Source: Hetaerina americana
Taxonomy: Eukaryota > Arthropoda > Insecta > Odonata > Calopterygidae
Direction: 5' to 3'
Length of the DNA stretch: 64,000 nucleotides
Assembly: GCA_022747635.1 (NCBI GenBank)
Contig: JAKTNV010000020.1
Span: 300,501-364,500 of the forward strand
Under the pieces are notes generated by a model that was not told the origin of the DNA, searched no databases, and saw only the letters and a list, made by a program, of their open reading frames with translations. The first letter of the stretch is position 1; every line of letters starts with the position of its first letter. The translations under genes and the position numbers were made by a program. Shown here piece by piece: positions 1 through 64,000 of this stretch.

Positions 1-1270
1 CTTCCTGCACGGTTGGTATATTCACCAGTCAGCGAATATTTATGCATACAAGCAGCCCCTTTCGAGGTGACCAACTCCATCCGAATGCATGATAATATGA
101 GGAGACGTATGGAGCGTGCCTGCATGTGTGACTGGTGACCCACACGCCCTCAAGGCGACTCACGGGGTGCTTGTCATAAATTTCGATTCAAACTTTGGTT
201 GGGGAGTTATACAAGGCTCGCCCACCAGATTTGTTGGAAGATGCTCGGAGGAGAGAGACGTCCTCGTTGGAGGGAGGAACATATGTATGCACGCGAAGGG
301 GGCGGGGCCGCCCACGATTTGCGCACCGGACGGGGGCTGGCGTCGTGGCGGGGGGGGGGGGGGGGTGGCGTCGGGGGGGGGGGCTCTACGGAGGGACTTG
401 TTGATATCCACCCCTCCCGCCCACGCGCGACCTTGAGTTGACGACGATATCGAACGCTGCGCCGCGTCGGCGACCTCATCGAGTTGCCAGCGCCCGCACC
501 GGACGTAGGTGGGCGCACGCAGGTAGAGAGAGTGAGCACCGCCGCTCGCGTGCCAGGCGAAGCACCCTAACCTGCCCCCGGATGACGTCGGTGCCAATGC
601 CATCGCCTGCCCGCGAGCGCCATCTTGAATGGCGGTGAACGTCATCACCGCCACCGACCTCCCCATCTCGTAATGGTCTCGACTTCCAATGCCGTCGCAG
701 TTTCATTCACTCAAGTCTTATGCGCATCCACGTCACACGTCTCCGGGGCACAAGGGGGGTCTACTGACGGAGTAAATATGACGCTTCATTAGGGCCCATG
801 AACACGCCGTCATTTTTGCCTGATGGTGGTGACGGCCCTTGTGCAGTCCAGTGGTTCAAATGCCCTCGGTCGGAGGTAGCCGAAGCCGGGTCGGGTGGCG
901 CCTCCTATGGCGCCCTCGGCGACTTGAACCAATACGCGTGCGTTAGTTGCGCGAGGGCACCAGAACTTCCTGGAAAACCACGCATGCGGCATCGTGGCAC
1001 CTCCCCCGTTATCGATGGGCGAATTCCATAAACGCCGCTTTGTACAATAGGTGGTCCATTTCAGGGGTTCAAGCAATGCCCCTGGCATCGGGGGAAGAGA
1101 GGGGGGAGAGGGGAGGGGAGGAGAGAAAGAAGGTGTCGCGCTGCGTATCCGGAGGAAGGCCGGCTCCGCACGGTGGGATGAAGTAATTTTCAAAACGGCA
1201 ATATTGGCAAGGTTTGAACTGTGCTCCTTGAAACGAAGACCTGCCCTATCGTTTCACCTCATATAAGTGT
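1..1270. other. GC-rich non-annotated region
   Basis: The first 1.27 kb is GC- and CpG-rich and carries several overlapping open frames on both strands, but none shows a recognisable domain. The long frames look like a by-product of GC richness. It could be a CpG-rich promoter or untranslated exon of a gene outside the window, but I see no convincing splice pair or TATA box. Confidence 0.5.
350..383 (+). repeat. Double poly-G tract (16 and 11 Gs)
   Basis: A run of 16 Gs at 350-365 is followed after a 7-base break by 11 Gs at 373-383. The tract could form G-quadruplexes on the plus strand. It inflates glycine or proline in every overlapping frame, so those frames are not credible genes. Confidence 0.8.
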
Positions 1271-3357
1271 ACATCTACATAAATGGCCCATGATGCAGCA
1301 GTGAATCGTGGCCCAAAAGGAGTCGGCAGCTGACGGAGAGGAGCCAATGGCGAAGGGAGGGGACGCAAGTGAGTGCAACGAAATACGCCTTAGGGGGAGA
1401 GAGAGAGAGAGAGAGATGTCATTCGGGAAGAGCCGACCAAAAAGGCATGCACGGAAAGGAAACTAACCAACCATTCATTTATATGCATTATATTTTATAA
1501 CCCTGAATTATTATCCTTTATAGTCCTGGGGAAAAATGGTCTGCTACTTCTGGTATCTATTTCTTGGATTTTATATTCATGAACTGAATAGCCAGTGTAT
1601 GTTGGGATACGGGCAATCGATGATTTATCCACATTGAAACAAACGGCTCTAAATTTCAAACGCCTCGAATTAATAATGATGACATATCTCTTATCAACAT
1701 GGTGACACCCCTGAAAGTACTCACGAATTCGTGCCCAAGTTAGCGATTACGCTTGGCGATAAACTTTGTTTTAATATACACGTAGAGCACATTGCAGTGG
1801 AGGCCCACAGACTAATTAAGGTTTTAGACGTCGGACATGTAAATAGTTCAATAGTGCAACGGCATAATTTGTCTTAGGTTGTGTTCTATTTCTTTGGGTC
1901 GGTCATGACTGGAATATGGTCGTTTTATTTTGAATCCTTATTATAAAAGGCATACATTCCAATTGGATAGTGTACGAAATTCATTCATTTGGGTACTCCA
2001 CAACAGATTCAAAAGAAGGAACAGGTTATGAGGACTCTGGAGAACTGAGTCGCAGCATAAATCTTCCACTGCTGGCCTTGCGTAGAAAACACCTGGGAAA
2101 GGCCATCTCGCTTCGTAATTTACTTATAAATAATATTAAGTCTTCTAAATAACTATCACGGATAACTTAAAGGGTTCTTTTAGCCAATGCTACATCGTAG
2201 CGCCCTTTTTAAAGTTCCTTTCTCCGATACTACTTATCAAAAGCATCTCCCAAAGTATCTGTGAATTCGAGACAGTAATGAGGATTGTTATAGCAATGAT
2301 TTTATAAAAATTTATCTTTAAATAATTCAATAAATAATGTATGTAATGACAAATAATAGGTCTAAAAAAGGTCTGATTTTAGACGAGTTGTGTTGTTTTT
2401 ATTTAATAGCTATCGGTTCATCATATTGAACCGGAGTATAGGAATAAAACTCCAGGTAATTTATTATTAGTAATATTTTACCACTGTTTACGTACAAGTT
2501 TACTGATCAGCGATGTAATTTGATTAAGTCTAACGTAGAAAATGCTACAAGGGTTGAATGGCAGCCGTAGTCGGCCGCGGGTTTAATTAGGTACGGGCAA
2601 CTCCACGTTTAGGGGCGGGCCGAAAGATTCTCCGAACGGTTGTTTTCGTCTAAAATAAGTTCTTGTAATTTTAAGTGTTTTCAATTTTTATTTCATTTGG
2701 TACTGTTTTTGAATTAGTTGGTTGTGTTGTTGAAATGCCACAGATGGAGACCTTATTGGAGAGGAGTGAGTATCCCGAAAGGTTATCACAAAATATTTTC
2801 TTTTTTTATACACAGACTAAGTAAGTGTTAAGGAGTCCCGCAGATATGGTAAGGGGTCGAGCAGGTAAACGACAGAGTAGAAAAATACCCGGGATTGTGA
2901 ATGACTGGCACCCTACCACGGCAATGTGGATGGTTTGCACTCATTTTCTATGCGAGTGAGATTGGGTACTCTCGGAGCATGAGTGTATTCACTTTTGCGA
3001 TTGAGGCTCCCTCGGTGCGAATGCTTTAGACGCGCACTCGGCCGACGGAGAGAGCCAATATGCCAGCCCACGCCCCCGAAAATTCTATCAAGGATCACCT
3101 TTCGCTGAGACTGGTTTGCATTAGGTGCCGAATCGCTTTACTCAGTAGGAGTAAAGCGAACTAATTTTGTTACTCTGACCTGTCACGGATGCTTACTAAA
3201 TATGAATTGAGATATTTCAATGAATTTCAATGAAGGATAAAGAAATTCTTTAAGCAGCAATTCCTTTCTTTGAATATCTCAGCAATGATAGTCATAAACT
3301 TTATGGATTCAGGCTTCACTTTGTGGAAGTTTTATATATCCATACCAAAATGAGGAC
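1271..3357. other. AT-rich intergenic DNA, no gene seen
   Basis: Apart from a short GA microsatellite near 1,397-1,415, I see no supported gene, splice structure or known repeat. Short open frames (for example 1970-2152) have no recognisable content. Confidence 0.6.
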
Positions 3358-3524
3358 CAGCGAACTTTTCCACAGAGTTTCACCAACCAAGCGCTGCGAC
3401 TCGTTTCGCCGTGATTCTGCACCATCGGGCACAAACGCTATTTTCATTTGTGCCCGATGGTGCGGAATCTCGGCGAAACGAGTCGCATCACTTGGTTGGT
3501 GAAACTCTGTGGAAAAGTTCGCTG
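3358..3524. repeat. Near-perfect long hairpin, 78-nt arms
   Basis: Bases 3358-3435 are almost perfectly complementary to 3447-3524, leaving an 11-base loop (3436-3446). There are only a few mismatches, for example near 3391-3394 and 3413. It could be a foldback transposon (MITE), a recent inverted duplication or a hairpin RNA locus. I see no obvious target-site duplication outside the arms. The minus-strand frame across it is a by-product of the palindrome. Confidence 0.85.
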
Positions 3525-3644
3525 TTCCTTCCATTATCTTGGAAATATAACAAGGTCCCTTAAAATCGGTGAATATACACATTTATATTAATCAAGTGCG
3601 TTTATGAAGTTTTCCTTGGCTTCTAACTTCCCCACGTTAGATTC

Positions 3645-3722
3645 CACATCTACATCCACTAAATACGCCGCAAGCCACCGCAAGGGCGTGTGGTGGGGGG
3701 TGTTAGGACACCATCCGTAATT
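3645..3722 (-). repeat. 5'-truncated CR1-like LINE 3' end
   Basis: The segment opens with an ACATCTACATC-type simple repeat and continues into a conserved GCAAGCCACC...GTGTGGTGGGGGG block. The same block lies at the 3' end of the CR1-like LINE at 59.0-61.2 kb, so this is probably the 3' terminal stub of that family, with LINE sense on the minus strand. Confidence 0.6.
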
Positions 3723-5290
3723 AAGAAAAAAAACCTCACGCAAAAGTTACAAATTTATACAATCCAGATTTATTGATCAGATTATATAGATTCTATATGG
3801 ATAAGCAGTTGCAATTCCCCGAACACGGAGCTATGAGACTAGAAATGTACTCCAAGTGAATGAACCCAGGTTGCCAGAATGGCAGTCCCGTGGTAACGTG
3901 ATCAAGACCCGAATTTATCTTTGAAGACTGTTTTCGGTCATGCAATCGCAGCAGTTTGCCTTCATGCATTTCGCTCTTTGATTCTTTGACCCTCGGCCAC
4001 CTTTCGCATTCAAATCTAGGCGAAAAAAAATAATTTTACTAAGACACTGAATGTGGTGTGAAAATACGAGAAAACCTCGATCGAAGGTGCACGTCGAAAG
4101 CCGTAGTGGCGACTAGCGCGGGGGGTGGGGGGTGCAGGCCGCCCCCGCCCCCCTCCACTCTCTCTCTCGTCGGCCGTAAAGATCATCCCTCCCCCCTTTG
4201 GTTGGGGCGACGAGGGAAGGACGCAGTCGCGGTCGTCACTTGTTGTCCCCATGGACACTCGCGCTCACCACTCCACACGGAGGCCACCGGAAGAGGAGAG
4301 AGAGAGAGAAATGCATCCTTCGCGGGAAACTCATTCCAGGTAACCACCTTCGGTCTCCACAATTCCATCATAATGTTGACGCCGTGAGCACGCGTCTTCC
4401 CCGAGGAAGACGACGGAATTGTTCGTCAAAACGTCGGCATTTGACCCCCCGCAAAGGGGATAACAACAAAGAGCGGAGACTTTTCCGCTTATCCCCGAAG
4501 GTCACCCCATCCAATCTTCCAACAGTTATGATGGTCCCCGAGGCCATGAGAGGAAGAATGGTTTGTGCGCACCCGATGGAAGTCGAATAGAGCGCTTCGG
4601 CCGAGGGAGGAAATCGCAGCAGTCTCGTTCCCAGGGGCGACGTTCGCCGCGCGAGGTGCACGGGCCTCCGATGCACGGCTTTCGCTTCGTCGACTCGTAT
4701 CGAGGTCCAATCGCAGGAAACCATGACTGATTTCAATTGGCACCGCCACCCCTAATTCAATTCCAAGCGGAAGACAAACGCTCAGAACAAGCTTGAATTT
4801 CAAACGAGCATCACCAGGGCCCGCAAGTGAACTTCGGTTTTATAATGTACGGACTTCGAAACTTGGCCATGAAATATTCCATTCATCTCAGCCACGGCCT
4901 AGAGCGGAAGGGTTGAAGGGTGAGGTTAACGCTACCATAAGGGTTACTGGAGTGATTAAAAGAGGCGACCGACAGCCGAGGTCATCGGTGGATAACGGTT
5001 TTCTTTGTCGCAATAAAACGACAGGGGAGAACTGAAAAGGTCGGCGAGGGTGTGAATGGCCGCGAAATACAAGTTCATGTGCTCTTTGGAGGCCGATTAT
5101 CACGCGGGATGAAGACGGCATCTAACCGCGGAGGGATCCGAGTCCTTCAATGATAATATTATCCCTAAGTATTTCCCACGGATACGTCAACTGTTTCGCG
5201 GCTGCCCCACCGGAAGAATGCGCTCGCGTTGGGCGGCGAATCCCGTTGGGCCGGCACGCGAGTCGGGGTGCCCGCCGTCGGAGGGCTCTC
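3723..5290. other. Intergenic, CpG-rich from about 4.0 kb
   Basis: No supported gene. The part from about 4,050 to 5,290 is GC-rich with overlapping frames on both strands and no domain I recognise. If the signal-peptide exon at 5293-5380 is real, its downstream exons should lie leftward in or beyond this region, but I could not identify one with a phase-1 acceptor. Confidence 0.5.
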
Positions 5291-5292
5291 AC

Positions 5293-5380
5293 CTTCCTCG
5301 AGGTAGGGCAGCGCCTCGCAGAGCTGCAGGGCGCCCAGGGCGAGCAGCGCGAGAGCGATCCAGAGGGCGAGGGACTTCAT
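5293..5380 (-). CDS. First coding exon with signal peptide (secreted protein or neuropeptide precursor, partial)
   Basis: The minus-strand ATG at 5380-5378 opens an 88-nt coding segment encoding a typical secretory signal peptide: Met-Lys-Ser, a hydrophobic Leu/Ala-rich core (LALWIALALLALGALQL), then Cys-Glu-Ala as a plausible cleavage site, followed by Leu-Pro-Tyr-Leu-Glu-Glu. It runs directly into GTGAGA at 5292-5287, a good 5' splice donor, in phase 1. A TATA-like box lies about 95 bases upstream. A short 5' UTR, a signal peptide filling exon 1 and an early intron are common in insect neuropeptide and other small secreted-protein genes. The mature product cannot be named because the next exon was not found. 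The alternative is that the frame continues through the donor for about 40 more residues, which look non-coding. Confidence 0.55.
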
Positions 5381-5473
5381 GGCGGGCGTGGCGCTGGTGA
5401 TTTGCTGCGGGGGATGACGATGCTCAGTGCTTCCGGCTGTGGCGGCTGCTCTCGACCAAGTGAGCGTCCGGCG

Positions 5474-5485
5474 GCGTATATAGGC
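5474..5485 (-). promoter_or_regulatory. TATA-like box upstream of the signal-peptide exon
   Basis: On the minus strand the sequence reads CCTATATACG about 95 bases upstream of the ATG at 5380. This leaves room for a start site about 30 bases downstream and a 5' UTR of about 70 bases. The flanks are GC-rich, so the TATATA stands out. The promoter role is inferred from position only. Confidence 0.5.
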
Positions 5486-6390
5486 GAGTGGGGCGGGCGC
5501 CACCCTCCACCGCCCCCGTCCAACCACCGCCCCCGCGATGGGGTGTTTGCCGCATGGGGTGGGAGGGAGTTCCCTCGGGGCATGCGCGCGCACTCCGCTC
5601 GCAAGTGCACGTCTCCTGCCCCCCCCCCCGGTCAGATGGGTGCCCCGCGTCCCCCTGCTGCCGAGTAGGCGCCCCCCTGCGGTTCGGAAGAGCCCTCTTG
5701 CTGCCGGGGCGCCTGGCGATCGGCGTGTCGCTCCCATCTACGCACCACCGGGCAATCCGGCGCAGGTCCGTATGGCGGGGGGTGTGGCACGTCGCCATCC
5801 GCACCACGTCTCTCTACTCCGCGAACCCCGAGATCCGCTTCATGGAAGCCTTAAAGGTGGCCGACGGGAAAAATCCGCTGGGAGCACAGTGTAAATAGTA
5901 CACTGTCTGTAACCGCTCCACGGACTGCACTGAGAAGACATGGAGGGAAAGCCGTAAAAAAAGGGCGCGCTCACATTCAACGCAATCGACGATTACATGT
6001 GGTAACATTTCACCCGTGCGGGAAGGGCAATCTACAAATGCATTAGAACGGACGAGTTTCAGCGTGGCACAAAGGGAGTTATTGTGACCCCAATGCCGTT
6101 TGGGCAGGTTGGAACGCAAGAGATAAGATGCGGGAGATGGTCTCCAGGGCAGATATTCACAAATGATTGCTCATACCTGGGACGATCAGAAATTATAGCA
6201 GCAAAATCAATGTTCTTCCAAGTAGGAACCAGATTAGAGGCTGTGCAGACATCTATTGAATTTTTTGGTGCATACATATTAGTTGTATGCATAAGTATTT
6301 GATTTTAAGTAAATGAAAGTACGCTTTGCATTAATATATACGTCTATGTAGGCCTACCTGTCAACATAAACTTAAACAAATTGAGTAGTT
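5486..6390. other. GC-rich upstream region, no gene seen
   Basis: GC-rich to about 5,870, then mixed composition. Long frames on both strands (for example 5488-5898 plus and 5424-5807 minus) contain no recognisable domain and overlap one another, so I treat them as non-coding. The near part may be upstream sequence of the minus-strand exon. Confidence 0.45.
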
Positions 6391-6458
6391 TCGGGCGCGA
6401 TACGGTGGAAATCGAGCATAGAAATAACTGAAAGTAGAATTATTCCACCGGATGAAAT

Positions 6459-6500
6459 CTACGGTACGCCCGGGCTTCAACATCATCATCATCAGTTAAC
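6459..6500 (-). ncRNA. Degenerate hammerhead-ribozyme-like module (candidate)
   Basis: The minus strand reads CTGATGA, a short spacer, then GAAGCCCGGGC and GTACCG. The order CUGANGA, stem II, GAA, short palindromic stem III follows a minimal type I hammerhead. The GAAAC and cleavage-site positions are altered compared with the copy at 32.7 kb, so this copy is probably inactive. It sits just upstream of the Penelope-like element at 6.5 kb; hammerheads are known from Penelope-like elements. Confidence 0.35.
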
Positions 6501-6503
6501 AAA

Positions 6504-8230
6504 ATGAAGTTAAGTGCCGTCTTACATATATTTCACATTACAATGTACAAAATATACATTTCACATTCACATAAAGAAGATGAGAAACTCACCATCATCA
6601 TACCAGACAAGGGAAACAGCATATTTATTCTGGATAAAGAAAATTATATCAGTAAGTGTCAAGACTTCATTTCTTCCAACACTTATGAAATTCTGAAGAA
6701 AGACCCCGCCATAGCATTCCAAAAACTAAAATTTGTTGTCTCAGGCGTAACTTTGGGGAATTTGCATAACATATTGAAATGTAATGAAATAATCGACTTT
6801 GTAATTCCACACACTTTTAAATTCCACTTTTATACTTTATACTTTTATACTTTATATTTTTTAAATACACTTTGTAGTTCCACACAATTATTTCATTGAA
6901 TTTCAATATTCCAAAAGCTAGTAAAAAGGCCATATCTTCATCCGTCAATGTTTTTAGTGAAAAGGAAAAATTCCAACAGGTTAATATGAACCCCCAACCC
7001 CCAAGACTATACGGTTTACCCAAACTTCACAGACAAGACGTACCAATCAGACCAGACTGGTAGCCAGTATGAGTGCACCGGCGCATAAATTATCCTACAC
7101 TCTAAATTTAGTCTTTCGCCAACTATCCGATTTCAAACCAAAATTCAGGATAAAAAATTCGCGGTCTTTTGTGGAACAGCTCAAAAAGCGTGACCCCACC
7201 CCATAATACCCCTCAAGCCGGGGTATTATGTAGATGAACCCCCGAACGCCAAGTTACTTTCATTTGATGCCCGAAATCTTTTCCCTCCATCCCGAAAATA
7301 GAGGCCCAAGACATCCTTTTCAACGCTAATGTTGATCGCTAAAATTGCAACGCTCGAAAAACACCGAGATAATCTAAGCAGGGAGCAATAGGCAATTGGG
7401 AAAATTATTTCGATATTTAAACACAGGGCATATTACTTTAAAGACCGCCATGGGACGGGAGTCGATGGGAGAATAAATTTCCTTGACCTGACCATCGATT
7501 TTCGAGAGGGTAAACACGTGTTTGGTGTTTACAGAAAGCCCTCACGTACAGACTTGGTGATTCCCTCGGATTCACACCACTCCATTACCCATAAACCAGC
7601 CAGCTCCCACTCCATGATAAATAGGTCAATCAAACTCCCAATGCCTAAGACACATTTTGACCGCGAACTAAATACAATCAAACGCATCGCCGTCAAAATG
7701 GCTACCAGGAGGATTTGATCAACTCCTTACTCCGGAAGAAAAGGACAAAGCTCGCCACCAACATCCCTGCAAACAGAACGGACCACGGAAACCCGAAAAT
7801 GGTGCATCAACAACACATCGTACCAGTTAGCCAATGCACTCCCAAAGAACAAATTTGGAGTCTCTTTTTACACACCCTTCCGCATATTAAAATTCCTCTG
7901 CAAATACAAGGATACCATCGGCAATACAAGGAAGAGTGGTGTGTATGCGATACAGTGCGAGTGCAATGCCATATACGCGGGTCAAACAGGCAGCAATTTC
8001 TCCACTCGAATCAAAGAACACGAGAAGTGCACGGTTTTAGGCAACACAGCATCAACCATCGCCAAACACCTACTCGAGACTAACCACACCTGTGATTCCG
8101 AATTAAAAGTGCTACATTAATCGAATAAATGCAAAACATTAGACGCGTTGGAACAATTGGAAAATTTCCAACGAGTAAAGGAGAAAACCCCCCTCTTCAA
8201 TGACATGCAGTTCACTTCCTCCTCCTTCCC
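6504..8230 (+). pseudogene. Decayed Penelope-like retroelement (RT plus GIY-YIG endonuclease)
   Basis: Read across frames on the plus strand, the region encodes Penelope-like reverse transcriptase pieces: a PDKGNSIFILDK segment near 6,600, a GLPKLHR..VPIRP segment near 7,010-7,050, and a stretch near 7,510-7,710 resembling DSHHSITHKPASSHSMINR followed by LPMPKTHFDREL. Near 7,940-8,030 a frame reads VYAIQCECNAIYAGQTGSN, the signature of the GIY-YIG endonuclease fused to RT in this class. Several frameshifts and stops separate these blocks, so it is a dead copy. The YxDD region is not clearly visible and may be deleted. The frames at 6504-6899, 7518-7718 and 7715-8083 are pieces of this one element. 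Confidence 0.8.
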
Positions 8231-8929
8231 CTTCCTTTCCATCAACTTTCGTTGGTAAATATTGACTACGCGTGACACGCAACCGCTCCTCCCCCCTTCC
8301 AGTGTGTGAGTCAAAGGGGGGGGGGGGGTGGTATTCGGCCTCCACCCTTCCAAGAGGTCCTAATCCCCTTGGCCTCCATCCCTCGGCCCGCCTTCTGGCG
8401 TCGTCCTCGCTGCCGATGGGTCGGTTATTAGTGACTGCCGCCATTCCCTCAAGTGGACCACCTTCTAAGACTCTTTGTACTGTTTTTAGCAAGGTCGAAA
8501 CTCTTGTGTATTCCGCTATCCTTTGCAAACGTTTCCCTTCTCTTCCCCCCCTCATAACCCCCTTTCTCCACTTCTCCGCCCTATCTCCTCTACCCCCTCC
8601 CCTCTTTTCCCCTCCGCCCGCAATGAAAGATGTCTAACAGACGGCGCTCAACTTCATTCTGTCACCTCATGATGATCCAATGCATCGAAACCCGGTCGCA
8701 CAATAAATGTTATCCAGTGGAATTGTGCTACTATCAGTAGTTATTCATTAGACTTTCACAATAGCGTGTGTTTTTGTGAGTATAGCCACTAGTCGTATTC
8801 TATGTTTACGGGTGTACTAACACTGACCCGCAATAACTCATAACCGCCTTCTTGCACTTCATTGTTAACATTCATTCGGGTAAACTCCCTCCGTCGAGCA
8901 GTGGGCATACCAACCCGTGGGAAACATTT
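8231..8929. other. Intergenic, pyrimidine-rich, no gene seen
   Basis: Contains an 11-G run near 8,318-8,328 and C/T-rich low-complexity DNA to about 8,620. The open frames are compositional. No gene or known repeat is supported. Confidence 0.5.
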
Positions 8930-9065
8930 TGGAAAAATTATATTTTAAAAAAGGATCCCGAGCGCAGAGAGGACCCCAGTAATTACAGACCCATTTCTAT
9001 CACTTCTATATGCCGAAAAATGTTAGAAAACAGTATTTTCAATTCATTTAAGGGATATCTCGACT
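8930..9065 (+). pseudogene. CR1-like LINE reverse transcriptase fragment
   Basis: The plus strand encodes a short RT fingers segment around EDPSNYRPISITSICRKML, matching the EDPSNYRPISLTSISCKIF block of the larger CR1-like copy at 59-61 kb. It is truncated at both ends, at position 9065 by a stop and then by an unrelated RTE fragment. Confidence 0.75.
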
Positions 9066-9068
9066 GAG

Positions 9069-9470
9069 TTGACTTTTAAACTAACAATCAGCACGGAAGC
9101 AGAAAAACGACTATGCTTAGACATAGATAGGGAATACTACGAGTATGATGTAGATGAAAATAGCTTAGGTCAAGGCGAACTCGACGATGAGATAGAAAGG
9201 GCATTAAGGGAGATGAAACTAAATAAGGTCGTGGGGGTGGATAACATTCCTGCGGAACTATTGAAATGTTTAGGCAAATGTGGGAGGAAGAGGCTGTATG
9301 GGCTGATTGTGAGGACTACAGGATAATAAGTTTGATATCCCACGCAGCTAAAGTTGTTCTCAGGATCACAAACAAAAGGATAGAGAGTAGCACAATAGAG
9401 GATGTGGAGCTATTGCCTGTTGAACAAGCTGTCACAAAGAAGAAAATCCTATAGCCAATAAAAATAATGA
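9069..9470 (+). pseudogene. RTE-clade LINE reverse transcriptase fragment
   Basis: Frames 9069-9326 and 9266-9454 encode an RT N-terminal block (GELDDEIERALREMKLNK, then GVDNIPAELLKCLGK) followed after a gap or frameshift by YRIISLISHAAKVVLRITNK. The same blocks occur in the RTE-like element at 55.3-57.6 kb, so this is an internally deleted relic of that family. There is no endonuclease or YADD motif here. Confidence 0.75.
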
Positions 9471-9988
9471 AGAAGAACTCCAATACCGTTATTTCGGTCA
9501 CCAGGTGACCATCTACGGGGAGCGAATCGAATGGGGACTTGAACTTGGAAGAAGACTATGCACCAGGCACTGTCCAAAGTCAAGTGGGTGTTCAGGCCAG
9601 ACCAGACCAGAACCCATTTTGTCTGGGCGTTTGCCCTATCGAAATAAGCTGCTTCGGTGCGACAACGTCCACCCCTTCAGCTGCAGTGATTGTGTAATCG
9701 GCACGTGGGATACAATAACGAACGAAAGTGTAAGTGACGAACGTGTACCTATCCAGTGTTAGTGAAGGAGAAATTGAAAGAAAGACCACTAGTGGGTTGG
9801 CAATTGGCCGTAACTTAAGAAGAGGAACTGAAATGAATTACCTTAATTTTAAGGGCTGGAACATTTTGCCCATTTACTCGTCAACAAGACGGAATAACGT
9901 TAACTAATCCTAAAGCCTTAAAATTAAACACTAACTTATTAACTCTGGGCTACAATTTATTTTTTTCTGTTTTGCATATATATATATA
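9471..9988. other. Intergenic, no gene seen
   Basis: The 85-codon plus-strand frame at 9505-9762 has no recognisable domain. The remainder is AT-rich. Confidence 0.45.
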
Positions 9989-10214
9989 CACATTCAAACA
10001 CGAAATCCCGCCAAACGGCGAATAAATACTCATATATACAGAAACATATATAAGGAAAAGGGATAGGAACACGTATAAAGGACGAACACAATAGAGGTGG
10101 GGAAGGCGGAATCGAACGGATCACAAGAGTAAAAATATCTCCTCAACCGGGACTCGAACACCGGATCTTTCCACTTGCCGGGCGGATGCTCTTAACCCCT
10201 CTCGCCATCTCACC
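9989..10214 (-). repeat. tRNA-derived SINE-like sequence, inverted, 5' flank of Tx1-like copy 1
   Basis: On the minus strand the segment begins with a tRNA-like head (about 10214-10138) with a D-arm-like GGTTAAGAGC, a 5-bp anticodon-type stem around a 7-base loop, and a B-box-like GTTCGAGTCCCGG. It continues with a tail (TATTTTTACTCTTGTGATCC and onward) matching the sequence right after the LINE at 15.87-16.04 kb, in the opposite orientation. It ends with AT-rich DNA and a block (CCGTTTGGCGGGATTTCGTG) that also precedes copy 2 at 48.8 kb. The acceptor and T stems are imperfect, so it is not a functional tRNA gene. Confidence 0.75.
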
Positions 10215-10719
10215 CCTTGACGCCATCTCTTGGCTAAAGAATCGGGGCGCTTGGCGACATATAAGACCCACGGATCTCAGGGTAAATTACATATCCTCGA
10301 TAGCTGCCTCGATAGCAGGACGTGCCTGTGTTCACCGAGTGTCTAAAATTCGCCGGCGTCCGAGGCTTCGGCCGCCGGGGTTTGGAGAGCGGCACTGCCG
10401 GACTCTCTCAGAAATCGAGGTTCCGATCGTGTTTTGTTTCGAGCGGCGGTTGACCGCCTAGTTCATCAAGAAGCGTGCAGTTTGACTCTCGACTTCTTCC
10501 GCCGGGAAGGCCGTGCCTTTGTTTTGTTTACTGGATCAAGACTGACCTTGACTACTAGTGTAGAGCTTAGGCTCCTTTTTATTTGCTACCGCCGGGTGCG
10601 CGTAGCGGGGAGGGAGCGTTCGTGAGTGTTTTTTTTTTCTTTCTTTCCTTCTTGGAGTGCTTTCAGTGCGCTCTTCTTCTTTTCTTGGCGCTGGCGTGCT
10701 CCATTTGATTTCTTTCAAA

Positions 10720-12309
10720 ATGGTCGTACGTCGCGTAAACACGCTCGCCTTGCAAGTTGATGAGAAGGCGAAACCCCCTACTCCGTTGGAGGTCCACCTC
10801 TTTACACTAGAGTCGCTGGGCCTCACACCCGAAGAGATTGTGGCGATCCAATTTGGATATAACCGCCATTTGGTATTCCTGAAATTGGCAACTGAAGCTA
10901 CTATGAAGAGGATTCTAGATCTTATCCCACGAAAACTACCGTTTCCATCCAAAAATGATCCGAGGACGACGATTACTATTGACGAGACCTCCGGTAGCCC
11001 TTGTAATGTCAGGGTTCTATGTCTCCCCGTGGAGACCCCATTGGAAGATATAACAGGCGAGCTTCAGCGTTTTGGAAAAATCCATCGCTCGTGGGAGAAC
11101 AGGTGGGAGGGCGACAAATTGGCGCGCGTGTTAACAGGTACGAGAGTGGTGCGGATGACGGTCGAAAGAAATATCCCCTCGTACCTCCACATCGGCGGCA
11201 ACCGGGCCATCATCATCTACGAGGGTCAGCGCCGCACCTGCGCCCGTTGCAACCAAGAAGGCCACGAGCGCAAGACCTGCCCTCGGAACCAGGGAGGGAA
11301 GAGCTATGCGGAGGCAATGTTTTTGGCCTCTAATCCGAACACCGCCGAGGAGATAGATGAGCCCGAGATGGCTGTGGAGGAGAGGGCGCGGTCCCTGATA
11401 CTTATCGAGGGTGCGCCCCCAGCTGTTCCCGCCGAACCCCCGCATCCCCCTCCACTTGGAGGGAAATTTCAGAGGGAGCGAAAGTCGTCAACGGAAGAAA
11501 GGGATCCGAAGAAGAAGAGAACGGACGACATTGCACTGCTGATTTCGAACATCGATCAAGCTGCGGTCCCTACCAGCTCGGATACACACTCACGACCACC
11601 GGCTCCTATCTCCGTGACCCCGTCAAAAGAGGACAGATCATCCTGCGTCCTTCCTTTCTCTGGCCACGCCAACGATGCGTTCTCCCCGCAATCCTTGCTT
11701 CACGGGCTGCTAACTCCCCAAGAATCACGGGTGACAGCGGGGGAGGATGTATCCGATTGCGACTGTCCCCCTTCCTCAACGGCGGGTCCCTCCATTATGG
11801 TATCACGGAAAATCAAGAAAGTATCACCGGCCGCGGAAGTTGACACATGTACGAGCAAAACCTTGTCGACGTCAACAATCCCAGACATTCCATCGTCATT
11901 CTCCTTTGAGGACAGCCAAGGTGTCGACGATCTTCCCAGGGCTCCTCTAGAGGCGGACCAATTCGACCGATCTCCTCTAATTTCTCCCGATGGGGCCCCT
12001 TCGGCAGAAGACCACCAGTCCGCCACCCCGCCCCCCCCTGAGGCCACCTCCTGGGCTGGGACGGCCCACAGCTCTGCTCGCTCGAACAGGGCCCCCCGTG
12101 GAATGCCGCCAAGTAACCCGCTCTTCGTAGAAACCACGGCTGGGTCTTCCTCTTCAGACGAGGTCGGAGGGGAGGTATGCGGTGGCAACTCGAGACCTCG
12201 ATCGTCGACCCGTCGGACGAAGCGTCCTGGGAAGCGGCGAAGCACTCGTCGCCCGGGTTCGAGCCGCGACCGAAGCGACGTAAGCCATGACCAGGACTCT
12301 GGTAAGTGA
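10720..12309 (+). CDS. LINE ORF1 protein (gag-like, CCHC zinc knuckle), copy 1
   Basis: A 529-residue protein starting at the ATG at 10720 (context TTTCAAAATGG); the open frame extends upstream but without an ATG. Residues from about 20 to 155 look like a folded, RRM-like nucleic-acid-binding region, ending in a CCHC knuckle CARCNQEGHERKTC (C-x2-C-x4-H-x4-C) near residue 180. The C-terminal half is low-complexity, rich in Ser, Pro, Glu and Asp, and the last 40 residues are very basic (RRTKRPGKRRSTRRPGSSR). ORF1 proteins of this type bind element RNA and form the ribonucleoprotein needed for transposition. The stop codon TGA shares its A with the ORF2 ATG (TGATG). No frameshift or stop is present. 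Copy 2 encodes the same protein with few changes. Confidence 0.9.
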   Translation: MVVRRVNTLALQVDEKAKPPTPLEVHLFTLESLGLTPEEIVAIQFGYNRHLVFLKLATEATMKRILDLIPRKLPFPSKNDPRTTITIDETSGSPCNVRVLCLPVETPLEDITGELQRFGKIHRSWENRWEGDKLARVLTGTRVVRMTVERNIPSYLHIGGNRAIIIYEGQRRTCARCNQEGHERKTCPRNQGGKSYAEAMFLASNPNTAEEIDEPEMAVEERARSLILIEGAPPAVPAEPPHPPPLGGKFQRERKSSTEERDPKKKRTDDIALLISNIDQAAVPTSSDTHSRPPAPISVTPSKEDRSSCVLPFSGHANDAFSPQSLLHGLLTPQESRVTAGEDVSDCDCPPSSTAGPSIMVSRKIKKVSPAAEVDTCTSKTLSTSTIPDIPSSFSFEDSQGVDDLPRAPLEADQFDRSPLISPDGAPSAEDHQSATPPPPEATSWAGTAHSSARSNRAPRGMPPSNPLFVETTAGSSSSDEVGGEVCGGNSRPRSSTRRTKRPGKRRSTRRPGSSRDRSDVSHDQDSGK

Positions 12310-15300
12310 TGTCCGGTGCCCATAGCTGTCCTCTCATTCCACCAATGAATATTGTTTCGCTTAATATTGCTGGCGTTTATAGCGCTTTAAAAATTGCAGT
12401 CCTCCAACGTTTTCTCCGCGACCTTAGGGCTGATGTAATCCTCCTTCAAGAGGTAAAGGAGGACATAGTCTGGGATGCGAACATCTTTCAGGCTATCGGC
12501 AATTTCGCCGAAAGTCATTCTGGCACCACCACCCTAGTCCGAAATGGCATTCCGTTCTCTCATGTTCGCCGCCACCCCTCGGGCCGAATAACGTCCGTTA
12601 TCGTGAATGGTATCCATATCACAAACCTTTACGCTCCCTCCGGTGAGCGCGCGAGGGCAGAGCGCGAAACATATTTCAATGAACTTCTCCTCCCGTACCT
12701 GTATTCCTTCTCGGGGAGGGCCATATTGGGGGGAGATTTTAACACTATCTACCGCCGAGAGGATAGTGCCTCGAACAGGGATAACGTGACATACTATCCA
12801 AGCCGGGCGCTCTCACTGATGCTCGACTCCATTAGAGCGATTGACGCAGTGCGTTCTTATTGCGCCGGTCCCGCCCCCTTCACGCGATCAGGGCCTAACT
12901 CTCGGACGCGGATTGACTACCTCTTCGTCTCGACATCCCTAAAGAATGATGTCCAGACAGTGGACACCCTCCCGGTGTCCTTCTCTGATCACTGCGCAGT
13001 GATCATTGGAGTTACGTGCCCGGACACAACCCCGGGCGCGCACGTCCACCGCTGCGGCTCCGTGTGGCGCATGGACCTCCGCGTGTTGGAGGACGCGACT
13101 CGTCGTGATTCTATCCGCACCCGGGTGTGTGCACTGATCGCGGCACTCCGTCCCGGTGCAAACCTCGCTCTATGGTGGGACGAGGTTTTCAAACCCCACA
13201 TTGTCACCCACATCAAAAGGCAAACTTTGGAGTGGCGTAGGGAAAAGAACTACACCATCTCCTTCTACCGCCGAGCGCTGGAAGAGCTCCTGCGTAAGGA
13301 TGTGGCGCCGGAGGGTTTCCACGCCCAAGTTTCGTCCCTAAAAAAAATTATCCTGGGCCACGAGCTCCAAAAATACGCTCCCCAACAGTGGCAAAAAGAA
13401 CTGGACACGGATAAAGGGGGCCCCCTAACGCTATCTGAGCTTCGGCGCTGGATGAAATCCAACTCTGGCTCCGATATAGACAGAATCCCTGTCAGAGAAT
13501 CTGCCGCCGGTGACACCGACCTCCTTAAGGAAGCGGGCCGGCACTTTCAAAACACCTTTAACAGGTATCCTCCATGGAAGGAGGGAGACGCACCCCCTCT
13601 CCCCCCTCTCCCTACGCTTCCTACAGATCAAAAAGACGATCTTTGTCGAGACATAAGTTCAGACGAACTGGACTGCGTCTCGTCCATGTTCCCGAAGGGC
13701 AAAGCACCCGGCTTGGACGGCCTACCCTTTGAATTTTATTTAGCGTACTGGGATGTTTTAAAACCTATTTTAACCCACCTTTTTAACTGTATTTTAGCTA
13801 GCGGCTCTCTGACTGCAAGTCAGAGGACCGCCGTGATAACGCTTATACCAAAGAAGACGCGGCCAAAGTCGTTCAACGACTTCAGGCCAATCGCCCTTTT
13901 AAACGCAGACTATAAAATATTGGCGCACGTCCTACGATGTAGAATGACGGCTGCTGCCGACATCGTCCTCTCTCCATCCCAGTACGCCGTGTCGAAAACG
14001 CGAAACATTTTCGATGCAGCACTTTTAATTCGTGACATCATTTTTTCCGCCCCCTTGTATGGTGATCGTTTTTTATCACTCGTGGCTATCGATCTTGAGA
14101 AAGCATTTGACCTGGTCCGGATCGAATGGATTCTCACCGTGCTCAAGAAGATGGCCTTCCCCGAGTACTTCATTCGTGCCGTATCAACGATGTATAACGG
14201 AATATACTCTATAATTAGGATAAACAATGCCACCTCGCCGCCCATCCCCGTCAGTAACTCCGTTCGGCAGGGCTGCCCACTGTCAATGCTGCTGTTCGCC
14301 CTTGCCTTAGACCCCATACTCAGACGACTACAGAGCAGTGGAATCGGGGTACGTCGTCACGGCGCCGTCTGCCTGGGCGTCGCATACGCTGACGACATAA
14401 CGCTCTTCGTAGACGACCCGTCCCACATGGCCCTAGCCCACGACATATTAAAGTCATATGAGCAGGGTGGTATCTTCCTCAATAACCGGAAATCCGGGTT
14501 TTTGCTGCTGAAGGGCGACCGGCCCTCGAACTCCATCGGTTGGTCAGAAGCGCCCTCGCTCAAAATCTTGGGGTTCTGGTGGGAGAGGGAGTTGGCTCCC
14601 ACGATTGAGCGAAACTGGGGAATTATTGACCATCATGTAAAATGGAGTGTTGGAAAGCTTTCACTCCCTTCCCTCCCGATCGTGACCCGCGTCCGCCTCC
14701 TCAATCAGATTGTCTTCCCAAGGATATGGTATGTGGCCCATCTATGGCCCTTACCCACTAAATACAACGCATACTTTATTAGAGTGTCCAACCAAATGAT
14801 CTGGAATGGCTACGTAAAGAAAGTGTCCCGAAACCAGCTCTATGGCCCGTTTGAGCAGGGTGGTCTCAATTTAACCGATACAGCTCTAAAGGCGAAGGTG
14901 GTCTACGCGAAGCTTAGCCTGCGCATCCTCGGCGGTGACGACGCGTGGCGCAAGGCACTCCTCAAGGACGCGTGGCAGGAACTCGCGCGCGACGTATGCC
15001 ACCGGAGGGCATTTGATGAAACGAAAAAAGTCGCTTCTCTCCTGCGAGATGGAGAAGCAATTCGGGTGAAGACCCTGTATGTCAGAGCGCTTACCGAGCA
15101 GCAACAAGATACATTAAAAAGAACGATTTCTTGGAAAAACTGGGCGACCAGCAGGGCGAACGATGAGGCACGTAGTGGAATGTTTAACCTAATCGCGAAC
15201 ACAGTCATGACGAGGGAAGTGAGGCACCATCTTCGGCTAGCCGATTCGCCCCTTTGTCCGTCATGCGGTCGAATAGACAACGTCGCACATCTCATCCTTG

Positions 15301-15587
15301 GATGCAACGATAAAATCAGAGAATGGGAAGCTCTAAAAAAGATCTATAAAACCTGGGACGTGTTCGGTGGTGGTGCCATTACCGACATGAATCTGATCAC
15401 CTTGAACTTTCGGCTCTTTCCGAGCTTCAAATCCTTCATAATGACCACCCTAATCGTGGAATTCACACAGATGAGAACCGCGAATAAACATTCCGCTAAA
15501 GGCATGCAAGCATTGGTGGAACGGATGTGGCTGCCCCCGGTACCGGACACACTTCGTCCGTGGTTAAAAAGTTGTTTTTCTGAATAA
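12309..15587 (+). CDS. LINE ORF2 protein (endonuclease, reverse transcriptase), copy 1
   Basis: A 1,092-residue polyprotein. Residues 1-240 form an APE-type endonuclease with LLQEV, NLYAPSG, GGDFNTI, RIDYLFVS and SDHCAV in the expected order. A linker to about 440 is followed by RT: KGKAPGLDGLPFEFY, FNDFRPIALLNADYKI, LVAIDLEKAFD (catalytic Asp), SVRQGCPLSMLLFALALDP and AYADDITLF (YADD catalytic pair). The C-terminus has CPSCGRIDNVAHLILGC (C-x2-C-x7-H-x4-C). All catalytic motifs are present, so it may be active. The start is the ATG of the TGATG overlap with ORF1, which suggests translation by termination-reinitiation, as shown for the insect element SART1 (there UAAUG). It would carry out target-primed reverse transcription in the nucleus. 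Confidence 0.92.
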   Translation: MSGAHSCPLIPPMNIVSLNIAGVYSALKIAVLQRFLRDLRADVILLQEVKEDIVWDANIFQAIGNFAESHSGTTTLVRNGIPFSHVRRHPSGRITSVIVNGIHITNLYAPSGERARAERETYFNELLLPYLYSFSGRAILGGDFNTIYRREDSASNRDNVTYYPSRALSLMLDSIRAIDAVRSYCAGPAPFTRSGPNSRTRIDYLFVSTSLKNDVQTVDTLPVSFSDHCAVIIGVTCPDTTPGAHVHRCGSVWRMDLRVLEDATRRDSIRTRVCALIAALRPGANLALWWDEVFKPHIVTHIKRQTLEWRREKNYTISFYRRALEELLRKDVAPEGFHAQVSSLKKIILGHELQKYAPQQWQKELDTDKGGPLTLSELRRWMKSNSGSDIDRIPVRESAAGDTDLLKEAGRHFQNTFNRYPPWKEGDAPPLPPLPTLPTDQKDDLCRDISSDELDCVSSMFPKGKAPGLDGLPFEFYLAYWDVLKPILTHLFNCILASGSLTASQRTAVITLIPKKTRPKSFNDFRPIALLNADYKILAHVLRCRMTAAADIVLSPSQYAVSKTRNIFDAALLIRDIIFSAPLYGDRFLSLVAIDLEKAFDLVRIEWILTVLKKMAFPEYFIRAVSTMYNGIYSIIRINNATSPPIPVSNSVRQGCPLSMLLFALALDPILRRLQSSGIGVRRHGAVCLGVAYADDITLFVDDPSHMALAHDILKSYEQGGIFLNNRKSGFLLLKGDRPSNSIGWSEAPSLKILGFWWERELAPTIERNWGIIDHHVKWSVGKLSLPSLPIVTRVRLLNQIVFPRIWYVAHLWPLPTKYNAYFIRVSNQMIWNGYVKKVSRNQLYGPFEQGGLNLTDTALKAKVVYAKLSLRILGGDDAWRKALLKDAWQELARDVCHRRAFDETKKVASLLRDGEAIRVKTLYVRALTEQQQDTLKRTISWKNWATSRANDEARSGMFNLIANTVMTREVRHHLRLADSPLCPSCGRIDNVAHLILGCNDKIREWEALKKIYKTWDVFGGGAITDMNLITLNFRLFPSFKSFIMTTLIVEFTQMRTANKHSAKGMQALVERMWLPPVPDTLRPWLKSCFSE

Positions 15588-15864
15588 CTGTGCTTCAAAG
15601 CTATCAATAATTCCAACCAAATCTAATGTTCCGTCGCTAATCCAAATAATTCCTTCTATATTTTGTGAACCCTGCCTTTATTATTTCCTTCCACAGTATT
15701 GTTCATGGTCACAATTGTTTTATGCCATGTATATGAATTTATGTCTATGTAAGTGTGTAACCATAATAAGGAAAAAAATATTCTGTAACCATAATCTGTA
15801 AGCTGACAATGTGTACAATGTAAACACTAGCAGTGTAACATACTAGACCGAATAAAAATAAATT

Positions 15865-16048
15865 GAACCATAGCTCAAGTGGTTAAGAGCATCCGCCCGG
15901 CAAGTGGAAAGATCCGGTGTTCGAGTCCCGGTTGAGGAGATATTTTTACTCTTGTGATCCGTTCGATTCCGCCTTCCCCACCTCTATTGTGTTCGTCCTT
16001 TATACGTGTTCCTATCCCTTTTCCTTATATATGTTTCTGTATATATGA
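15865..16048 (+). repeat. tRNA-derived SINE-like sequence, 3' flank of Tx1-like copy 1
   Basis: Immediately after the LINE 3' UTR, a tRNA-like head (15865-15940) has A-box-like TAGCTCAAGTGG and B-box-like GTTCGAGTCCCGG, with an anticodon-type stem TCCGC/GTGGA around the loop CCGGCAA. A tail TATTTTTACTCTTGTGATCC to about 16,048 matches, inverted, the sequence 5' of the LINE. The same head and tail follow copy 2. It may be a SINE into which the LINE inserts, or a tRNA-like part of the LINE's own 3' end. Confidence 0.75.

Positions 16049-16110
<62 letters not shown>
16049..16110. repeat. (TA)n microsatellite
   Basis: About 60 bases of pure TA dinucleotides close the SINE-like tail. They are followed by T-rich DNA to about 16,200. 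Confidence 0.95.
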
Positions 16111-16114
<4 letters not shown>

Positions 16115-16306
16115 CTTTAGCTTTTTTTTCTCAATCTTTTATCAATTTTTTTTAATATTATATTTTTATCATATTTATTTATTTTTTTTCTTATTTTTTT
16201 CCAAGGACCAACTATTGGCTTTTGGTTGCCCGACAAGCCCGCAAACACTGGGTCGAGTCGGGGCCAATTGCCCCAATTGTTATATAAGTGGCTACATGAT
16301 GCCTTC

Positions 16307-17110
16307 TTATATATAATTTGTAATAAAAGATTTTAACAAAGTATTAACGAAATATTTACAATTAGAGAACCCTTGTTTAACTGCACTAAATATTTTCGCA
16401 CTTATAAAAGAAATAAAAGTCGTTGGAAAGAATTCGGTTTTGTTACTAAAATTTAATTTCTTTTGGAAGTCTGTAGCTCGGACGGCGTTTTCTATGTAGG
16501 GAGTATCCCATATGTTTTTTGTAAGCGTGTTTCGTGGAAGGGACCTCTCGAGTCGTTTGGCTTGCGCTCGAATGAAGTCGTGTACTTTAGGTATTTTGTG
16601 TGCGTTTCTGATCTCCTGTATCGGTACGAGTTTACTCTGGTTTGTGAGGTAGCGAAGTGTTTTATTCTGGAATGTTTCTAAGCGATTTCTGTCGGTTTTT
16701 GTCGCGTTCCCGAAAATTTCGCAACCGTACAGCATCCTGGGACGGATATAGGAAAGATATAATCTGATTTTTACTCGGTGCGTGAGGCGCGATTTGGAGC
16801 ACGAGAGTGGAGACCAATTCCAAAGAAACTGCGGGAGATGCCGCAACAGGCATCTCCCGCAGAGAGGACGCCTCGGTAGCTTAAGTGGCTAAAGCACTCG
16901 ACCGGATATTGAGGGATCTGGGTTCGAGTCCCAGTCAAGGCGAATGATTTTTACGCTCTGAAATTGTTGCATTGGAGACCAAAGTGCTCTTGTGCCCCTT
17001 GCTATTTGTAAGGCATGCTGTACGTGCGTGGCCCATATCAGTCTGTAATCGAAATGTATCCCTAAGAATTTGTGTGAGAATTTCGTCGGAATACGCACGG
17101 ATTAAAAGGT
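16307..17110 (-). pseudogene. Jockey-like ORF2 C-terminal region, split by a SINE
   Basis: On the minus strand the upstream part (about 17,110-16,983) encodes a typical RT C-terminal start (an LRDTFRLQTDMGHA-like stretch ending ALWSP). After the SINE insertion it resumes with YLSYIRPRMLYGCEIFGN and continues to the end of the domain at 16,307. In Jockey elements the YKSILRPIWTYG-type motif lies at this place. The frame reading out of the SINE (MRHLPQFLWNW...) is an artefact of the insertion. Confidence 0.75.
16818..16972 (+). mobile_element. tRNA-derived SINE with hairpin leader, 10-bp target-site duplication
   Basis: A 155-bp insertion flanked by TGGAGACCAA at 16808-16817 and 16973-16982. 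It has a hairpin leader (14-nt arms 16829-16842 and 16849-16862), a tRNA-like head (16870-16941) and a short tail ending GAAATTGTTGCAT. The tRNA-like part folds well: a perfect T stem CTGGG/CCCAG, an anticodon stem CTCGA/TTGAG, and an acceptor with 6 of 7 pairs. Position 33 is C rather than U, so a working tRNA is unlikely. Related copies lie at 54.86-54.95 and 55.17-55.28 kb. The host sequence is the Jockey-like ORF2. Confidence 0.85.
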
Positions 17111-17308
17111 TAAAGGTTTTTTTGGGAGATAGTTTCGTTTCCTTCGAAAGTCGACAACAACGCTTTTCTCGGCATTAATTGTGACTTTCGAGTCGACGGT
17201 CCACTTTTCAAGTAAAGAGAGGTGGTTTTGGATCTTTCGGAAGGCACAAGTGCCGCTTCAAGATCTTGCCGCGATAGCAGTATCGCCGGCGAACATTAAA
17301 GTGAGAGT

Positions 17309-17851
17309 TTATGGAGAAGAAGGAAGATCATAGACATAGAAGTTGAAGAGAATAGGAGATAGTATGGCGCCCTGCGGCACGCCACAGTTTATCTGTTTCC
17401 TGGCTGACAGAGCTCCGTTTTCGGCGACATGTATGGATCGTGAAGCGAGAAAACTTTGGAACATCATGATGAGATGTATTGGTACCCCGATTTTAATTAA
17501 CTTAAGTATCAATCCATCATGCCAAACTTGGTCAAATGCCTTGGCCACATCCAAGAACAAAACCGCAATGTGTTGGTTGTTCTGCATGCCGTGGCTGATA
17601 TACTCTGCTAGTCTGAGTATTTGCAGGGAGGTGGAATGTCCTTCCCGGAATCCCATTTGTTCTGGTCGTATTACGTCGTTGGTCCGTAGGAAGAGGTTTA
17701 GACGGGCTTTCGAAATTGATTTAAACAGTTTTGAAATAGAGGAAAGTAAAGAAATAGGTCTGCGGTTTAAGGGAATTGTCGGGTCTTTGCCTGTCTTGGT
17801 AAGCAGGCCTCCTACCACAAGGTTGGTAAGCTGAATAGATGTCAAGGTCAC
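17309..17851 (-). pseudogene. Jockey-like reverse transcriptase core
   Basis: A 180-codon frame with RT motifs in order: RRPISLLSSISKLFKSI, EQMGFREGHSTSLQI, AVLFLDVAKAFDQVWHDGL (first catalytic Asp) and NCGVPQGAILSPILFNFYVYDLP. The YADD catalytic pair should follow but the frame ends before it. At the 5' side it joins the endonuclease start after an internal deletion near 17,835, so the protein cannot be functional. Confidence 0.85.
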
Positions 17852-18145
17852 CTATGGGAGTTGGGAGTCGTATTCCGACGCATTCGAGTGTACTAAGGGC
17901 GTGCCCTTTCAGTGCCTTGTGTTTTATTGAGGATTTTACTGCGATAAGCACGCCTCCACCGCGAGCGGTGGGGCGGTCTCGCCGATATGTGGTATAGTTT
18001 GGTATTTTGAGTGTGTGATTGGGGTTCAGATGTGTCTCCTGAAGGGCGACTACATCGAAATTGCCAGAGCTGATAACATGTTTGAATTCCCGTTGGCGGC
18101 CGAGTATGCCATTGCAATTCCAACTGAGGAGGCAAATGTTGCGGA
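17830..18145 (-). pseudogene. Jockey-like endonuclease N-terminal fragment
   Basis: The minus-strand reading encodes the opening of an APE-type endonuclease: ICLLSWNCNGI, a VVALQETHL motif with the catalytic Glu, then RGGGVLIAVKSS. The domain stops at about 17,830, where a deletion joins it to the RT fingers in another frame. The downstream GDFN and SDH motifs are absent. Confidence 0.75.
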
Positions 18146-19901
18146 GTTAACTTGTCATTAAGCTCGTGCAACTCGCATAATTGCTGAAGCATAAAGATTT
18201 TCTTCTCCGCTTTTGTCTTTAAGAGACTTAGCTGATTGTGAATGGACATGAAATATCCAAACAGGGGTTGTTCTCCGTGTGCGGTATTTGAAGCAGGAAG
18301 GTTTGGTAGGTGATTTGAAGAAGACGAAGAGGGAAGTGGAATAGAGCCGCCGGGCATTAGTGGGTTGATCACGTGGGGAGGAGGGATTCTGGGTGGAGGT
18401 AAGGAAGGAAAGGGATTGATGGCAGAAAGAGATGTTTGGTCCTGCAAACGACCTTGAGCACGGGCTGCCCAAGCATTCCCTGCAGGAGCCGGGGCAGGTA
18501 TGTATGTTTTCCCTCGGGCTGATCCTCGGGAAATTGTGTCACGCTTATCACGCGCCAATCGTCGCTGGTTTTCCCATTTATAAACGGGACAACCACGATA
18601 ATTGGCTGGGTGGTCCATTGGACAATTCACGCACCTCGCGGGCGTAGTGCGGTCTTTTTTTCGCATTCGTTAGTTAGGTACACTCCGGAGCACTTAACAC
18701 AACGAGGCCGAATGTCACAATAATTTTTTGTGCGTCCGAAGCCCTGGCATTTGTGGCACTGTATCACGCCCTTAGGTTTTATGAATTTGGTGATATTAAC
18801 TCGCATGGCCATAAGGTAATCTACTTTTAAGAGGTCACCTGGTTGCGGATCTTTCGTTAGAATTACGTGGAAGACTGGTATCAGTCTCTTGGTACCAGTG
18901 GTTTTCCCTAGATCTCTGTGTTTTGCGGTAGGTTTATTTGTAGTTAACTGGGTTACGCTTTTTGCAATGAACCCCAAACGTTGCAGTTCAGCCTCCAGGT
19001 CATTTGAGCTTACATCCCCTACAAGATTTCTAATACAGAAGTCACTGAGTCTGTCAGCTGGAATCCGGTAAGAAGAGAATTCCAATTCCCTTCTACGTGA
19101 GATTTCCTTTGTTTTGAAGTAGTCTTCTACGCTCGCGCAGTTTATTGCAACCCTGTTCAATCCTTTCAGGGTGCACTTGGGAGGAGTGAGAAGGTTTGCC
19201 GTCAGCTCCTTTGTCAGATCTACCCACCCAGAGACGTTATGGACTGTAATTGCTGGAATTTTTGGTGTTTTTGGGACGGAGGGCTGAGTCTCCATCACCT
19301 CAGGCGTGTCAATAGGAGCAAATCTTTTTGTTTCCGCAATTTCCGGGGATTCTACCACCCTGCGCCTTTTTAAGGGTGTGCCTTTTTTCCTAGAGACGAC
19401 AGTGAAGCTGTCGTCATCCTGACCATGCGAGGTTTGCGCTTGTGGGCCGGTGTGTGTGTTCTCGGCGAGCGGAAGGGCTAAATTGGCTTCCGCTGAAGAG
19501 GTAGACGGTATAGCGAGGCTATGGATTGTGGATTGGCTTGGTTGGTCGCACTCGGGGAAAATTGTGTCCGTCGCGTGCGGTTTGCCTGGATTTTGGGCTT
19601 TAAATTTAAGTAATGTTTGCCTGTTAATGGCCGCTATAGCTGCTGCTGCAGCAGGAGACGGTGAGGCTGGTGTTTGCATTTGTCTCGTATTACTAGTGCT
19701 TCCAGAATGCCTTTGCTTATCGGCCCCTACTGGTTTCGGTGTCGGGTCTGGCAAGCTGTTTTCCGCGTTTTTTGGAAGCTCGCTTGAAGGAAGGCCGTTT
19801 TTGTTCAGTGGCTCGAAGGTGTACACCGGTTTGAACATCCCCTGCAACGGCAGGGCAGGGGGCAGTGTTTTACCCTGTTTCTGAACCTTTTCAGTGACCA
19901 T
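17893..19901 (-). pseudogene. Jockey-like ORF1 (gag with zinc knuckles), frameshifted
   Basis: The first part (19901-18627, 424 codons) has a long Pro/Ser/Thr-rich N-terminus, a PRE_C2HC-like fold and then CCHC knuckles: CHKCQGFGRTKNYC and a second Cys-rich unit CVKCSG. A frameshift near 18,650 moves the reading to frame 18666-17893, which opens with CVNCPMDHPANYRGCPVY (third knuckle) and a Pro-rich tail. Three consecutive knuckles and this layout are typical of Jockey-clade gag. The product would bind element RNA. One frameshift separates an otherwise well-kept ORF1. Confidence 0.85.
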
Positions 19902-19925
19902 TACAAGAGACAGTATTCGCGTTTA

Positions 19926-20099
19926 AAGCAATGTGTTTCGGAGCAAGAATTTGCTCCGAAATGGTAGGATATCCCCGAAGGGGTTTACATTAAGATTATA
20001 GCGCACATTAACAATGCTACAATGTTGAAATTAGTCGTAAGAGTTAAAATTGGTTCCTTAAAATTAAAACTAGCTTATTACAGCGACTTGTACACCGTT
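19926..20099. other. Short AT-rich spacer
   Basis: No feature seen between the 5' end of the Jockey-like element and the next fragment of the same family. Confidence 0.5.
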
Positions 20100-20464
20100 G
20101 GTCCGTAGGAAGAGGTCTAAACGGGCTTTCAAAATTGATTCAAACAGTTTTGAGATAGAGGAAAGTAAAGATAAGTCTGCGGTTTAGAGGAATTATCGGG
20201 TCTTTGCCTGGCTTGGTAAGCAGGCAAAGTTTTGCTATTTTCCAGGAATCTGGAAAATAGCTAGACAGTTGAGCTAAAATAGCTACAGGAAAGACAGTTG
20301 TTAAATAAGCCCAGCAAGTGACGAACGGCCGGCAGTGGCGCGTTCTTTAAATGCCTGATTGAAATGGCATCAATACCCGGGGCTTTTTTCGGGTTCAAGT
20401 ATTTAATAGTCATTCTTAGCTCCGTCTCTGTAACTGGTTGGAAAGGCGGAGTCGGAAGGAAACT
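20100..20464 (-). pseudogene. Second, partial Jockey-like LINE fragment
   Basis: The first 130 bases match, with small changes, the RT fingers region at about 17,680-17,810 (the text around GGTCCGTAGGAAGAGGT). The fragment then extends upstream in LINE sense beyond the deletion point of the larger copy, encoding a degenerate LEPEKSPGYR-like RT linker. It thus preserves a part the larger copy lacks. A mariner inserted at its end. Confidence 0.75.
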
Positions 20465-20466
20465 TG

Positions 20467-21790
20467 TAGGGTTCGTCCGGAAAATAGGTGTACTGAGCTC
20501 AGGAAAAAAAATTTATTACACTTTTACATATCTTAAGCTAATATTCCTCAAAATAGGACCCTTGTGAGTCGATACACTTGTTCCAGCGGCGTTCCCATTC
20601 CTGGAACGCTCCCGCGAAGGCATCATCGGGAACCTCTCGAAGACACGTCGTCACGGCCTCTTTGACGGTGTCCAAAGTCCCGTATCGCGTTCCTTTCAAA
20701 CTCCTCTTTATCTTCGGGAACAGAAAGAAGTCCGGTGGTGCCAGGTCCGGGCTGTAGGGCGGGTGCGGCAGCGTTGCCACGCCGTGCTTGGCTAAGAAGT
20801 CCGACACGACAAGTGCGGTGTGAGACGGCGCATTGTCGTGATGCAGCCGTCAGATGTTTTTGATCGCTGGCCGGACGCGGGCGACTCGTTTTCGAAGCCT
20901 GTCGAGCACTTGGACGTAAAATGCAGCATTTACAGTTTGTCGTTCAGGTACAAATTCGTAGTGGACGACTCCCCTTTAGTCAAAAAAGACAATGAGCATC
21001 GCCTTGATCCGAGATTTGCTCATGCGAGCTTTCTTTTGACGGGGTGATGATGGGGTGTGCCACTCCGCACTTTGTCTCTTCGACTCCGGGTCGTACTCAA
21101 AGATCCACGTCTCGTCACCCGAAACAACGTTCTCTAAAAAATGTGGATCATTTTTGCAGTGATCCGCAAGTTGTGTCGCGATTTCCAAACGATTGAGTCT
21201 TTGATCATCACTGAGCACTTTCGGCACCAACTTTGCACAAATTTTTCGCATCTGTAATTGCTCCCTAATAATCTCGTGCACTATTGTTTTTGGCACATTA
21301 CACTGCTCTGCTATCATCCGAACACTAAGACGACGATCAGAGTTCAGTACATCGCGAACTTTTCGCACATTTTCGTCGGTGAGTGTCGTTGATGGGCGTC
21401 CAGGCCGTGGGTCGTCGTCGACCTCTTCTCTGCCCTCCACGAACATCTTGTGCCACCGAAAGATCATGTTTCTGGACATGGCTCACTCCCCGTAAGCCTG
21501 GTTAATCATACCGACAGTTTCGGTAGACGATTTCCCAAGCTTAACCGCAAATTTGATGGAATAACGCTGCTCCAAAAACTTCGGCATCGCGTTCCGTGAC
21601 GTGGGTCGAGCGTGGAGGTTCGCGTTAACAGAGCTCCTCACTACACCACAGCTCAGAGCCGACTGCCTTTTTCAGCGTCGCTTGCCAACATACCCCCCTC
21701 CAATCGCAGCCCGTCAGAGCGGTGCTGGGCGCGCCTGGAGCGGCGGGAAAAAATCAGTAGTCAGTACACTTATTTTCCGGACGAACCCTG
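20467..21790 (-). mobile_element. Mariner transposon, full-length, non-coding-competent
   Basis: A 1,324-bp element bounded by inverted repeats: GGGTTCGTCCGGAAAATA at the left and the complement TATTTTCCGGACGAACCC at the right, with TA next to the right end. A 557-bp deletion derivative lies at 38,558-39,114 and is otherwise almost the same. The transposase lies on the minus strand and has three in-frame stops. Confidence 0.92.
20538..21587 (-). pseudogene. Mariner transposase with three in-frame stop codons
   Basis: A single frame from the ATG at 21587 to the stop at 20538 would give about 349 residues, the usual mariner length. It shows the N-terminal HTH region (RWHKMFVEGREEV, PRPGRPSTT), the first catalytic Asp in SGDETWIFEY, the second in HHDNAPSH and the third in SPDLAPPDFFLF, 34 residues later (DD34D). 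The reading is broken by TGA near 21,483, TAA near 20,974 and TGA near 20,834, all in frame with no indel, so it died by point mutation. It might still be mobilised by a related transposase. Confidence 0.92.
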
Positions 21791-21796
21791 TATGTG

Positions 21797-21831
<35 letters not shown>

Positions 21832-21836
21832 GTGGG
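21791..21836 (+). repeat. (TG)n microsatellite
   Basis: TG dinucleotides with a single interruption begin at the mariner's TA target site and lead into a SINE. Confidence 0.9.
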
Positions 21837-22075
21837 TCGTGGTAGTCCAGGGGTAGAGCGTTGGACAGCTGACCAGAGGGGCCCGGGTTCGATTCCGGGC
21901 AAGACACTCTGGGCACCTGCAGCTCCACCCGAGCTATGTGATTATTCGTGTACCAGATATTCCTGGGAAACCATCACCGCCACAAGGAAAGGAACTGGCC
22001 CCCCTACCATGATGTGTGAATTTCACAGGCCGTCGGGCTTAGTACTGGATGAACTCTACCATCACTTACCAAACC
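21834..22075 (+). mobile_element. tRNA-derived SINE (TTCCTGGGAAACCAT family)
   Basis: The tRNA-like head has A-box-like TGGTAGTCCAGGGGTAGAGCG and B-box-like GGGTTCGATTCCGGGC. The body carries CCAGATATTCCTGGGAAACC, shared with the SINE at 28.6 kb. It ends in AT-rich sequence near 22,075. No target-site duplication could be fixed. Confidence 0.75.
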
Positions 22076-23214
22076 GACCTTCGTGTTGATTACAGTGTTT
22101 ATGTTTTTATATATCAAACACTATAAACTGACGGGTATGAGCGCTTACGCACATGCGTCAGTGAATATCCAGTGTCAGTGTGTGATTCACTAGTTGGAAA
22201 GTTGTAGTATTCATTCAACCCAACTGTAAATAAAAATATTAATGACTTTTAATCTCTACTTATGTAAATCACTAATTTGGATGAATCTCAATTATTGTAT
22301 TAAATTCAAAGGTATTCATGTCATTCAATTCATTAAACCATTGAAACCATTGTCATTCAAACCATTAAAAGAATATCCGATCGCTCAAAGGAAAATGTGC
22401 ATGTGTACTTGCATATCCTTCGCTCATTCCGTGCAATCAACGTTGCGACCACAGCAATTCGAGATGACGACACCAGCGTACGCTGTCTTTTTCATCGCCC
22501 TGGGCAATCCGCCGCATCTCACGGCGCAATCGAAACCTTCGGTGGTTTTGGAAAGACGACGGGAAAGAGACTTTTTTTGGAAACGAGGAGGAAGGAATAA
22601 ATTTGGATCGTGAGAAGGGGGAAGGAGTTTCCACGGGGATCGCAATCCGATTCCATTCCTCGGCATCCGCCCACATCGGCGACTGCACATTGGGTCTCCG
22701 GTAATAACAAGCCGCGGGGGCCCTCCCACCCCCATATCGCGTTTCGGATAGGGTGGGCGCCAGGGGAGATCCGGAAAGGAGATACGGCTCCCTCCCTTGC
22801 CCCCCGGGAGTGACGTCAACCAACCCACGACGACTTCCAGCGGAGTCCTCCTCCCTCCCACGCGGCACAGTGTGGCAGACGCACGGCGCCCGGCCCGGCA
22901 GAGGGCGCCGGGAAACGAAGGCGAGACGCCGGGCGCGGCCCTCTTTTCGATCTGTGGCGCTTCCGTGGGAGCAGAGCGAATGCGACACTCGGCACTTTAA
23001 ATTGAATGCGACGAATCCGACTTGCGAATCGCTCGCTTGGTTCGGGAAAGAGGGAGCATCGCAAAACAAACACTATGCTCTAAGCAACCTGCGATGTCGG
23101 CATCATTTCATCCAACCAAGTTCAGCTCCTCTTAAGGTGTTTCAGTGAAGACAGTAGTGGCATCGAAACTCTCACGACACGCAAGGTGAACAATTTCAAT
23201 AAATACGAAGAAAG
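22076..23214. other. Intergenic; CpG-rich island about 22,430-23,130
   Basis: The first 350 bases are AT-rich. From about 22,430 the DNA becomes GC- and CpG-rich with long overlapping frames on both strands and no recognisable domain. It could be a promoter-associated island of a nearby gene, but I see no exon I can support. Confidence 0.45.
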
Positions 23215-23290
23215 TACATCTACATAATACCCCGCAAACCACCGCGAGGGCGTGTGGCGGGGGGTGTCAGGTCACCACCCAGAAAAAGGA
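23215..23290 (-). repeat. CR1-like LINE 3' end stub
   Basis: Starts with TACATCTACATAATACCCCG and carries the GCAAACCACCGCGAGGGCGTG block shared with the LINE 3' end near 59,005-59,075. LINE sense is minus. Confidence 0.6.
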
Positions 23291-23790
23291 ACAATACCAC
23301 ATGCAAAACTATGCCCACCGTGGCGTATAAATCCGTACAAAAAATATTTAAACTTTTACGAATGCAAATACATACCCTATCATCTGACAAACAATTGGAC
23401 CAAAGGAGTAAGTAAGAAATTTATCCAATAACGCGCAAGCCAGAATGTGATAAGTAAGAAGGCGAAATTCCACCACCGCATTAACATGCAACACAAAACG
23501 CTCTCCTCCCCAAGGACACCGGAAGGGACTGCGACCCAACGGTGCAGGCAGCGGGAAGGTCCCCCCTTCCCCACGGAAGAGAGAGAGAGTACGGGTGATA
23601 ACAAACCGAAATGTCGTAGGATTGAAAACAAAAGAGCAGATGTCGAACATACATTCCGGAGTCAAGATGCATTCGTAGCTTTGGGGAAGGAGAGACATTA
23701 AGGACGATGAAGTTTTCCCTTTGGATTGAAGCATTTATATAGGCGACACAAGAGCGGAGGAGGAGTATTCATTGCCGCGGAGGAACACTT
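23291..23790. other. Intergenic, no gene seen
   Basis: Overlapping frames occur on both strands; none is recognisable. Confidence 0.45.
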
Positions 23791-23950
23791 CACATCTACA
23801 TGATTCCCCGCAAACCGCCGCAAGGGTGAGTGGCGGGGGATGTGAGGTCACCAGCCACAATCCCTATCGTGACATCTGTGATCCTGCGGGCCGCCGCGAA
23901 GGCGTGCGGTGGAGGGTGATGAGCCACCGGTGAAAATAGGGTGCTACATC
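23791..23950 (-). repeat. Tandem pair of CR1-like LINE 3' end stubs
   Basis: Two diverged copies of the 3'-end block lie in tandem: ACATCTACATGATTCCCCGC at 23,793 and a related GCGGGCCGCCGCGAAGGCGT block at about 23,886. Both point the same way as the other stubs. Confidence 0.5.
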
Positions 23951-24403
23951 CATGCACGACCCCGCTATCTGTCGCGCGGCAGTGTTCCGCGTCACCAGCC
24001 AGAATACCTCTGCTCCAATACTCGCACAAGCGTATGGCACCGCTCGATCCGACGAAAGGCAACGTTGGAGGGGAACGGAAAGGCACGCCATTCATGTAAC
24101 ATCAGATAAAACCATTCCAGTTGTGATGATGTTCGTGACTACTCCCCAATGACTACCAAGAAGGTGAGGAAACCAACCCTTTTGAAAAATGAGAACCCAC
24201 CTGCAATTCGCCAGTGACCAATTGTCTTCACCTGCATGGAGTACAAACACTTAACGAATGAATCCCCACCCAAGAGCGCGTGGAGGGGGGTGTTATTATT
24301 TATTATTGCGTAATCTACCGGTCAAGGTAGGTTTTGCATGGGCACAACTACCAACTAAATATTTTGTGAATTCTAACAAAACACAATCCAGCAACCTACT
24401 CTA
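23951..24403. other. Intergenic; possible weak LINE-end stub near 24,256-24,300
   Basis: A fragment near 24,258-24,297 resembles the LINE 3'-end block without its simple repeat. Otherwise nothing is supported. Confidence 0.4.
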
Positions 24404-25581
24404 CAAGGTCTGTTCAAAAAGCTTTACGGCTTTGGTATTTTTTCAAAAAATATTTATGCATTCATGAATATCTATTTTGTCCCCTTCAAAGTAATCCCCA
24501 TTAGATATTATACACTTGTGCCCACATATTTTCCAATCCTCGAAGCACTTCAAAAAATAATTTTTTAAATCTTGTTCAGCTCCTCCTTCGATGCAGTCTT
24601 TATCTCGGCTGCGGCATCGATAGGGTTTTGTTTTTGGCCGAAAATTCGCGGACAAATAACGATGTGTGAGCATGGGCGTTGTCATAGTGCAGAAGCCAAT
24701 TGTTGTTCTTCCACAAATCCGGGCGTTTGTGGTGGATTGCTTCACCCAAATTGCGCATCACTTGCAGGTAATACTCCTTATTTACCGTTCTACCCTGTGA
24801 CAAGAACTCATGATGCACCACGCCCCTGCAATCGAAGATAACTGTAAGCAAAACTGTCACATTCGGCCGAACTTGATGCACTTCTTTCGGTGTTGGCTAA
24901 TGCTGCAACTTCCATTAGGATGATTGAGCTTTAGATTCCACGTCATAACCATAAAACCATGATTCGCCACCAGTTATCACCCATTTGGGAGGAGCATATT
25001 TGGGTCGTCACGGACAGAGTCCAACACCTCATTAGCAATGTTAATGCGTTGGTCGAAATTGAGGATTTTCGGATCAAATTTTGCGGCGACCCGTGTCATG
25101 CCTAAATCGAATGGCACTAGCACGAGCTAACGGTGATTCGACGATTGGCCAATACTATTTTCTTCATTTCATCGATGTTTTCTTCTGTTGTTGACGTGCT
25201 CGGGCATTCTTCGTCGTTCACATCTTCTCGCCCCCCTGAGAACATTTTCTACCACTGATAAACTTTTCTTCGGTCAAAGGTAGCTTCTCCATATGCCAAA
25301 ATCAACATTCGGAATGCGTCCGCGCACTTAATTCCGTTTTTCTCACAGAAATTGATACAGATTCTTAGATCAATATTTTGGAACAGGCAAGAATGGAAGA
25401 CAAGCCAAAACACGTCCAAGCAAAAACAGCTGTCAACAATTAACTGAACATTCAAAATGGCCGAAAGTTTCTGAATAATTGAGAGATATAAGTACCAACA
25501 TAACACCACAGAAAAATCAAAAATCAAATATACGTAACCCGCGAAAATTCAAAATTCGTGATACTTTTTGAACAGACCTCG
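24404..25581 (-). mobile_element. Mariner transposon, decayed, with inverted repeats and TA duplications
   Basis: A 1,178-bp element bounded by AGGTCTGTTCAAAAAG at the left and its complement CTTTTTGAACAGACCT at the right, each next to TA. The minus strand encodes a broken transposase: an N-terminal piece with NFCEKNGIKCADAFRML (about 25,380-25,260), a middle piece with VIFDCRGVVHHEFLSQG and the second catalytic Asp in LLHYDNAHAH (about 24,850-24,690), and a C-terminal CFEDWKICGHKCI. Several frameshifts and stops separate them. The related intact mariner at 30.5 kb shares HHEFLPEGQTVNKEYYL. Confidence 0.9.
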
Positions 25582-26254
25582 TATGTATATAATACTCGGA
25601 TAGCAACAAACTATATCGGTACACATAAAGAGGACACTCACATTATTATGGTTATTTCTTGATAATTCCAACGGAAAAAGAAGGAAACCTGCGATTGTGG
25701 AAAAGGTTTTATCCGATTTCAAGTGAATTTTTTGCGCATATTATCTACAATTTCTGTACTACTTTTCTCTATGTCCGAAATTCCTACCTTCCTTTTTGAA
25801 GGTTCTGTAGAGTTTCAAAAAGTGCGCGTTAATCCCGGTTTTCGAGTGATTTCCCGATAATCGGTGGGATTTTCATACTGAAATTTCAGTATTTTGTTAG
25901 GGTAGTGAATACTTGTATACAACGCGAATTTCACGTAAATCGGTGCAGAACTTGCCGAATTCGGAAAACTAAGCGGGGAACCGGAAGTGCCCGATATCTC
26001 GACGGCACTCTTTACGATTCGGGAAATATTTTCAGGAATTGTACCAGGGTATATTTTGAGTCTTCGGTGCCATTTTCGCGTGAATCGGTTTTCGTGATCT
26101 GGTGCGCTTCATAGCATATACATTACCAGGTGACCGCCACGGTTCCCTATTTAGTTGCAATACGTACGAGCCATCATTCACAAAGGATTCAACCGATTTC
26201 TGTGAAAGTTCTTTTACGGTGATTCAATCGACCACTGTAAAATATCCGCTGCTC
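25582..26254. other. Intergenic, no gene seen
   Basis: AT-rich, no recognisable coding or repeat signal. A stretch near 25,840-26,090 has the look of an old DNA transposon, but nothing can be assigned. Confidence 0.4.
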
Positions 26255-26330
26255 CGGGATTGGAACCTGAACCCTCTGGGTGGGAAGCCAGTACGATAGC
26301 CACCGCACCATGCCGATCCCCCAAAAAGGT
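26255..26330 (-). repeat. tRNA-like sequence (SINE head)
   Basis: On the minus strand an A-box-like TGGTGCGGTGGCTATCG and a B-box-like GGTTCCAATCCCGG lie at tRNA spacing. The arms are imperfect. Probably a SINE head rather than a working tRNA gene. Confidence 0.5.
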
Positions 26331-26744
26331 AGGTTATTAAATTAATCGATCCAAATAAGATCAGGATAAAAATTACTAAGCCCACATCATGGATAAGGGA
26401 GTTCGGCTGGAAACCCATTCTTAAGAGGAAAAACACAGAAAAACAAATGTGTAGAAGAAAAGAGGCTGGATATCAACAAGGAGCACAAGAACAAACCAAA
26501 TATGTGCATTAAAGGAGTAAAGGCTGCCGTTGAAGATGAAGAACTGAGTAATAGTGTTAAACGAACAAACAACAAAGACACAGCAAATTTAAAAGTAATA
26601 TTTCGGTGAGGACGACGCGACACCGATAGAAGCCACGAGAAAAATTTTAATTGGGTCAAAAGGTTATTCTCAGGGTATGAATCACATGAAATCAGTGATT
26701 ACATCCGGATTTCCCTATGCTACAAATTTCAAAAAATGACCATA
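26331..26744. other. Intergenic, no gene seen
   Basis: Mixed AT-rich DNA with no supported feature. Confidence 0.4.
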
Positions 26745-27620
26745 CTACCCTCTCAAATAAATACACAAACTGAGGCCATACGGACAGTATGTTGCAAAAT
26801 TTAGTCTACATCGATTTTGTCCCCGTCAAAGTACTCTCCAATCATCGTTATGAACTTATTCCATCTTCTTATCCACCGTTCAAAGCACCATTTGAAGTCC
26901 TCGACAGTTAGGCTTAGTTAGGTTTAGTTTTCTCGTCGTTTCTTGCTTTATTGTGTCCACCTCTTCCCAGTGATGTCCCCTCATCACAGTTTTGCATTTT
27001 GGGAATAGGAAAAAGTCGCAGGGGACCAGATCTGGTGAATGAGAAGGACGATCAAGGATGGCGATTGAATTTTTTGCCAGAAACTGGCGAACAATCATGG
27101 TTAAGGATCCATCCATCACCTTGAGTCAAATTTGGTTGCATGCGACGCATCCTGTTGATTTTCCTAAAGTCAGTTCATCAGCTATCATTCGGGCAGTTTT
27201 TCGATGATTGGTGAAGACAAGGGACCGCACACGATCAATGCTGTCGTCAACACAGGAGGTGGTCGAAGGTCGTCCCGGCCTTGCATCATCCGTGGCGTGG
27301 TCATCTTTAAAACGCTCATTCCACTTGAATACACGGATGTTTTCTTCTCCAGAGCATTTACACCGTAAACAGCTGTCGACAATTCAGTAGTTTCTTGATG
27401 ACTTTTACCCCACTTCAACAAAATACTTGATGTTGATTCGTTGCTCCGTGATTTCGTTAATTTCCATTTTCGACAAACAGTGAAAGAGCAAGGGCAACAG
27501 ATACTAGCGTGACTGGCAGGCACCATAGGCACGGCTCGACGATCCGCCAAGCACAGACGGCTCCTCATTGGGCAACTATCGCCACTAGTGGGCGGGGCTA
27601 TAGCCTGCGTCATGGCCGCC
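26745..27620 (-). pseudogene. Mariner transposase relic, internally deleted
   Basis: From the right the minus strand reads a degenerate N-terminal HTH region (about 27,480-27,140, with RPGRPSTTS and DRVRSLVFTNHRKTARMIADE-like text in a shifted frame). It then jumps to the C-terminal catalytic part VRQFLAKNSIAILDRPSHSPDLVPCDFFLFPKCK at 27,090-26,980. The middle with the DETW and HHDN motifs is missing. The left end (about 26,750-26,830) matches, inverted, the end of the mariner relic at 40.55-40.88 kb, so both belong to one family. Confidence 0.8.
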
Positions 27621-28599
27621 AGATTGCACCAGTTCGTGTATTAATTGCACAGACCACATGCATACATACACATAGCAACATAATGAAGATGCAAGAAAGG
27701 GAAACCATGAATTAAGGATGAAATGATTTGAAAAATGAACGAGAGAAGAATGTGAACAAGGTAGAAGGAAGTATAAGGAGTTAAATCATGAACTAACAGG
27801 AAGGAAACAAACAGAGCAAAAGAAGAGAGGTGAAAGATGCAGTGCGAAGATATGGAAAACGTGCAAAGGTAAGGTCACTCCACAGAAAGGAGGAAGGACT
27901 GCCAAGGAGTAAGAAGGGAAGAAAATCCATGCAAAATATCAAAGATATGTTTTCTTATCAATTGAACCACAGATTTGCCGACAAAAACACAGAGAAACAC
28001 ATATGAATGAAACTCACACATATTCTGAATTTGCAGTGGCTAAACCACCTTCTTCTGGGGAAAGAAGGAACTGAGGAGAAGGTTTCAAGAGGACGAGGAT
28101 GCCAGTTGAAAGGGGAAGGAGGGGAAAGGTTTGAGAGGGGAAGGTTTGGAAGGTCCGGTGTGTGATGGGGTGGGGGGAATTGGCAAGTGTGTCCGATGTG
28201 CGATTCTCGGGTGTCTTTGTCTTTCCCGCCCGTTTTGCTTTTGCAAACGTTCCAATTATCAAGGGAGCAATGAAATCTCCACCGATTACGTCTTCGCGAT
28301 CATTAATTCCAGATAATATTCACTGCGTTAGCTTTTCGAGCTCCAAAAAGGAAGTTATGAGTGGGATTAGGGGGCATGTAATAAGCGCTGAAGTAGATTC
28401 TTCATTTAGATCTACTTATGTGGTCATTTCCCGGTAGCTTAGCAAACAGGGATCTAGAGCGTCGTCCCCCTGTTTCGTATCCAGGGACATCGAGTGTGTG
28501 GTGGGCACCATGTCGAGTGTTGCCTCGCGAGTGTTGAATCGCGGTTTCTCACCGCGGCGTCAACGTAGGAGTTATCCCAGGATGGGCGATTGAAATCGG
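27621..28599. other. Intergenic, no gene seen
   Basis: A-rich then mixed DNA. The frames at 28,014-28,262 (minus) and 28,162-28,437 (plus) overlap and carry nothing recognisable. Confidence 0.4.
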
Positions 28600-28770
28600 A
28601 AATGCGGTAGTCTAGGGATAGGGCGGGACCGGAGGGCCCCGGTTCGATTACCGGGTAAGCCTCTTTAGTCACCCTCAGCTCTCCGCCCAAGCCGTGTGAT
28701 GTTTCGGGGACCAGATTTTCCTGGGAAACCATAACCAGCACAGGTAAAGGAACGCTCCCCCCTCTTTCCC
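28600..28770 (+). mobile_element. tRNA-derived SINE (TTCCTGGGAAACCAT family), copy 2
   Basis: The tRNA-like head has A-box-like TGCGGTAGTCTAGGGATAG and B-box-like CCGGTTCGATTACCGGG. The body carries CCAGATTTTCCTGGGAAACC, shared with the copy at 21.83 kb. The ends are not fixed. Confidence 0.7.
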
Positions 28771-29165
28771 CGCAGCCTTCTCCGTGGCCTCTGAGAGAGG
28801 GCCGAAAGGTGTGAAATGTGAGTGTCCTTTTATGTGTTATTTATTTTATTTTTTTGCTCGATTGTGCTGTCCAAGTGTTATATTGCTCTCGTGAGTGCTT
28901 CTACATCATCGAAATATCCATCATCCACGCTTGCATTTTAATTTGCCTCAAGCTTTTGGATTGTGCCAACCGAAGGCCACCCATGAGTGGAGAACCGTTG
29001 AGGTGGAGTGGCTTGGGAGGAGCCAAAGGATCTCCTGCTGAACGATTTCCCCTCCTCGAGAGCTTTATTAATTTTTGTCTTTCTCTTCCTGCCATTAGTC
29101 TTTGTGGAGCGGTTTTGTAGGCTTCCTCGCTCATCTCCTCTGCGTGTTAATTTCACTCCATGCAG

Positions 29166-29328
29166 GTGCCGCACATGCACATAGCAGCCGTGGAAAAACT
29201 GCCGCTCTCCACCTGTGGCTCCCCTCTGCGCATCCGATGCAAGACCTTCCTCTCTGGCACATTTGTGCTGCCCAAGGAACGGGACTGCCACGAGGTCTAT
29301 GTCACTCTGCAGCAACTCTCTCAGCCAG
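29166..29328 (+). CDS. Internal exon of an unidentified host gene
   Basis: A 163-nt open segment preceded by a pyrimidine-rich tract and CATGCAG (acceptor ending at 29165) and followed by GTACGT (donor at 29329). It encodes 54 residues plus one base (phase 0 in, phase 1 out), beginning Val-Pro-His-Met-His-Ile and containing LPLSTCGSPLRIRCKTFL and KERDCHEVYVTLQQL. The composition is that of an ordinary globular protein, unlike the low-complexity frames nearby, and it matches no transposon protein I know. I do not recognise the family. Other exons were not found, so the introns must be long or interrupted by transposons. A chance frame is possible, but the two good splice signals argue against it. 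Confidence 0.55.
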
Positions 29329-29690
29329 GTACGTCACAACTTGTTGAATTCAGCTCTCTTGGCCACTCTCGTTAACATTATTAGCATATTTCGCGGATGA
29401 AAGAGGAAGCAGGAGGAATGCGTGGAGTGATAGGAGTGGGGAAAGGGGGCCACAGAAGGACCAGGTGTGTACCTGGCACACCCTTGAGATGGGATTGCTT
29501 TTTTTGGCACCGTTTATGTGAAAGGGGATTACCCTGAGAAAGGGATGCCACGCAAAGAGTGAAAGGTGGAGGAGCTTCCTTCCTCTCTGAGAGAAAATTT
29601 GTGCCTGGATGGAGAAAGCAAGAAGAAGAGATGGAGGTTGAAATCTAATTTGATGGAATAGAACGTGTGGTGAAAAATATTAAACCTAAC
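29329..29690. other. Intron-like or intergenic DNA
   Basis: No gene seen. If the exon at 29,166 is real, this is the start of its intron. Confidence 0.4.
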
Positions 29691-30000
29691 AAATTTTCCG
29701 GGTCCAATATGTAGAGTCTGTATATACTGAGAAGAAGTTACCGTTGCCCCTCGTTCCATAAAATCGGTCACATGAACTCGGTGAGCATCCCAAAACACAG
29801 TAAAAAGAAGTTTCATCAACCATTATGGCTTTTCCAGGCTCGCAACCACGAAATTTTACTACCCATCGATTTACAGTAGAGCTATCAACAGCATCGTCAC
29901 CATAAACAGCCTGTAAACGACGATGAATCTCAGTAGGAGTCAATTTTTTTGCAGTAAAAAATTCGATAATAGCATCTGTTTGACTCGCGTTGACATAGCA
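29691..30000 (-). pseudogene. SETMAR-like mariner relic, internally deleted
   Basis: The minus strand encodes the HTH start AKKLTPTEIHRRLQAVYG-like text (LTPTEIHRRLQAVYGDDAVD) followed by STVNRWVVKFRG, and then, after a deletion, a frame with TVFWDAHRVHVTDFMERGAT, which belongs to the catalytic domain just before the second Asp. The middle third is missing and the frame shifts at the junction. This is a short dead copy of a second mariner subgroup. Confidence 0.75.
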
Positions 30001-30476
30001 CTAGAACACGGCTCCATACTTTGGCTTCTCGAAATACAATGGATGAATGCAACGACCTCAAACCTGAGCATGAGTATTTAGGGGGGAATGTTACTTCCAC
30101 GTGCCACTCAGCAAGCTTCTGAAGGTCATTTCGTTCGCGCTCTACAAGCATGTGCGCATTGCTTTTCAGCCTACCCACGTGGAAGGGAAAACGGAATTTT
30201 TTGGGAGACACCGAACAACAATGAATGAGAATCTTTAATACCGAATATACCCACGACAAACGTTCTACATAAAATGAGATTTCTGTATTTAATTGAAGTA
30301 ATACATACAAATAGTATTTGGCGATCCACTTGCTCTCGGTCGTTTAGGGAGGTTGAGTTCCCGGAATAACCACCGTGTGGCGCTCCCATCGTTCCGATTT
30401 GAGTTCTGTTTTTTTTGTTAAATTGGTACATCTGTTGTTGATATTCCCTTTAAATCTTAGTGTCATAACTTGACAT
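30001..30476. other. Intergenic or mariner flank, no gene seen
   Basis: The frames at 29,930-30,310 and 30,171-30,431 (minus) carry nothing recognisable. The 5' inverted repeat of the mariner at 30.5 kb should lie here, but I could not fix it. Confidence 0.4.
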
Positions 30477-30545
30477 TTGCAAAAGTTACGTAGCCAAGAG
30501 TACATCTATCTCTGTGTGTGTTGGCGATTTTTTACAATTTCAGAA

Positions 30546-31619
30546 ATGGATTTAAATTTGCAACAACGAACTTGTATTAAATTTTGCGTAAAAAACGGAT
30601 TTAGTGGCGCACGGAGGTTGGAAATGTTGGAAAAGTGTTTCGGCAACGATTCTCTAAAAAAAACGGTTGTTTACCAGTGGCACGAGCGGTTCAGAAGTGG
30701 TCGTGAGTCAATCGAAGATGATGAACCCAGTGGCAGACCATCGACATCGAAAGTCGGTGAAAAAATTGATAAAGTAAAAGAAATGTTGGTCAATAACCGC
30801 AAATTAACCATCAGACAAATAGCGGAGGACTTGAACATTGCCTATGGATCCGCCCAAGACATTGTGGTTAATGATTTGGGTTTCCGTCGTGTAGCAGCAA
30901 AGTTGGTGCCAAAAGACCTCGATTTCATGCAAAAAAGAGACCGTGTTGACGTCGCAAAAGACATGATTTGCGAGGCTGAATCCGATCCCACATTCATCAA
31001 AAGGATCATTACTGGAGACGAGACGTGGGTTTATGAGTACGACACGCAATCCAGACATCAGGCAAGTGAATGGCGTTCACCAAATGAGCCGAGACCAAAA
31101 AAACCACGTCGTTTTCAGTCAAAAAAGAAGGCAATGCTGACGGTTTTCATGGATTACAACGGTGTAGTGCATCATGAATTTTTGCCAGAAGGCCAGACAG
31201 TAAACAAAGAGTATTATTTGGGCGTTATGAGACGTTTGCGTGAAGCAATTCGCCGAAAGAGACCAGAAATGTGGGCAGAAAACTCGTGGATTTTGCACCA
31301 TGATAACGCACCGTCGCACAGTGCTATCATTATTCGTAATTTTTTGACGAAAAATGCAACAAATACCATCCAACAGCCACCGAATTCACCTGATTTGGCT
31401 CCCTGTGACTTCTTTCTGTTCAATCGAGTTAAAAAACCATTACGGGGAACGCGTTTTAGCAGCCGAGAGGAAGTAATGGAAAAATCGCAGGAAGCACTGA
31501 TGGACATACCGAAAACCGAATATAAAAAATGTTTCGAGGATTGGATCAAGCGCCGGCATAAGTGTGTTGCAGTCGATGGGGATTACTTTGAAGGGGACAA
31601 TATAGATTTAGATGAATAA
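30546..31619 (+). CDS. Mariner transposase, intact open reading frame
   Basis: A 357-residue protein from the ATG at 30546; the open frame extends to 30477 but the family start fits Met-Asp-Leu-Asn-Leu-Gln. It has two HTH regions (residues 1-110) with the GRPSTSK linker, then TGDETWVYEY (first Asp), WILHHDNAPSH (second) and SPDLAPCDFFLF (third) exactly 34 residues after the second: DD34D, the mariner signature. The C-terminus WIKRRHKCVAVDGDYFEG is normal. Length and motifs are complete and there is no stop, so it could be an active cut-and-paste transposase acting in the nucleus at TA sites. The terminal inverted repeats were not located by eye. Confidence 0.93.
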   Translation: MDLNLQQRTCIKFCVKNGFSGARRLEMLEKCFGNDSLKKTVVYQWHERFRSGRESIEDDEPSGRPSTSKVGEKIDKVKEMLVNNRKLTIRQIAEDLNIAYGSAQDIVVNDLGFRRVAAKLVPKDLDFMQKRDRVDVAKDMICEAESDPTFIKRIITGDETWVYEYDTQSRHQASEWRSPNEPRPKKPRRFQSKKKAMLTVFMDYNGVVHHEFLPEGQTVNKEYYLGVMRRLREAIRRKRPEMWAENSWILHHDNAPSHSAIIIRNFLTKNATNTIQQPPNSPDLAPCDFFLFNRVKKPLRGTRFSSREEVMEKSQEALMDIPKTEYKKCFEDWIKRRHKCVAVDGDYFEGDNIDLDE

Positions 31620-32229
31620 ACTTGTATTTTTAATTTTCTGAATAAATTCCGGGAAATTTTTGATCAAGGTAGTACTATTGAAATTATGAAGGAGAGCCTT
31701 CAATGGAATACGCTTCAAATACTAATGAGTGGCATCAACTAAAGTATTGGCATAAAATGCTAAATGCATTTACAACATGCACTTTATCGACGAAATCACT
31801 TAAAACTCTTCAGACATCATCTTACCCTGGGTTGCCCATAATAACTGACTTGAGCAATGAAGGGTGCGAGCTCAATTCAGGCGTAAAAGATAACCCGGGC
31901 CCATATTTTCATTTGCCGATAAACCTTTCCCAAAGAGAAAGAGGGCATGTATTGGTGGGTTACCAAATAAGAATATCGAATCTTTTTTGCATGACACAAA
32001 AACATCTGGAGTACGGTAAGAACATATTGCAATGCTGTTCTTTTGAGATGCTTCCATTATTATTTGAGACTTGTTTCCCAGCTCCATGGGTAGAACATCC
32101 TTTCAGGGAAACTAGCACGCAAGCAAGCATTAAAGTTTGCGAGAGACCTTTGATATTTTTCCATGATAAAGTTAACCATAGAATATTAAAGTAACACTTA
32201 GGCCGTCAGGTTCACTTTTTAAAATTTCT
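31620..32229. other. Intergenic; unassigned 163-codon frame
   Basis: A plus-strand frame at 31,703-32,194 has ordinary composition but no motif I recognise. I do not call it a gene. Confidence 0.35.
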
Positions 32230-32652
32230 TTTAGTACCCTGCAAGCAACCGCTTATAACATATGGCAGTGGGTGATTACACACCAGACTATTTTTATCCT
32301 GAAATACTTTTCCCCCCAACACGATCGGACTTACGTTATTTTATTCTGAATATCCGTTATCGTTCGTGGGAAAAATGGCATCTTAAATCCATCTGGTCTT
32401 TCCTTGATCTCTCTAATTTTATTGACATGATCTCTCCTGCCGTAGTACGATGGGGGTAATAATACATTTTCAACATCACCGCCAAAGACACGACCTTCCA
32501 ATTTATGCAAGAGCTTCAATCTGTAATTTAACCTTCGCTCCGTGAGTGATTCCCAGCCTAGCTGCTCTAATATTTTGGATACGCGACTAAGTTCATCGTA
32601 ACAAGCTGCTGCACGCGATCAAATTCGGCAATCAATCCAACTTCGTGAGGAT

Positions 32653-32760
32653 TGGAAATGAAAAAATAGTAACTTTGTGATTCCACAGAAAATTTATTTC
32701 GATACGACCCGGGTTTCGACGTTAAACGACATCTTCAGTAACGCCGGAAATCATCAATTA
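32653..32760 (-). mobile_element. 108-bp insertion carrying a hammerhead-like module, 11-bp target-site duplication
   Basis: TTCGTGAGGAT occurs at 32642-32652 and again at 32761-32771, and the LINE reading continues across if the 108 bp are removed. This proves a discrete insertion. It holds the hammerhead-like motif described separately and otherwise has no coding capacity. It is likely a short non-autonomous element. Confidence 0.85.
32696..32750 (-). ncRNA. Hammerhead-ribozyme-like motif (candidate)
   Basis: The minus strand reads CGTTACTGAAGATG, then a CGTTTAACG-type stem-loop, then GAAACCCGGGTC and GTATCG. This gives CUGAAGA (CUGANGA box), a stem II candidate, GAAA, a very short stem III (ACC/GGU) ending in the cleavage triplet GUC, and GUAUCG. 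The last can pair with CGUUAC at five of six positions if the shared C is counted once, so one base may be missing. Short stem III hammerheads are known from Penelope-like elements and retrozymes. Activity is not shown. Confidence 0.45.
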
Positions 32761-34990
32761 TTCGTGAGGATCCCATATACTTGCAGCATATTCAAAATGG
32801 GTTCTAACCAGCGAAGGATAACATTTTTATTTGAAATTTTCATCACATGTACCCAGTGCTCTTCTATTCAAGCCTATTTTTTTAGCTAGTTCACATATTC
32901 CCCGTATTTGTTTCATCTAAGGGAGGTCGTGATTGAGGCTAACGCCAAAGTATTTAATCGAGTCAACACTTTCTCTCCCATGTTCCTAGTAGGCGTTCGG
33001 GAGGGAACGGCCCTCACTCCGCAAATTCATCAAACCAAGCAGTTAAAATTTGCCAAGAGCAACATCGGCGTTGTATTGCATTTAGACCATCTGCTAATGC
33101 CCTTTTGTCTTCAGGACGAGGGATAGGGTAGATGTAGATGAAACCTCTGCATCGTCGGCAAATAAACGTATCTTACTAGTGACTACGGGGTTAAAGTCGT
33201 TAATTGAAATTAGGAATAAAAGAGGTATTTTTTCTATGCCATACGCTTCTGGGTTTTGATTTGCTTACTATGAGGTACTTTGTCGAAGGCTTTCTTCAAA
33301 TCTAGAAAAACCGCGACCTTTGGTACATTGCTCACTCCCGCGCCAAAGATATAATTAACCAAAAACGCAACCTGAGTCTCGCAGATATAACCATTTAGAA
33401 ATAGTGGAGGGTTTTCATCAATAACTCTCGACTATCGACGTGTCTCACGATCGAACTAGCGACTGTATGGTCCATGACCTTGCATGATATGGATGTGAGG
33501 GAAATAGGTCTGCAATTGCTCGGTTCCTTCATATCTCCGATTTAAAATATTGGTGTTACGGTAGCCGTTTTCCAATCCCAGGGAACCTTGATATCTACTA
33601 GCGATTCCTTAAATATCATCTCTAGATACGGCGCAATTTCCGAAGCTGGATCCTGAAATATACGAGCGAGAATTCCATTGGACCCGGAAGATTAATATTT
33701 TTCACCACACGTTCTATTCCATCATATGAGATTCCAATTTTGGGCATGGGTTGACTGGTTGGGCAATTTGATGAGCTATCGGAGACGTCCGTTGATACAT
33801 CGGTAAAGATGCTTTGAAAGAAGGAATTTAATAAGTTAGCCTTTTCCAAACTACGGGTTACTCTTTCACCTTTATCGTTTTTGACTGAATTAACCGTTGA
33901 CTTATTTCCCTGAACTTATCTGACGCACGGCCAAAATGCTTTCGGATTATCTTACAAATTTTCTGTTTATCTTTTCCATCTGAATTCGATTAACCCTTTC
34001 CGAACTTCCTTCTTGGCGTTCGCCCTAGATTTCTTGTGATCATTAGCGTTCCCATTTATTTTTCGGATAGAGAAATCATTCTTAATATTTTTCATCTTTG
34101 CGTGAAATAGCCTTTGCCGTCATAATGATCTTCTAATATCCGCGTTGTACCATCTAGGTTCGGCCTTCGTATTTCCCTTCTGTAAGCAAGTAATTTTTTT
34201 CTTTTAGGCTTCTTATTTCGGACCCCATGTAGGGAAAACTTAGCATTCATTGATTTGTGGCCACTAAGGCCTTTTATAGTTTCTATACTTAAGACTTTTC
34301 CTGGTATGTTCGTTGCTAACAAATCAAGAATATTTTCGCCCCTAGTTGGTGAAGTGACAATTTGACGCATGGAGTTCAACGTAATGGAATGTAATAGTAG
34401 CTCTTAGGCATCTTTGTCTTTACTCCCACTTTTAAAACTATGTGTGCTCCAATTAACCGATGGAATACAGAAATCTCACCAATATCGTGATCGCCACATT
34501 GGGATAAGAAGCCTTTGACTTGCTGATCTAGTTCTAATGATGAATTAGTTGTCTTTGTCATCCGGCGGCCCGTAAAATGCGCATGCATACATTCTTTGGA
34601 ATTGAGGCCTCTAAATTGAGCACCAAACGCTTACCTGGAATTACCTCAGCCCTGCTGACGCAAGAATTTTTAACTGCACCGCCCCCGATTCTAATTACTT
34701 TGTCGTATCTGCAAACGGAAAGGGATTTTGGGAAATTTCACCGTCGAAGATATAAGTTTCTGTCCCAACAATTATATCTGCGCCCGTGCTTTGAATAAAT
34801 TGATGCTATTCTGCGACTTGGTCCTTTAAACTTCGGAAATTAAATACTCACGCAGATAATATTTCCTTGGCATTGTGGCTTTTGAATTTTTAAGGAGGAT
34901 CGTCTTCTTATTAATATTGAATTCCATACACAATTTTCCGTCCGATGCTATCTGATTCGTGTTAAATGAACTATTGGTAGCTCTGACCCT

Positions 34991-35231
<241 letters not shown>

Positions 35232-35328
35232 TACGTATACACACACATTCATACATCCTGATATATACCAATGTGTGTGTACATAGGCACATTTGTGTAA
35301 GACTTGGTGAGTGTTTGGAGAGGAGAAC

Positions 35329-35892
35329 ATGTCAAACACGTTAGCGGCGTACACTCCTGGCGGCCTCAGACGTGTAGTGAACACCAGAACGGTTCAGGGG
35401 ATTCCTAGACGATTGGATCGCCGGCTGAAGGTCAACGAGATACGCCCCGATATCTCTGAGGAAAGCATGAAACCTCTGATTGATGCCTTCCACTCAGCTC
35501 CAAACCAGTGGTCCACGATCAATCCTCGAGGGGACAAGGTCGCAGATCGAGAGCGTCACATCAACCCCCTCGACAGCACCCACCCGCTTCACTTCCGAAT
35601 TCAATTCCCTGAAGGAATTCAGAATCTCTTCAGAGCCACCTTCCGCGGCATTGATGACGCTAACATGAGCCACGACCCGCAGGCCCGCCGCCGCTCCAAC
35701 CGCCTTCGTCACCTGGGGAACGTCGCCAATAGGAATGCAAGATGTCGTCAGGCGCAGGCTCACACCCCCGTGGACTGCCCTCTCCCGCAGTGGGACCATC
35801 ACACGTCTGACGCTACTGCTGTCTATCACTGGAATCCCCCATCCCACTCTGACGATTCCTTCCGGTTGATGCTCACACAGGGACGGAGGTAG
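35329..35892 (+). CDS. Unassigned 187-codon open frame
   Basis: A plus-strand frame from the ATG at 35329 with a GC content higher than its surroundings. It is rich in Arg, Pro and His with no repeat, signal peptide or motif I recognise. A long minus-strand frame (35,494-35,940) overlaps it, and either or neither may be real. It could be part of a retroelement 5' region, because it lies between an AT microsatellite and transposon relics. I assign no function. Confidence 0.2.
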
Positions 35893-36385
35893 ACCTGACG
35901 GCAATGGTGATGGGCTCGGTGAATACCACATCTCGTACATAACTTAGTATATACTCGTAAACGTGATGGGAAAAAAATTAGAAGGCATAACTTGTGCATA
36001 AATGGTGGTATTATTTATGTCAAATGAGATTTATTGCAAGCTTACCCTTGAGAAACAAGGAATAGTATAGATGAACTGGTCCAGCAAGCAACAGCATCTT
36101 TAGAACCAAAAGTGTTCTGAAACTAATAAATATTTTTATTTTCAATAGAAGTTCTGCTTTGAGTTCCTATTTAACAATTATGACTTTCGTCGTACCCAAA
36201 GGTCCATAAACGAAGCAAGCTGGAAATTAAGGTCCAGCGTTTTTCGAAATAACACTAACGTTAATATTGACACCGTGTCATTCGTATTTCCTTTTTTTCG
36301 ATTAGGTGGAATTTTTGCTTCAATAATACAGTCCACAAATTTAGAATGAGCGAAGGCTTAATTGCCGCTTTCAATTTCTTGCATA
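35893..36385. other. Intergenic, no gene seen
   Basis: AT-rich, no supported feature. Confidence 0.4.
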
Positions 36386-37298
36386 CAGGGTCCGTACAAA
36401 AGTATCGGGACTGATTCCACAAATCAATATTAATTGCAGTGATTATTAAAATCACTTAATAATCTCCAAAATACATTCCTCCTGCATCGATACACTTAGT
36501 TCGGCGCGTCTCCCACTCGTCAAAACCCCGCTGGAAGTCGGTTTCCGGAATACTGTTGAGAGCCTTTGTCGTCGCCGCTTGAACCGCCTCGATGGAGTCG
36601 AACCGATATCCTTTGAGCTCCTTTTGAGCTATCCTTTGAGGTAATAACGTCGAGAAAATCTTCATCTTCCGGGACGCAGTCCAAAATTTCTTGTGAAATA
36701 TCCACCCGCGACAGTTTTTGTTCCTCGCTCAAGACTTTCGGCTCCAGCTCCGCGCACACTTTCCTCATCGCAAGATCCTCTGTTACAATAGCGTGGACGG
36801 TTCCGAGTGAAAGGCCGGTCTCTTCGTTGATAAGGGCGATGGTTGAACGCCTGTCAGAGTCCAAAACTTTTTTCACTTTGGCCACCTGAGCATCGGTTCG
36901 AGCGGTCGTCGGGCGTCCGACGCGGTGCTCGTATTCGACGAGCTTCCGGCCTTCCTTAAACATTTTGTGCCACTCAAAAACTCTTGTGCGGCTTAAGGCA
37001 TCATCCCCAAGCCTGTTTAATGAGTTCAAGGGTCTCCGACGTGGATTTCCCGAGTTTAACGCAAAACTTCACAGCGTAGCGTTGCTCGACGGTGCGCTCC
37101 ATGCTGGCGCGATGACAACACAAACAATCACACGCCACAAAAATACACCACCTGTCTCAACGCATGCCCGGAAGCGACTGAACTAAAGTGCACCTGAGTG
37201 GTGGGGGACCCCTCTACCAAGCCGACCGGTCGGACCCCCATCCACCCCTCCGTTGGGGCTACAGAGAACCAGTCACGATACTTATTGTACGGACCCTG
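36386..37298 (-). mobile_element. Mariner transposon, internal-deletion copy
   Basis: A 913-bp element with ends CAGGGTCCGTACAAAAGTAT and the complement ATACTTATTGTACGGACCCTG, each next to TA. The minus strand keeps the transposase N-terminus and C-terminus but lacks the catalytic middle. Confidence 0.9.
36456..37101 (-). pseudogene. Mariner transposase, frameshifted and internally deleted
   Basis: Starting near 37,101 the minus strand encodes MERTVEQRYAVKFCVKLGKS-like text. A one-base shift at about 37,015 leads into the frame with RTRVFEWHKMFKEGRKLVEY, VGRPTTARTDAQ and KVCAELEPKVLS. After EDEDFLDVI the frame joins, across a deletion, to the C-terminal GFDEWETRRTKCIDAGGMYFG. DETW, HHDN and the third Asp are all absent. 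Non-functional. Confidence 0.88.
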
Positions 37299-37300
37299 TA

Positions 37301-37402
37301 CGTTGGAAAAAGGTCTCTTCAGCGAAGATGTAAATGCATCCACAGCCCAACGTACTACGGTAGGAGAGATCATGTCGATAAAATTTGAGATTACTGTGTA
37401 GC
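37301..37402 (+). repeat. CR1-like LINE 3' fragment
   Basis: Directly after the mariner, a short plus-strand stretch encodes YYGRRDHVDKI in one frame, the conserved C-terminal motif of the CR1-like family (compare TPTYYGRRDHECKI in the 59 kb copy). Read on the minus strand it is meaningless, so sense is plus. Confidence 0.6.
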
Positions 37403-37980
37403 ATGATTTAATATGCATCATTTTCCCGGGGAACCATTAGGGTAGAGAATAACTGTAAACTGTCGCACTAAAGGGGATTTTTTTACCCCAAAAAGCCAAG
37501 TATATTCTCATTATTTATTTCAACCTTTATTTAATTGCCTTTCCTGTTATTAGCGAGTAGCTCGTCTCGCATACACAGAGACGTTTCTGGCAATTAGATG
37601 CCGCAGCGAATGTATCTGTAGTTAACATTATCTCCATTATTTGTAATATTTGATTTTTGTTGTTGCATGCCTGGCTTTTAATTAATCACCCCCAGCTGTA
37701 CACTCTAGCGATAACTTGCAGGCCTCAAATTAGATGTAAATGAGCGAAGAAGGTACTCGCATAGGGAAAATTGCTGAAATGATTATCCAATCTCATTGAA
37801 ACCAATGTTAATATTATAAATAATCAGGTGAGAGAAAAAGAACTTCATAGCATGCCCATTAATCAAATTCCATCGTCCATTGAAAATCCCTTGCGATAAA
37901 AAAATGTTCAATAATCTCCGCCACATGTAATGGACATGCGAAGTGTGTACAAAAATCAACGGAAATTCTGTAATTTCACA
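37403..37980. other. Intergenic, no gene seen
   Basis: AT-rich; no supported feature. Confidence 0.4.
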
Positions 37981-38390
37981 TAGTGCGTTATGAGTTCTTG
38001 CCACGAGATCAAACGCCCAATAAAGAGTATCAATTACAAATTCAACGCCATTTGCGTAAAGAAATACAAAAAAACGCCCGTGTTTGTGGCGAAAAAATTC
38101 ATAGCTTTTGCACTCCCGCGATGATGCCTCTTCGCATCACTTCACTTCGTGCATCTTTGGTCAAAAACAGCACTAATGAATTCCAAGCCTCCATGTTAGC
38201 CAGAAATGGCCCCGCGTGGCTTTTTTGAACCCCCGAAAATAAAGAGAACCTTCCAAAGAGGGTCGCATGGATGAGATTATAAACGCATCGCTGAGAATGA
38301 GCTATGCCAGAGGTTGAGTTCCAGAAGTCTTTTGAGGATTGGAAAAATCGCAGGCCCTCGACCACATTTTGCATTACCGGGTCCGCCACG
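37981..38390 (+). pseudogene. Mariner transposase relic, C-terminal half
   Basis: The plus strand encodes RYEFLPRDQTPNKEYQLQ, RHLRKEIQKNARVCGEK, a frameshifted remnant of the second catalytic motif and, near 38,325, a frame with EFQKSFEDWKNRR. These match the C-terminal half of the intact mariner at 30.5 kb. Stops and frameshifts throughout. Confidence 0.7.
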
Positions 38391-38557
38391 AACATAACTG
38401 AGTAACGATACGTGAGGACCCCCTCTAAGTTTCAGTTCACCAAGGTCTAGTTGCGAGGGGTAAGATTGCAATTTATGCAGAGAAAAACAAATTTGAAAAA
38501 ATGGTCACATAATGACAGATTTATTTCTATAGGTCAGTTGCCCTATAGAAATATATA
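38391..38557. other. Spacer with a small inverted repeat
   Basis: Contains TTTCTATAGG and its complement CCTATAGAAA separated by 7 bases near 38,525-38,551. No gene. Confidence 0.45.
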
Positions 38558-39114
38558 CAGGGTTCGTCCGGAAAATAAGTGTACTGAGCTCAGGAAAAAA
38601 AATTTATTACACTTTTACATATCTTAAGCTAATATTCCTCAAAATAGGACCCTTGTGAGTCGATACACTTGTTCCAGCGGCGTTCCCATTCCTGGAACGC
38701 TCCCGCGAAGGCATCATCGGGAACCTCTCGAAGACTCGTCGTCGACCTCTTCTCTGCCCTCCACGAACATCTTGTGCCACCGAAAGATCATGTTTCTGGA
38801 CATGGCTCACTCCCCGTAAGCCTGGTTAATCATACCGACAGTTTCGGTAGACGATTTCCCAAGCTTAACCGCAAATTTGATGGAATAACGCTGCTCCAAA
38901 AACTTCGGCATCGCGTTCCGTGACGTGGGTCGAGCGTGGAGGTTCGCGTTAACAGAGCTCCTCACTACACCACAGCTCAGAGCCGACTGCCTTTTTCAGC
39001 GTCGCTTGCCAACATACCCCCCTCCAATCGCAGCCCGTCAGAGCGGTGCTGGGCGCGCCTGGAGCGGCGGGAAAAAATCAGTAGTCAGTACACTTATTTT
39101 CCGGACGAACCCTG
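38558..39114 (-). mobile_element. Mariner-derived MITE (767-bp internal deletion of the 20.5 kb element)
   Basis: A 557-bp element with intact inverted repeats (CAGGGTTCGTCCGGAAAATA and its complement) and TA on both sides. Its left 178 bases and right 379 bases match the element at 20,467-21,790 almost base for base, so it arose by deletion of the segment corresponding to 20,645-21,411. A short CGTCGTC repeat lies at the junction. It has no transposase capacity. Confidence 0.93.
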
Positions 39115-39165
39115 TACCCCCCGCCACACGCCCTTGCGGCGGCTTGCGAGGTATTATGTATGAAG
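39115..39165 (+). repeat. CR1-like LINE 3' end stub, inverted relative to most
   Basis: CCCCCCGCCACACGCCCTTG and GGCGGCTTGCGAGGTATTAT form the complement of the stub block at 23.2 kb. The MITE inserted into or next to it. Confidence 0.6.
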
Positions 39166-39715
39166 CGCATTTTCACCTCTCCGGCTCAGTAAATGAGGAA
39201 TCTTTCCGTTGCTGGGCGACTGACAACCCTCACGATCTCCATCCACCTCTTAATAGCCTCAAAGTGACACTTTGGTGCGCTGTGTCCTCCAGAGGCATTA
39301 ATGTGTCATACTTTTTTGAATCTCTTGGTTCAACTGTTACTGTGATCTCTGTGCGCTATCGTGAGATGTTGGAGAAATTTTTACTTCCCAAAATGGAAGA
39401 GTATGCAAAGGAATATGACAGAGAAGCCTTTTGGTTTTAACAGGATGATGCCACGGCTCATACCACTCATCATTTACGCCAAATCCTGCAAGAAAAATTT
39501 CCCGGCCGCCATATCTCCTTACGAGGGGATGTTCCATAACCCCCTCGCTCCCCGGATTTGAGCCCATGTGATTTTTTTTCTTTGAGGATATCTTAAACCT
39601 GAGGTTTACAAAGTTGGACCAAAGACCTAGGAAGCTCTTAAGGTGGCAATTGCAGATGCCATCGCTGTAATAACAAAGTCGACTCACCATGTGCATCGCT
39701 AACCTGGATGAAATA
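39166..39715 (+). pseudogene. Tc3-like DDE transposase relic
   Basis: The plus strand encodes FHLSGSVNEESFRCWATDNP, VTLWCAVSSRGINVSYFFE, RYREMLEKFLLPKMEEY and, after a stop at 39,440, QDDATAHTTHHLRQIL with the catalytic Asp, then a degenerate RGDVP..PPRSPDLSPCDFF. This order is that of the widespread insect Tc/mariner-superfamily transposase often annotated as Tc3-like. Only the C-terminal two thirds remains, with stops and a frameshift. Confidence 0.8.
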
Positions 39716-40544
39716 ATTTAAAATCCTAATTAAAATAAAAAACATTGGATGTAGTTTTCAGAAATAAAAATCTTTTTGCCTATCATGGGTGTTTTTTACA
39801 ATTCACCCGTCAAATCAGGGAGTCCATTCTGCCCCACCCCGTATATTACTTGGGTGGATTGAGTGGATTGAGTGTTAAAGGGAAGAGGCACGATAAGGGT
39901 TCTCGTTGGATTTTTACACTTATTTGCCGACCCATGCGATTGCAATCGGTATTTAAAGAAAGTAGCATTGAATTTTTTATGAATGTGTATCTTCGTGGCA
40001 AATAGAAAAATACTAGAATAATTTTATGTATCACGAATATGAAGTGCACTGCAAATAACTATCTAGATTAAAAATTAATTTGACTTACATAATCCGGTAG
40101 ATTACCTAATAATAATAATAATAATGAAGAGTGCCCAACACATGTTAAGTGCTGACAGGTATTAGAAGATTCATACGAAATAGAAGCATTGAATAAATCA
40201 TGCAATGTGTCGTCTGAGTGTGTTTAGAACTTCCAGTAGGAGAATCTCCAGGAAGATTAGGAGATACATTAGAGAATAGACCGCAGTCTAAATGCTAGAG
40301 TATAGACTTTTCTTATCTTTAACCAGAGGCTGTCAATTCAATCTAGAATTATCATTTCTGTTAGAAACAAAATAAAAGTTTCAAAAATTCAAGGTTCTAT
40401 TTGATAGCTAAATATTTATAAAGCTTTTGATTATGCCATTCCTATGGATATTAATGTCGCAACATTAGCTTGACAGTAAAGCTTTAATAACGGAGAATTG
40501 ATTTTCTCTGACATGATTTTTATTGGAAACGACAATACGAGTCA
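39716..40544. other. Intergenic, no gene seen
   Basis: AT-rich; an AAT trinucleotide run lies near 40,110-40,124. No supported gene. Confidence 0.45.
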
Positions 40545-40885
40545 ATCACCTTGATCCTTGATCATCCTCCTCATTCGCCAGATCTCGCCCCCACGCCACG
40601 AATTCCTATTCCTAAAATGCAAAAATGAGATGGGGACATATCCCTGTGAAGATTCGGACACAATAAAGCAAGGAAGGGCGAGAAAACTAAAAAGCCTAAT
40701 TACCGAGGACTTCCAAGGGTGTTTTAAACAGTGGAAAAGAATATGGAATAAGTTCATAGGAAGGAATGGAGAGTACTTTGAAGGGGATAAAATCGATGTG
40801 GACCAAATTTTACGAAATAAAGTTTGCATGGCCTCAGTTCGCGTATTTATTGTACTGACATCGTATCTCATTTCACAAAAAGTGC
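40545..40885 (+). pseudogene. Mariner transposase relic, C-terminal end
   Basis: A frame encodes a degenerate SPRHEFLFLKCKNEM, DSDTIKQGRARKLKSL, then FQGCFKQWKRIWNKFIG and GEYFEGDKIDV, the last exon-like part of a mariner transposase. The 3' end around GCCTCAGTTCGCGTATTTAT matches, inverted, the left end of the relic at 26.75 kb. Confidence 0.75.
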
Positions 40886-41729
40886 CTCGTGAAAACCAAA
40901 GGTGTGCAATTGCAGTGCTCATGTCGTATAACACGCGTCCCTAATGAATCAATCGCACGCAGGCGTGCGCACACACATTCGCATGACGATGGGACCACAA
41001 CGACACACGCAGTCGGCTGCTCAAGAAGCGGATGACCCGTGGGCCACGCTTCCGCACTGGGCATCTGCATCGTCTCCTTTGCCCTGCCTACTTGTCTAGT
41101 TGCCGCTCAACGATGAGTTAAGAAAGAGAGGAGATTTCCCCTCATCCTATCCTTGGGAGTGCAACCATGTTTTTCCTCCAAATGATCTCATAGCTATTTT
41201 TAAATACTCAATTGTGCTGCTTAGAAATATGTACGCATGAGGCAAACATTGCGCATCAGTGAAATGGCGCCCAAGAGTGCTGGCTGGTGGTCTTGAACGG
41301 CAAGCAAGCCATCATCCCCTGTTATCCTCAAATCGTGCGGCGAGGGTCCAGAGGGGAGGGAGAGAAGAGCAGTCGAGGCTGGGAGAATGCGGGCAGGGAG
41401 GGGCGGAGACGTCTTCTCTCTTTTTTGGTGGCGATGTCTGGGGGAAAAAGGTGTTCATGGTGCACGGGTTCTTACAATCTAAGTTCCTTCGAGTCCTCTA
41501 CACCCTCTTCGTGTGCCTGAGTACGAGTAAGATAAGACTTAGTTGGTGCGTGGGTCATTCAATGACTCTTTACGAAAAAATATAAAAAGATACCAAATTA
41601 ATTTGGGTAGATTTTTTTGAGAGAGGATAAAAATGACTTATTACGGAAGGATCAGAGAATGCTCACCCAGAGAAAAGGCACGCGTGATGCCATAATGGGG
41701 TCACTAACATAGAGGAACATAAAAATACT
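40886..41729. other. Intergenic, no gene seen
   Basis: Frames at 41,259-41,585 are compositional. No supported feature. Confidence 0.4.
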
Positions 41730-42420
41730 ATCAGGATACATTTGCTTGTTTCGCAGATCGCGAAAAGGTTTTTGATAGGATCAATTGGGAAGAAATAATA
41801 AATATAAGGCGCAAAATAAAAGTAGGTTGAAGGGATAATACTACAACAGGAGGAACAGTTTACATATCTTGGAAGTGTTTTGGACCAAAATGGTCCAAGT
41901 AGATGGGACCTAAGGGGAAAAATTGCCCTTGGCACAGAGGCTTTTACCGGGAGAGAATTTATGACAGGGACGTTGAGTAAAGATGCTAAGAAGAAGCTCA
42001 ATAAAACTTTGAAATGGAGCGTTTTTATGTACGGTGCGGAAACATCGTCGTTGAAGAGGTAGGATGATAGGAGTCGTTGATTTGAGGCTTTTGAAATGTG
42101 TATGTGGAGAATGTGAAGTGGACGGTAAGGAAAACAAACGAGGAAGTGCTAGGCATGGTGGGCAAGGAGAGGGGTTTTTTGGGAGAAATCCTGAAGAGAC
42201 GTAAAAATGCGTATTGACCGACAGTGGGATGCTGAAGACTTTGATGGAGGGGAGAATGCTAGGCAAACGAAGAAGGGCAGGAATAGGGGTTGAGGATGTT
42301 GGACGGGAGGAAGGAAGCATGCGGAGATAAAGAGGGGATTGTTTTAGAGTTGTATGTTGAGTTGTGTTTTGTTGGGAGAGACAGGATATTTATTAGGTAC
42401 ATGTTGATGTTCATTCATTA
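41730..42420 (+). pseudogene. RTE-like LINE C-terminal fragment
   Basis: The plus strand carries, across frameshifts, CFADREKVFDRINWEEI-like text (RT motif with the first catalytic Asp), then QFTYLGSVLDQNG, LSKDAKKKLNKTLKWSVFMYGAE and FEAFEMCMWRM. This order is typical of the RT thumb and C-terminal part of RTE-type LINEs. YADD and the endonuclease are missing. The copy is heavily decayed. Confidence 0.75.
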
Positions 42421-42780
42421 CCTACCTTAACCGGTAGATTATCAATAGCAATGACACCATACAACAGATCAAAGATTACGAATGTCTGAATGGTTCCGAA
42501 ATTTACCACATTTTTAATACAACAGTTCTATCATCGGAGTAAAATGCTTTTAGGATGAAGTTCTTTTCATTTTTAAAGTTCAAAGACTATCTAGAATCTG
42601 TCCTCATGTTCGAGTTTGTTCTCATTTTCTATTTATGCATTTACATCATCAAACCCTCGAGTTGATTTTTTAAATATTAGTGGCTGTGATTACATGTACT
42701 GGAGATAAAGTTGCTGGATTACAATTGCAATATTGTGAAGTCACTCAAATGCAATAATTACTCTTGTTATGATTCCTAAT
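42421..42780. other. Intergenic, no gene seen
   Basis: AT-rich; nothing supported. Confidence 0.4.
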
Positions 42781-42783
42781 TTC

Positions 42784-42930
42784 GAGGGTGCAGTTGTCAC
42801 GAGGATAGACCTCTCAGCTGCAGACTGAAGGGACCGGGTTCGACTCCGGTTGACCCTCCTGGGCACCCTCATCTTCCATTTATCTGCATGATAACTGCCC
42901 GCCACCGCTAGGGTGTGTGGCAGGGGTAAT
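42784..42930 (+). repeat. tRNA-like SINE head followed by a LINE 3'-end stub
   Basis: A tRNA-like block has B-box-like CCGGGTTCGACTCCGG at 42,834-42,849. It is followed at about 42,884 by CTGCCCGCCACCGCTAGGGT, a diverged copy of the CR1-like 3'-end block. The A-box is weak. Confidence 0.5.
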
Positions 42931-43216
42931 TGCACGATAAGCATGCGACGTGAAAAATGAAGTCTTTCTCAATTTTATTGTTGTAGTATATTTCTCGAAA
43001 TTTCTTGTTTATTTTCTTGCGGCGCGGAAACAAGGTCACTGAAGCAGGATGATAAAGCGTAGATTCGAGGCTTTTAAATTGTGGGTGTTGGGAATGAAAA
43101 AGGAAATAAAACTGCCCACGAACACAAAAAGGCTTATAATACGCATTAAATCTTGTTACAACTGCACGAATAGATTTGTTCGACGACGCCGGGCATAGCC
43201 GCTAGTATATATACAG
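42931..43216. other. Intergenic, no gene seen
   Basis: No supported feature. Confidence 0.4.
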
Positions 43217-43282
43217 TGAATGAAGTACCCGACCCAACCGAGTCAATGAAGTACCCGACCCAAAAAAAAAAAAAAAAAAATA
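43217..43282. repeat. Duplicated mariner end plus poly-A
   Basis: AATGAAGTACCCGACCCAA occurs twice (about 43,219 and 43,247), the second time running into an 18-A tract. It is the likely terminal repeat of the mariner that follows; its complement TTGGTCGGGT lies near 44,250. Confidence 0.6.
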
Positions 43283-43289
43283 TTTGAAA

Positions 43290-44280
43290 ATAATGTATTA
43301 ATTTTTCAACATAATCTCCTTTCAGCTCTATACACTTTTCTCAGCGATGTTCAATAAGTTCGATACCCTTTTTATCATTAGAACTCTCTTGCTCCTCAAA
43401 ATAGCGATAAACTGCCGACATCACCTCTTCACGGTTGGAAAATCTTTGACCACCGAGCCATTTTTTCAAGTTTGCGAACAGAAAATAAACCGAGGGGGTT
43501 AAATCTGGTGAATAGGGTGCATGAGGTAGCAATTCAAACTTTAATTCATGAAATTTGGCCATTGAAATGACGCTTTTGTGAGCTGGTGCATTGCCTTGAT
43601 GAAACAACACTTTCTTCTTAACCGAATTCAGCCGCTTTTGCTTGATTTCTTCGCTTGATAAGTGCGCATAATACTCGCCGTTGATAGTTTTTCCTTTTTC
43701 AAGATCGTCAATGAAAATCATCCCACGCGTATCCCAAAAAACTGACGCCACGACCTTGCCTGCAGATGAAACGGTCTTCGCTTTCTTTGGTAGCCCTTTT
43801 GAATCCATTGTCTTGATTGTTCTTTTTTCTCGGGTGCGAATTAATGGACCCATGTTTCATCCATGGTTATGAAACGGCGCAAAAATTTTGGCTTTGTTAC
43901 TGTGAAACGTTGCTAAACACTCAATTGAAATATCTTCACGACACTGGTTTTGCTCGAGTGTGAGCAAACGCGACACAGCTTTCTCATGTCCAAATTTTCA
44001 GATAATATGCGATATACCGCACTTTTTGAAACGCTTACTATTCCTCGCTCGCGGCACTTTCAGTCATCCAGCATCTTTTTGTGTATTTTCTTAACCGTTT
44101 CTGGAGTCGTCATCTCATTTGGTCGACCAATGCGATGCTCGTCTTGACAGCTCGTGCGGCCACGTTTAAACTATGTTACCCAATATTTTACTGTTGTAAA
44201 CGAAGGAGCAGACTCATACAGAGTAGAATCCAGTTCAGCTTTCACTATATTGGTCGGGTGGAGGGCTTTCAAATATAAGT
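43290..44280 (-). pseudogene. SETMAR-like mariner transposase, decayed
   Basis: From right to left the minus strand reads a degenerate N-terminal HTH (YWVT, then FKRGRTSCQDEHRIGRPNEM near 44,150-44,090; KKIHKKMLDD), then frames with KAKTVSSAGKVVASVFWDTRG, DDLEKGKTINGEYYAHL, LFHQGNAPAHKS (second catalytic Asp changed to Gly) and HAPYSPDLTPSVYFLF (third Asp replaced by Val), ending RQRF..VYRYFEEQ. It has stops and frameshifts in the N-terminal half and two lost catalytic residues, so it is dead. Confidence 0.85.
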
Positions 44281-44290
44281 ATTGTATCAC

Positions 44291-44894
44291 CTAAGGAGGA
44301 CCAATTTTCTCCATTTTCACAATTTCACTGAAAACGTTAAGTATGACTGCCAAGCAAATACTAAACAACGTAGCGTCTTCAAATTTGAAGCATATGCTTT
44401 ACAGATTGCGTACTTTCTAGTGCAGTGATATTTTTCAAACAATTGCTGCCAACTCTAGGTCAGGCCGGTTAACTCTAGGCCTTCCCATGTAATTGAGCCA
44501 TCTTCCTGTGAACTTTTCATTTGGTCCCCGGTAAGTAACTATTGAATATTACCAACAGGATATATGTATAATAGTACCTCCATTAATTTAAAAAACATTA
44601 TAGTATAGACAAAAAGTGTACTCTTTCTGTGGTGCAATTTTCAAGTTGAAGAATTAAATTACACAGGAGCTACTGAGTGAAGTGAAATAAAACTTGCATG
44701 TTGTGAAACTTTTACAAAGGTCTTTTAATTCAGGTGTAACGCCATCTTTTTGAAATTACTTTATCATGTGCGTAAATTTTGTCGGGGGCTAAGGGAAAAT
44801 AACTAAACGGCCTATTATAAATCAATTATCCCCTTATTTTCCCTTCTTAACGCGTCTGTATTAATAAAAACTGCAGTAATTAATTAAATAAAAC
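44291..44894. other. Intergenic, no gene seen
   Basis: AT-rich. Near 44,893 a CAGTTTCGGGCGTCAC block resembles the block at 6,389 upstream of the first Penelope-like element. Confidence 0.4.
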
Positions 44895-46007
44895 AGTTTC
44901 GGGCGTCACTTGGTGAAAATCTTATTGAAATTGAAATTAAACCCCTTGGCTTTTCCACATAGAAAAAAAAGAAGTGTGAAGATTTCATCTTGAACAATAA
45001 AGCAATAGTTTTAACTAAGGACCCCACACCCGAATATCAGGAAGTGTGCAAAGCTTCCATCAACTCGTGTGAAGTGATAATAAGCCCTCGGAAGAAACGC
45101 AACCTAATGCAAATGAATCCATTAGTACCCAGATTTTTTGTTCTGCCAAAAATCAGGGTAAATAATCTGTGTAGCAGGGTACCCATTCGGCCTGTGATTT
45201 CCAATGTTTTGGCCCCAAACCACTTATGGGCCATTAAGTTAAACGTCTTATTCAAAACTTTTTACGAATTTTCCCTGAAATACGGAATAAAAAAATCAAA
45301 ATAACTTATTGATGTGTTGTCTAAAGAAATAGTAACCCCCAAGTGCATAATGGTATCGTTTGATGTCAAAAAATGTATTCCCCAGTGCTCCAAGATCATA
45401 AGCTCTAAACCTTATGAAAGTTACCCTTATTATAGCAAGGGTTCCAACCCCGGTGATTTTTTAATTGTGCTCCTCCTTAAAAGTGTGTGTGGAACAAAAC
45501 AGTTTTGTGTTTAACGGCAAAATTTACCAGCAACGGCTTGGCAATAGGCTCTCCGCCTTCTCCGCTACTAGCAGGCATTTACCTGGACAATTTAGAGCAA
45601 CTAATGTTGTCCTCAGAGAATCCCCCAATAAAAAAATATCCCTTGCTGGTATAGATATGTAGATGATGTTTTCTGCGTCTGGACGGGTTCTGACAGACAA
45701 TTAGACAGTTTTTAAATTTCCATAATTCTAGAGATAAAAATATAAAATTTACAAAGGAATTAGAAGCAGATGGTTCCCTCAACTTTCTAGATTTGACTAT
45801 TAAAATTAAAAACAATAGGTTTGATTTTTCCATTTTCAGGAAGAAGTGTTATACAGACGAAGTCATTCACCATAATTCTAGGCACTACTGCTCTAAAAAA
45901 TTATCGGCCTTCCACGCCATGTTACACAGAGCATGTTCTATTCACATGTCTAAGGAGAACACTCTTAAAGAACTCAGCATCATGAAACAGATTGCGGTGA
46001 ACAACGC
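44895..46007 (+). pseudogene. Penelope-like retroelement, second copy (RT region)
   Basis: Plus-strand frames encode RT blocks in order: PRFFVLPKIRVNN and VPIRPVISNVLAPNHLWAIK (45,130-45,240), CIMVSFDVKKCIPQC (the SFDV motif, 45,340-45,390), WYRYVDDVFCVWTGSDRQLD (the YVDD catalytic motif, about 45,645-45,705) and DGSLNFLDLTIKIKNNRFDF..RKKCYTDE (45,775-45,860). Stops and frameshifts separate them. At about 46,008 the reading breaks off and joins an inverted Penelope fragment. The GIY-YIG domain is missing from this strand. Confidence 0.85.
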
Positions 46008-46145
46008 CATCTCCGTAATCCATGTGCTGAAGTATTTCTAATTGCTCCAGCGCATTGGGGCGGTGACCTTTCTTCTCTATGTGCAGGATTTCCGGGATGA
46101 AATCGCTGCTGTGGCCACAATCTCTCAGGCGTTTGGCGAAGAATG
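46008..46145 (-). pseudogene. Inverted Penelope-like GIY-YIG C-terminal fragment
   Basis: The minus strand encodes SSFFAKRLRDCGHSS, EILHIEKKGHRPNALEQLEI, which matches the end of a Penelope endonuclease domain (compare LEALEQLEI-type text near 8,130 in the first copy). It faces the plus-strand copy tail to tail. Inverted partial copies are a known feature of Penelope insertions. Confidence 0.7.
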
Positions 46146-46149
46146 ACGA

Positions 46150-47320
46150 TTGGAGATGTTGTTTCTAAAGCATGCTCATTGCTCCTTTACTCTCGTCTCA
46201 GATCTCCTTCCCGCCTGGCCTATGTATAGTATATCTATGGTTGCAGTCTTTGCCAAGCAGTTGGTACACCCCACTCTTGTGTGGGGGGTTCAACTTGGTC
46301 CTTCGTGCGACATAATAATAATAATTGGGCCCGTTCGAGCAGGATCGGGTAATTTATTGTTTCAATTTCACTATTTTTGGGGTGCCTTATGTTTAAACCC
46401 CAAATACAATTTCGTTAATTTTACAAAATACAAAATATGAGTTACATGCCATTCACTTCCGTTACTCTCCCCGTTCTTACTTGATCTTTTGTTGATAAAT
46501 CTTTCCAATACTTTCCTAATCGGTCTCTCGTGTAGATATTCCCCAATTTGTTGGACGTTATGCAAATACCCAGGTATAGCCTCCAGTTCGCGTCTTCTTA
46601 AAAGAAAAACCTATTGAAATGTCCTCACTTTAGTATTTACGCCATTCATTTTTCAGTACGAGTACGATTACGCTGGGCTAGATGTTTGAATAATACTCCA
46701 TAAATCTTGTCTGGGGAACCATGAACAATCATTAACCATCCCACATTACATGATTCAATTTTAAATTATTCGAAATATCATTAAACAAACTCAACGCTGC
46801 ACATAGTTTAAAATGCATAAGAAAACATAATAAAAAATGCGTGTATCTGCAGCCGCATAGATGAATCATGGATTAGATTAAAATGTAACAAGCACTTCCT
46901 CCACCCAGTTCCAACGTTGAAGTGTCTCACTTCACACCAACAAATGTGTTTGAGCAACAAGGGGAAGGAGACCAAACAAGTGGAAGGAGGCAGCATAAAT
47001 AGAGTCGCGCTAGCCTCCGGAGAGGGAGGGGGTCCCATGACGACCGTCTCCCGCTTCGCTGTCCCCCTTCCCGTGGGCGGGAGGGGATGGTGGCCAGTAA
47101 TGGGGCACCACACGTGAAAAGGAAACTCCACCCTCCGTAACCATTCCTCCACCGTGCCGCCGAGTCCCCATCGCCCCAGCCCTCCCTCATCCTTTCCTAT
47201 GCGCTCAGTTGGCCGGGGCCCGTGTAGCCGTGGGGACCCCGAGCGGTGGCAGTGGCCCTGGCCCCTCTCTCCCAATCGACTGGAAGGAGGCGGCGGCTTC
47301 CTTCATCGGAGTAATAATTA
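46150..47320. other. Intergenic; GC-rich patch 46,950-47,280
   Basis: Overlapping frames in the GC-rich patch carry no recognisable domain. Confidence 0.4.
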
Positions 47321-47849
47321 ACTCAATTGTCCGTATTTTTTTCCAAATATAATAGAAACATTCCTTCCCTACGAAGCTTCAAATTGGTACATACTTAATT
47401 GTTGTGTATCAACGGCAGAATTTTTGAGCAAGTTTTAATAAATACCTAGGCCATAAAATATAGCTTTCCCCAATGACACTGGTTATTTCACTGAAATTGT
47501 TCCATCGATCGAAAGAGAGTCCAGATGTTATTCCCACATGATACCTTCACCTCAAATGGGCTCTTGAATACGAGGAGGAATCGGAACTTTTTAACTATTA
47601 CTACAGATAATCGAGATAGAGGCTTAATTTTTATGTTATTCTCAAGTCATTTCTAAAGAGCCAACATTCAGGGTCTTACGTATCTCTACCTTTCGAAGGT
47701 CAACATTGGAGAAGTCATCAGGTTGCATTAAAAACCATCATTCCTCCTCTACAATGGCGTCATTTGTATAAAAAGAGACGTTTCAGGTGATAAGGTGGAA
47801 TATCAAGACTGATTAAAAATTTGCAATTTTCTACAAAATAAGATTTATT
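47321..47849. other. Intergenic, no gene seen
   Basis: AT-rich; no supported feature. Confidence 0.4.
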
Positions 47850-47893
47850 AATGCGACCGGTTTCAATGCAACTACATCACCACCAGGCAACAG
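47850..47893 (-). ncRNA. Degenerate hammerhead-like module, third copy (candidate)
   Basis: The minus strand reads GTTGCCTGGTGG, a short AUG..CAU stem-loop, GAAACCGGTC and GCATTA. The order is the same as at 32.7 kb: a CUGGUGG box (two changes from CUGANGA), GAAAC, stem III ACC/GGU, the GUC triplet and a stem I strand GCA pairing with UGC. The box changes make this copy unlikely to cleave. Confidence 0.35.
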
Positions 47894-48255
47894 TCATCCC
47901 TCAAGAGTCCAGTATATATGTATACAAAATAGCAAGCAAGGGAGGGTAGTGGTGGGAAGAGGGAGGAAAGGTGGAAGGCAGCATGGGTGACTACGCACGT
48001 GAAAAGGGGGAAGGGAAGGGGGTGGGGAAGACATAGTAAACAGGTGCAAAATTCTTCAAGGTCCGGAGAGAACGTCCTAGCTGGTTGGAGGGGGATTTCC
48101 TGTTGCCGAAATCCAAAGGGGTGTGTCCCAAAGTGCTGTTCCATAGTGGTCTGTGGAAAAAGAGGGTGAGGTCGGGGCTCCCCCCCCTGGTCAGTTACTG
48201 GGCACATGGTCTTAATACCCAAAGAAGCACAGGGCAAAAAGGGGTGAAAACCGGT
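47894..48255. other. Intergenic, purine-rich, no gene seen
   Basis: No supported feature. Confidence 0.4.
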
Positions 48256-48382
48256 GATTAGGGATCACAAGGGATATACGGGTAATTAAGGATCACTAGG
48301 GATATTAGGGTAATTAGGGATCACTAGGGATCACTAGGGATATTAGGGTAATTAGGGATCACTAGGGATCATTAGGGATATC
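48256..48382. repeat. TAGGG-rich minisatellite
   Basis: About 127 bases of degenerate tandem units built from ATTAGGG, ATCACTAGGG and ATATTAGGG. A composite unit of about 28 bases (ATTAGGGATCACTAGGG and onward) recurs. The insect telomere repeat is TTAGG, so this resembles an interstitial, telomere-like array, though it is not a clean TTAGG tract. Confidence 0.8.
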
Positions 48383-48830
48383 ATGGTTCCAGGAGGCATG
48401 CCCTAGCAAGGGTTAGCGGAAGGGTGGAGGATGGATTTTCCTCACTTTCAAATTGCCGATGAGGTGGGGGGGAGGGAAGCCTTCCCTGCGAAATCATACG
48501 ACGCCAGGACTTGGCACTCATCAATGAAGTCCAATTTTCACCAAGACCCTCCCCTCCACTCCATCTCCTTCCCAAAACGAACATGAGGTAAATGATCCCT
48601 TGTCCCTCCCTACTCTCAGGAATTCCCCTCCCCTGTGCGAACGGAAACCATGCTTTCCCAACCAAGGTGGGAAGCCCTGACTCCCCACCCTCTTTCTTCA
48701 TGGAGAAATACACACCACACAAGAGAAAAGGTCAGTGGGTTAGAATTCATACAACATCATACAGGAAAGGAACAGTGCGTTTCGTGGCACGCATAACCAG
48801 AAGAAAGAGATGAGCCACATTGGCCAAATA
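48383..48830. other. Intergenic, no gene seen
   Basis: No supported feature before the SINE-tail fragment. Confidence 0.4.
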
Positions 48831-48920
48831 CACATTCAAACACAAAATCCCGCCAAACGCGAATAAATACTCACTTATATAGATTTATAGATATTTCTTC
48901 TTTGGTGGGTGAAACAGCCC
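48831..48920 (-). repeat. SINE tail fragment, inverted, 5' flank of Tx1-like copy 2
   Basis: CACATTCAAACAC and AATCCCGCCAAACGCGAATA match the far tail of the inverted SINE-like sequence 5' of copy 1 (9,989-10,035). The tRNA-like head is missing here and about 30 unmatched bases precede the LINE start. Confidence 0.7.
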
Positions 48921-49424
48921 CCTGACGCCATCTCTTGGCTAAAGAATCGGGGCGCTTGGCGACATATTAGACCCACGGATCTCAGGGTAAATTACGTTTC
49001 CTCGATAGCTGCCTCGATAGCAGGACGTGCCTGTGTTCACCGAGTGTCTAAAATTCGCCGGCGTCCGAGGCTTCGGCCGCCGGGGTTTGGAGAGCGGCAC
49101 TGCCGGAGTCTCTCGGAAATCGAGGTTCCGATCGTGTTTTGTTTCAAGCGGCGGTTGACCGCCTAGTTCATCAAGAAGCGTGCTGTTTGACTCTCGACTT
49201 CTTCCGCCGGGAAGGCCGTACTTTTGTTTTGTTTACTGGATCAAGACTGACCTTGACTCCTGGTGTAGAGCTTAGGCTCCTTTTTATTTGCTACCGCCGG
49301 GTGCGTGTGGCGGGGAGGGAGCGTTCGTGAGTGTTTTTTTTTTCTTTCTTTCCTTCTTGGAGTGCTTTCAGTGCGCTCTTCTTCTTTTCTTGGCGCTGGC
49401 GTGCTCCATTTGATTTCTTTCAAA

Positions 49425-51014
49425 ATGGTCGTACGTCGCGTAAACACGCTCGCCTTGCAAGTTGATGAGAAGGCGAAACCCACTACTCCGTTGGAGGTCC
49501 ACCTCTTTACACTAGAGTCGCTGGGCCTCACACCCGAAGAGATTGTGGCGATCCAATTTGGATATAACCGCCATTTGGTATTCCTGAAGTTGGCAACTGA
49601 AGCTACTATGAAGAGGATTCTGGATAATATCCCACGAAAACTACCGTTTCCATCCAAAATTGATCCGAGGACGACGATTACCATTGACGAGACCTCCGGT
49701 AGCCCTTGTAATGTCAGGGTTCTATGTCTCCCCGTGGAAACCCCATTGGAAGATATAACAGGCGAGCTTCAACGTTTTGGAAAAATCCATCGCTCGTGGG
49801 AGAACAGGTGGGAGGGCGACAAATTGGCACGCGTGTTGACAGGTACGAGAGTGGTGCGGATGACGGTCGAAAGAAATATCCCCTCGTACCTCCACATCGG
49901 CGGCAACCGGGCCATCATCATCTACGAGGGTCAGCGCCGCACCTGCGCCCGTTGCAACCAAGAAGGCCACGAGCGCAAGACCTGCCCTCGGAACCAGGGA
50001 GGGAAGAGCTATGCGGAAGCAATGTTTTTGGTCTCCAATCCGAACACCGCCGAAGAGATAGATGAGCCCGAGATGGCTGTGGAGGAGAGGGCGCGGTCCC
50101 TGATACTTATCGAGGGTGCGCCCCCAGCTGTCCCCGCCGAACCCCCGCATCCCCCTCCACTTGGAGGGAAATTTCAGAGGGAGCGAAAGTCGTCAACGGA
50201 AGAAAGGGATCCGAAGAAGAAGAGGACGGACGACATTGCACTGCTGATTTCGAGCATTGATAAAGCTGCGGTCCCTACCAGCTCGGATACACACTCACGA
50301 CCACCAGCCCCTATCTCCGTGACCCCGTCAAAAGAGGACAGATCATCCTGCGTCCTTCCTTTCTCTGGCCACGCCAACGATGCGTTCTTCCCGCAATCCT
50401 TGCTTCACGGGCTTCCAACTCCCCGAGAATCACGGGTGACAGCGGGGGAGGATGTATCCGATTACGACTGTCCCCCTTCCTCAACGGCGGGCCCCTCGAT
50501 TACGGTGTCACGGAAAATCAAGAAAGTATCACCGGCCGCGGAAGTTGACACATGTACGAGCAAAACCTTGTCGACGTCAACAATCCCAGACATTCCATCG
50601 TCATTCTCCTTTGAGGACAGCCAAGGTGTCGACGATCTTCCCAGGGCTCCTCTAGAGGCGGACCAATTCGACCGATCTCCTCTAATTTCTCCCGATGGGG
50701 CCCCTTCGGCAGAAGACCACCAGTCCGCCACCCCGCCCCCCCCTGAGGCCACCTCCTGGGCTGGGACGGCCCACAGCTCTGCTCGCTCGAACAGGGCCCC
50801 CCGTGGAATGCCGCCGAGTAACCCGCTCTTCGTAGAGACCACGGCTGGGTCTTCCTCTTCGGACGAGGTCGGAAGGGAGGTATGCGGTGACAACTCGAGA
50901 CCTCGATCGTCGACCCGTCGGACGAAGCGTCCCGGGAAGCGGCGAAGCACTCGTCGCCCGGGTTCGAGCCGCGACCGAAGCGACGTAAGCCATGACCAGG
51001 ACTCTGGTAAGTGA
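49425..51014 (+). CDS. LINE ORF1 protein (gag-like, CCHC zinc knuckle), copy 2
   Basis: A 529-residue protein from the ATG at 49425, the same length as copy 1. The RRM-like N-terminal region, the CARCNQEGHERKTC knuckle and the basic C-terminus are unchanged. Differences from copy 1 are scattered single substitutions (for example Pro to Thr near residue 19, Leu to Asn in RILDNIPRK, and Asn to Ile in PSKIDPRTT). The open frame extends upstream to 49305, but the conserved AAAATGG context and copy 1 both favour 49425. No stop or frameshift. Confidence 0.9.
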   Translation: MVVRRVNTLALQVDEKAKPTTPLEVHLFTLESLGLTPEEIVAIQFGYNRHLVFLKLATEATMKRILDNIPRKLPFPSKIDPRTTITIDETSGSPCNVRVLCLPVETPLEDITGELQRFGKIHRSWENRWEGDKLARVLTGTRVVRMTVERNIPSYLHIGGNRAIIIYEGQRRTCARCNQEGHERKTCPRNQGGKSYAEAMFLVSNPNTAEEIDEPEMAVEERARSLILIEGAPPAVPAEPPHPPPLGGKFQRERKSSTEERDPKKKRTDDIALLISSIDKAAVPTSSDTHSRPPAPISVTPSKEDRSSCVLPFSGHANDAFFPQSLLHGLPTPRESRVTAGEDVSDYDCPPSSTAGPSITVSRKIKKVSPAAEVDTCTSKTLSTSTIPDIPSSFSFEDSQGVDDLPRAPLEADQFDRSPLISPDGAPSAEDHQSATPPPPEATSWAGTAHSSARSNRAPRGMPPSNPLFVETTAGSSSSDEVGREVCGDNSRPRSSTRRTKRPGKRRSTRRPGSSRDRSDVSHDQDSGK

Positions 51015-54000
51015 TGTCCGGTGCCCATAGCTGTCCTCTCATTCCACCAATGAATATTATTTCGCTTAATATTGCTGGCGTTTATAGCGCTTTAAAAATT
51101 GCAGTCCTCCAACGTTTTTTCCGCGACCTTAGGGCTGATGTAATCCTCCTCCAAGAGGTAAAGGAGGACATAGTCTGGGATGCGAACATCTTTCAGGCTA
51201 TCGGCAATTTCGCCGAAAGTCATTCTGGCACCACCACCCTAGTCCGAAATGGCATTCCGTTCTCTCATGTTCGCCGCCACCCCTCGGGCCGAATAACGTC
51301 CGTTATCGTGAATGGTATCCATATCACAAACCTTTACGCTCCCTCCGGTGAGCGCGCGAGGGCAGAGCGCGAAACATATTTCAATGAACTTCTCCTCCCC
51401 TACCTGTATTCCTTCTCGGGGAAGGCCATATTGGGCGGAGATTTTAACACTATCTACCGCCGAGAGGATAGTGCCTCGAACAGGGATAACGTGACATACT
51501 ACCCAAGCCGGGCGCTCTCACTGATGCTCGACTCCATTGGAGCGATTGACGCAGTGCGTTCTTATTGCGCCGGTCCCGCCCCCTTCACGCGATCAGGGCC
51601 TAACTCTCGGACGCGGATTGACTACCTCTTCGTCTCGACATCCCTAAAGAATGATGTCCAGACAGTGGACACCCTCCCGGTGTCCTTCTCTGATCACTGC
51701 GCAGTGATCATGAGAGTTACGTGCCCGGACACAACCCCGGGCGCGCACGTCCACCGCTGCGGCTCCGTGTGGCGCATGGACCTCCGCGTGTTGGAGGACG
51801 CGACTCGTCGTGATTCTATCCGCACCCGGGTGTGTGCACTGATCGCGGCACTCCGTCCCGGTGCAAACCTCGCTCTATGGTGGGACGAGGTTTTCAAACC
51901 CCGCATTGTCACCCACATCAAAAGGCAAACTTTCGAGTGGCGTAGGGAAAAGAACTACACCATCTCCTTCTACCGCCGAGCGCTGGAAGAGCTCCTGCGT
52001 AAGGATGTGGCGCCGGAGGGTTTCCACGCCCAAGTGTCGTCCCTAAAAAAAATTATCCTTGGCCACGAGCTCCAAAAATACGCTCCCCAACAGTGGCAAA
52101 AAGAACTGGACACGGATAAAGGGGGCCCCCTAACGCTATCTGAGCTTCGGCGCTGGATGAAATCCAACTCTGGCTCCGATATAGACAGAATCCCTGTCAG
52201 AGAATCTGCCGCCGGTGACACCAACCTCCTTAAGGAAGCGGGCCGGCACTTTCAAAACACCTTTAACAGGTATCCTCCATGGAAGGAGGGAGACGCACCC
52301 CCTCTCCCCCCTCTCCCTACGCTTCCCACAGATCAAAAAGACGATTTTTGTCGAGACATAAGTTCAGACGAACTGGACTGCGTCTCCTCCATGTTCCCGA
52401 AGGGCAAAGCACCCGGCTTGGACGGCCTACCCTTTGAATTTTATCTAGCGTACTGGGATGTTTTAAAACCTATTTTAACCCACCTTTTTAACTGCATTTT
52501 AGCTAGCGGCTCTCTGACTGCAAGTCAGAGGACCGCCGTGATAACGCTTATACCAAAGAAGACGCGGCCAAAGTCGTTCAACGACTTCAGGCCAATCGCC
52601 CTTTTAAACGCAGACTATAAAATATTGGCGCACGTCCTACGATGTAGAATGACGGCTGCTGCCGACGTCGTCCTCTCTCCATCCCAGTACGCCGTGTCGA
52701 AAACGCGAAACATTTTCGATGCAGCACTTTTAATTCGCGACATCATTTTTTCCGCCCCCTTGTATGGCGATCGTTTTTTATCACTGGTGGCTATCGATCT
52801 TGAGAAAGCATTTGACCTGGTCCGGATCGAATGGATTCTCACCGTGCTCAAGAAGATGGCCTTCCCCGAGTACTTCATTCGTGCCGTATCAACGATGTAT
52901 AACGGAACATACTCTATAATTAGGATAAACAATGCCACATCGCCGCCCATCCCCGTCAGTAATTCCGTTCGGCAGGGCTGCCCACTGTCAATGCTGCTGT
53001 TCGCCCTTGCCTTAGACCCCATACTCAGACGACTACAGAGCAGTGGAATCGGGGTACGTCGTCACGGCGCCGTCTGCCTGGGCGTCGCATACGCTGACGA
53101 CATAACGCTCTTCGTAGACGACCCGTCCCACATGGCCCTAGCCCACGACATATTAACGTCATATGAGCAGGGTGGTATCTTCCTCAATAACCGGAAATCC
53201 GGGTTTTTGCTGCTGAAGGGCGACCGGCCCTCGACCTCCATCGGTTGGTCAGAAGCGCCCTCGCTCAAAATCTTGGGGTTCTGGTGGGAGAGGGAGTTGG
53301 CTCCCACGATTGAGCGAAACTGGGGAATTATTGACCATCATGTAAAATGGAGTGTTGGAAAGCTTTCACTCCCTTCCCTCCCGATCGTGACCCGCGTCCG
53401 CCTCCTCAACCAGATTGTCTTCCCAAGGATATGGTATGTGGCCCATCTATGGCCCTTACCCACTAAATACAACGCATACTTTATTAGAGTGTCCAACCAA
53501 ATGATCTGGAATGGCTGCGTAAAGAAAGTGTCCCGAAACCAGCTCTATGGCCCGTTTGAGCACGGTGGTCTCAATTTAACCGATACATCTCTAAAGGCGA
53601 AGGTGGTCTATGCGAAGCTTAGCCTGCGCATCCTCGGCGGTGACGACGCGTGGCGCAAGGCACTCCTCAAGGACGCGTGGCAGGAACTCGCGCGCGACGT
53701 ATGCCACCGGAGGGCATTTGATGAAACGAAAAAAGTCGCTTCTCTCCTGCGAGATGGAGAAGCAATTCGAGTGAAGACCCTGTATGTCAGAGCGCTTACC
53801 GAGCAGCAACAAAATATATCGAAAAGAACGATTTCTTGGAAAAACTGGGCGACCAGCAGGGCGAACGATGAGGCACGTAGTGGAATGTTTAACCTAATCG
53901 CGAACACAGTCATGACGAGGGAAGTGAGGCACCACCTTCGGCTAGCCGATTCGCCCCTTTGTCCGTCATGCGGTCGAATAGACAACGTCGCGCATCTCAT

Positions 54001-54292
54001 CCTTGGATGCAACGATAAAATCAGAGAATGGGAAGCTCTAAAAAAGATCTATAAAACCTGGGACGTGTTCGGTGGTGGTGCCATTACCGACATGAATCTG
54101 ATCACCTTGAACTTTCGGCTCTTTCCGAGCTTTAAATCCTTCATAATGACCACCCTAATCGTGGAATTCACACAGATGAGAACCGCGAATAAACATTCCG
54201 CTAAAGGCATGCAAGCATTGGTGGAACGGATGTGGCTGCCCCCGGTACCGGACACACTTCGTCCGTGGTTAAAAAGTTGTTTTTCTGAATAA
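51014..54292 (+). CDS. LINE ORF2 protein (endonuclease, reverse transcriptase), copy 2
   Basis: A 1,092-residue polyprotein with the same motifs as copy 1: LLQEV, GGDFNTI, RIDYLFVS, SDHCAV, then KGKAPGLDGLPFEF, LVAIDLEKAFD, SVRQGCPLSMLLF, AYADDITLF and the C-terminal CPSCGRIDNVAHLILGC. Comparing by eye I count about 20 amino-acid differences from copy 1 (for example IG to MR just after SDHCAVI, Tyr to Cys in WNGCVKK, DTL to NIS in QQQNISKR), none in a catalytic residue. The start is the ATG overlapping the ORF1 stop. Probably still functional. Confidence 0.92.
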   Translation: MSGAHSCPLIPPMNIISLNIAGVYSALKIAVLQRFFRDLRADVILLQEVKEDIVWDANIFQAIGNFAESHSGTTTLVRNGIPFSHVRRHPSGRITSVIVNGIHITNLYAPSGERARAERETYFNELLLPYLYSFSGKAILGGDFNTIYRREDSASNRDNVTYYPSRALSLMLDSIGAIDAVRSYCAGPAPFTRSGPNSRTRIDYLFVSTSLKNDVQTVDTLPVSFSDHCAVIMRVTCPDTTPGAHVHRCGSVWRMDLRVLEDATRRDSIRTRVCALIAALRPGANLALWWDEVFKPRIVTHIKRQTFEWRREKNYTISFYRRALEELLRKDVAPEGFHAQVSSLKKIILGHELQKYAPQQWQKELDTDKGGPLTLSELRRWMKSNSGSDIDRIPVRESAAGDTNLLKEAGRHFQNTFNRYPPWKEGDAPPLPPLPTLPTDQKDDFCRDISSDELDCVSSMFPKGKAPGLDGLPFEFYLAYWDVLKPILTHLFNCILASGSLTASQRTAVITLIPKKTRPKSFNDFRPIALLNADYKILAHVLRCRMTAAADVVLSPSQYAVSKTRNIFDAALLIRDIIFSAPLYGDRFLSLVAIDLEKAFDLVRIEWILTVLKKMAFPEYFIRAVSTMYNGTYSIIRINNATSPPIPVSNSVRQGCPLSMLLFALALDPILRRLQSSGIGVRRHGAVCLGVAYADDITLFVDDPSHMALAHDILTSYEQGGIFLNNRKSGFLLLKGDRPSTSIGWSEAPSLKILGFWWERELAPTIERNWGIIDHHVKWSVGKLSLPSLPIVTRVRLLNQIVFPRIWYVAHLWPLPTKYNAYFIRVSNQMIWNGCVKKVSRNQLYGPFEHGGLNLTDTSLKAKVVYAKLSLRILGGDDAWRKALLKDAWQELARDVCHRRAFDETKKVASLLRDGEAIRVKTLYVRALTEQQQNISKRTISWKNWATSRANDEARSGMFNLIANTVMTREVRHHLRLADSPLCPSCGRIDNVAHLILGCNDKIREWEALKKIYKTWDVFGGGAITDMNLITLNFRLFPSFKSFIMTTLIVEFTQMRTANKHSAKGMQALVERMWLPPVPDTLRPWLKSCFSE

Positions 54293-54565
54293 CTGTGCTT
54301 CAAAGCTATCAATAATCCCAACCAAATCTAATGTTCCGTTGCTAATCCAAATATTTCCTTCTATATTTTGTGAACCCTGCCTTTATTATTCCTTCAACAG
54401 TATTGTTCATGGTCACAATTGTTTCATGTAATGTATATGAATTTATGTCTATGTAAGTGTGTAACCATAGTAAGAAAAAAAAATACTCTGTAACCATAAT
54501 CTGTAACCTGACAATGTGTACAATGTAAATACTAGCAGTGTAACATACTAGACCGAATAAAACTA

Positions 54566-54775
54566 AATTGAACCATAGCTCAAGTGGTTAAGAGCATCCG
54601 CCCGGCAAGTGGAAAGATCCAGTGTTCGACTCCCGGTCAAGGAAATATTTTTACTCTTGTGATCCGTTCGATTCCGCCTTCCCCACCTCTATTGTGCTCA
54701 TCCTTTATGTGTGTTCCTATCCCTTTTCCTTATATCTGTTTCTATATAAATGAATATATATATATGTATATATAT
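54566..54775 (+). repeat. tRNA-derived SINE-like sequence, 3' flank of Tx1-like copy 2
   Basis: Follows the LINE 3' UTR directly: A-box-like TAGCTCAAGTGG, B-box-like GTGTTCGACTCCCGG and the tail TATTTTTACTCTTGTGATCC, ending in AT-rich repeats near 54,775. It matches the 3' flank of copy 1 with minor differences (TCAAGGAAAT for TTGAGGAGAT). Confidence 0.75.
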
Positions 54776-54806
54776 TAAACATAAACACAGTAATAAACCC
54801 AAAGGT

Positions 54807-55000
54807 CTGCGGGAGACGCCGCAACAGTAACTTTTAACGGAGTCATCCGCTAATAAGAGACTAAAGCACTCGACCGGATATTGAGGGATCTGGGTTTGAA
54901 TCCCAGTCAAGGCGAATGGTTTTTACACTGAAATTGTTGCATTGAAATGCGCATTAGCGGATGACTCCGTTAAAAGTTACTGTTGCGGCATCTCCCGCAG
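54807..55000. repeat. Palindrome with 48-bp arms, SINE in the centre
   Basis: 54807-54854 and 54953-55000 are inverted repeats with about one mismatch (AGACGCC versus AGATGCC). The outer part (CTGCGGGAGATGCCGCAACA) is the same as the hairpin leader of the SINE insertion at 16.83 kb. The outward flank TTTCTTTGGAA on the right also matches that insertion. It could be a foldback element that received a SINE or a composite SINE leader. Confidence 0.85.
54855..54952 (+). mobile_element. tRNA-derived SINE, 5'-shortened, inside a palindrome
   Basis: Contains GACTAAAGCACTCGACCGGA, the T arm CTGGGTTTGAATCCCAG and the tail GAAATTGTTGCATTG shared with the SINE at 16.87 kb. The 5' part of the tRNA-like head, including the A-box, is missing. 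Confidence 0.75.
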
Positions 55001-55170
55001 TTTCTTTGGAATTTGTCAAGGTATAAACACCATAAGTGTTTAAAAGTTGGCTTTAACCTCGTGGACTGTGGCGCATCGCGCACGAATACGAATGCCTGTG
55101 ACATTGTATGTATGGCATTTCGTCACAACATCTAGTTCCTTTAAAAGCCCCAAAATTTCTGAGTTTAACA
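55001..55170. other. Spacer
   Basis: No supported feature between the palindrome and the next SINE. Confidence 0.4.
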
Positions 55171-55282
55171 GGACGCCTCGGTAGCTTAAGTGGCTAAAGC
55201 CCTCAGCCGGATGTTGAGGGATCTGGGTTCGAATCCCAGTCAAGGCGAATGATTTATACACTCTGAAATCGTTGCATTGAAG
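55171..55282 (+). mobile_element. tRNA-derived SINE, third copy of the GCCTCGGTAGC family
   Basis: The tRNA-like head (55,175-55,246) has A-box-like TAGCTTAAGTGGCTAAAGC and T arm CTGGGTTCGAATCCCAG, followed by the tail TACACTCTGAAATCGTTGCA. No hairpin leader is present, so the leader is not an obligatory part of the family. Confidence 0.8.
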
Positions 55283-55315
55283 CTTTGTTTTATTTATTTT
55301 GATTCTCATCCCGTA

Positions 55316-57560
55316 TCTATCGCACTAAATGTCCAATTCACTCAGCAATGCTTTCAACTCCTTGGCTGACTGACAAATTAGAGCTCGGTCATCAGCGAAC
55401 CTAACTGATTTTATGAATTCTCCTTCTACTTTCATTCCTTCCTCCAGTTCTTCCCAGGCCTCTTTCATCATTTTCTCGATATATACGTGTTGAACATCAA
55501 TGGTGATAATGGACAACCCTGCCTTACACCTCTTCCTAACACTGCCCAACCGGACTCCCCGTTCCCCAATCGCACCTGAGCAGTCTGGGAGACAGTATAG
55601 GTTGAGGATTAGCCTCCTGTTCCTCCAATCTATTCCTATTTTCTGCCTTAATTTTCATTAGTTTTTCCCGATTCACTCTATCAAACGCCTTTTCGAAATA
55701 TACACAAAAAAGCAAATATGTCCTGATTGTATTCTATATTCCTCTCGATTAGTGACCTCATTCCTGCAATGACATCACGCATGCCTCTGCCCTTCCTCAA
55801 CCCAAACTGATCATCCCCTAAGTAATCATTTGCCCTACTCTCTATCCTTTTGTTGATGATCCTGAGAACCACGGCTGCATGGGAAATCAAACTTATTGTT
55901 CTGTAATCCTCATATCATGAGGCCTTTACCTTTTTCAGAATATGTACTAACACTGATCTCACAATGTCTTCCAGCCAAGTTCCTTCCTCGTAGATGCTAT
56001 GATTCTGTCCATAAACTTGCCGACTCTTCCTCCCAAAATTTTCTTAAATTTCATATTTCTGCTAGAATGAAGTCTACCTCCTTGGCCTTATTTGATTCCA
56101 TCTCCATTAATGCCCTTTCTACTTCATCTCCGATTATACCTGAACCTAAGCTATCTTCCTCTATATCACATTCCTTTTCTATGTCTAAGCTTGTCGGCCA
56201 ATTTTTTTTACCACACAGTTCTTCTATATATTCTTTCTATCTCTCCTGGATATTTCCCATGTCACATATTATTTTACCTTTCAACTATTATTTTACCCAA
56301 CTTATCTAAAAACATTGATTTTCCGTTCTTACTTCCCGATAGTGTTTCAACCTTCTTATATAGTGCACCGATTTCACCCTTCCTCTGCAAACTTTCCATA
56401 TCCTCACACTGCGTCTTCCACCATGCTTCTCTGGCTTTTTTTGTTACCTATCTCAATTTATTATTTAACCCTTTGTACTTCCTTCTACCTAACTCTGTAT
56501 TTGCATTATTCCATTTACTTCTCTCATCTATCTTTCAAATCATCTCTTCCCTGATCCTTGGTTTCCTTGTCCTTTTCCTATTAATAGTTTTTATAGTTTC
56601 TTTTGTGAATTTCGTTGTCTTTTTGATACATTGTATTCTCATTATTTCTCGATATTACTTGGCTCCTCACCATTGCTCATGAATTTCTTTACGGCCTCCT
56701 GATACTCCTTCCTTGTCAATCCAGTTAATGCTTTAAAATTCCATTTCCTAACCCACTGTCTTTCTGAATCGGATGCTACACATCAAGAGGACTAAATTGT
56801 ATTCTGAGTCTACATCCGTTACCATGAAACTGTAAATTGATCACGCTTTTCCTAAATATGCACTTAGCCATAATATAATCTAACTGCTACCTTTCTGAGT
56901 CACCTGGCATTTTCCATGTATACCGGCACCTTTTGTGGTGTCTAACCCAAGTGTTGGTGACGAGTAACCCCTGTCTCCTGCAGAACTCAACTACTTTCTC
57001 CCCGCAGTCATTCCTCGTGCCTAAACCATAGTCCCCCACCTCATCACCATCTTTTCCTTCGCTTACCATTGCATTCCAATCCCCCATCACTATCAAATGT
57101 ACCTGAATAATAACCAAGTTCGTCGGTTCTGCTTTTATCTCTACTAGTAATATTCTATCCGTTGCCAGTTCTATGTTGACTACGCTTCTTCCTACATCTT
57201 TATTTAATACTATGGCACCCTCTAGTTGGCCCTCATCCCTGCCGCTGTATATTATTCTATAATTATCTCTCCAGTAATCCCCATCATTCTTCCATCTCAC
57301 CTCGCATAGACCTAAAATATCTATATTTTCCCTTTCAATCTCTCACTTAACATTCTCCAATTTCCCTGTCCTCATCATTGTCCTAACATTCCTCGTTCCT
57401 ATTCTAACTAATGTGGTCTTCTTCTCCTGCATCTTGTCCTGCTGCTGCTGGTTTTCCCTAGCAAGGGTTTCGTGGGATGACGACCACGGAAGCCTTGCCT
57501 CCCCTGCTGCCGGGCACAACACACGGCCGATTGGGCCGAGCCCCGTAGTTGCCAGGACTC
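55316..57560 (-). pseudogene. RTE-like LINE, decayed
   Basis: In LINE sense (minus) the endonuclease part lies at 57,300-56,890: VIVMGDWNAMVSEGKDGDE-like text (HLIVMGDWNAMVSEGKDG, the GDWN motif), DYGLGTRNDCGEKVVEFC, HHKRCRYTWKMPG. The RT linker GDEVERALMEMESNKA is at about 56,140, then ISHAAVVLRIINKRIES and DDQFGLRKGRGMRDVIAGM (55,890-55,700), and SVRFADDRALICQSAKELKAL (the catalytic pair as FADD, 55,430-55,350). The many stops and frameshifts make this a dead copy. These blocks match the family often annotated as craniofacial-development-protein-2-like, which is RTE. Confidence 0.85.
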
Positions 57561-57579
57561 AAAATCTCTGTTTTGTCCA

Positions 57580-57895
57580 TCATTTACATCATGGGAATGA
57601 TAATTGAGATGGTTTCCTCAATAGTGTTGCCTTCCTCAATAGTGTTTTTAACGTGACACCATCACTTATTGGCGGCCCCTCTGGGGTCAGACGCCTTTGC
57701 AGCCGCCTCACTGAGGAACAGATGCTGCATGGACTACCTTTGGTCTGGTTCCTAACCTTCGACCTATCTGACATGGGTGACCCTACCAGGAGCAATTATT
57801 ATTACTCCCGCCAGCACAGCTCTAGGGGTCATCGGAACGCACAAGCCCTTCCACCACGTCAAGGTCCATGGGAGTATCCTTTAGGAACATGCATG
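57580..57895 (-). repeat. Probable RTE 5' leader
   Basis: On the minus strand this reads CCTTGACGTGGTGGAAGGGC, GTTCCGATGACCCCTAGAGC and CCAGACCAAAGGTAGTCC. Blocks of this kind precede RTE-type LINE ORFs in many invertebrates, and the position upstream of the RTE copy at 55.3-57.6 kb fits. The assignment is from memory of the family, not a search. Confidence 0.55.
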
Positions 57896-58779
57896 GAAAT
57901 TGAAAAGAACTTCCACAGCTGACTTTTGTAAAGAGGAAAATTTCCAAACATGGAACAGTTTTCAATAAGAAAGACCAACTGGTGTTCCTTGAACAAAGAG
58001 AAATGGGAGATACATTGATGTTCATCGCATGCCACAACGCTGCCATCACAAATGTGATGAACCAACACAGGGAGGTCTAAAAATTAAAAGGAAACATGTA
58101 CTTGCCTATAACATTTAGCCCAAATGACTTTTTACTAAACATTCAAAAGAAAGCCATTGAAGTTATGGAAAACATTATTTCTTTATCTCTTTTCTATAGG
58201 CATCACTAATTCTTATATTCTCTACAAAAAGATCAGAATTGAATGTGATAACAAATATGAAGACTAGAATGGCTAAATGGCCCAATTTGAGCGTGAAAAG
58301 TTTGCACAGATTTGGAAAAGTAAATATGGGTAAACCTACAGAGAGGAAAAATACTTGGCACTGTCAAAACCAAAGCCACAGTTATCAACCCAAAACTTGG
58401 TTGAGTAGGTGAGGATGGAGCTCACCCAGTACTAAGCCCAAAGGCATATTCAAAAATCTGGATGGTGGGAGGGGTGTGTCCCTTTCCCTGTGCCGTCTCT
58501 GTTTTCCCAGGATGGCACCCAGAAAATCACAATGCTTGGGTAGCTGAGGGTGCCCAGAGGCATCACCCATATTGATACCCCTACTCTACCAAACGGATAA
58601 CCACATCCCCTGGTTTTTGATAAATTGTCTCAATAAGTAATACGCAAAAACAAATTATGCATAAAATTAATTATGCAATGTACTTAAATGCAATAGGGTA
58701 GGGACTCTTCATTTGCTTACATTTTGCTCATTTATAAAGCTTTCAAGTACATTAGCAATGTATGAATAATATTTTGATC
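57896..58779. other. Intergenic, no gene seen
   Basis: AT-rich. A small GC-rich patch near 58,440-58,580 carries a minus-strand frame with no recognisable domain. Confidence 0.4.
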
Positions 58780-59002
58780 CAAAAATAGAAAAAATAGCGA
58801 GACGGAGAACAAGAGCAAGATGAATAGAAAAGCAATATAGAAGTGCTGAGAAGAATTAAAGAGGCAAGAAATTTAGTGGAAGAGATGGAGAAAAAGAAAC
58901 TTGCATTTGTTGGATATGCTCTGCACCGTAACAACTCCCAGGAAAATATAATGGAGGGAAAAGACCCAGGGAAAAAAGAAGAGGAAGGCCACGGACTGGA
59001 TG
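58780..59002 (+). pseudogene. LINE C-terminal fragment (RTE-like)
   Basis: The plus strand encodes LRRIKEARNLVEEMEKKKLA, FVGYALHRNN and IMEGKDPGKKEEEGHGLDD, the pattern (K-x-LxFxGHxLR..N..IMEGK..GKRxRGRP) at the very end of RTE-type LINE proteins. It runs into the ATCTAC simple repeat at about 59,005. Confidence 0.6.
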
Positions 59003-61195
59003 ACATCTACATCTACATCAATACCCTGTAAGCCACCAAAAAGGTGTGTGGCAGGGGGTGCAGCACCAGGAGGAAAGGGTAAGGGATGAGGGGATTAGGG
59101 TTTTTCAAATGGATGCGGATAGGTAAGGGGAACCTGCAAAAAAAAATATATATAAAAAATATAAATATTAGCGTATAACCCTGCGCAGTCGCTACCTTGT
59201 AGGTTAATACTTATTATGTCGAGCCGGATCCCGGGCGATTTCGATTAAAAGAATTCTGGTCTCTTATTGTTCTCGGAAAAAATGACCATTTAAATCTGTC
59301 TGTCCTGCAGTCAATCTCTCTAATCTTACATTCGTGATCCCTCCGCCCGTAATACGTTGGGGTTCGTATTATGTTCTTGATGTCATCGGAAAAGGACCCA
59401 TTTTTAAATGTTTTTAATAAGTTTAATCTATATTGTAAACGCCGCTGTGTAAGGGAATCCCAGCCTAAATTTTCTAGCAAAGTAGTTACGCTACTGCGTT
59501 GGTCATAGCAATTTTTGACAAATCTAGCCCCACTCCACTGAACTCGATCCAATTCCGAAATTAAATTTATCTCTTGCGGATCCCATATACTGGCAGCATA
59601 CTCTAGGTGGGGCCTGACTAGGGCAAGAAAACATCGTTCCTTCACTTTTTCGTCACATTTACCCAGCACTCTTTTTACAAATCCCAATTTTTTATTAGCG
59701 CGACCGCATATTTCCCGTATGTGCTTTCCCCAAGACAGATCGTGAGTAATTGTTACACCCAAGTATTTAAAGGAATCTACCCTTGCGATTTCTGTTTGCT
59801 TCACTTTGTAACTAAATGGTGGGGTGTTACTCTTTTCCCAAAAATGTATTACTACGCATTTCTTTAAATTTAATTCCAATTGCCATCTATCGCACCAAGT
59901 CTGGATTGCATTTAGGTCGTTAGCTAACGTGACTCTGTCATCGCGACTTCGAATGTCCCCATAAATCACCGCATCGTCAGCAAAAAGACGGAGCCTGCTA
60001 TTAACCACGGTGCTGAGGTCATTTATGTAAATAAGAAACAAGAGGGGGCCTATGACACTTCCCTGTGGTACACCCGACGTGACCTTAACAGTATCGGATG
60101 ATACACTGTCCAGAACGACTATTTGAACACGATTTTTTTAAAATTGTCTTATCCAGCATATAACACTCCCGTGTATTCCATAACTTTCCAACTTAGCGAG
60201 TAACTTGCAATGAGGGACTTTATCAAAAGCTTTTTTAAAATCTAGAAATATTGCATCAACTGGAATATTACTTTCACCGGAATGCATTATATCATGAACA
60301 AATAGTGCGAGTTGAGTTTCGCAGGATCTACCTTTACGGAACCCGTGTTGGTTATTTATCAATAAATCTTGGCTATCGAGGTACCTCATTATGGAACTAA
60401 CAATGATGTGTTCAAAAATCTTACAGGAGATGGAGGTGAGCGATATTGGCCTATAATTACTGGGGTCCTCCCGGTCTCCATTTTTAAATATGGGCGTCAC
60501 AGAAGCTATCTTCCAGCCACTTGGCACGCTTTCTTCTGCTAATGATTTCTTAAATATTATATTAAGATAAGGAGCAATTTCAGACGATAGTTCTTTATAC
60601 TAGTGAGCCGGTATCTCATCAGGTCCCGGAGATTTGTTGGGGTCCATATTTTTAAGGAGTAACTCTATTCCGCGGGTGGAAAAGTCCATTGCATGCATTG
60701 GTTGTAGAAATGCTTTCGGGAAGTTCTCTGGTGTATTCGGGGAGCATTTGTTGAAAACACTGTGGAAGAATGAGTTTAATATGTTGGCTTTGTCTAAACT
60801 ACTTGTTACTTTATCTCCTTTTTCGTTGATCAATGAGTTTACGGTGGACTTTTTTCCCTGCACATCCCTGACGTAGGACCAAAACATCTTTGGGTTATCG
60901 TTTAAATGTTCACCTAATTTTTTCCTTTTGAATTCCGCTAGCGCCTTCCGGAATGCCTTCTTGGCAGTGGACCTAGATGCTTTGTAATTCTGTATGGTTT
61001 CGTTGATTTTATCAGGGGAGGAATCTTTAACCGCGTTTTTCATTCTGGCATGGCACGCCCTTTGCTGTCTTAGTGATTTCCGAACTTCAGAGTTGTACCA
61101 ACGGGGTTCCTTATTCTCTCTTATATATTTACTTGGTATGAATCTCTGTATTGCTGAACGTGTTATCGCCAGAACGTGTGACATACAGTGAGAGT
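59003..61195 (-). mobile_element. CR1-like LINE, 5'-truncated, best copy in the window
   Basis: About 2.2 kb on the minus strand from the RT linker to the 3' end, which carries the CCACACACCTTTTTGGTGGC block and terminates in a GATGTAGATGTAGATG simple repeat. The same 3' end occurs as short stubs throughout the window. The reading needs only a few frame repairs, so this copy is younger than the one at 32-35 kb. Confidence 0.85.
59214..61195 (-). pseudogene. CR1-like LINE reverse transcriptase, broken
   Basis: In three frames from right to left: 61,195-60,600 (WYNSEVRKSLRQQRACHARM, LDKANILNSFFHSVF, MDPNKSPGPDEIPAH), 60,527-60,138 (EDPSNYRPISLTSISCKIF, NQHGFRKGRSCETQLALF, IFLDFKKAFDKVPHCKLL with the first catalytic Asp) and 60,041-59,214 (LRLFADDAVIY with the catalytic pair, DSFKYLGVTI, RPHLEYAASIWDP, FFPRTIRDQNSF). 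The GVPQGSVIGPLLFLIYINDL segment bridges the last two. The endonuclease is absent through 5' truncation. Stops at about 60,600 and 60,136 and a frameshift break the protein. Confidence 0.88.
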
Positions 61196-61641
61196 TGCAA
61201 CATAAATAGAGAAAGAGATATGTCCATAACCGCACGGCTCTGCCTTTAGAAGATGATGAATTGAAAGATTATTAATAAATATTTTTAGGCAGAAACCATA
61301 AAGTTCACTTCATACACTTACTTAATAGTCAAGACTGAAAAACCATAAGAAATGCCAGTCTGTGCAGACAAATAAAATGATAGTGGAATTGGCAGAGTCT
61401 TCATTCTGTTTAACAATTGATTACATTCTTGCACTTAACCACACTCCACGGCCATCAATGCAATACCAAAAAAAATATCACAGGGCCTACCGCAATTCTT
61501 TAACCACTTCAAAGTTCAAGAAATAACACTAACTGTAAGAACTAATGACATAAGTCCAAAAACATTTCTCCCTTTGTTAGAGTGGCATATGCTAAGAGTG
61601 ACCAGCCCAACCCCAATGACTCATTTGACTTCCAAGAGACC
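61196..61641. other. Intergenic, no gene seen
   Basis: AT-rich; no supported feature. Confidence 0.4.
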
Positions 61642-61761
61642 TCACTCTGCCACAGGACCACCTGGACTTTGGGATGAATGCAGTCGCTTCCAGATCTTGC
61701 CACATGGATACTCATAGTCCACCACTGACTGCTGCTTGAGGCGTGTACTATAGCCAGGCTC
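61642..61761 (-). CDS. Possible exon of an unidentified host gene
   Basis: On the minus strand a pyrimidine-rich tract and CATGGCAG precede a 120-nt open segment encoding EPGYSTRLKQQSVVDYEYPC, then GKIWKRLHSSQSPGGPVAE and a stop. A donor-like GTGAGG overlaps the last codon, so it could be either a terminal exon or an internal exon ending there. The residue composition is that of ordinary protein and unlike the surrounding transposon relics, but I do not recognise the family and found no partner exon. A chance frame cannot be excluded. Confidence 0.35.
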   Translation of the reverse strand, partial: EPGYSTRLKQQSVVDYEYPCGKIWKRLHSSQSPGGPVAE

Positions 61762-62239
61762 CTGCCATGCCAAGGAAAACAAAAGCAGGTTTTTAGGGCA
61801 AATGTCTACGAATGGAAGGTATATACATTTAAAATAAGGAGGCAACACCCAATGCTGCCACCTGCTTCCACTTCTACACTCCCATCCTTTCAGCAGAGTC
61901 ATCACAGTACAAGCAGAGCAGATGTAACAGTGTGGCTCAGGCGCACTGGCATTGCCTGTGCCCTCTCAGCCCACATCAATGCCACTGGGGACATGCACGG
62001 CAAGGAAGGAAAGAGGGGGACCACGCGAGGGTGGCGGCATCTTGAAGGATGCCCCAGGAAAGGTTTCCTGGCAGGAGTTTGGATATAGGATTCAAGGAAT
62101 GTCCTCGTGCAGTATTTAGGTAACATAAAATATTTCTTACACTTATCACTGATATTTCTTTTCACTGAAGTCATGGCCAAGTTCAACTGAAGACTGTTGT
62201 GTCACTGGTATATCAAAAATTGATATTTGTATTTAAAAT
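61762..62239. other. Intron-like or intergenic DNA
   Basis: Overlapping frames around 61,850-62,190 on both strands carry nothing recognisable. Confidence 0.4.
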
Positions 62240-63130
62240 ACAAGGTCTGTACAAAAAGATGACACTGGCCTTTCCAAGAGCAAACTGCTTGATGGCTCAC
62301 AGTCAGTGAGGTAATGCCTCATAGCGGCATTAATGAGAAGTTAAACGCCACCTTGCCTGTGGCCCTCTCTCGACTTGTCTCCCCTAAAGCTTGCACACGC
62401 ATGCTGTACTGCGCAGTCTTGTGTCAATGAGAATGAAGGTGTTAGAGAACCAGTGCATGTGCATTTAATTTTGTTTTCACATTGAGAAAAGTGCAACTGA
62501 GACTTACACAATGTTTCAAGAGGCATTTGGCAATGAATCTATGAGTCGAGCACAGTGTTTTCGTAGGTACAACTGCTTCCAATCTGGACAAATGTTGACT
62601 GATGAAAACCAGGAAGTGAAAACCACTGACATCAACAAAAAATGCCCACGTCAACAGTGGGAATGATGTAGTGCATGCAAGCCATTGGTTAACTGTCGAG
62701 GAAAATGCCAAGGGAGTTGACATTGGTGTTGGATCGTGTTTGAGCATTTTGACAGAAATTGAGGGCATGCGGCACACACCGCCCAAATTTGAGCCGCGAG
62801 TGATAACAGATGAACAGAGGCAAAAAACATCTAGACATACAGGAACTGCTTGATCATTAAAGCAATGACCGAAACATCTTAAAACCAATTGCCACAGATG
62901 ACGAAACCTGAGTTTATGCATATGATATAGAAACCAAAGCCCAGTCTCCACAGCGAAAGGGACCATCTTCCCAAAAATCCAAAACAGTTTGGATGCTGCC
63001 ATTGAACATGAAGGTAAGGTTGATCATTTTCTTTAATTGAGAAGGGATTATTGCCAGGGAAAACTGCTTTGTCTATGGAATTTCCAGAAGTTTTAAGATC
63101 TTCTCTGTACTCAATCATCATGGAATATTT
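62240..63130 (+). pseudogene. Mariner relic with AGGTCTGT-type end
   Basis: Starts at about 62,243 with AAGGTCTGTACAAAAAGATG, like the ends of the mariner at 24.4 kb. The plus strand then encodes TMFQEAFGNESMSRAQCFRR, YNCFQSGQMLTDENQ (N-terminal HTH, about 62,510-62,620) and IATDDETWVYAYDIETKAQS (the first catalytic Asp in DETW, about 62,890-62,950). Stops and frameshifts in between, and the catalytic C-terminus is missing. Confidence 0.75.
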
Positions 63131-63149
63131 AGGCTACTAAAAAATTTGT

Positions 63150-63600
63150 GCTCGCTAGGTCTCAAAAATGTTGACAGGCAACCACAAAATTCATCAAATG
63201 GCTTCAGGTTTGATGTTCGTTATGCCGCTGAAAGAGAAGACTTTTCGAAATCAATTGCGACCAAAGATGAGACGTGGATTCAATACAACATGCCCAAAAC
63301 TAAGTGACAATCACAACAATGAATGCACACAAATTCACCAAACAAACCTTCAACAATCGAAAGGTTATGGTTGAGTTCGTGCAGCTGGGGTTGATGATTA
63401 ATGCAGCATTTTACTGCAAAACATTACGCTTGTGAAAGCCATTCAAAACAAAAGAAGAGGCATTCTGACTTCTGGCATTGTTATGATTAATGACAACGCC
63501 TATCCTCACAGTGCTGGCACAACCAAACGGCTCACTCCATGAGCAGCAACTTCATTGGGACATTGAAGATGCTGCTCCTGTGCCTCAGACTGCAAAGGAA
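63150..63600 (+). pseudogene. Second mariner relic (SETMAR-like), C-terminal half
   Basis: Plus-strand frames encode RFDVRYAAE, TKDETWIQYNMPKTK (first catalytic motif, 63,255-63,300), VEFVQLGLMINAAFYCKTL, VKAIQNKRRGILTSGIVMIN and DNAYPHSAGTTKRL (second catalytic Asp, 63,490-63,540), then HEQQLHWDI. It belongs to a different subgroup from the relic just before it. Dead through frameshifts and truncation. Confidence 0.7.
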
Positions 63601-64000
63601 GGCTGTTTGCATCCCACCACATCTACAGCCTCAGATTTCACCTGCCCCCATTTAATATTTCAAGATCATAGCCTCCAACCATTTCCACCCATGCATGCAC
63701 ATTCTTTCCCTGGCAACATGCACGAAACAACACCCTTCAGACGTCCGTCCACCCCAATTCCCACTACCACAGTCACCAGAGTAGAACCCGTTAAACCCAC
63801 ATTTCATATTCAATTGAATCAAAGCTGCAAGCCTAGGACCAAGTTCAATTTGACTAAACCTACATAATGAATTGCAACAAAAATGCAAGATTTAACTTGG
63901 TTTAATAGACAAGTAATAATATTCCTGAGAAAAATGAAGACAGCATGTCAGAATTTATTAATAATTAAATATGTATATACAAAATGACCTACATATGTAT
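63601..64000. other. Intergenic to window end, no gene seen
   Basis: The frame at 63,490-63,867 continues past the mariner relic without recognisable content. Confidence 0.4.

Follow-up and report, generated by a model that had tools for sequence, protein, structure and literature searches.

Both copies of a LINE in a 64,000-nt stretch of the Hetaerina americana genome (contig JAKTNV010000020.1; hereafter, the window) were flanked on the left by the 3' end of a SINE-like sequence, which was inverted, with its tail outward, and cut near the first base of the LINE. The joining of this inverted arm to the LINE most likely took place at insertion, because the inverted repeats were cut short near the LINE start in both copies and no strong copy of the sequence occurred elsewhere in the window. 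We tentatively propose twin priming, with a second RNA as template, as the source of the arm. Few steps of retrotransposition are understood less well than the attachment of the LINE 5' end to the target DNA, and a LINE family with a recurrent, recognisable inverted piece would allow second-strand priming to be read from genome copies. From such a family it would also become clear by what route a 3' end comes to be common to a LINE and a tRNA-like SINE.

Structure of the two LINE copies

The copy 1 unit occupied positions 9989..16048. A BLAST comparison of the window with itself aligned 10022–10200 with 16056–15878 on the minus strand (179 bp, 98.9% identity), bearing out the inverted ends of about 170 bp around the LINE described in the original prediction. 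The longest exact inverted match was 172 bp (10026–10197 and 15881–16052), and the match is beyond chance. At its left end, the unit contained the outer end (3' tail) of the inverted SINE-like copy (9986..10025, minus strand; TTATTCG...GAATGTG on that strand), with a short TA run outward of it, followed by the left inverted arm (10026..10197, minus strand), which consisted of the tRNA-like sequence from approximately tRNA position 18 together with the body. A 15-nt gap containing CGCCATCTC (10198..10212) separated the arm from the LINE, the start of which was defined as the first base aligning between copies 1 and 2. The LINE, on the plus strand, comprised a 5' UTR (10213..10719), ORF1 (10720..12309; the ORF as listed begins at the GTG at 10657), ORF2 (12306..15587; 1093 aa, with an AP-type endonuclease at residues 18–229 and a reverse transcriptase at residues 514–757), and a 3' UTR ending in AATAAAAATAAATTGAAC (15588..15868). 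It was followed by the tRNA-like/SINE-like segment (15869..16056, plus strand), with the border placed at the start of the tRNA match and no independent junction behind it, and, outermost on the right, by a (TA)n run (16040..16114, plus strand), so that TA runs were present at both outer ends.

The Rfam tRNA model matched the right side of copy 1 at 15870–15932 (model positions 7–64) with 26.7 bits, below the cut-off of 29, and gave no match on the left side at E values up to 1. Of the tRNA-like head that had been expected on both sides, the left arm holds only part, from approximately tRNA position 18. Exact identity between the arms begins there, at GGTTAAGAGC, and the preceding bases are unlike on the two sides. 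The arms are thus incomplete mirrors, which diverge upstream of this point and downstream of GAGTAT; positions 9986–10025 have no counterpart in the right arm, which passes directly into (TA)n. The TTATTCG...GAATGTG tail was common to the left flanks of copies 1 and 2 and absent from both right sides.

LINE copy 2 (48918..54573, plus strand; ORF1 to 51014 and ORF2 at 51011–54292, both open) was followed by the tRNA-like/SINE-like segment and the beginning of a short TA-rich run (54574..54775, plus strand). Copy 2 (48918–54775) was 97.9% identical to copy 1, and its right side (54583–54761) was 91.6% identical to the left arm of copy 1. The LINE joined the segment at the identical point in both copies (approximately tRNA position 7), and the 47 nt following this right junction were identical between them. 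Copy 2 did not form a mirrored unit, having the tRNA-like segment on the right and just an outer inverted piece on the left. This piece (48828..48893, minus strand) comprised the last 56–66 nt of the SINE-like sequence, i.e., the outer tail and the end of the body; BLAST aligned 48828–48883 (57 columns, 91% identity), and the match reached 48893 under looser scoring.

At full sensitivity, nhmmer recovered four SINE-like copies from the window with E values below 1e-7, and all four touched the two LINEs, which makes chance neighbours unlikely. Across the remaining ~51.9 kb there was no further strong copy, and the matches there were weak (E = 0.004, 0.044, 0.6, and 6.7). Neither genome_contigs nor viral_contigs contained the 29-base SINE core as an exact match.

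Coding capacity and relationships of the LINE

The LINE appeared intact, as originally predicted, with two open ORFs in copy 1 and in copy 2. Between the copies, nonsynonymous change (NG86) was far below synonymous change both in ORF1 (0.012 and 0.060, respectively) and in ORF2 (0.008 and 0.029). ORF1 had no Pfam match at E 0.1 and carries what we take to be a CX2CX4HX4C motif, picked out by eye (CARCNQEGHERKTC). ORF2 contained an AP-type endonuclease domain (PF03372, E = 6.5e-15) and a reverse transcriptase domain (PF00078, E = 3e-26) in one ORF, and its best relative of solved structure was human LINE-1 ORF2p (E = 7e-40, residues 15–869), with R2 behind it (3.2e-26). In a quickly built 39-row tree of the query together with 38 of the 40 proteins that the ORF2 searches listed (P0150 and P0158 were omitted), which included many long branches, ORF2 grouped with P0001–P0003 (support 99) within a 16-row group (support 97) that included a wrasse protein; no row was named L1 or Tx1. 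The LINE combines an AP endonuclease with a reverse transcriptase that is nearest to the L1/Tx1 group, and is accordingly assigned to that group of non-LTR retrotransposons. The narrower label "Tx1-like" is tentative: among the solved structures the protein is nearer to LINE-1 than to R2, and it groups with a fish protein, but no row of the tree bears the Tx1 name.

Two protein searches with ORF2, in each of which the 7998 candidates sharing the most words were scored, listed 29 and 34 proteins; most entries were nameless, none was named Tx1, none of the listed relatives exceeded 31% identity, and the best-scoring one had 28%. A comparison of ORF2 with prokaryote genome contigs gave nine pattern matches, of which none was a relative and none was confirmed. 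A mariner search gave 2152 hits; among the 120 of these that were listed, the entries with an organism name came from arthropods. The LINE family is thus without a close relative among the proteins scored, and the type of event is already known.

Junctions and divergence

The inverted repeat stopped 15 nt before the LINE start in copy 1 and 24–34 nt before it in copy 2, depending on the scoring. The truncation points also differed: that of copy 1 lay at approximately tRNA position 18, and that of copy 2 was 56–66 nt away from the 3' end. Independent cDNAs would be expected to differ in this way. The CGCCATCTC of the copy 1 gap recurs in the LINE itself, between its nucleotides 1 and 50, a match length reached in 14 of 5000 shuffles; however, 334 of 1000 shuffles reached it when the whole LINE was allowed, which is not significant. 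The copy 2 gap contained an 11-nt match to the LINE antisense strand (reached by 30 of 1000 shuffles). That the filler is a re-copied LINE 5' end in copy 1, or LINE antisense sequence in copy 2, is only suggestive. Target-site duplications above chance were absent from five of the six boundary pairs, and the sixth (the outer ends of copy 1) had the TA repeat on both sides. Neither left flank supplied the lacking 5' portion of the SINE head, and neither had a duplicated site.

The copy 1 arms differed at two of 179 positions in the BLAST stretch (none over the best 172), whereas the right segments of copies 1 and 2 differed at 13 of 188 (93.1% identity; Fisher p = 0.007). The copy 1 arms therefore probably had a more recent common origin than the right segments of the two copies, judging from these sequence differences. 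The divergence of the right segment was indistinguishable from that of the LINE 3' UTR (13/188 and 13/280, respectively; p = 0.31), as expected if the segment travels with the LINE; relative to the whole LINE, the right segment diverged more between copies (p = 0.00009).

Origin of the inverted arm

In the reading that we tentatively favour, the element would be a two-ORF L1/Tx1-type non-LTR retrotransposon with a tRNA-like/SINE-like 3' end followed by TA repeats. The same 3' structure was seen in both copies, and the tRNA-like segment would move with the LINE. The first strand would be primed at the 3' end of the LINE RNA, and the other cut strand would start reverse transcription from the 3' terminus of a further RNA, presumably a SINE or another LINE transcript sharing the 3' sequence. 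The second cDNA, being short, would then be joined to the LINE cDNA with their 5' ends facing and a small number of filler bases in between, so that the LINE would be preceded by the 3' sequence in inverted and 5'-truncated form. Two-strand priming of this kind might be favoured at a (TA)n target, where an RNA ending in (UA)n can pair with either strand. Sequences running in opposite directions, presumably cDNAs, were joined near the LINE 5' end. The duplication of the target site around the whole insertion, as for a twin-primed insertion, was absent, save for the TA runs at copy 1.

The original prediction had offered twin-priming-like reverse transcription, and this part fits best, given that the arm ends near the LINE 5' end in both copies and that human LINE-1 chimeras are comparable; it would require a second RNA template, and no simple inversion of a single RNA would do. 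The ordinary L1-type 5' inversion, which involves one RNA, was ruled out, as the LINE is neither interrupted nor inverted. A template switch of the first strand was rejected as the sole mechanism because it yields same-orientation joins, according to the part of PMC13174262 drawn on here. Segmental duplication was likewise rejected as the source of the similar left flanks, as the homology ends at the outer tail (9986 and 48828) and at the right TA run. Because the tail is on both left copies and on neither right side, a one-RNA model would need internal priming at a UA-rich stretch; otherwise, the second RNA would be a distinct SINE, which would make the 172 identical bases harder to explain. 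The case for twin priming comes from two copies. It is improbable that two-strand priming is the normal mode, in which a LINE with a tRNA/SINE-like 3' end inserts at palindromic (TA)n and the majority of its insertions, even at full length, carry in front an inverted copy of that 3' sequence lacking its 5' part.

Less probable than twin priming, but a genuine competitor, is a target-specific LINE whose endonuclease cuts the tRNA-like head of a genomic SINE, with head-to-head inverted SINE pairs as its sites, the right segment as target, and the left arm as the inverted neighbour. The identical right junction and the 47 identical nucleotides beyond it agree with this, as do the inverted SINE-like sequence on the left of both copies and the frequent target specificity of related LINEs (in the relevant parts of PMC4640811 and PMC3706591). 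However, the left flanks lack the remainder of the SINE head and a duplicated site, no strong SINE copy stands apart from the LINEs within the window, and the left arms stop at different points, yet both near the LINE. It is rather unlikely that an older, independent inverted SINE lay beside the LINE and was later converted to the LINE 3' segment, or that a palindromic duplication arose at the locus, so that the arrangement would have no mechanistic meaning for the LINE. The tract-like identity in copy 1, confined to the homologous stretch and stopping sharply at both ends, would suit gene conversion, and copy 2 indeed has no mirrored arm, but the inverted outer tail lies near the 5' end of copy 2 too, and the other ~51.9 kb lacks a strong copy.

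A composite mobile unit, in which an inverted SINE, the LINE, and a SINE are mobilised jointly, had also been proposed and is very unlikely. SINE-like sequence does flank both sides in both copies, but the left arm of copy 2 retains the outermost part and has lost the inner part, the reverse of what 5' truncation produces; the outer ends are also unlike, with no target duplication save the TA runs at copy 1. An assembly or amplification artefact in the form of an inverted chimera would be another source of the arms of copy 1, inverted duplications being a familiar kind of artefact. We consider this the most remote of the explanations: the left arm runs on into a tail that is missing on the right and present at the left flank of copy 2, so the left side is no simple fold-back of the right.

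Comparison with known systems

Mutsu, Keno, and Dewa belong to the Tx1 clade. LINEs of this clade are often target-specific (PMC4640811), and Mutsu targets 5S, Keno U2, and Dewa the tRNA-Leu spacer (PMC3706591); here and below, the sources are represented by the parts drawn on. The present LINE resembles them in its AP endonuclease, L1-like reverse transcriptase, and fixed junction to a small-RNA-like sequence; the right junction is the same in both copies, but any target specificity is putative here, and what lies on the 5' side is not the second half of a target. Pairs of SINEs and LINEs with a common 3' tail, reviewed in PMC3747384, are similar in that a SINE-like sequence is common to the LINE 3' side. 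Here, by contrast, the tRNA-like region belongs to what is shared, and at the very 3' terminus the left copies are unlike the LINE.

Twin-primed L1 5' inversions (Ostertag and Kazazian 2001, as cited in PMC4245944 and PMC12016303) likewise involve two opposite-direction cDNAs per insertion, and in human cells they usually carry target-site duplications of 10–20 bp (PMC4245944). In the present case, however, the LINE is uninverted, and it is an extra 3'-side copy that is inverted, for which a second RNA is needed. Human LINE-1 chimeras with tRNA, 5S, and Alu sequences (PMC13174262) also place SINE or tRNA sequence opposite to the LINE in a single insertion. Most of their tRNA segments run antisense to the LINE, an orientation for which the authors suggest twin priming, and 83.2% of the Alu chimeras (n = 452) are sense, leaving a minority in the opposite orientation (PMC13174262). 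The arrangement described here differs from the chimeras reported in that source in belonging to another LINE family, in that no target duplication was found, and in that the inverted piece copies the 3'-side sequence of the LINE itself, ahead of a full-length LINE, in both of the two copies.

The two LINE copies

The window is animal DNA of arthropod type, rich in repeats that include mariner transposases and fragments of other reverse transcriptases, and contains two nearly identical full-length LINEs in one orientation, starting at about 10213 (copy 1) and about 48918 (copy 2). With the right-hand tRNA-like segment counted in, the copies share 97.9% identity over 5859 aligned columns. ORF1 and ORF2 are open in both, and ORF2 encodes AP-type endonuclease and reverse transcriptase domains. 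Between the copies, the 5′ UTR diverges by 3.0%, ORF1 by 2.2%, ORF2 by 1.3%, the 3′ UTR by 4.6%, and the tRNA-like segment after it by 6.9%. Synonymous change exceeded nonsynonymous change (NG86) in both ORF1 (0.060 vs 0.012) and ORF2 (0.029 vs 0.008), a pattern indicating that the proteins of this LINE lineage have been under selection. The two loci have unrelated outer flanks, which rules out a single duplicated locus as the source of both copies.

Among the other features of the window, an open mariner transposase of 358 amino acids (30543–31616) is 93% identical to the database protein P0030, and tandem repeats with unit lengths of about 38, 28, and 10 bp form an array (48253–48381) upstream of LINE copy 2, at a distance of about 500 bp. 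The regions 20468–21792 and 38559–39116 share stretches of 185 bp (98.9%) and 381 bp (100%), which are adjacent in the latter and about 760 bp apart in the former; the two regions might be one element in two forms, of which one has the inner part and the other lacks it.

Inverted sequences flanking the LINEs

The original prediction placed a tRNA-like head with its tail, in opposite orientations, on both sides of copy 1. This observation holds, with more precisely defined boundaries: the longest inverted stretch of exact identity spans 172 bp (10026–10197 vs 15881–16052), BLAST gives 179 bp at 98.9%, and the match is sharp at either end. Its head-side edge, GGTTAAGAGC, lies at about tRNA position 18. 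Upstream of this edge, the right side carries a good tRNA 5′ part, ATAGCTCAAGT, which the left side lacks, and the Rfam tRNA model matched at the right side only, below its curated cut-off; the left arm does not contain the complete tRNA-like head. On the tail side, a TA run directly follows the match in the right arm, and the left arm continues for ~40 further bases (TTATTCG...GAATGTG, minus strand; the outer tail) before a shorter TA run.

On the right side of copy 2, the LINE–tRNA junction and the segment are as in copy 1, with an identical end point in TA repeats. On the left of copy 2 there is no mirrored arm, but the outer tail is present, inverted as in copy 1, at 48828–48883 (91%; to 48893 under looser scoring), separated from the LINE start by 24–34 nt of other sequence.

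A full-sensitivity search of the window detected the SINE-like sequence four times at E < 1e-7, always touching the two LINEs, and gave no further strong copy in the remaining ~51.9 kb. Weak matches at 16890–16966 (E 0.004) and 55192–55273 (E 0.044) come from another repeat, which is tRNA-Ser-like, and those at 40681–40575 (E 0.6) and 35302–35261 (E 6.7) are at chance level. The tRNA-Ser-like repeat has three copies (16865–16974, 54854–54944, and 55170–55279), two of which were predicted as tRNA-Ser(GGA) genes; all three lie downstream of a LINE copy, at a distance of no more than about 1 kb. The piece at 54854–54944 is surrounded by 48-bp inverted arms (54807–54854 and 54953–55000; 97.9%), an arrangement resembling a small inverted-repeat transposon that contains a SINE. 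Another copy of the repeat has a related end (16812–16849) beside it.

Formation of the inverted arrangement

Inverted sequence precedes the LINE in both copies, although no other strong copy of it occurs elsewhere in the window, and is broken near the first base of the LINE, at 15 nt in copy 1 and 24–34 nt in copy 2, with different internal break points. Joining of the inverted piece and the LINE in the same event would explain these broken ends, for which older, unrelated inverted insertions offer no reason. One nicked target strand would prime copying of the LINE RNA, as in normal insertion, and the other would also prime, on the 3′ end of an RNA; the second cDNA, in opposite orientation, would then meet the LINE 5′ end to 5′ end, the whole process amounting to twin priming with a second template. 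The TA runs offer an inferred reason why twin priming might be frequent in this case, in that both strands of a (TA)n target could pair with a (UA)n RNA end.

The outer tail, present on the left and missing on the right in both copies, means that under twin priming the two cDNAs would have started at different RNA positions: the LINE strand may have been primed internally at the TA-rich stretch, or the second RNA may have been a SINE that had a tail of its own. In both copies, neither the LINE by itself nor the LINE with its right segment is bounded by a target duplication above chance, and the same holds for the whole unit of copy 2; the whole unit of copy 1 has TA runs at both outer sides. 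The fixed position of the right junction, about tRNA position 7, would fit just as well with a LINE that targets tRNA-like SINEs, or with a LINE whose 3′ end acquired a SINE in the past. Between the copies, the right segment was not distinguishable in divergence from the 3′ UTR (p 0.31) and was more diverged than the whole LINE (p 0.00009). The arms of copy 1 differ at 2/179 positions vs 13/188 between the right sides of the copies (p 0.007), a near-identity that gene conversion may also have produced. This comparison of readings rests on two copies, too few to separate them.

Relationship to known elements

The ORF2 searches covered about 5.8 billion proteins, and among the 7998 sharing most words that were scored in each, there was no close relative (best-scoring match, 28% identity). 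Among solved structures, human LINE-1 ORF2p is the nearest. In a quick tree of 39 rows with many long branches, the ORF2 protein joined the database proteins P0001–P0003 (support 99), inside a 16-row group including a wrasse protein. The Tx1 label comes from the first, sequence-only reading and has no named Tx1 member behind it. In the portions of the literature searched (including PMC3747384, PMC3706591, PMC4640811, PMC13174262, PMC4245944, and PMC12016303), we found no description of a LINE family with copies regularly preceded by their own 3′ sequence in inverted form. Of the causes considered for the inverted arrangement, the likeliest is an accident of a known kind, which the TA target may have made frequent.
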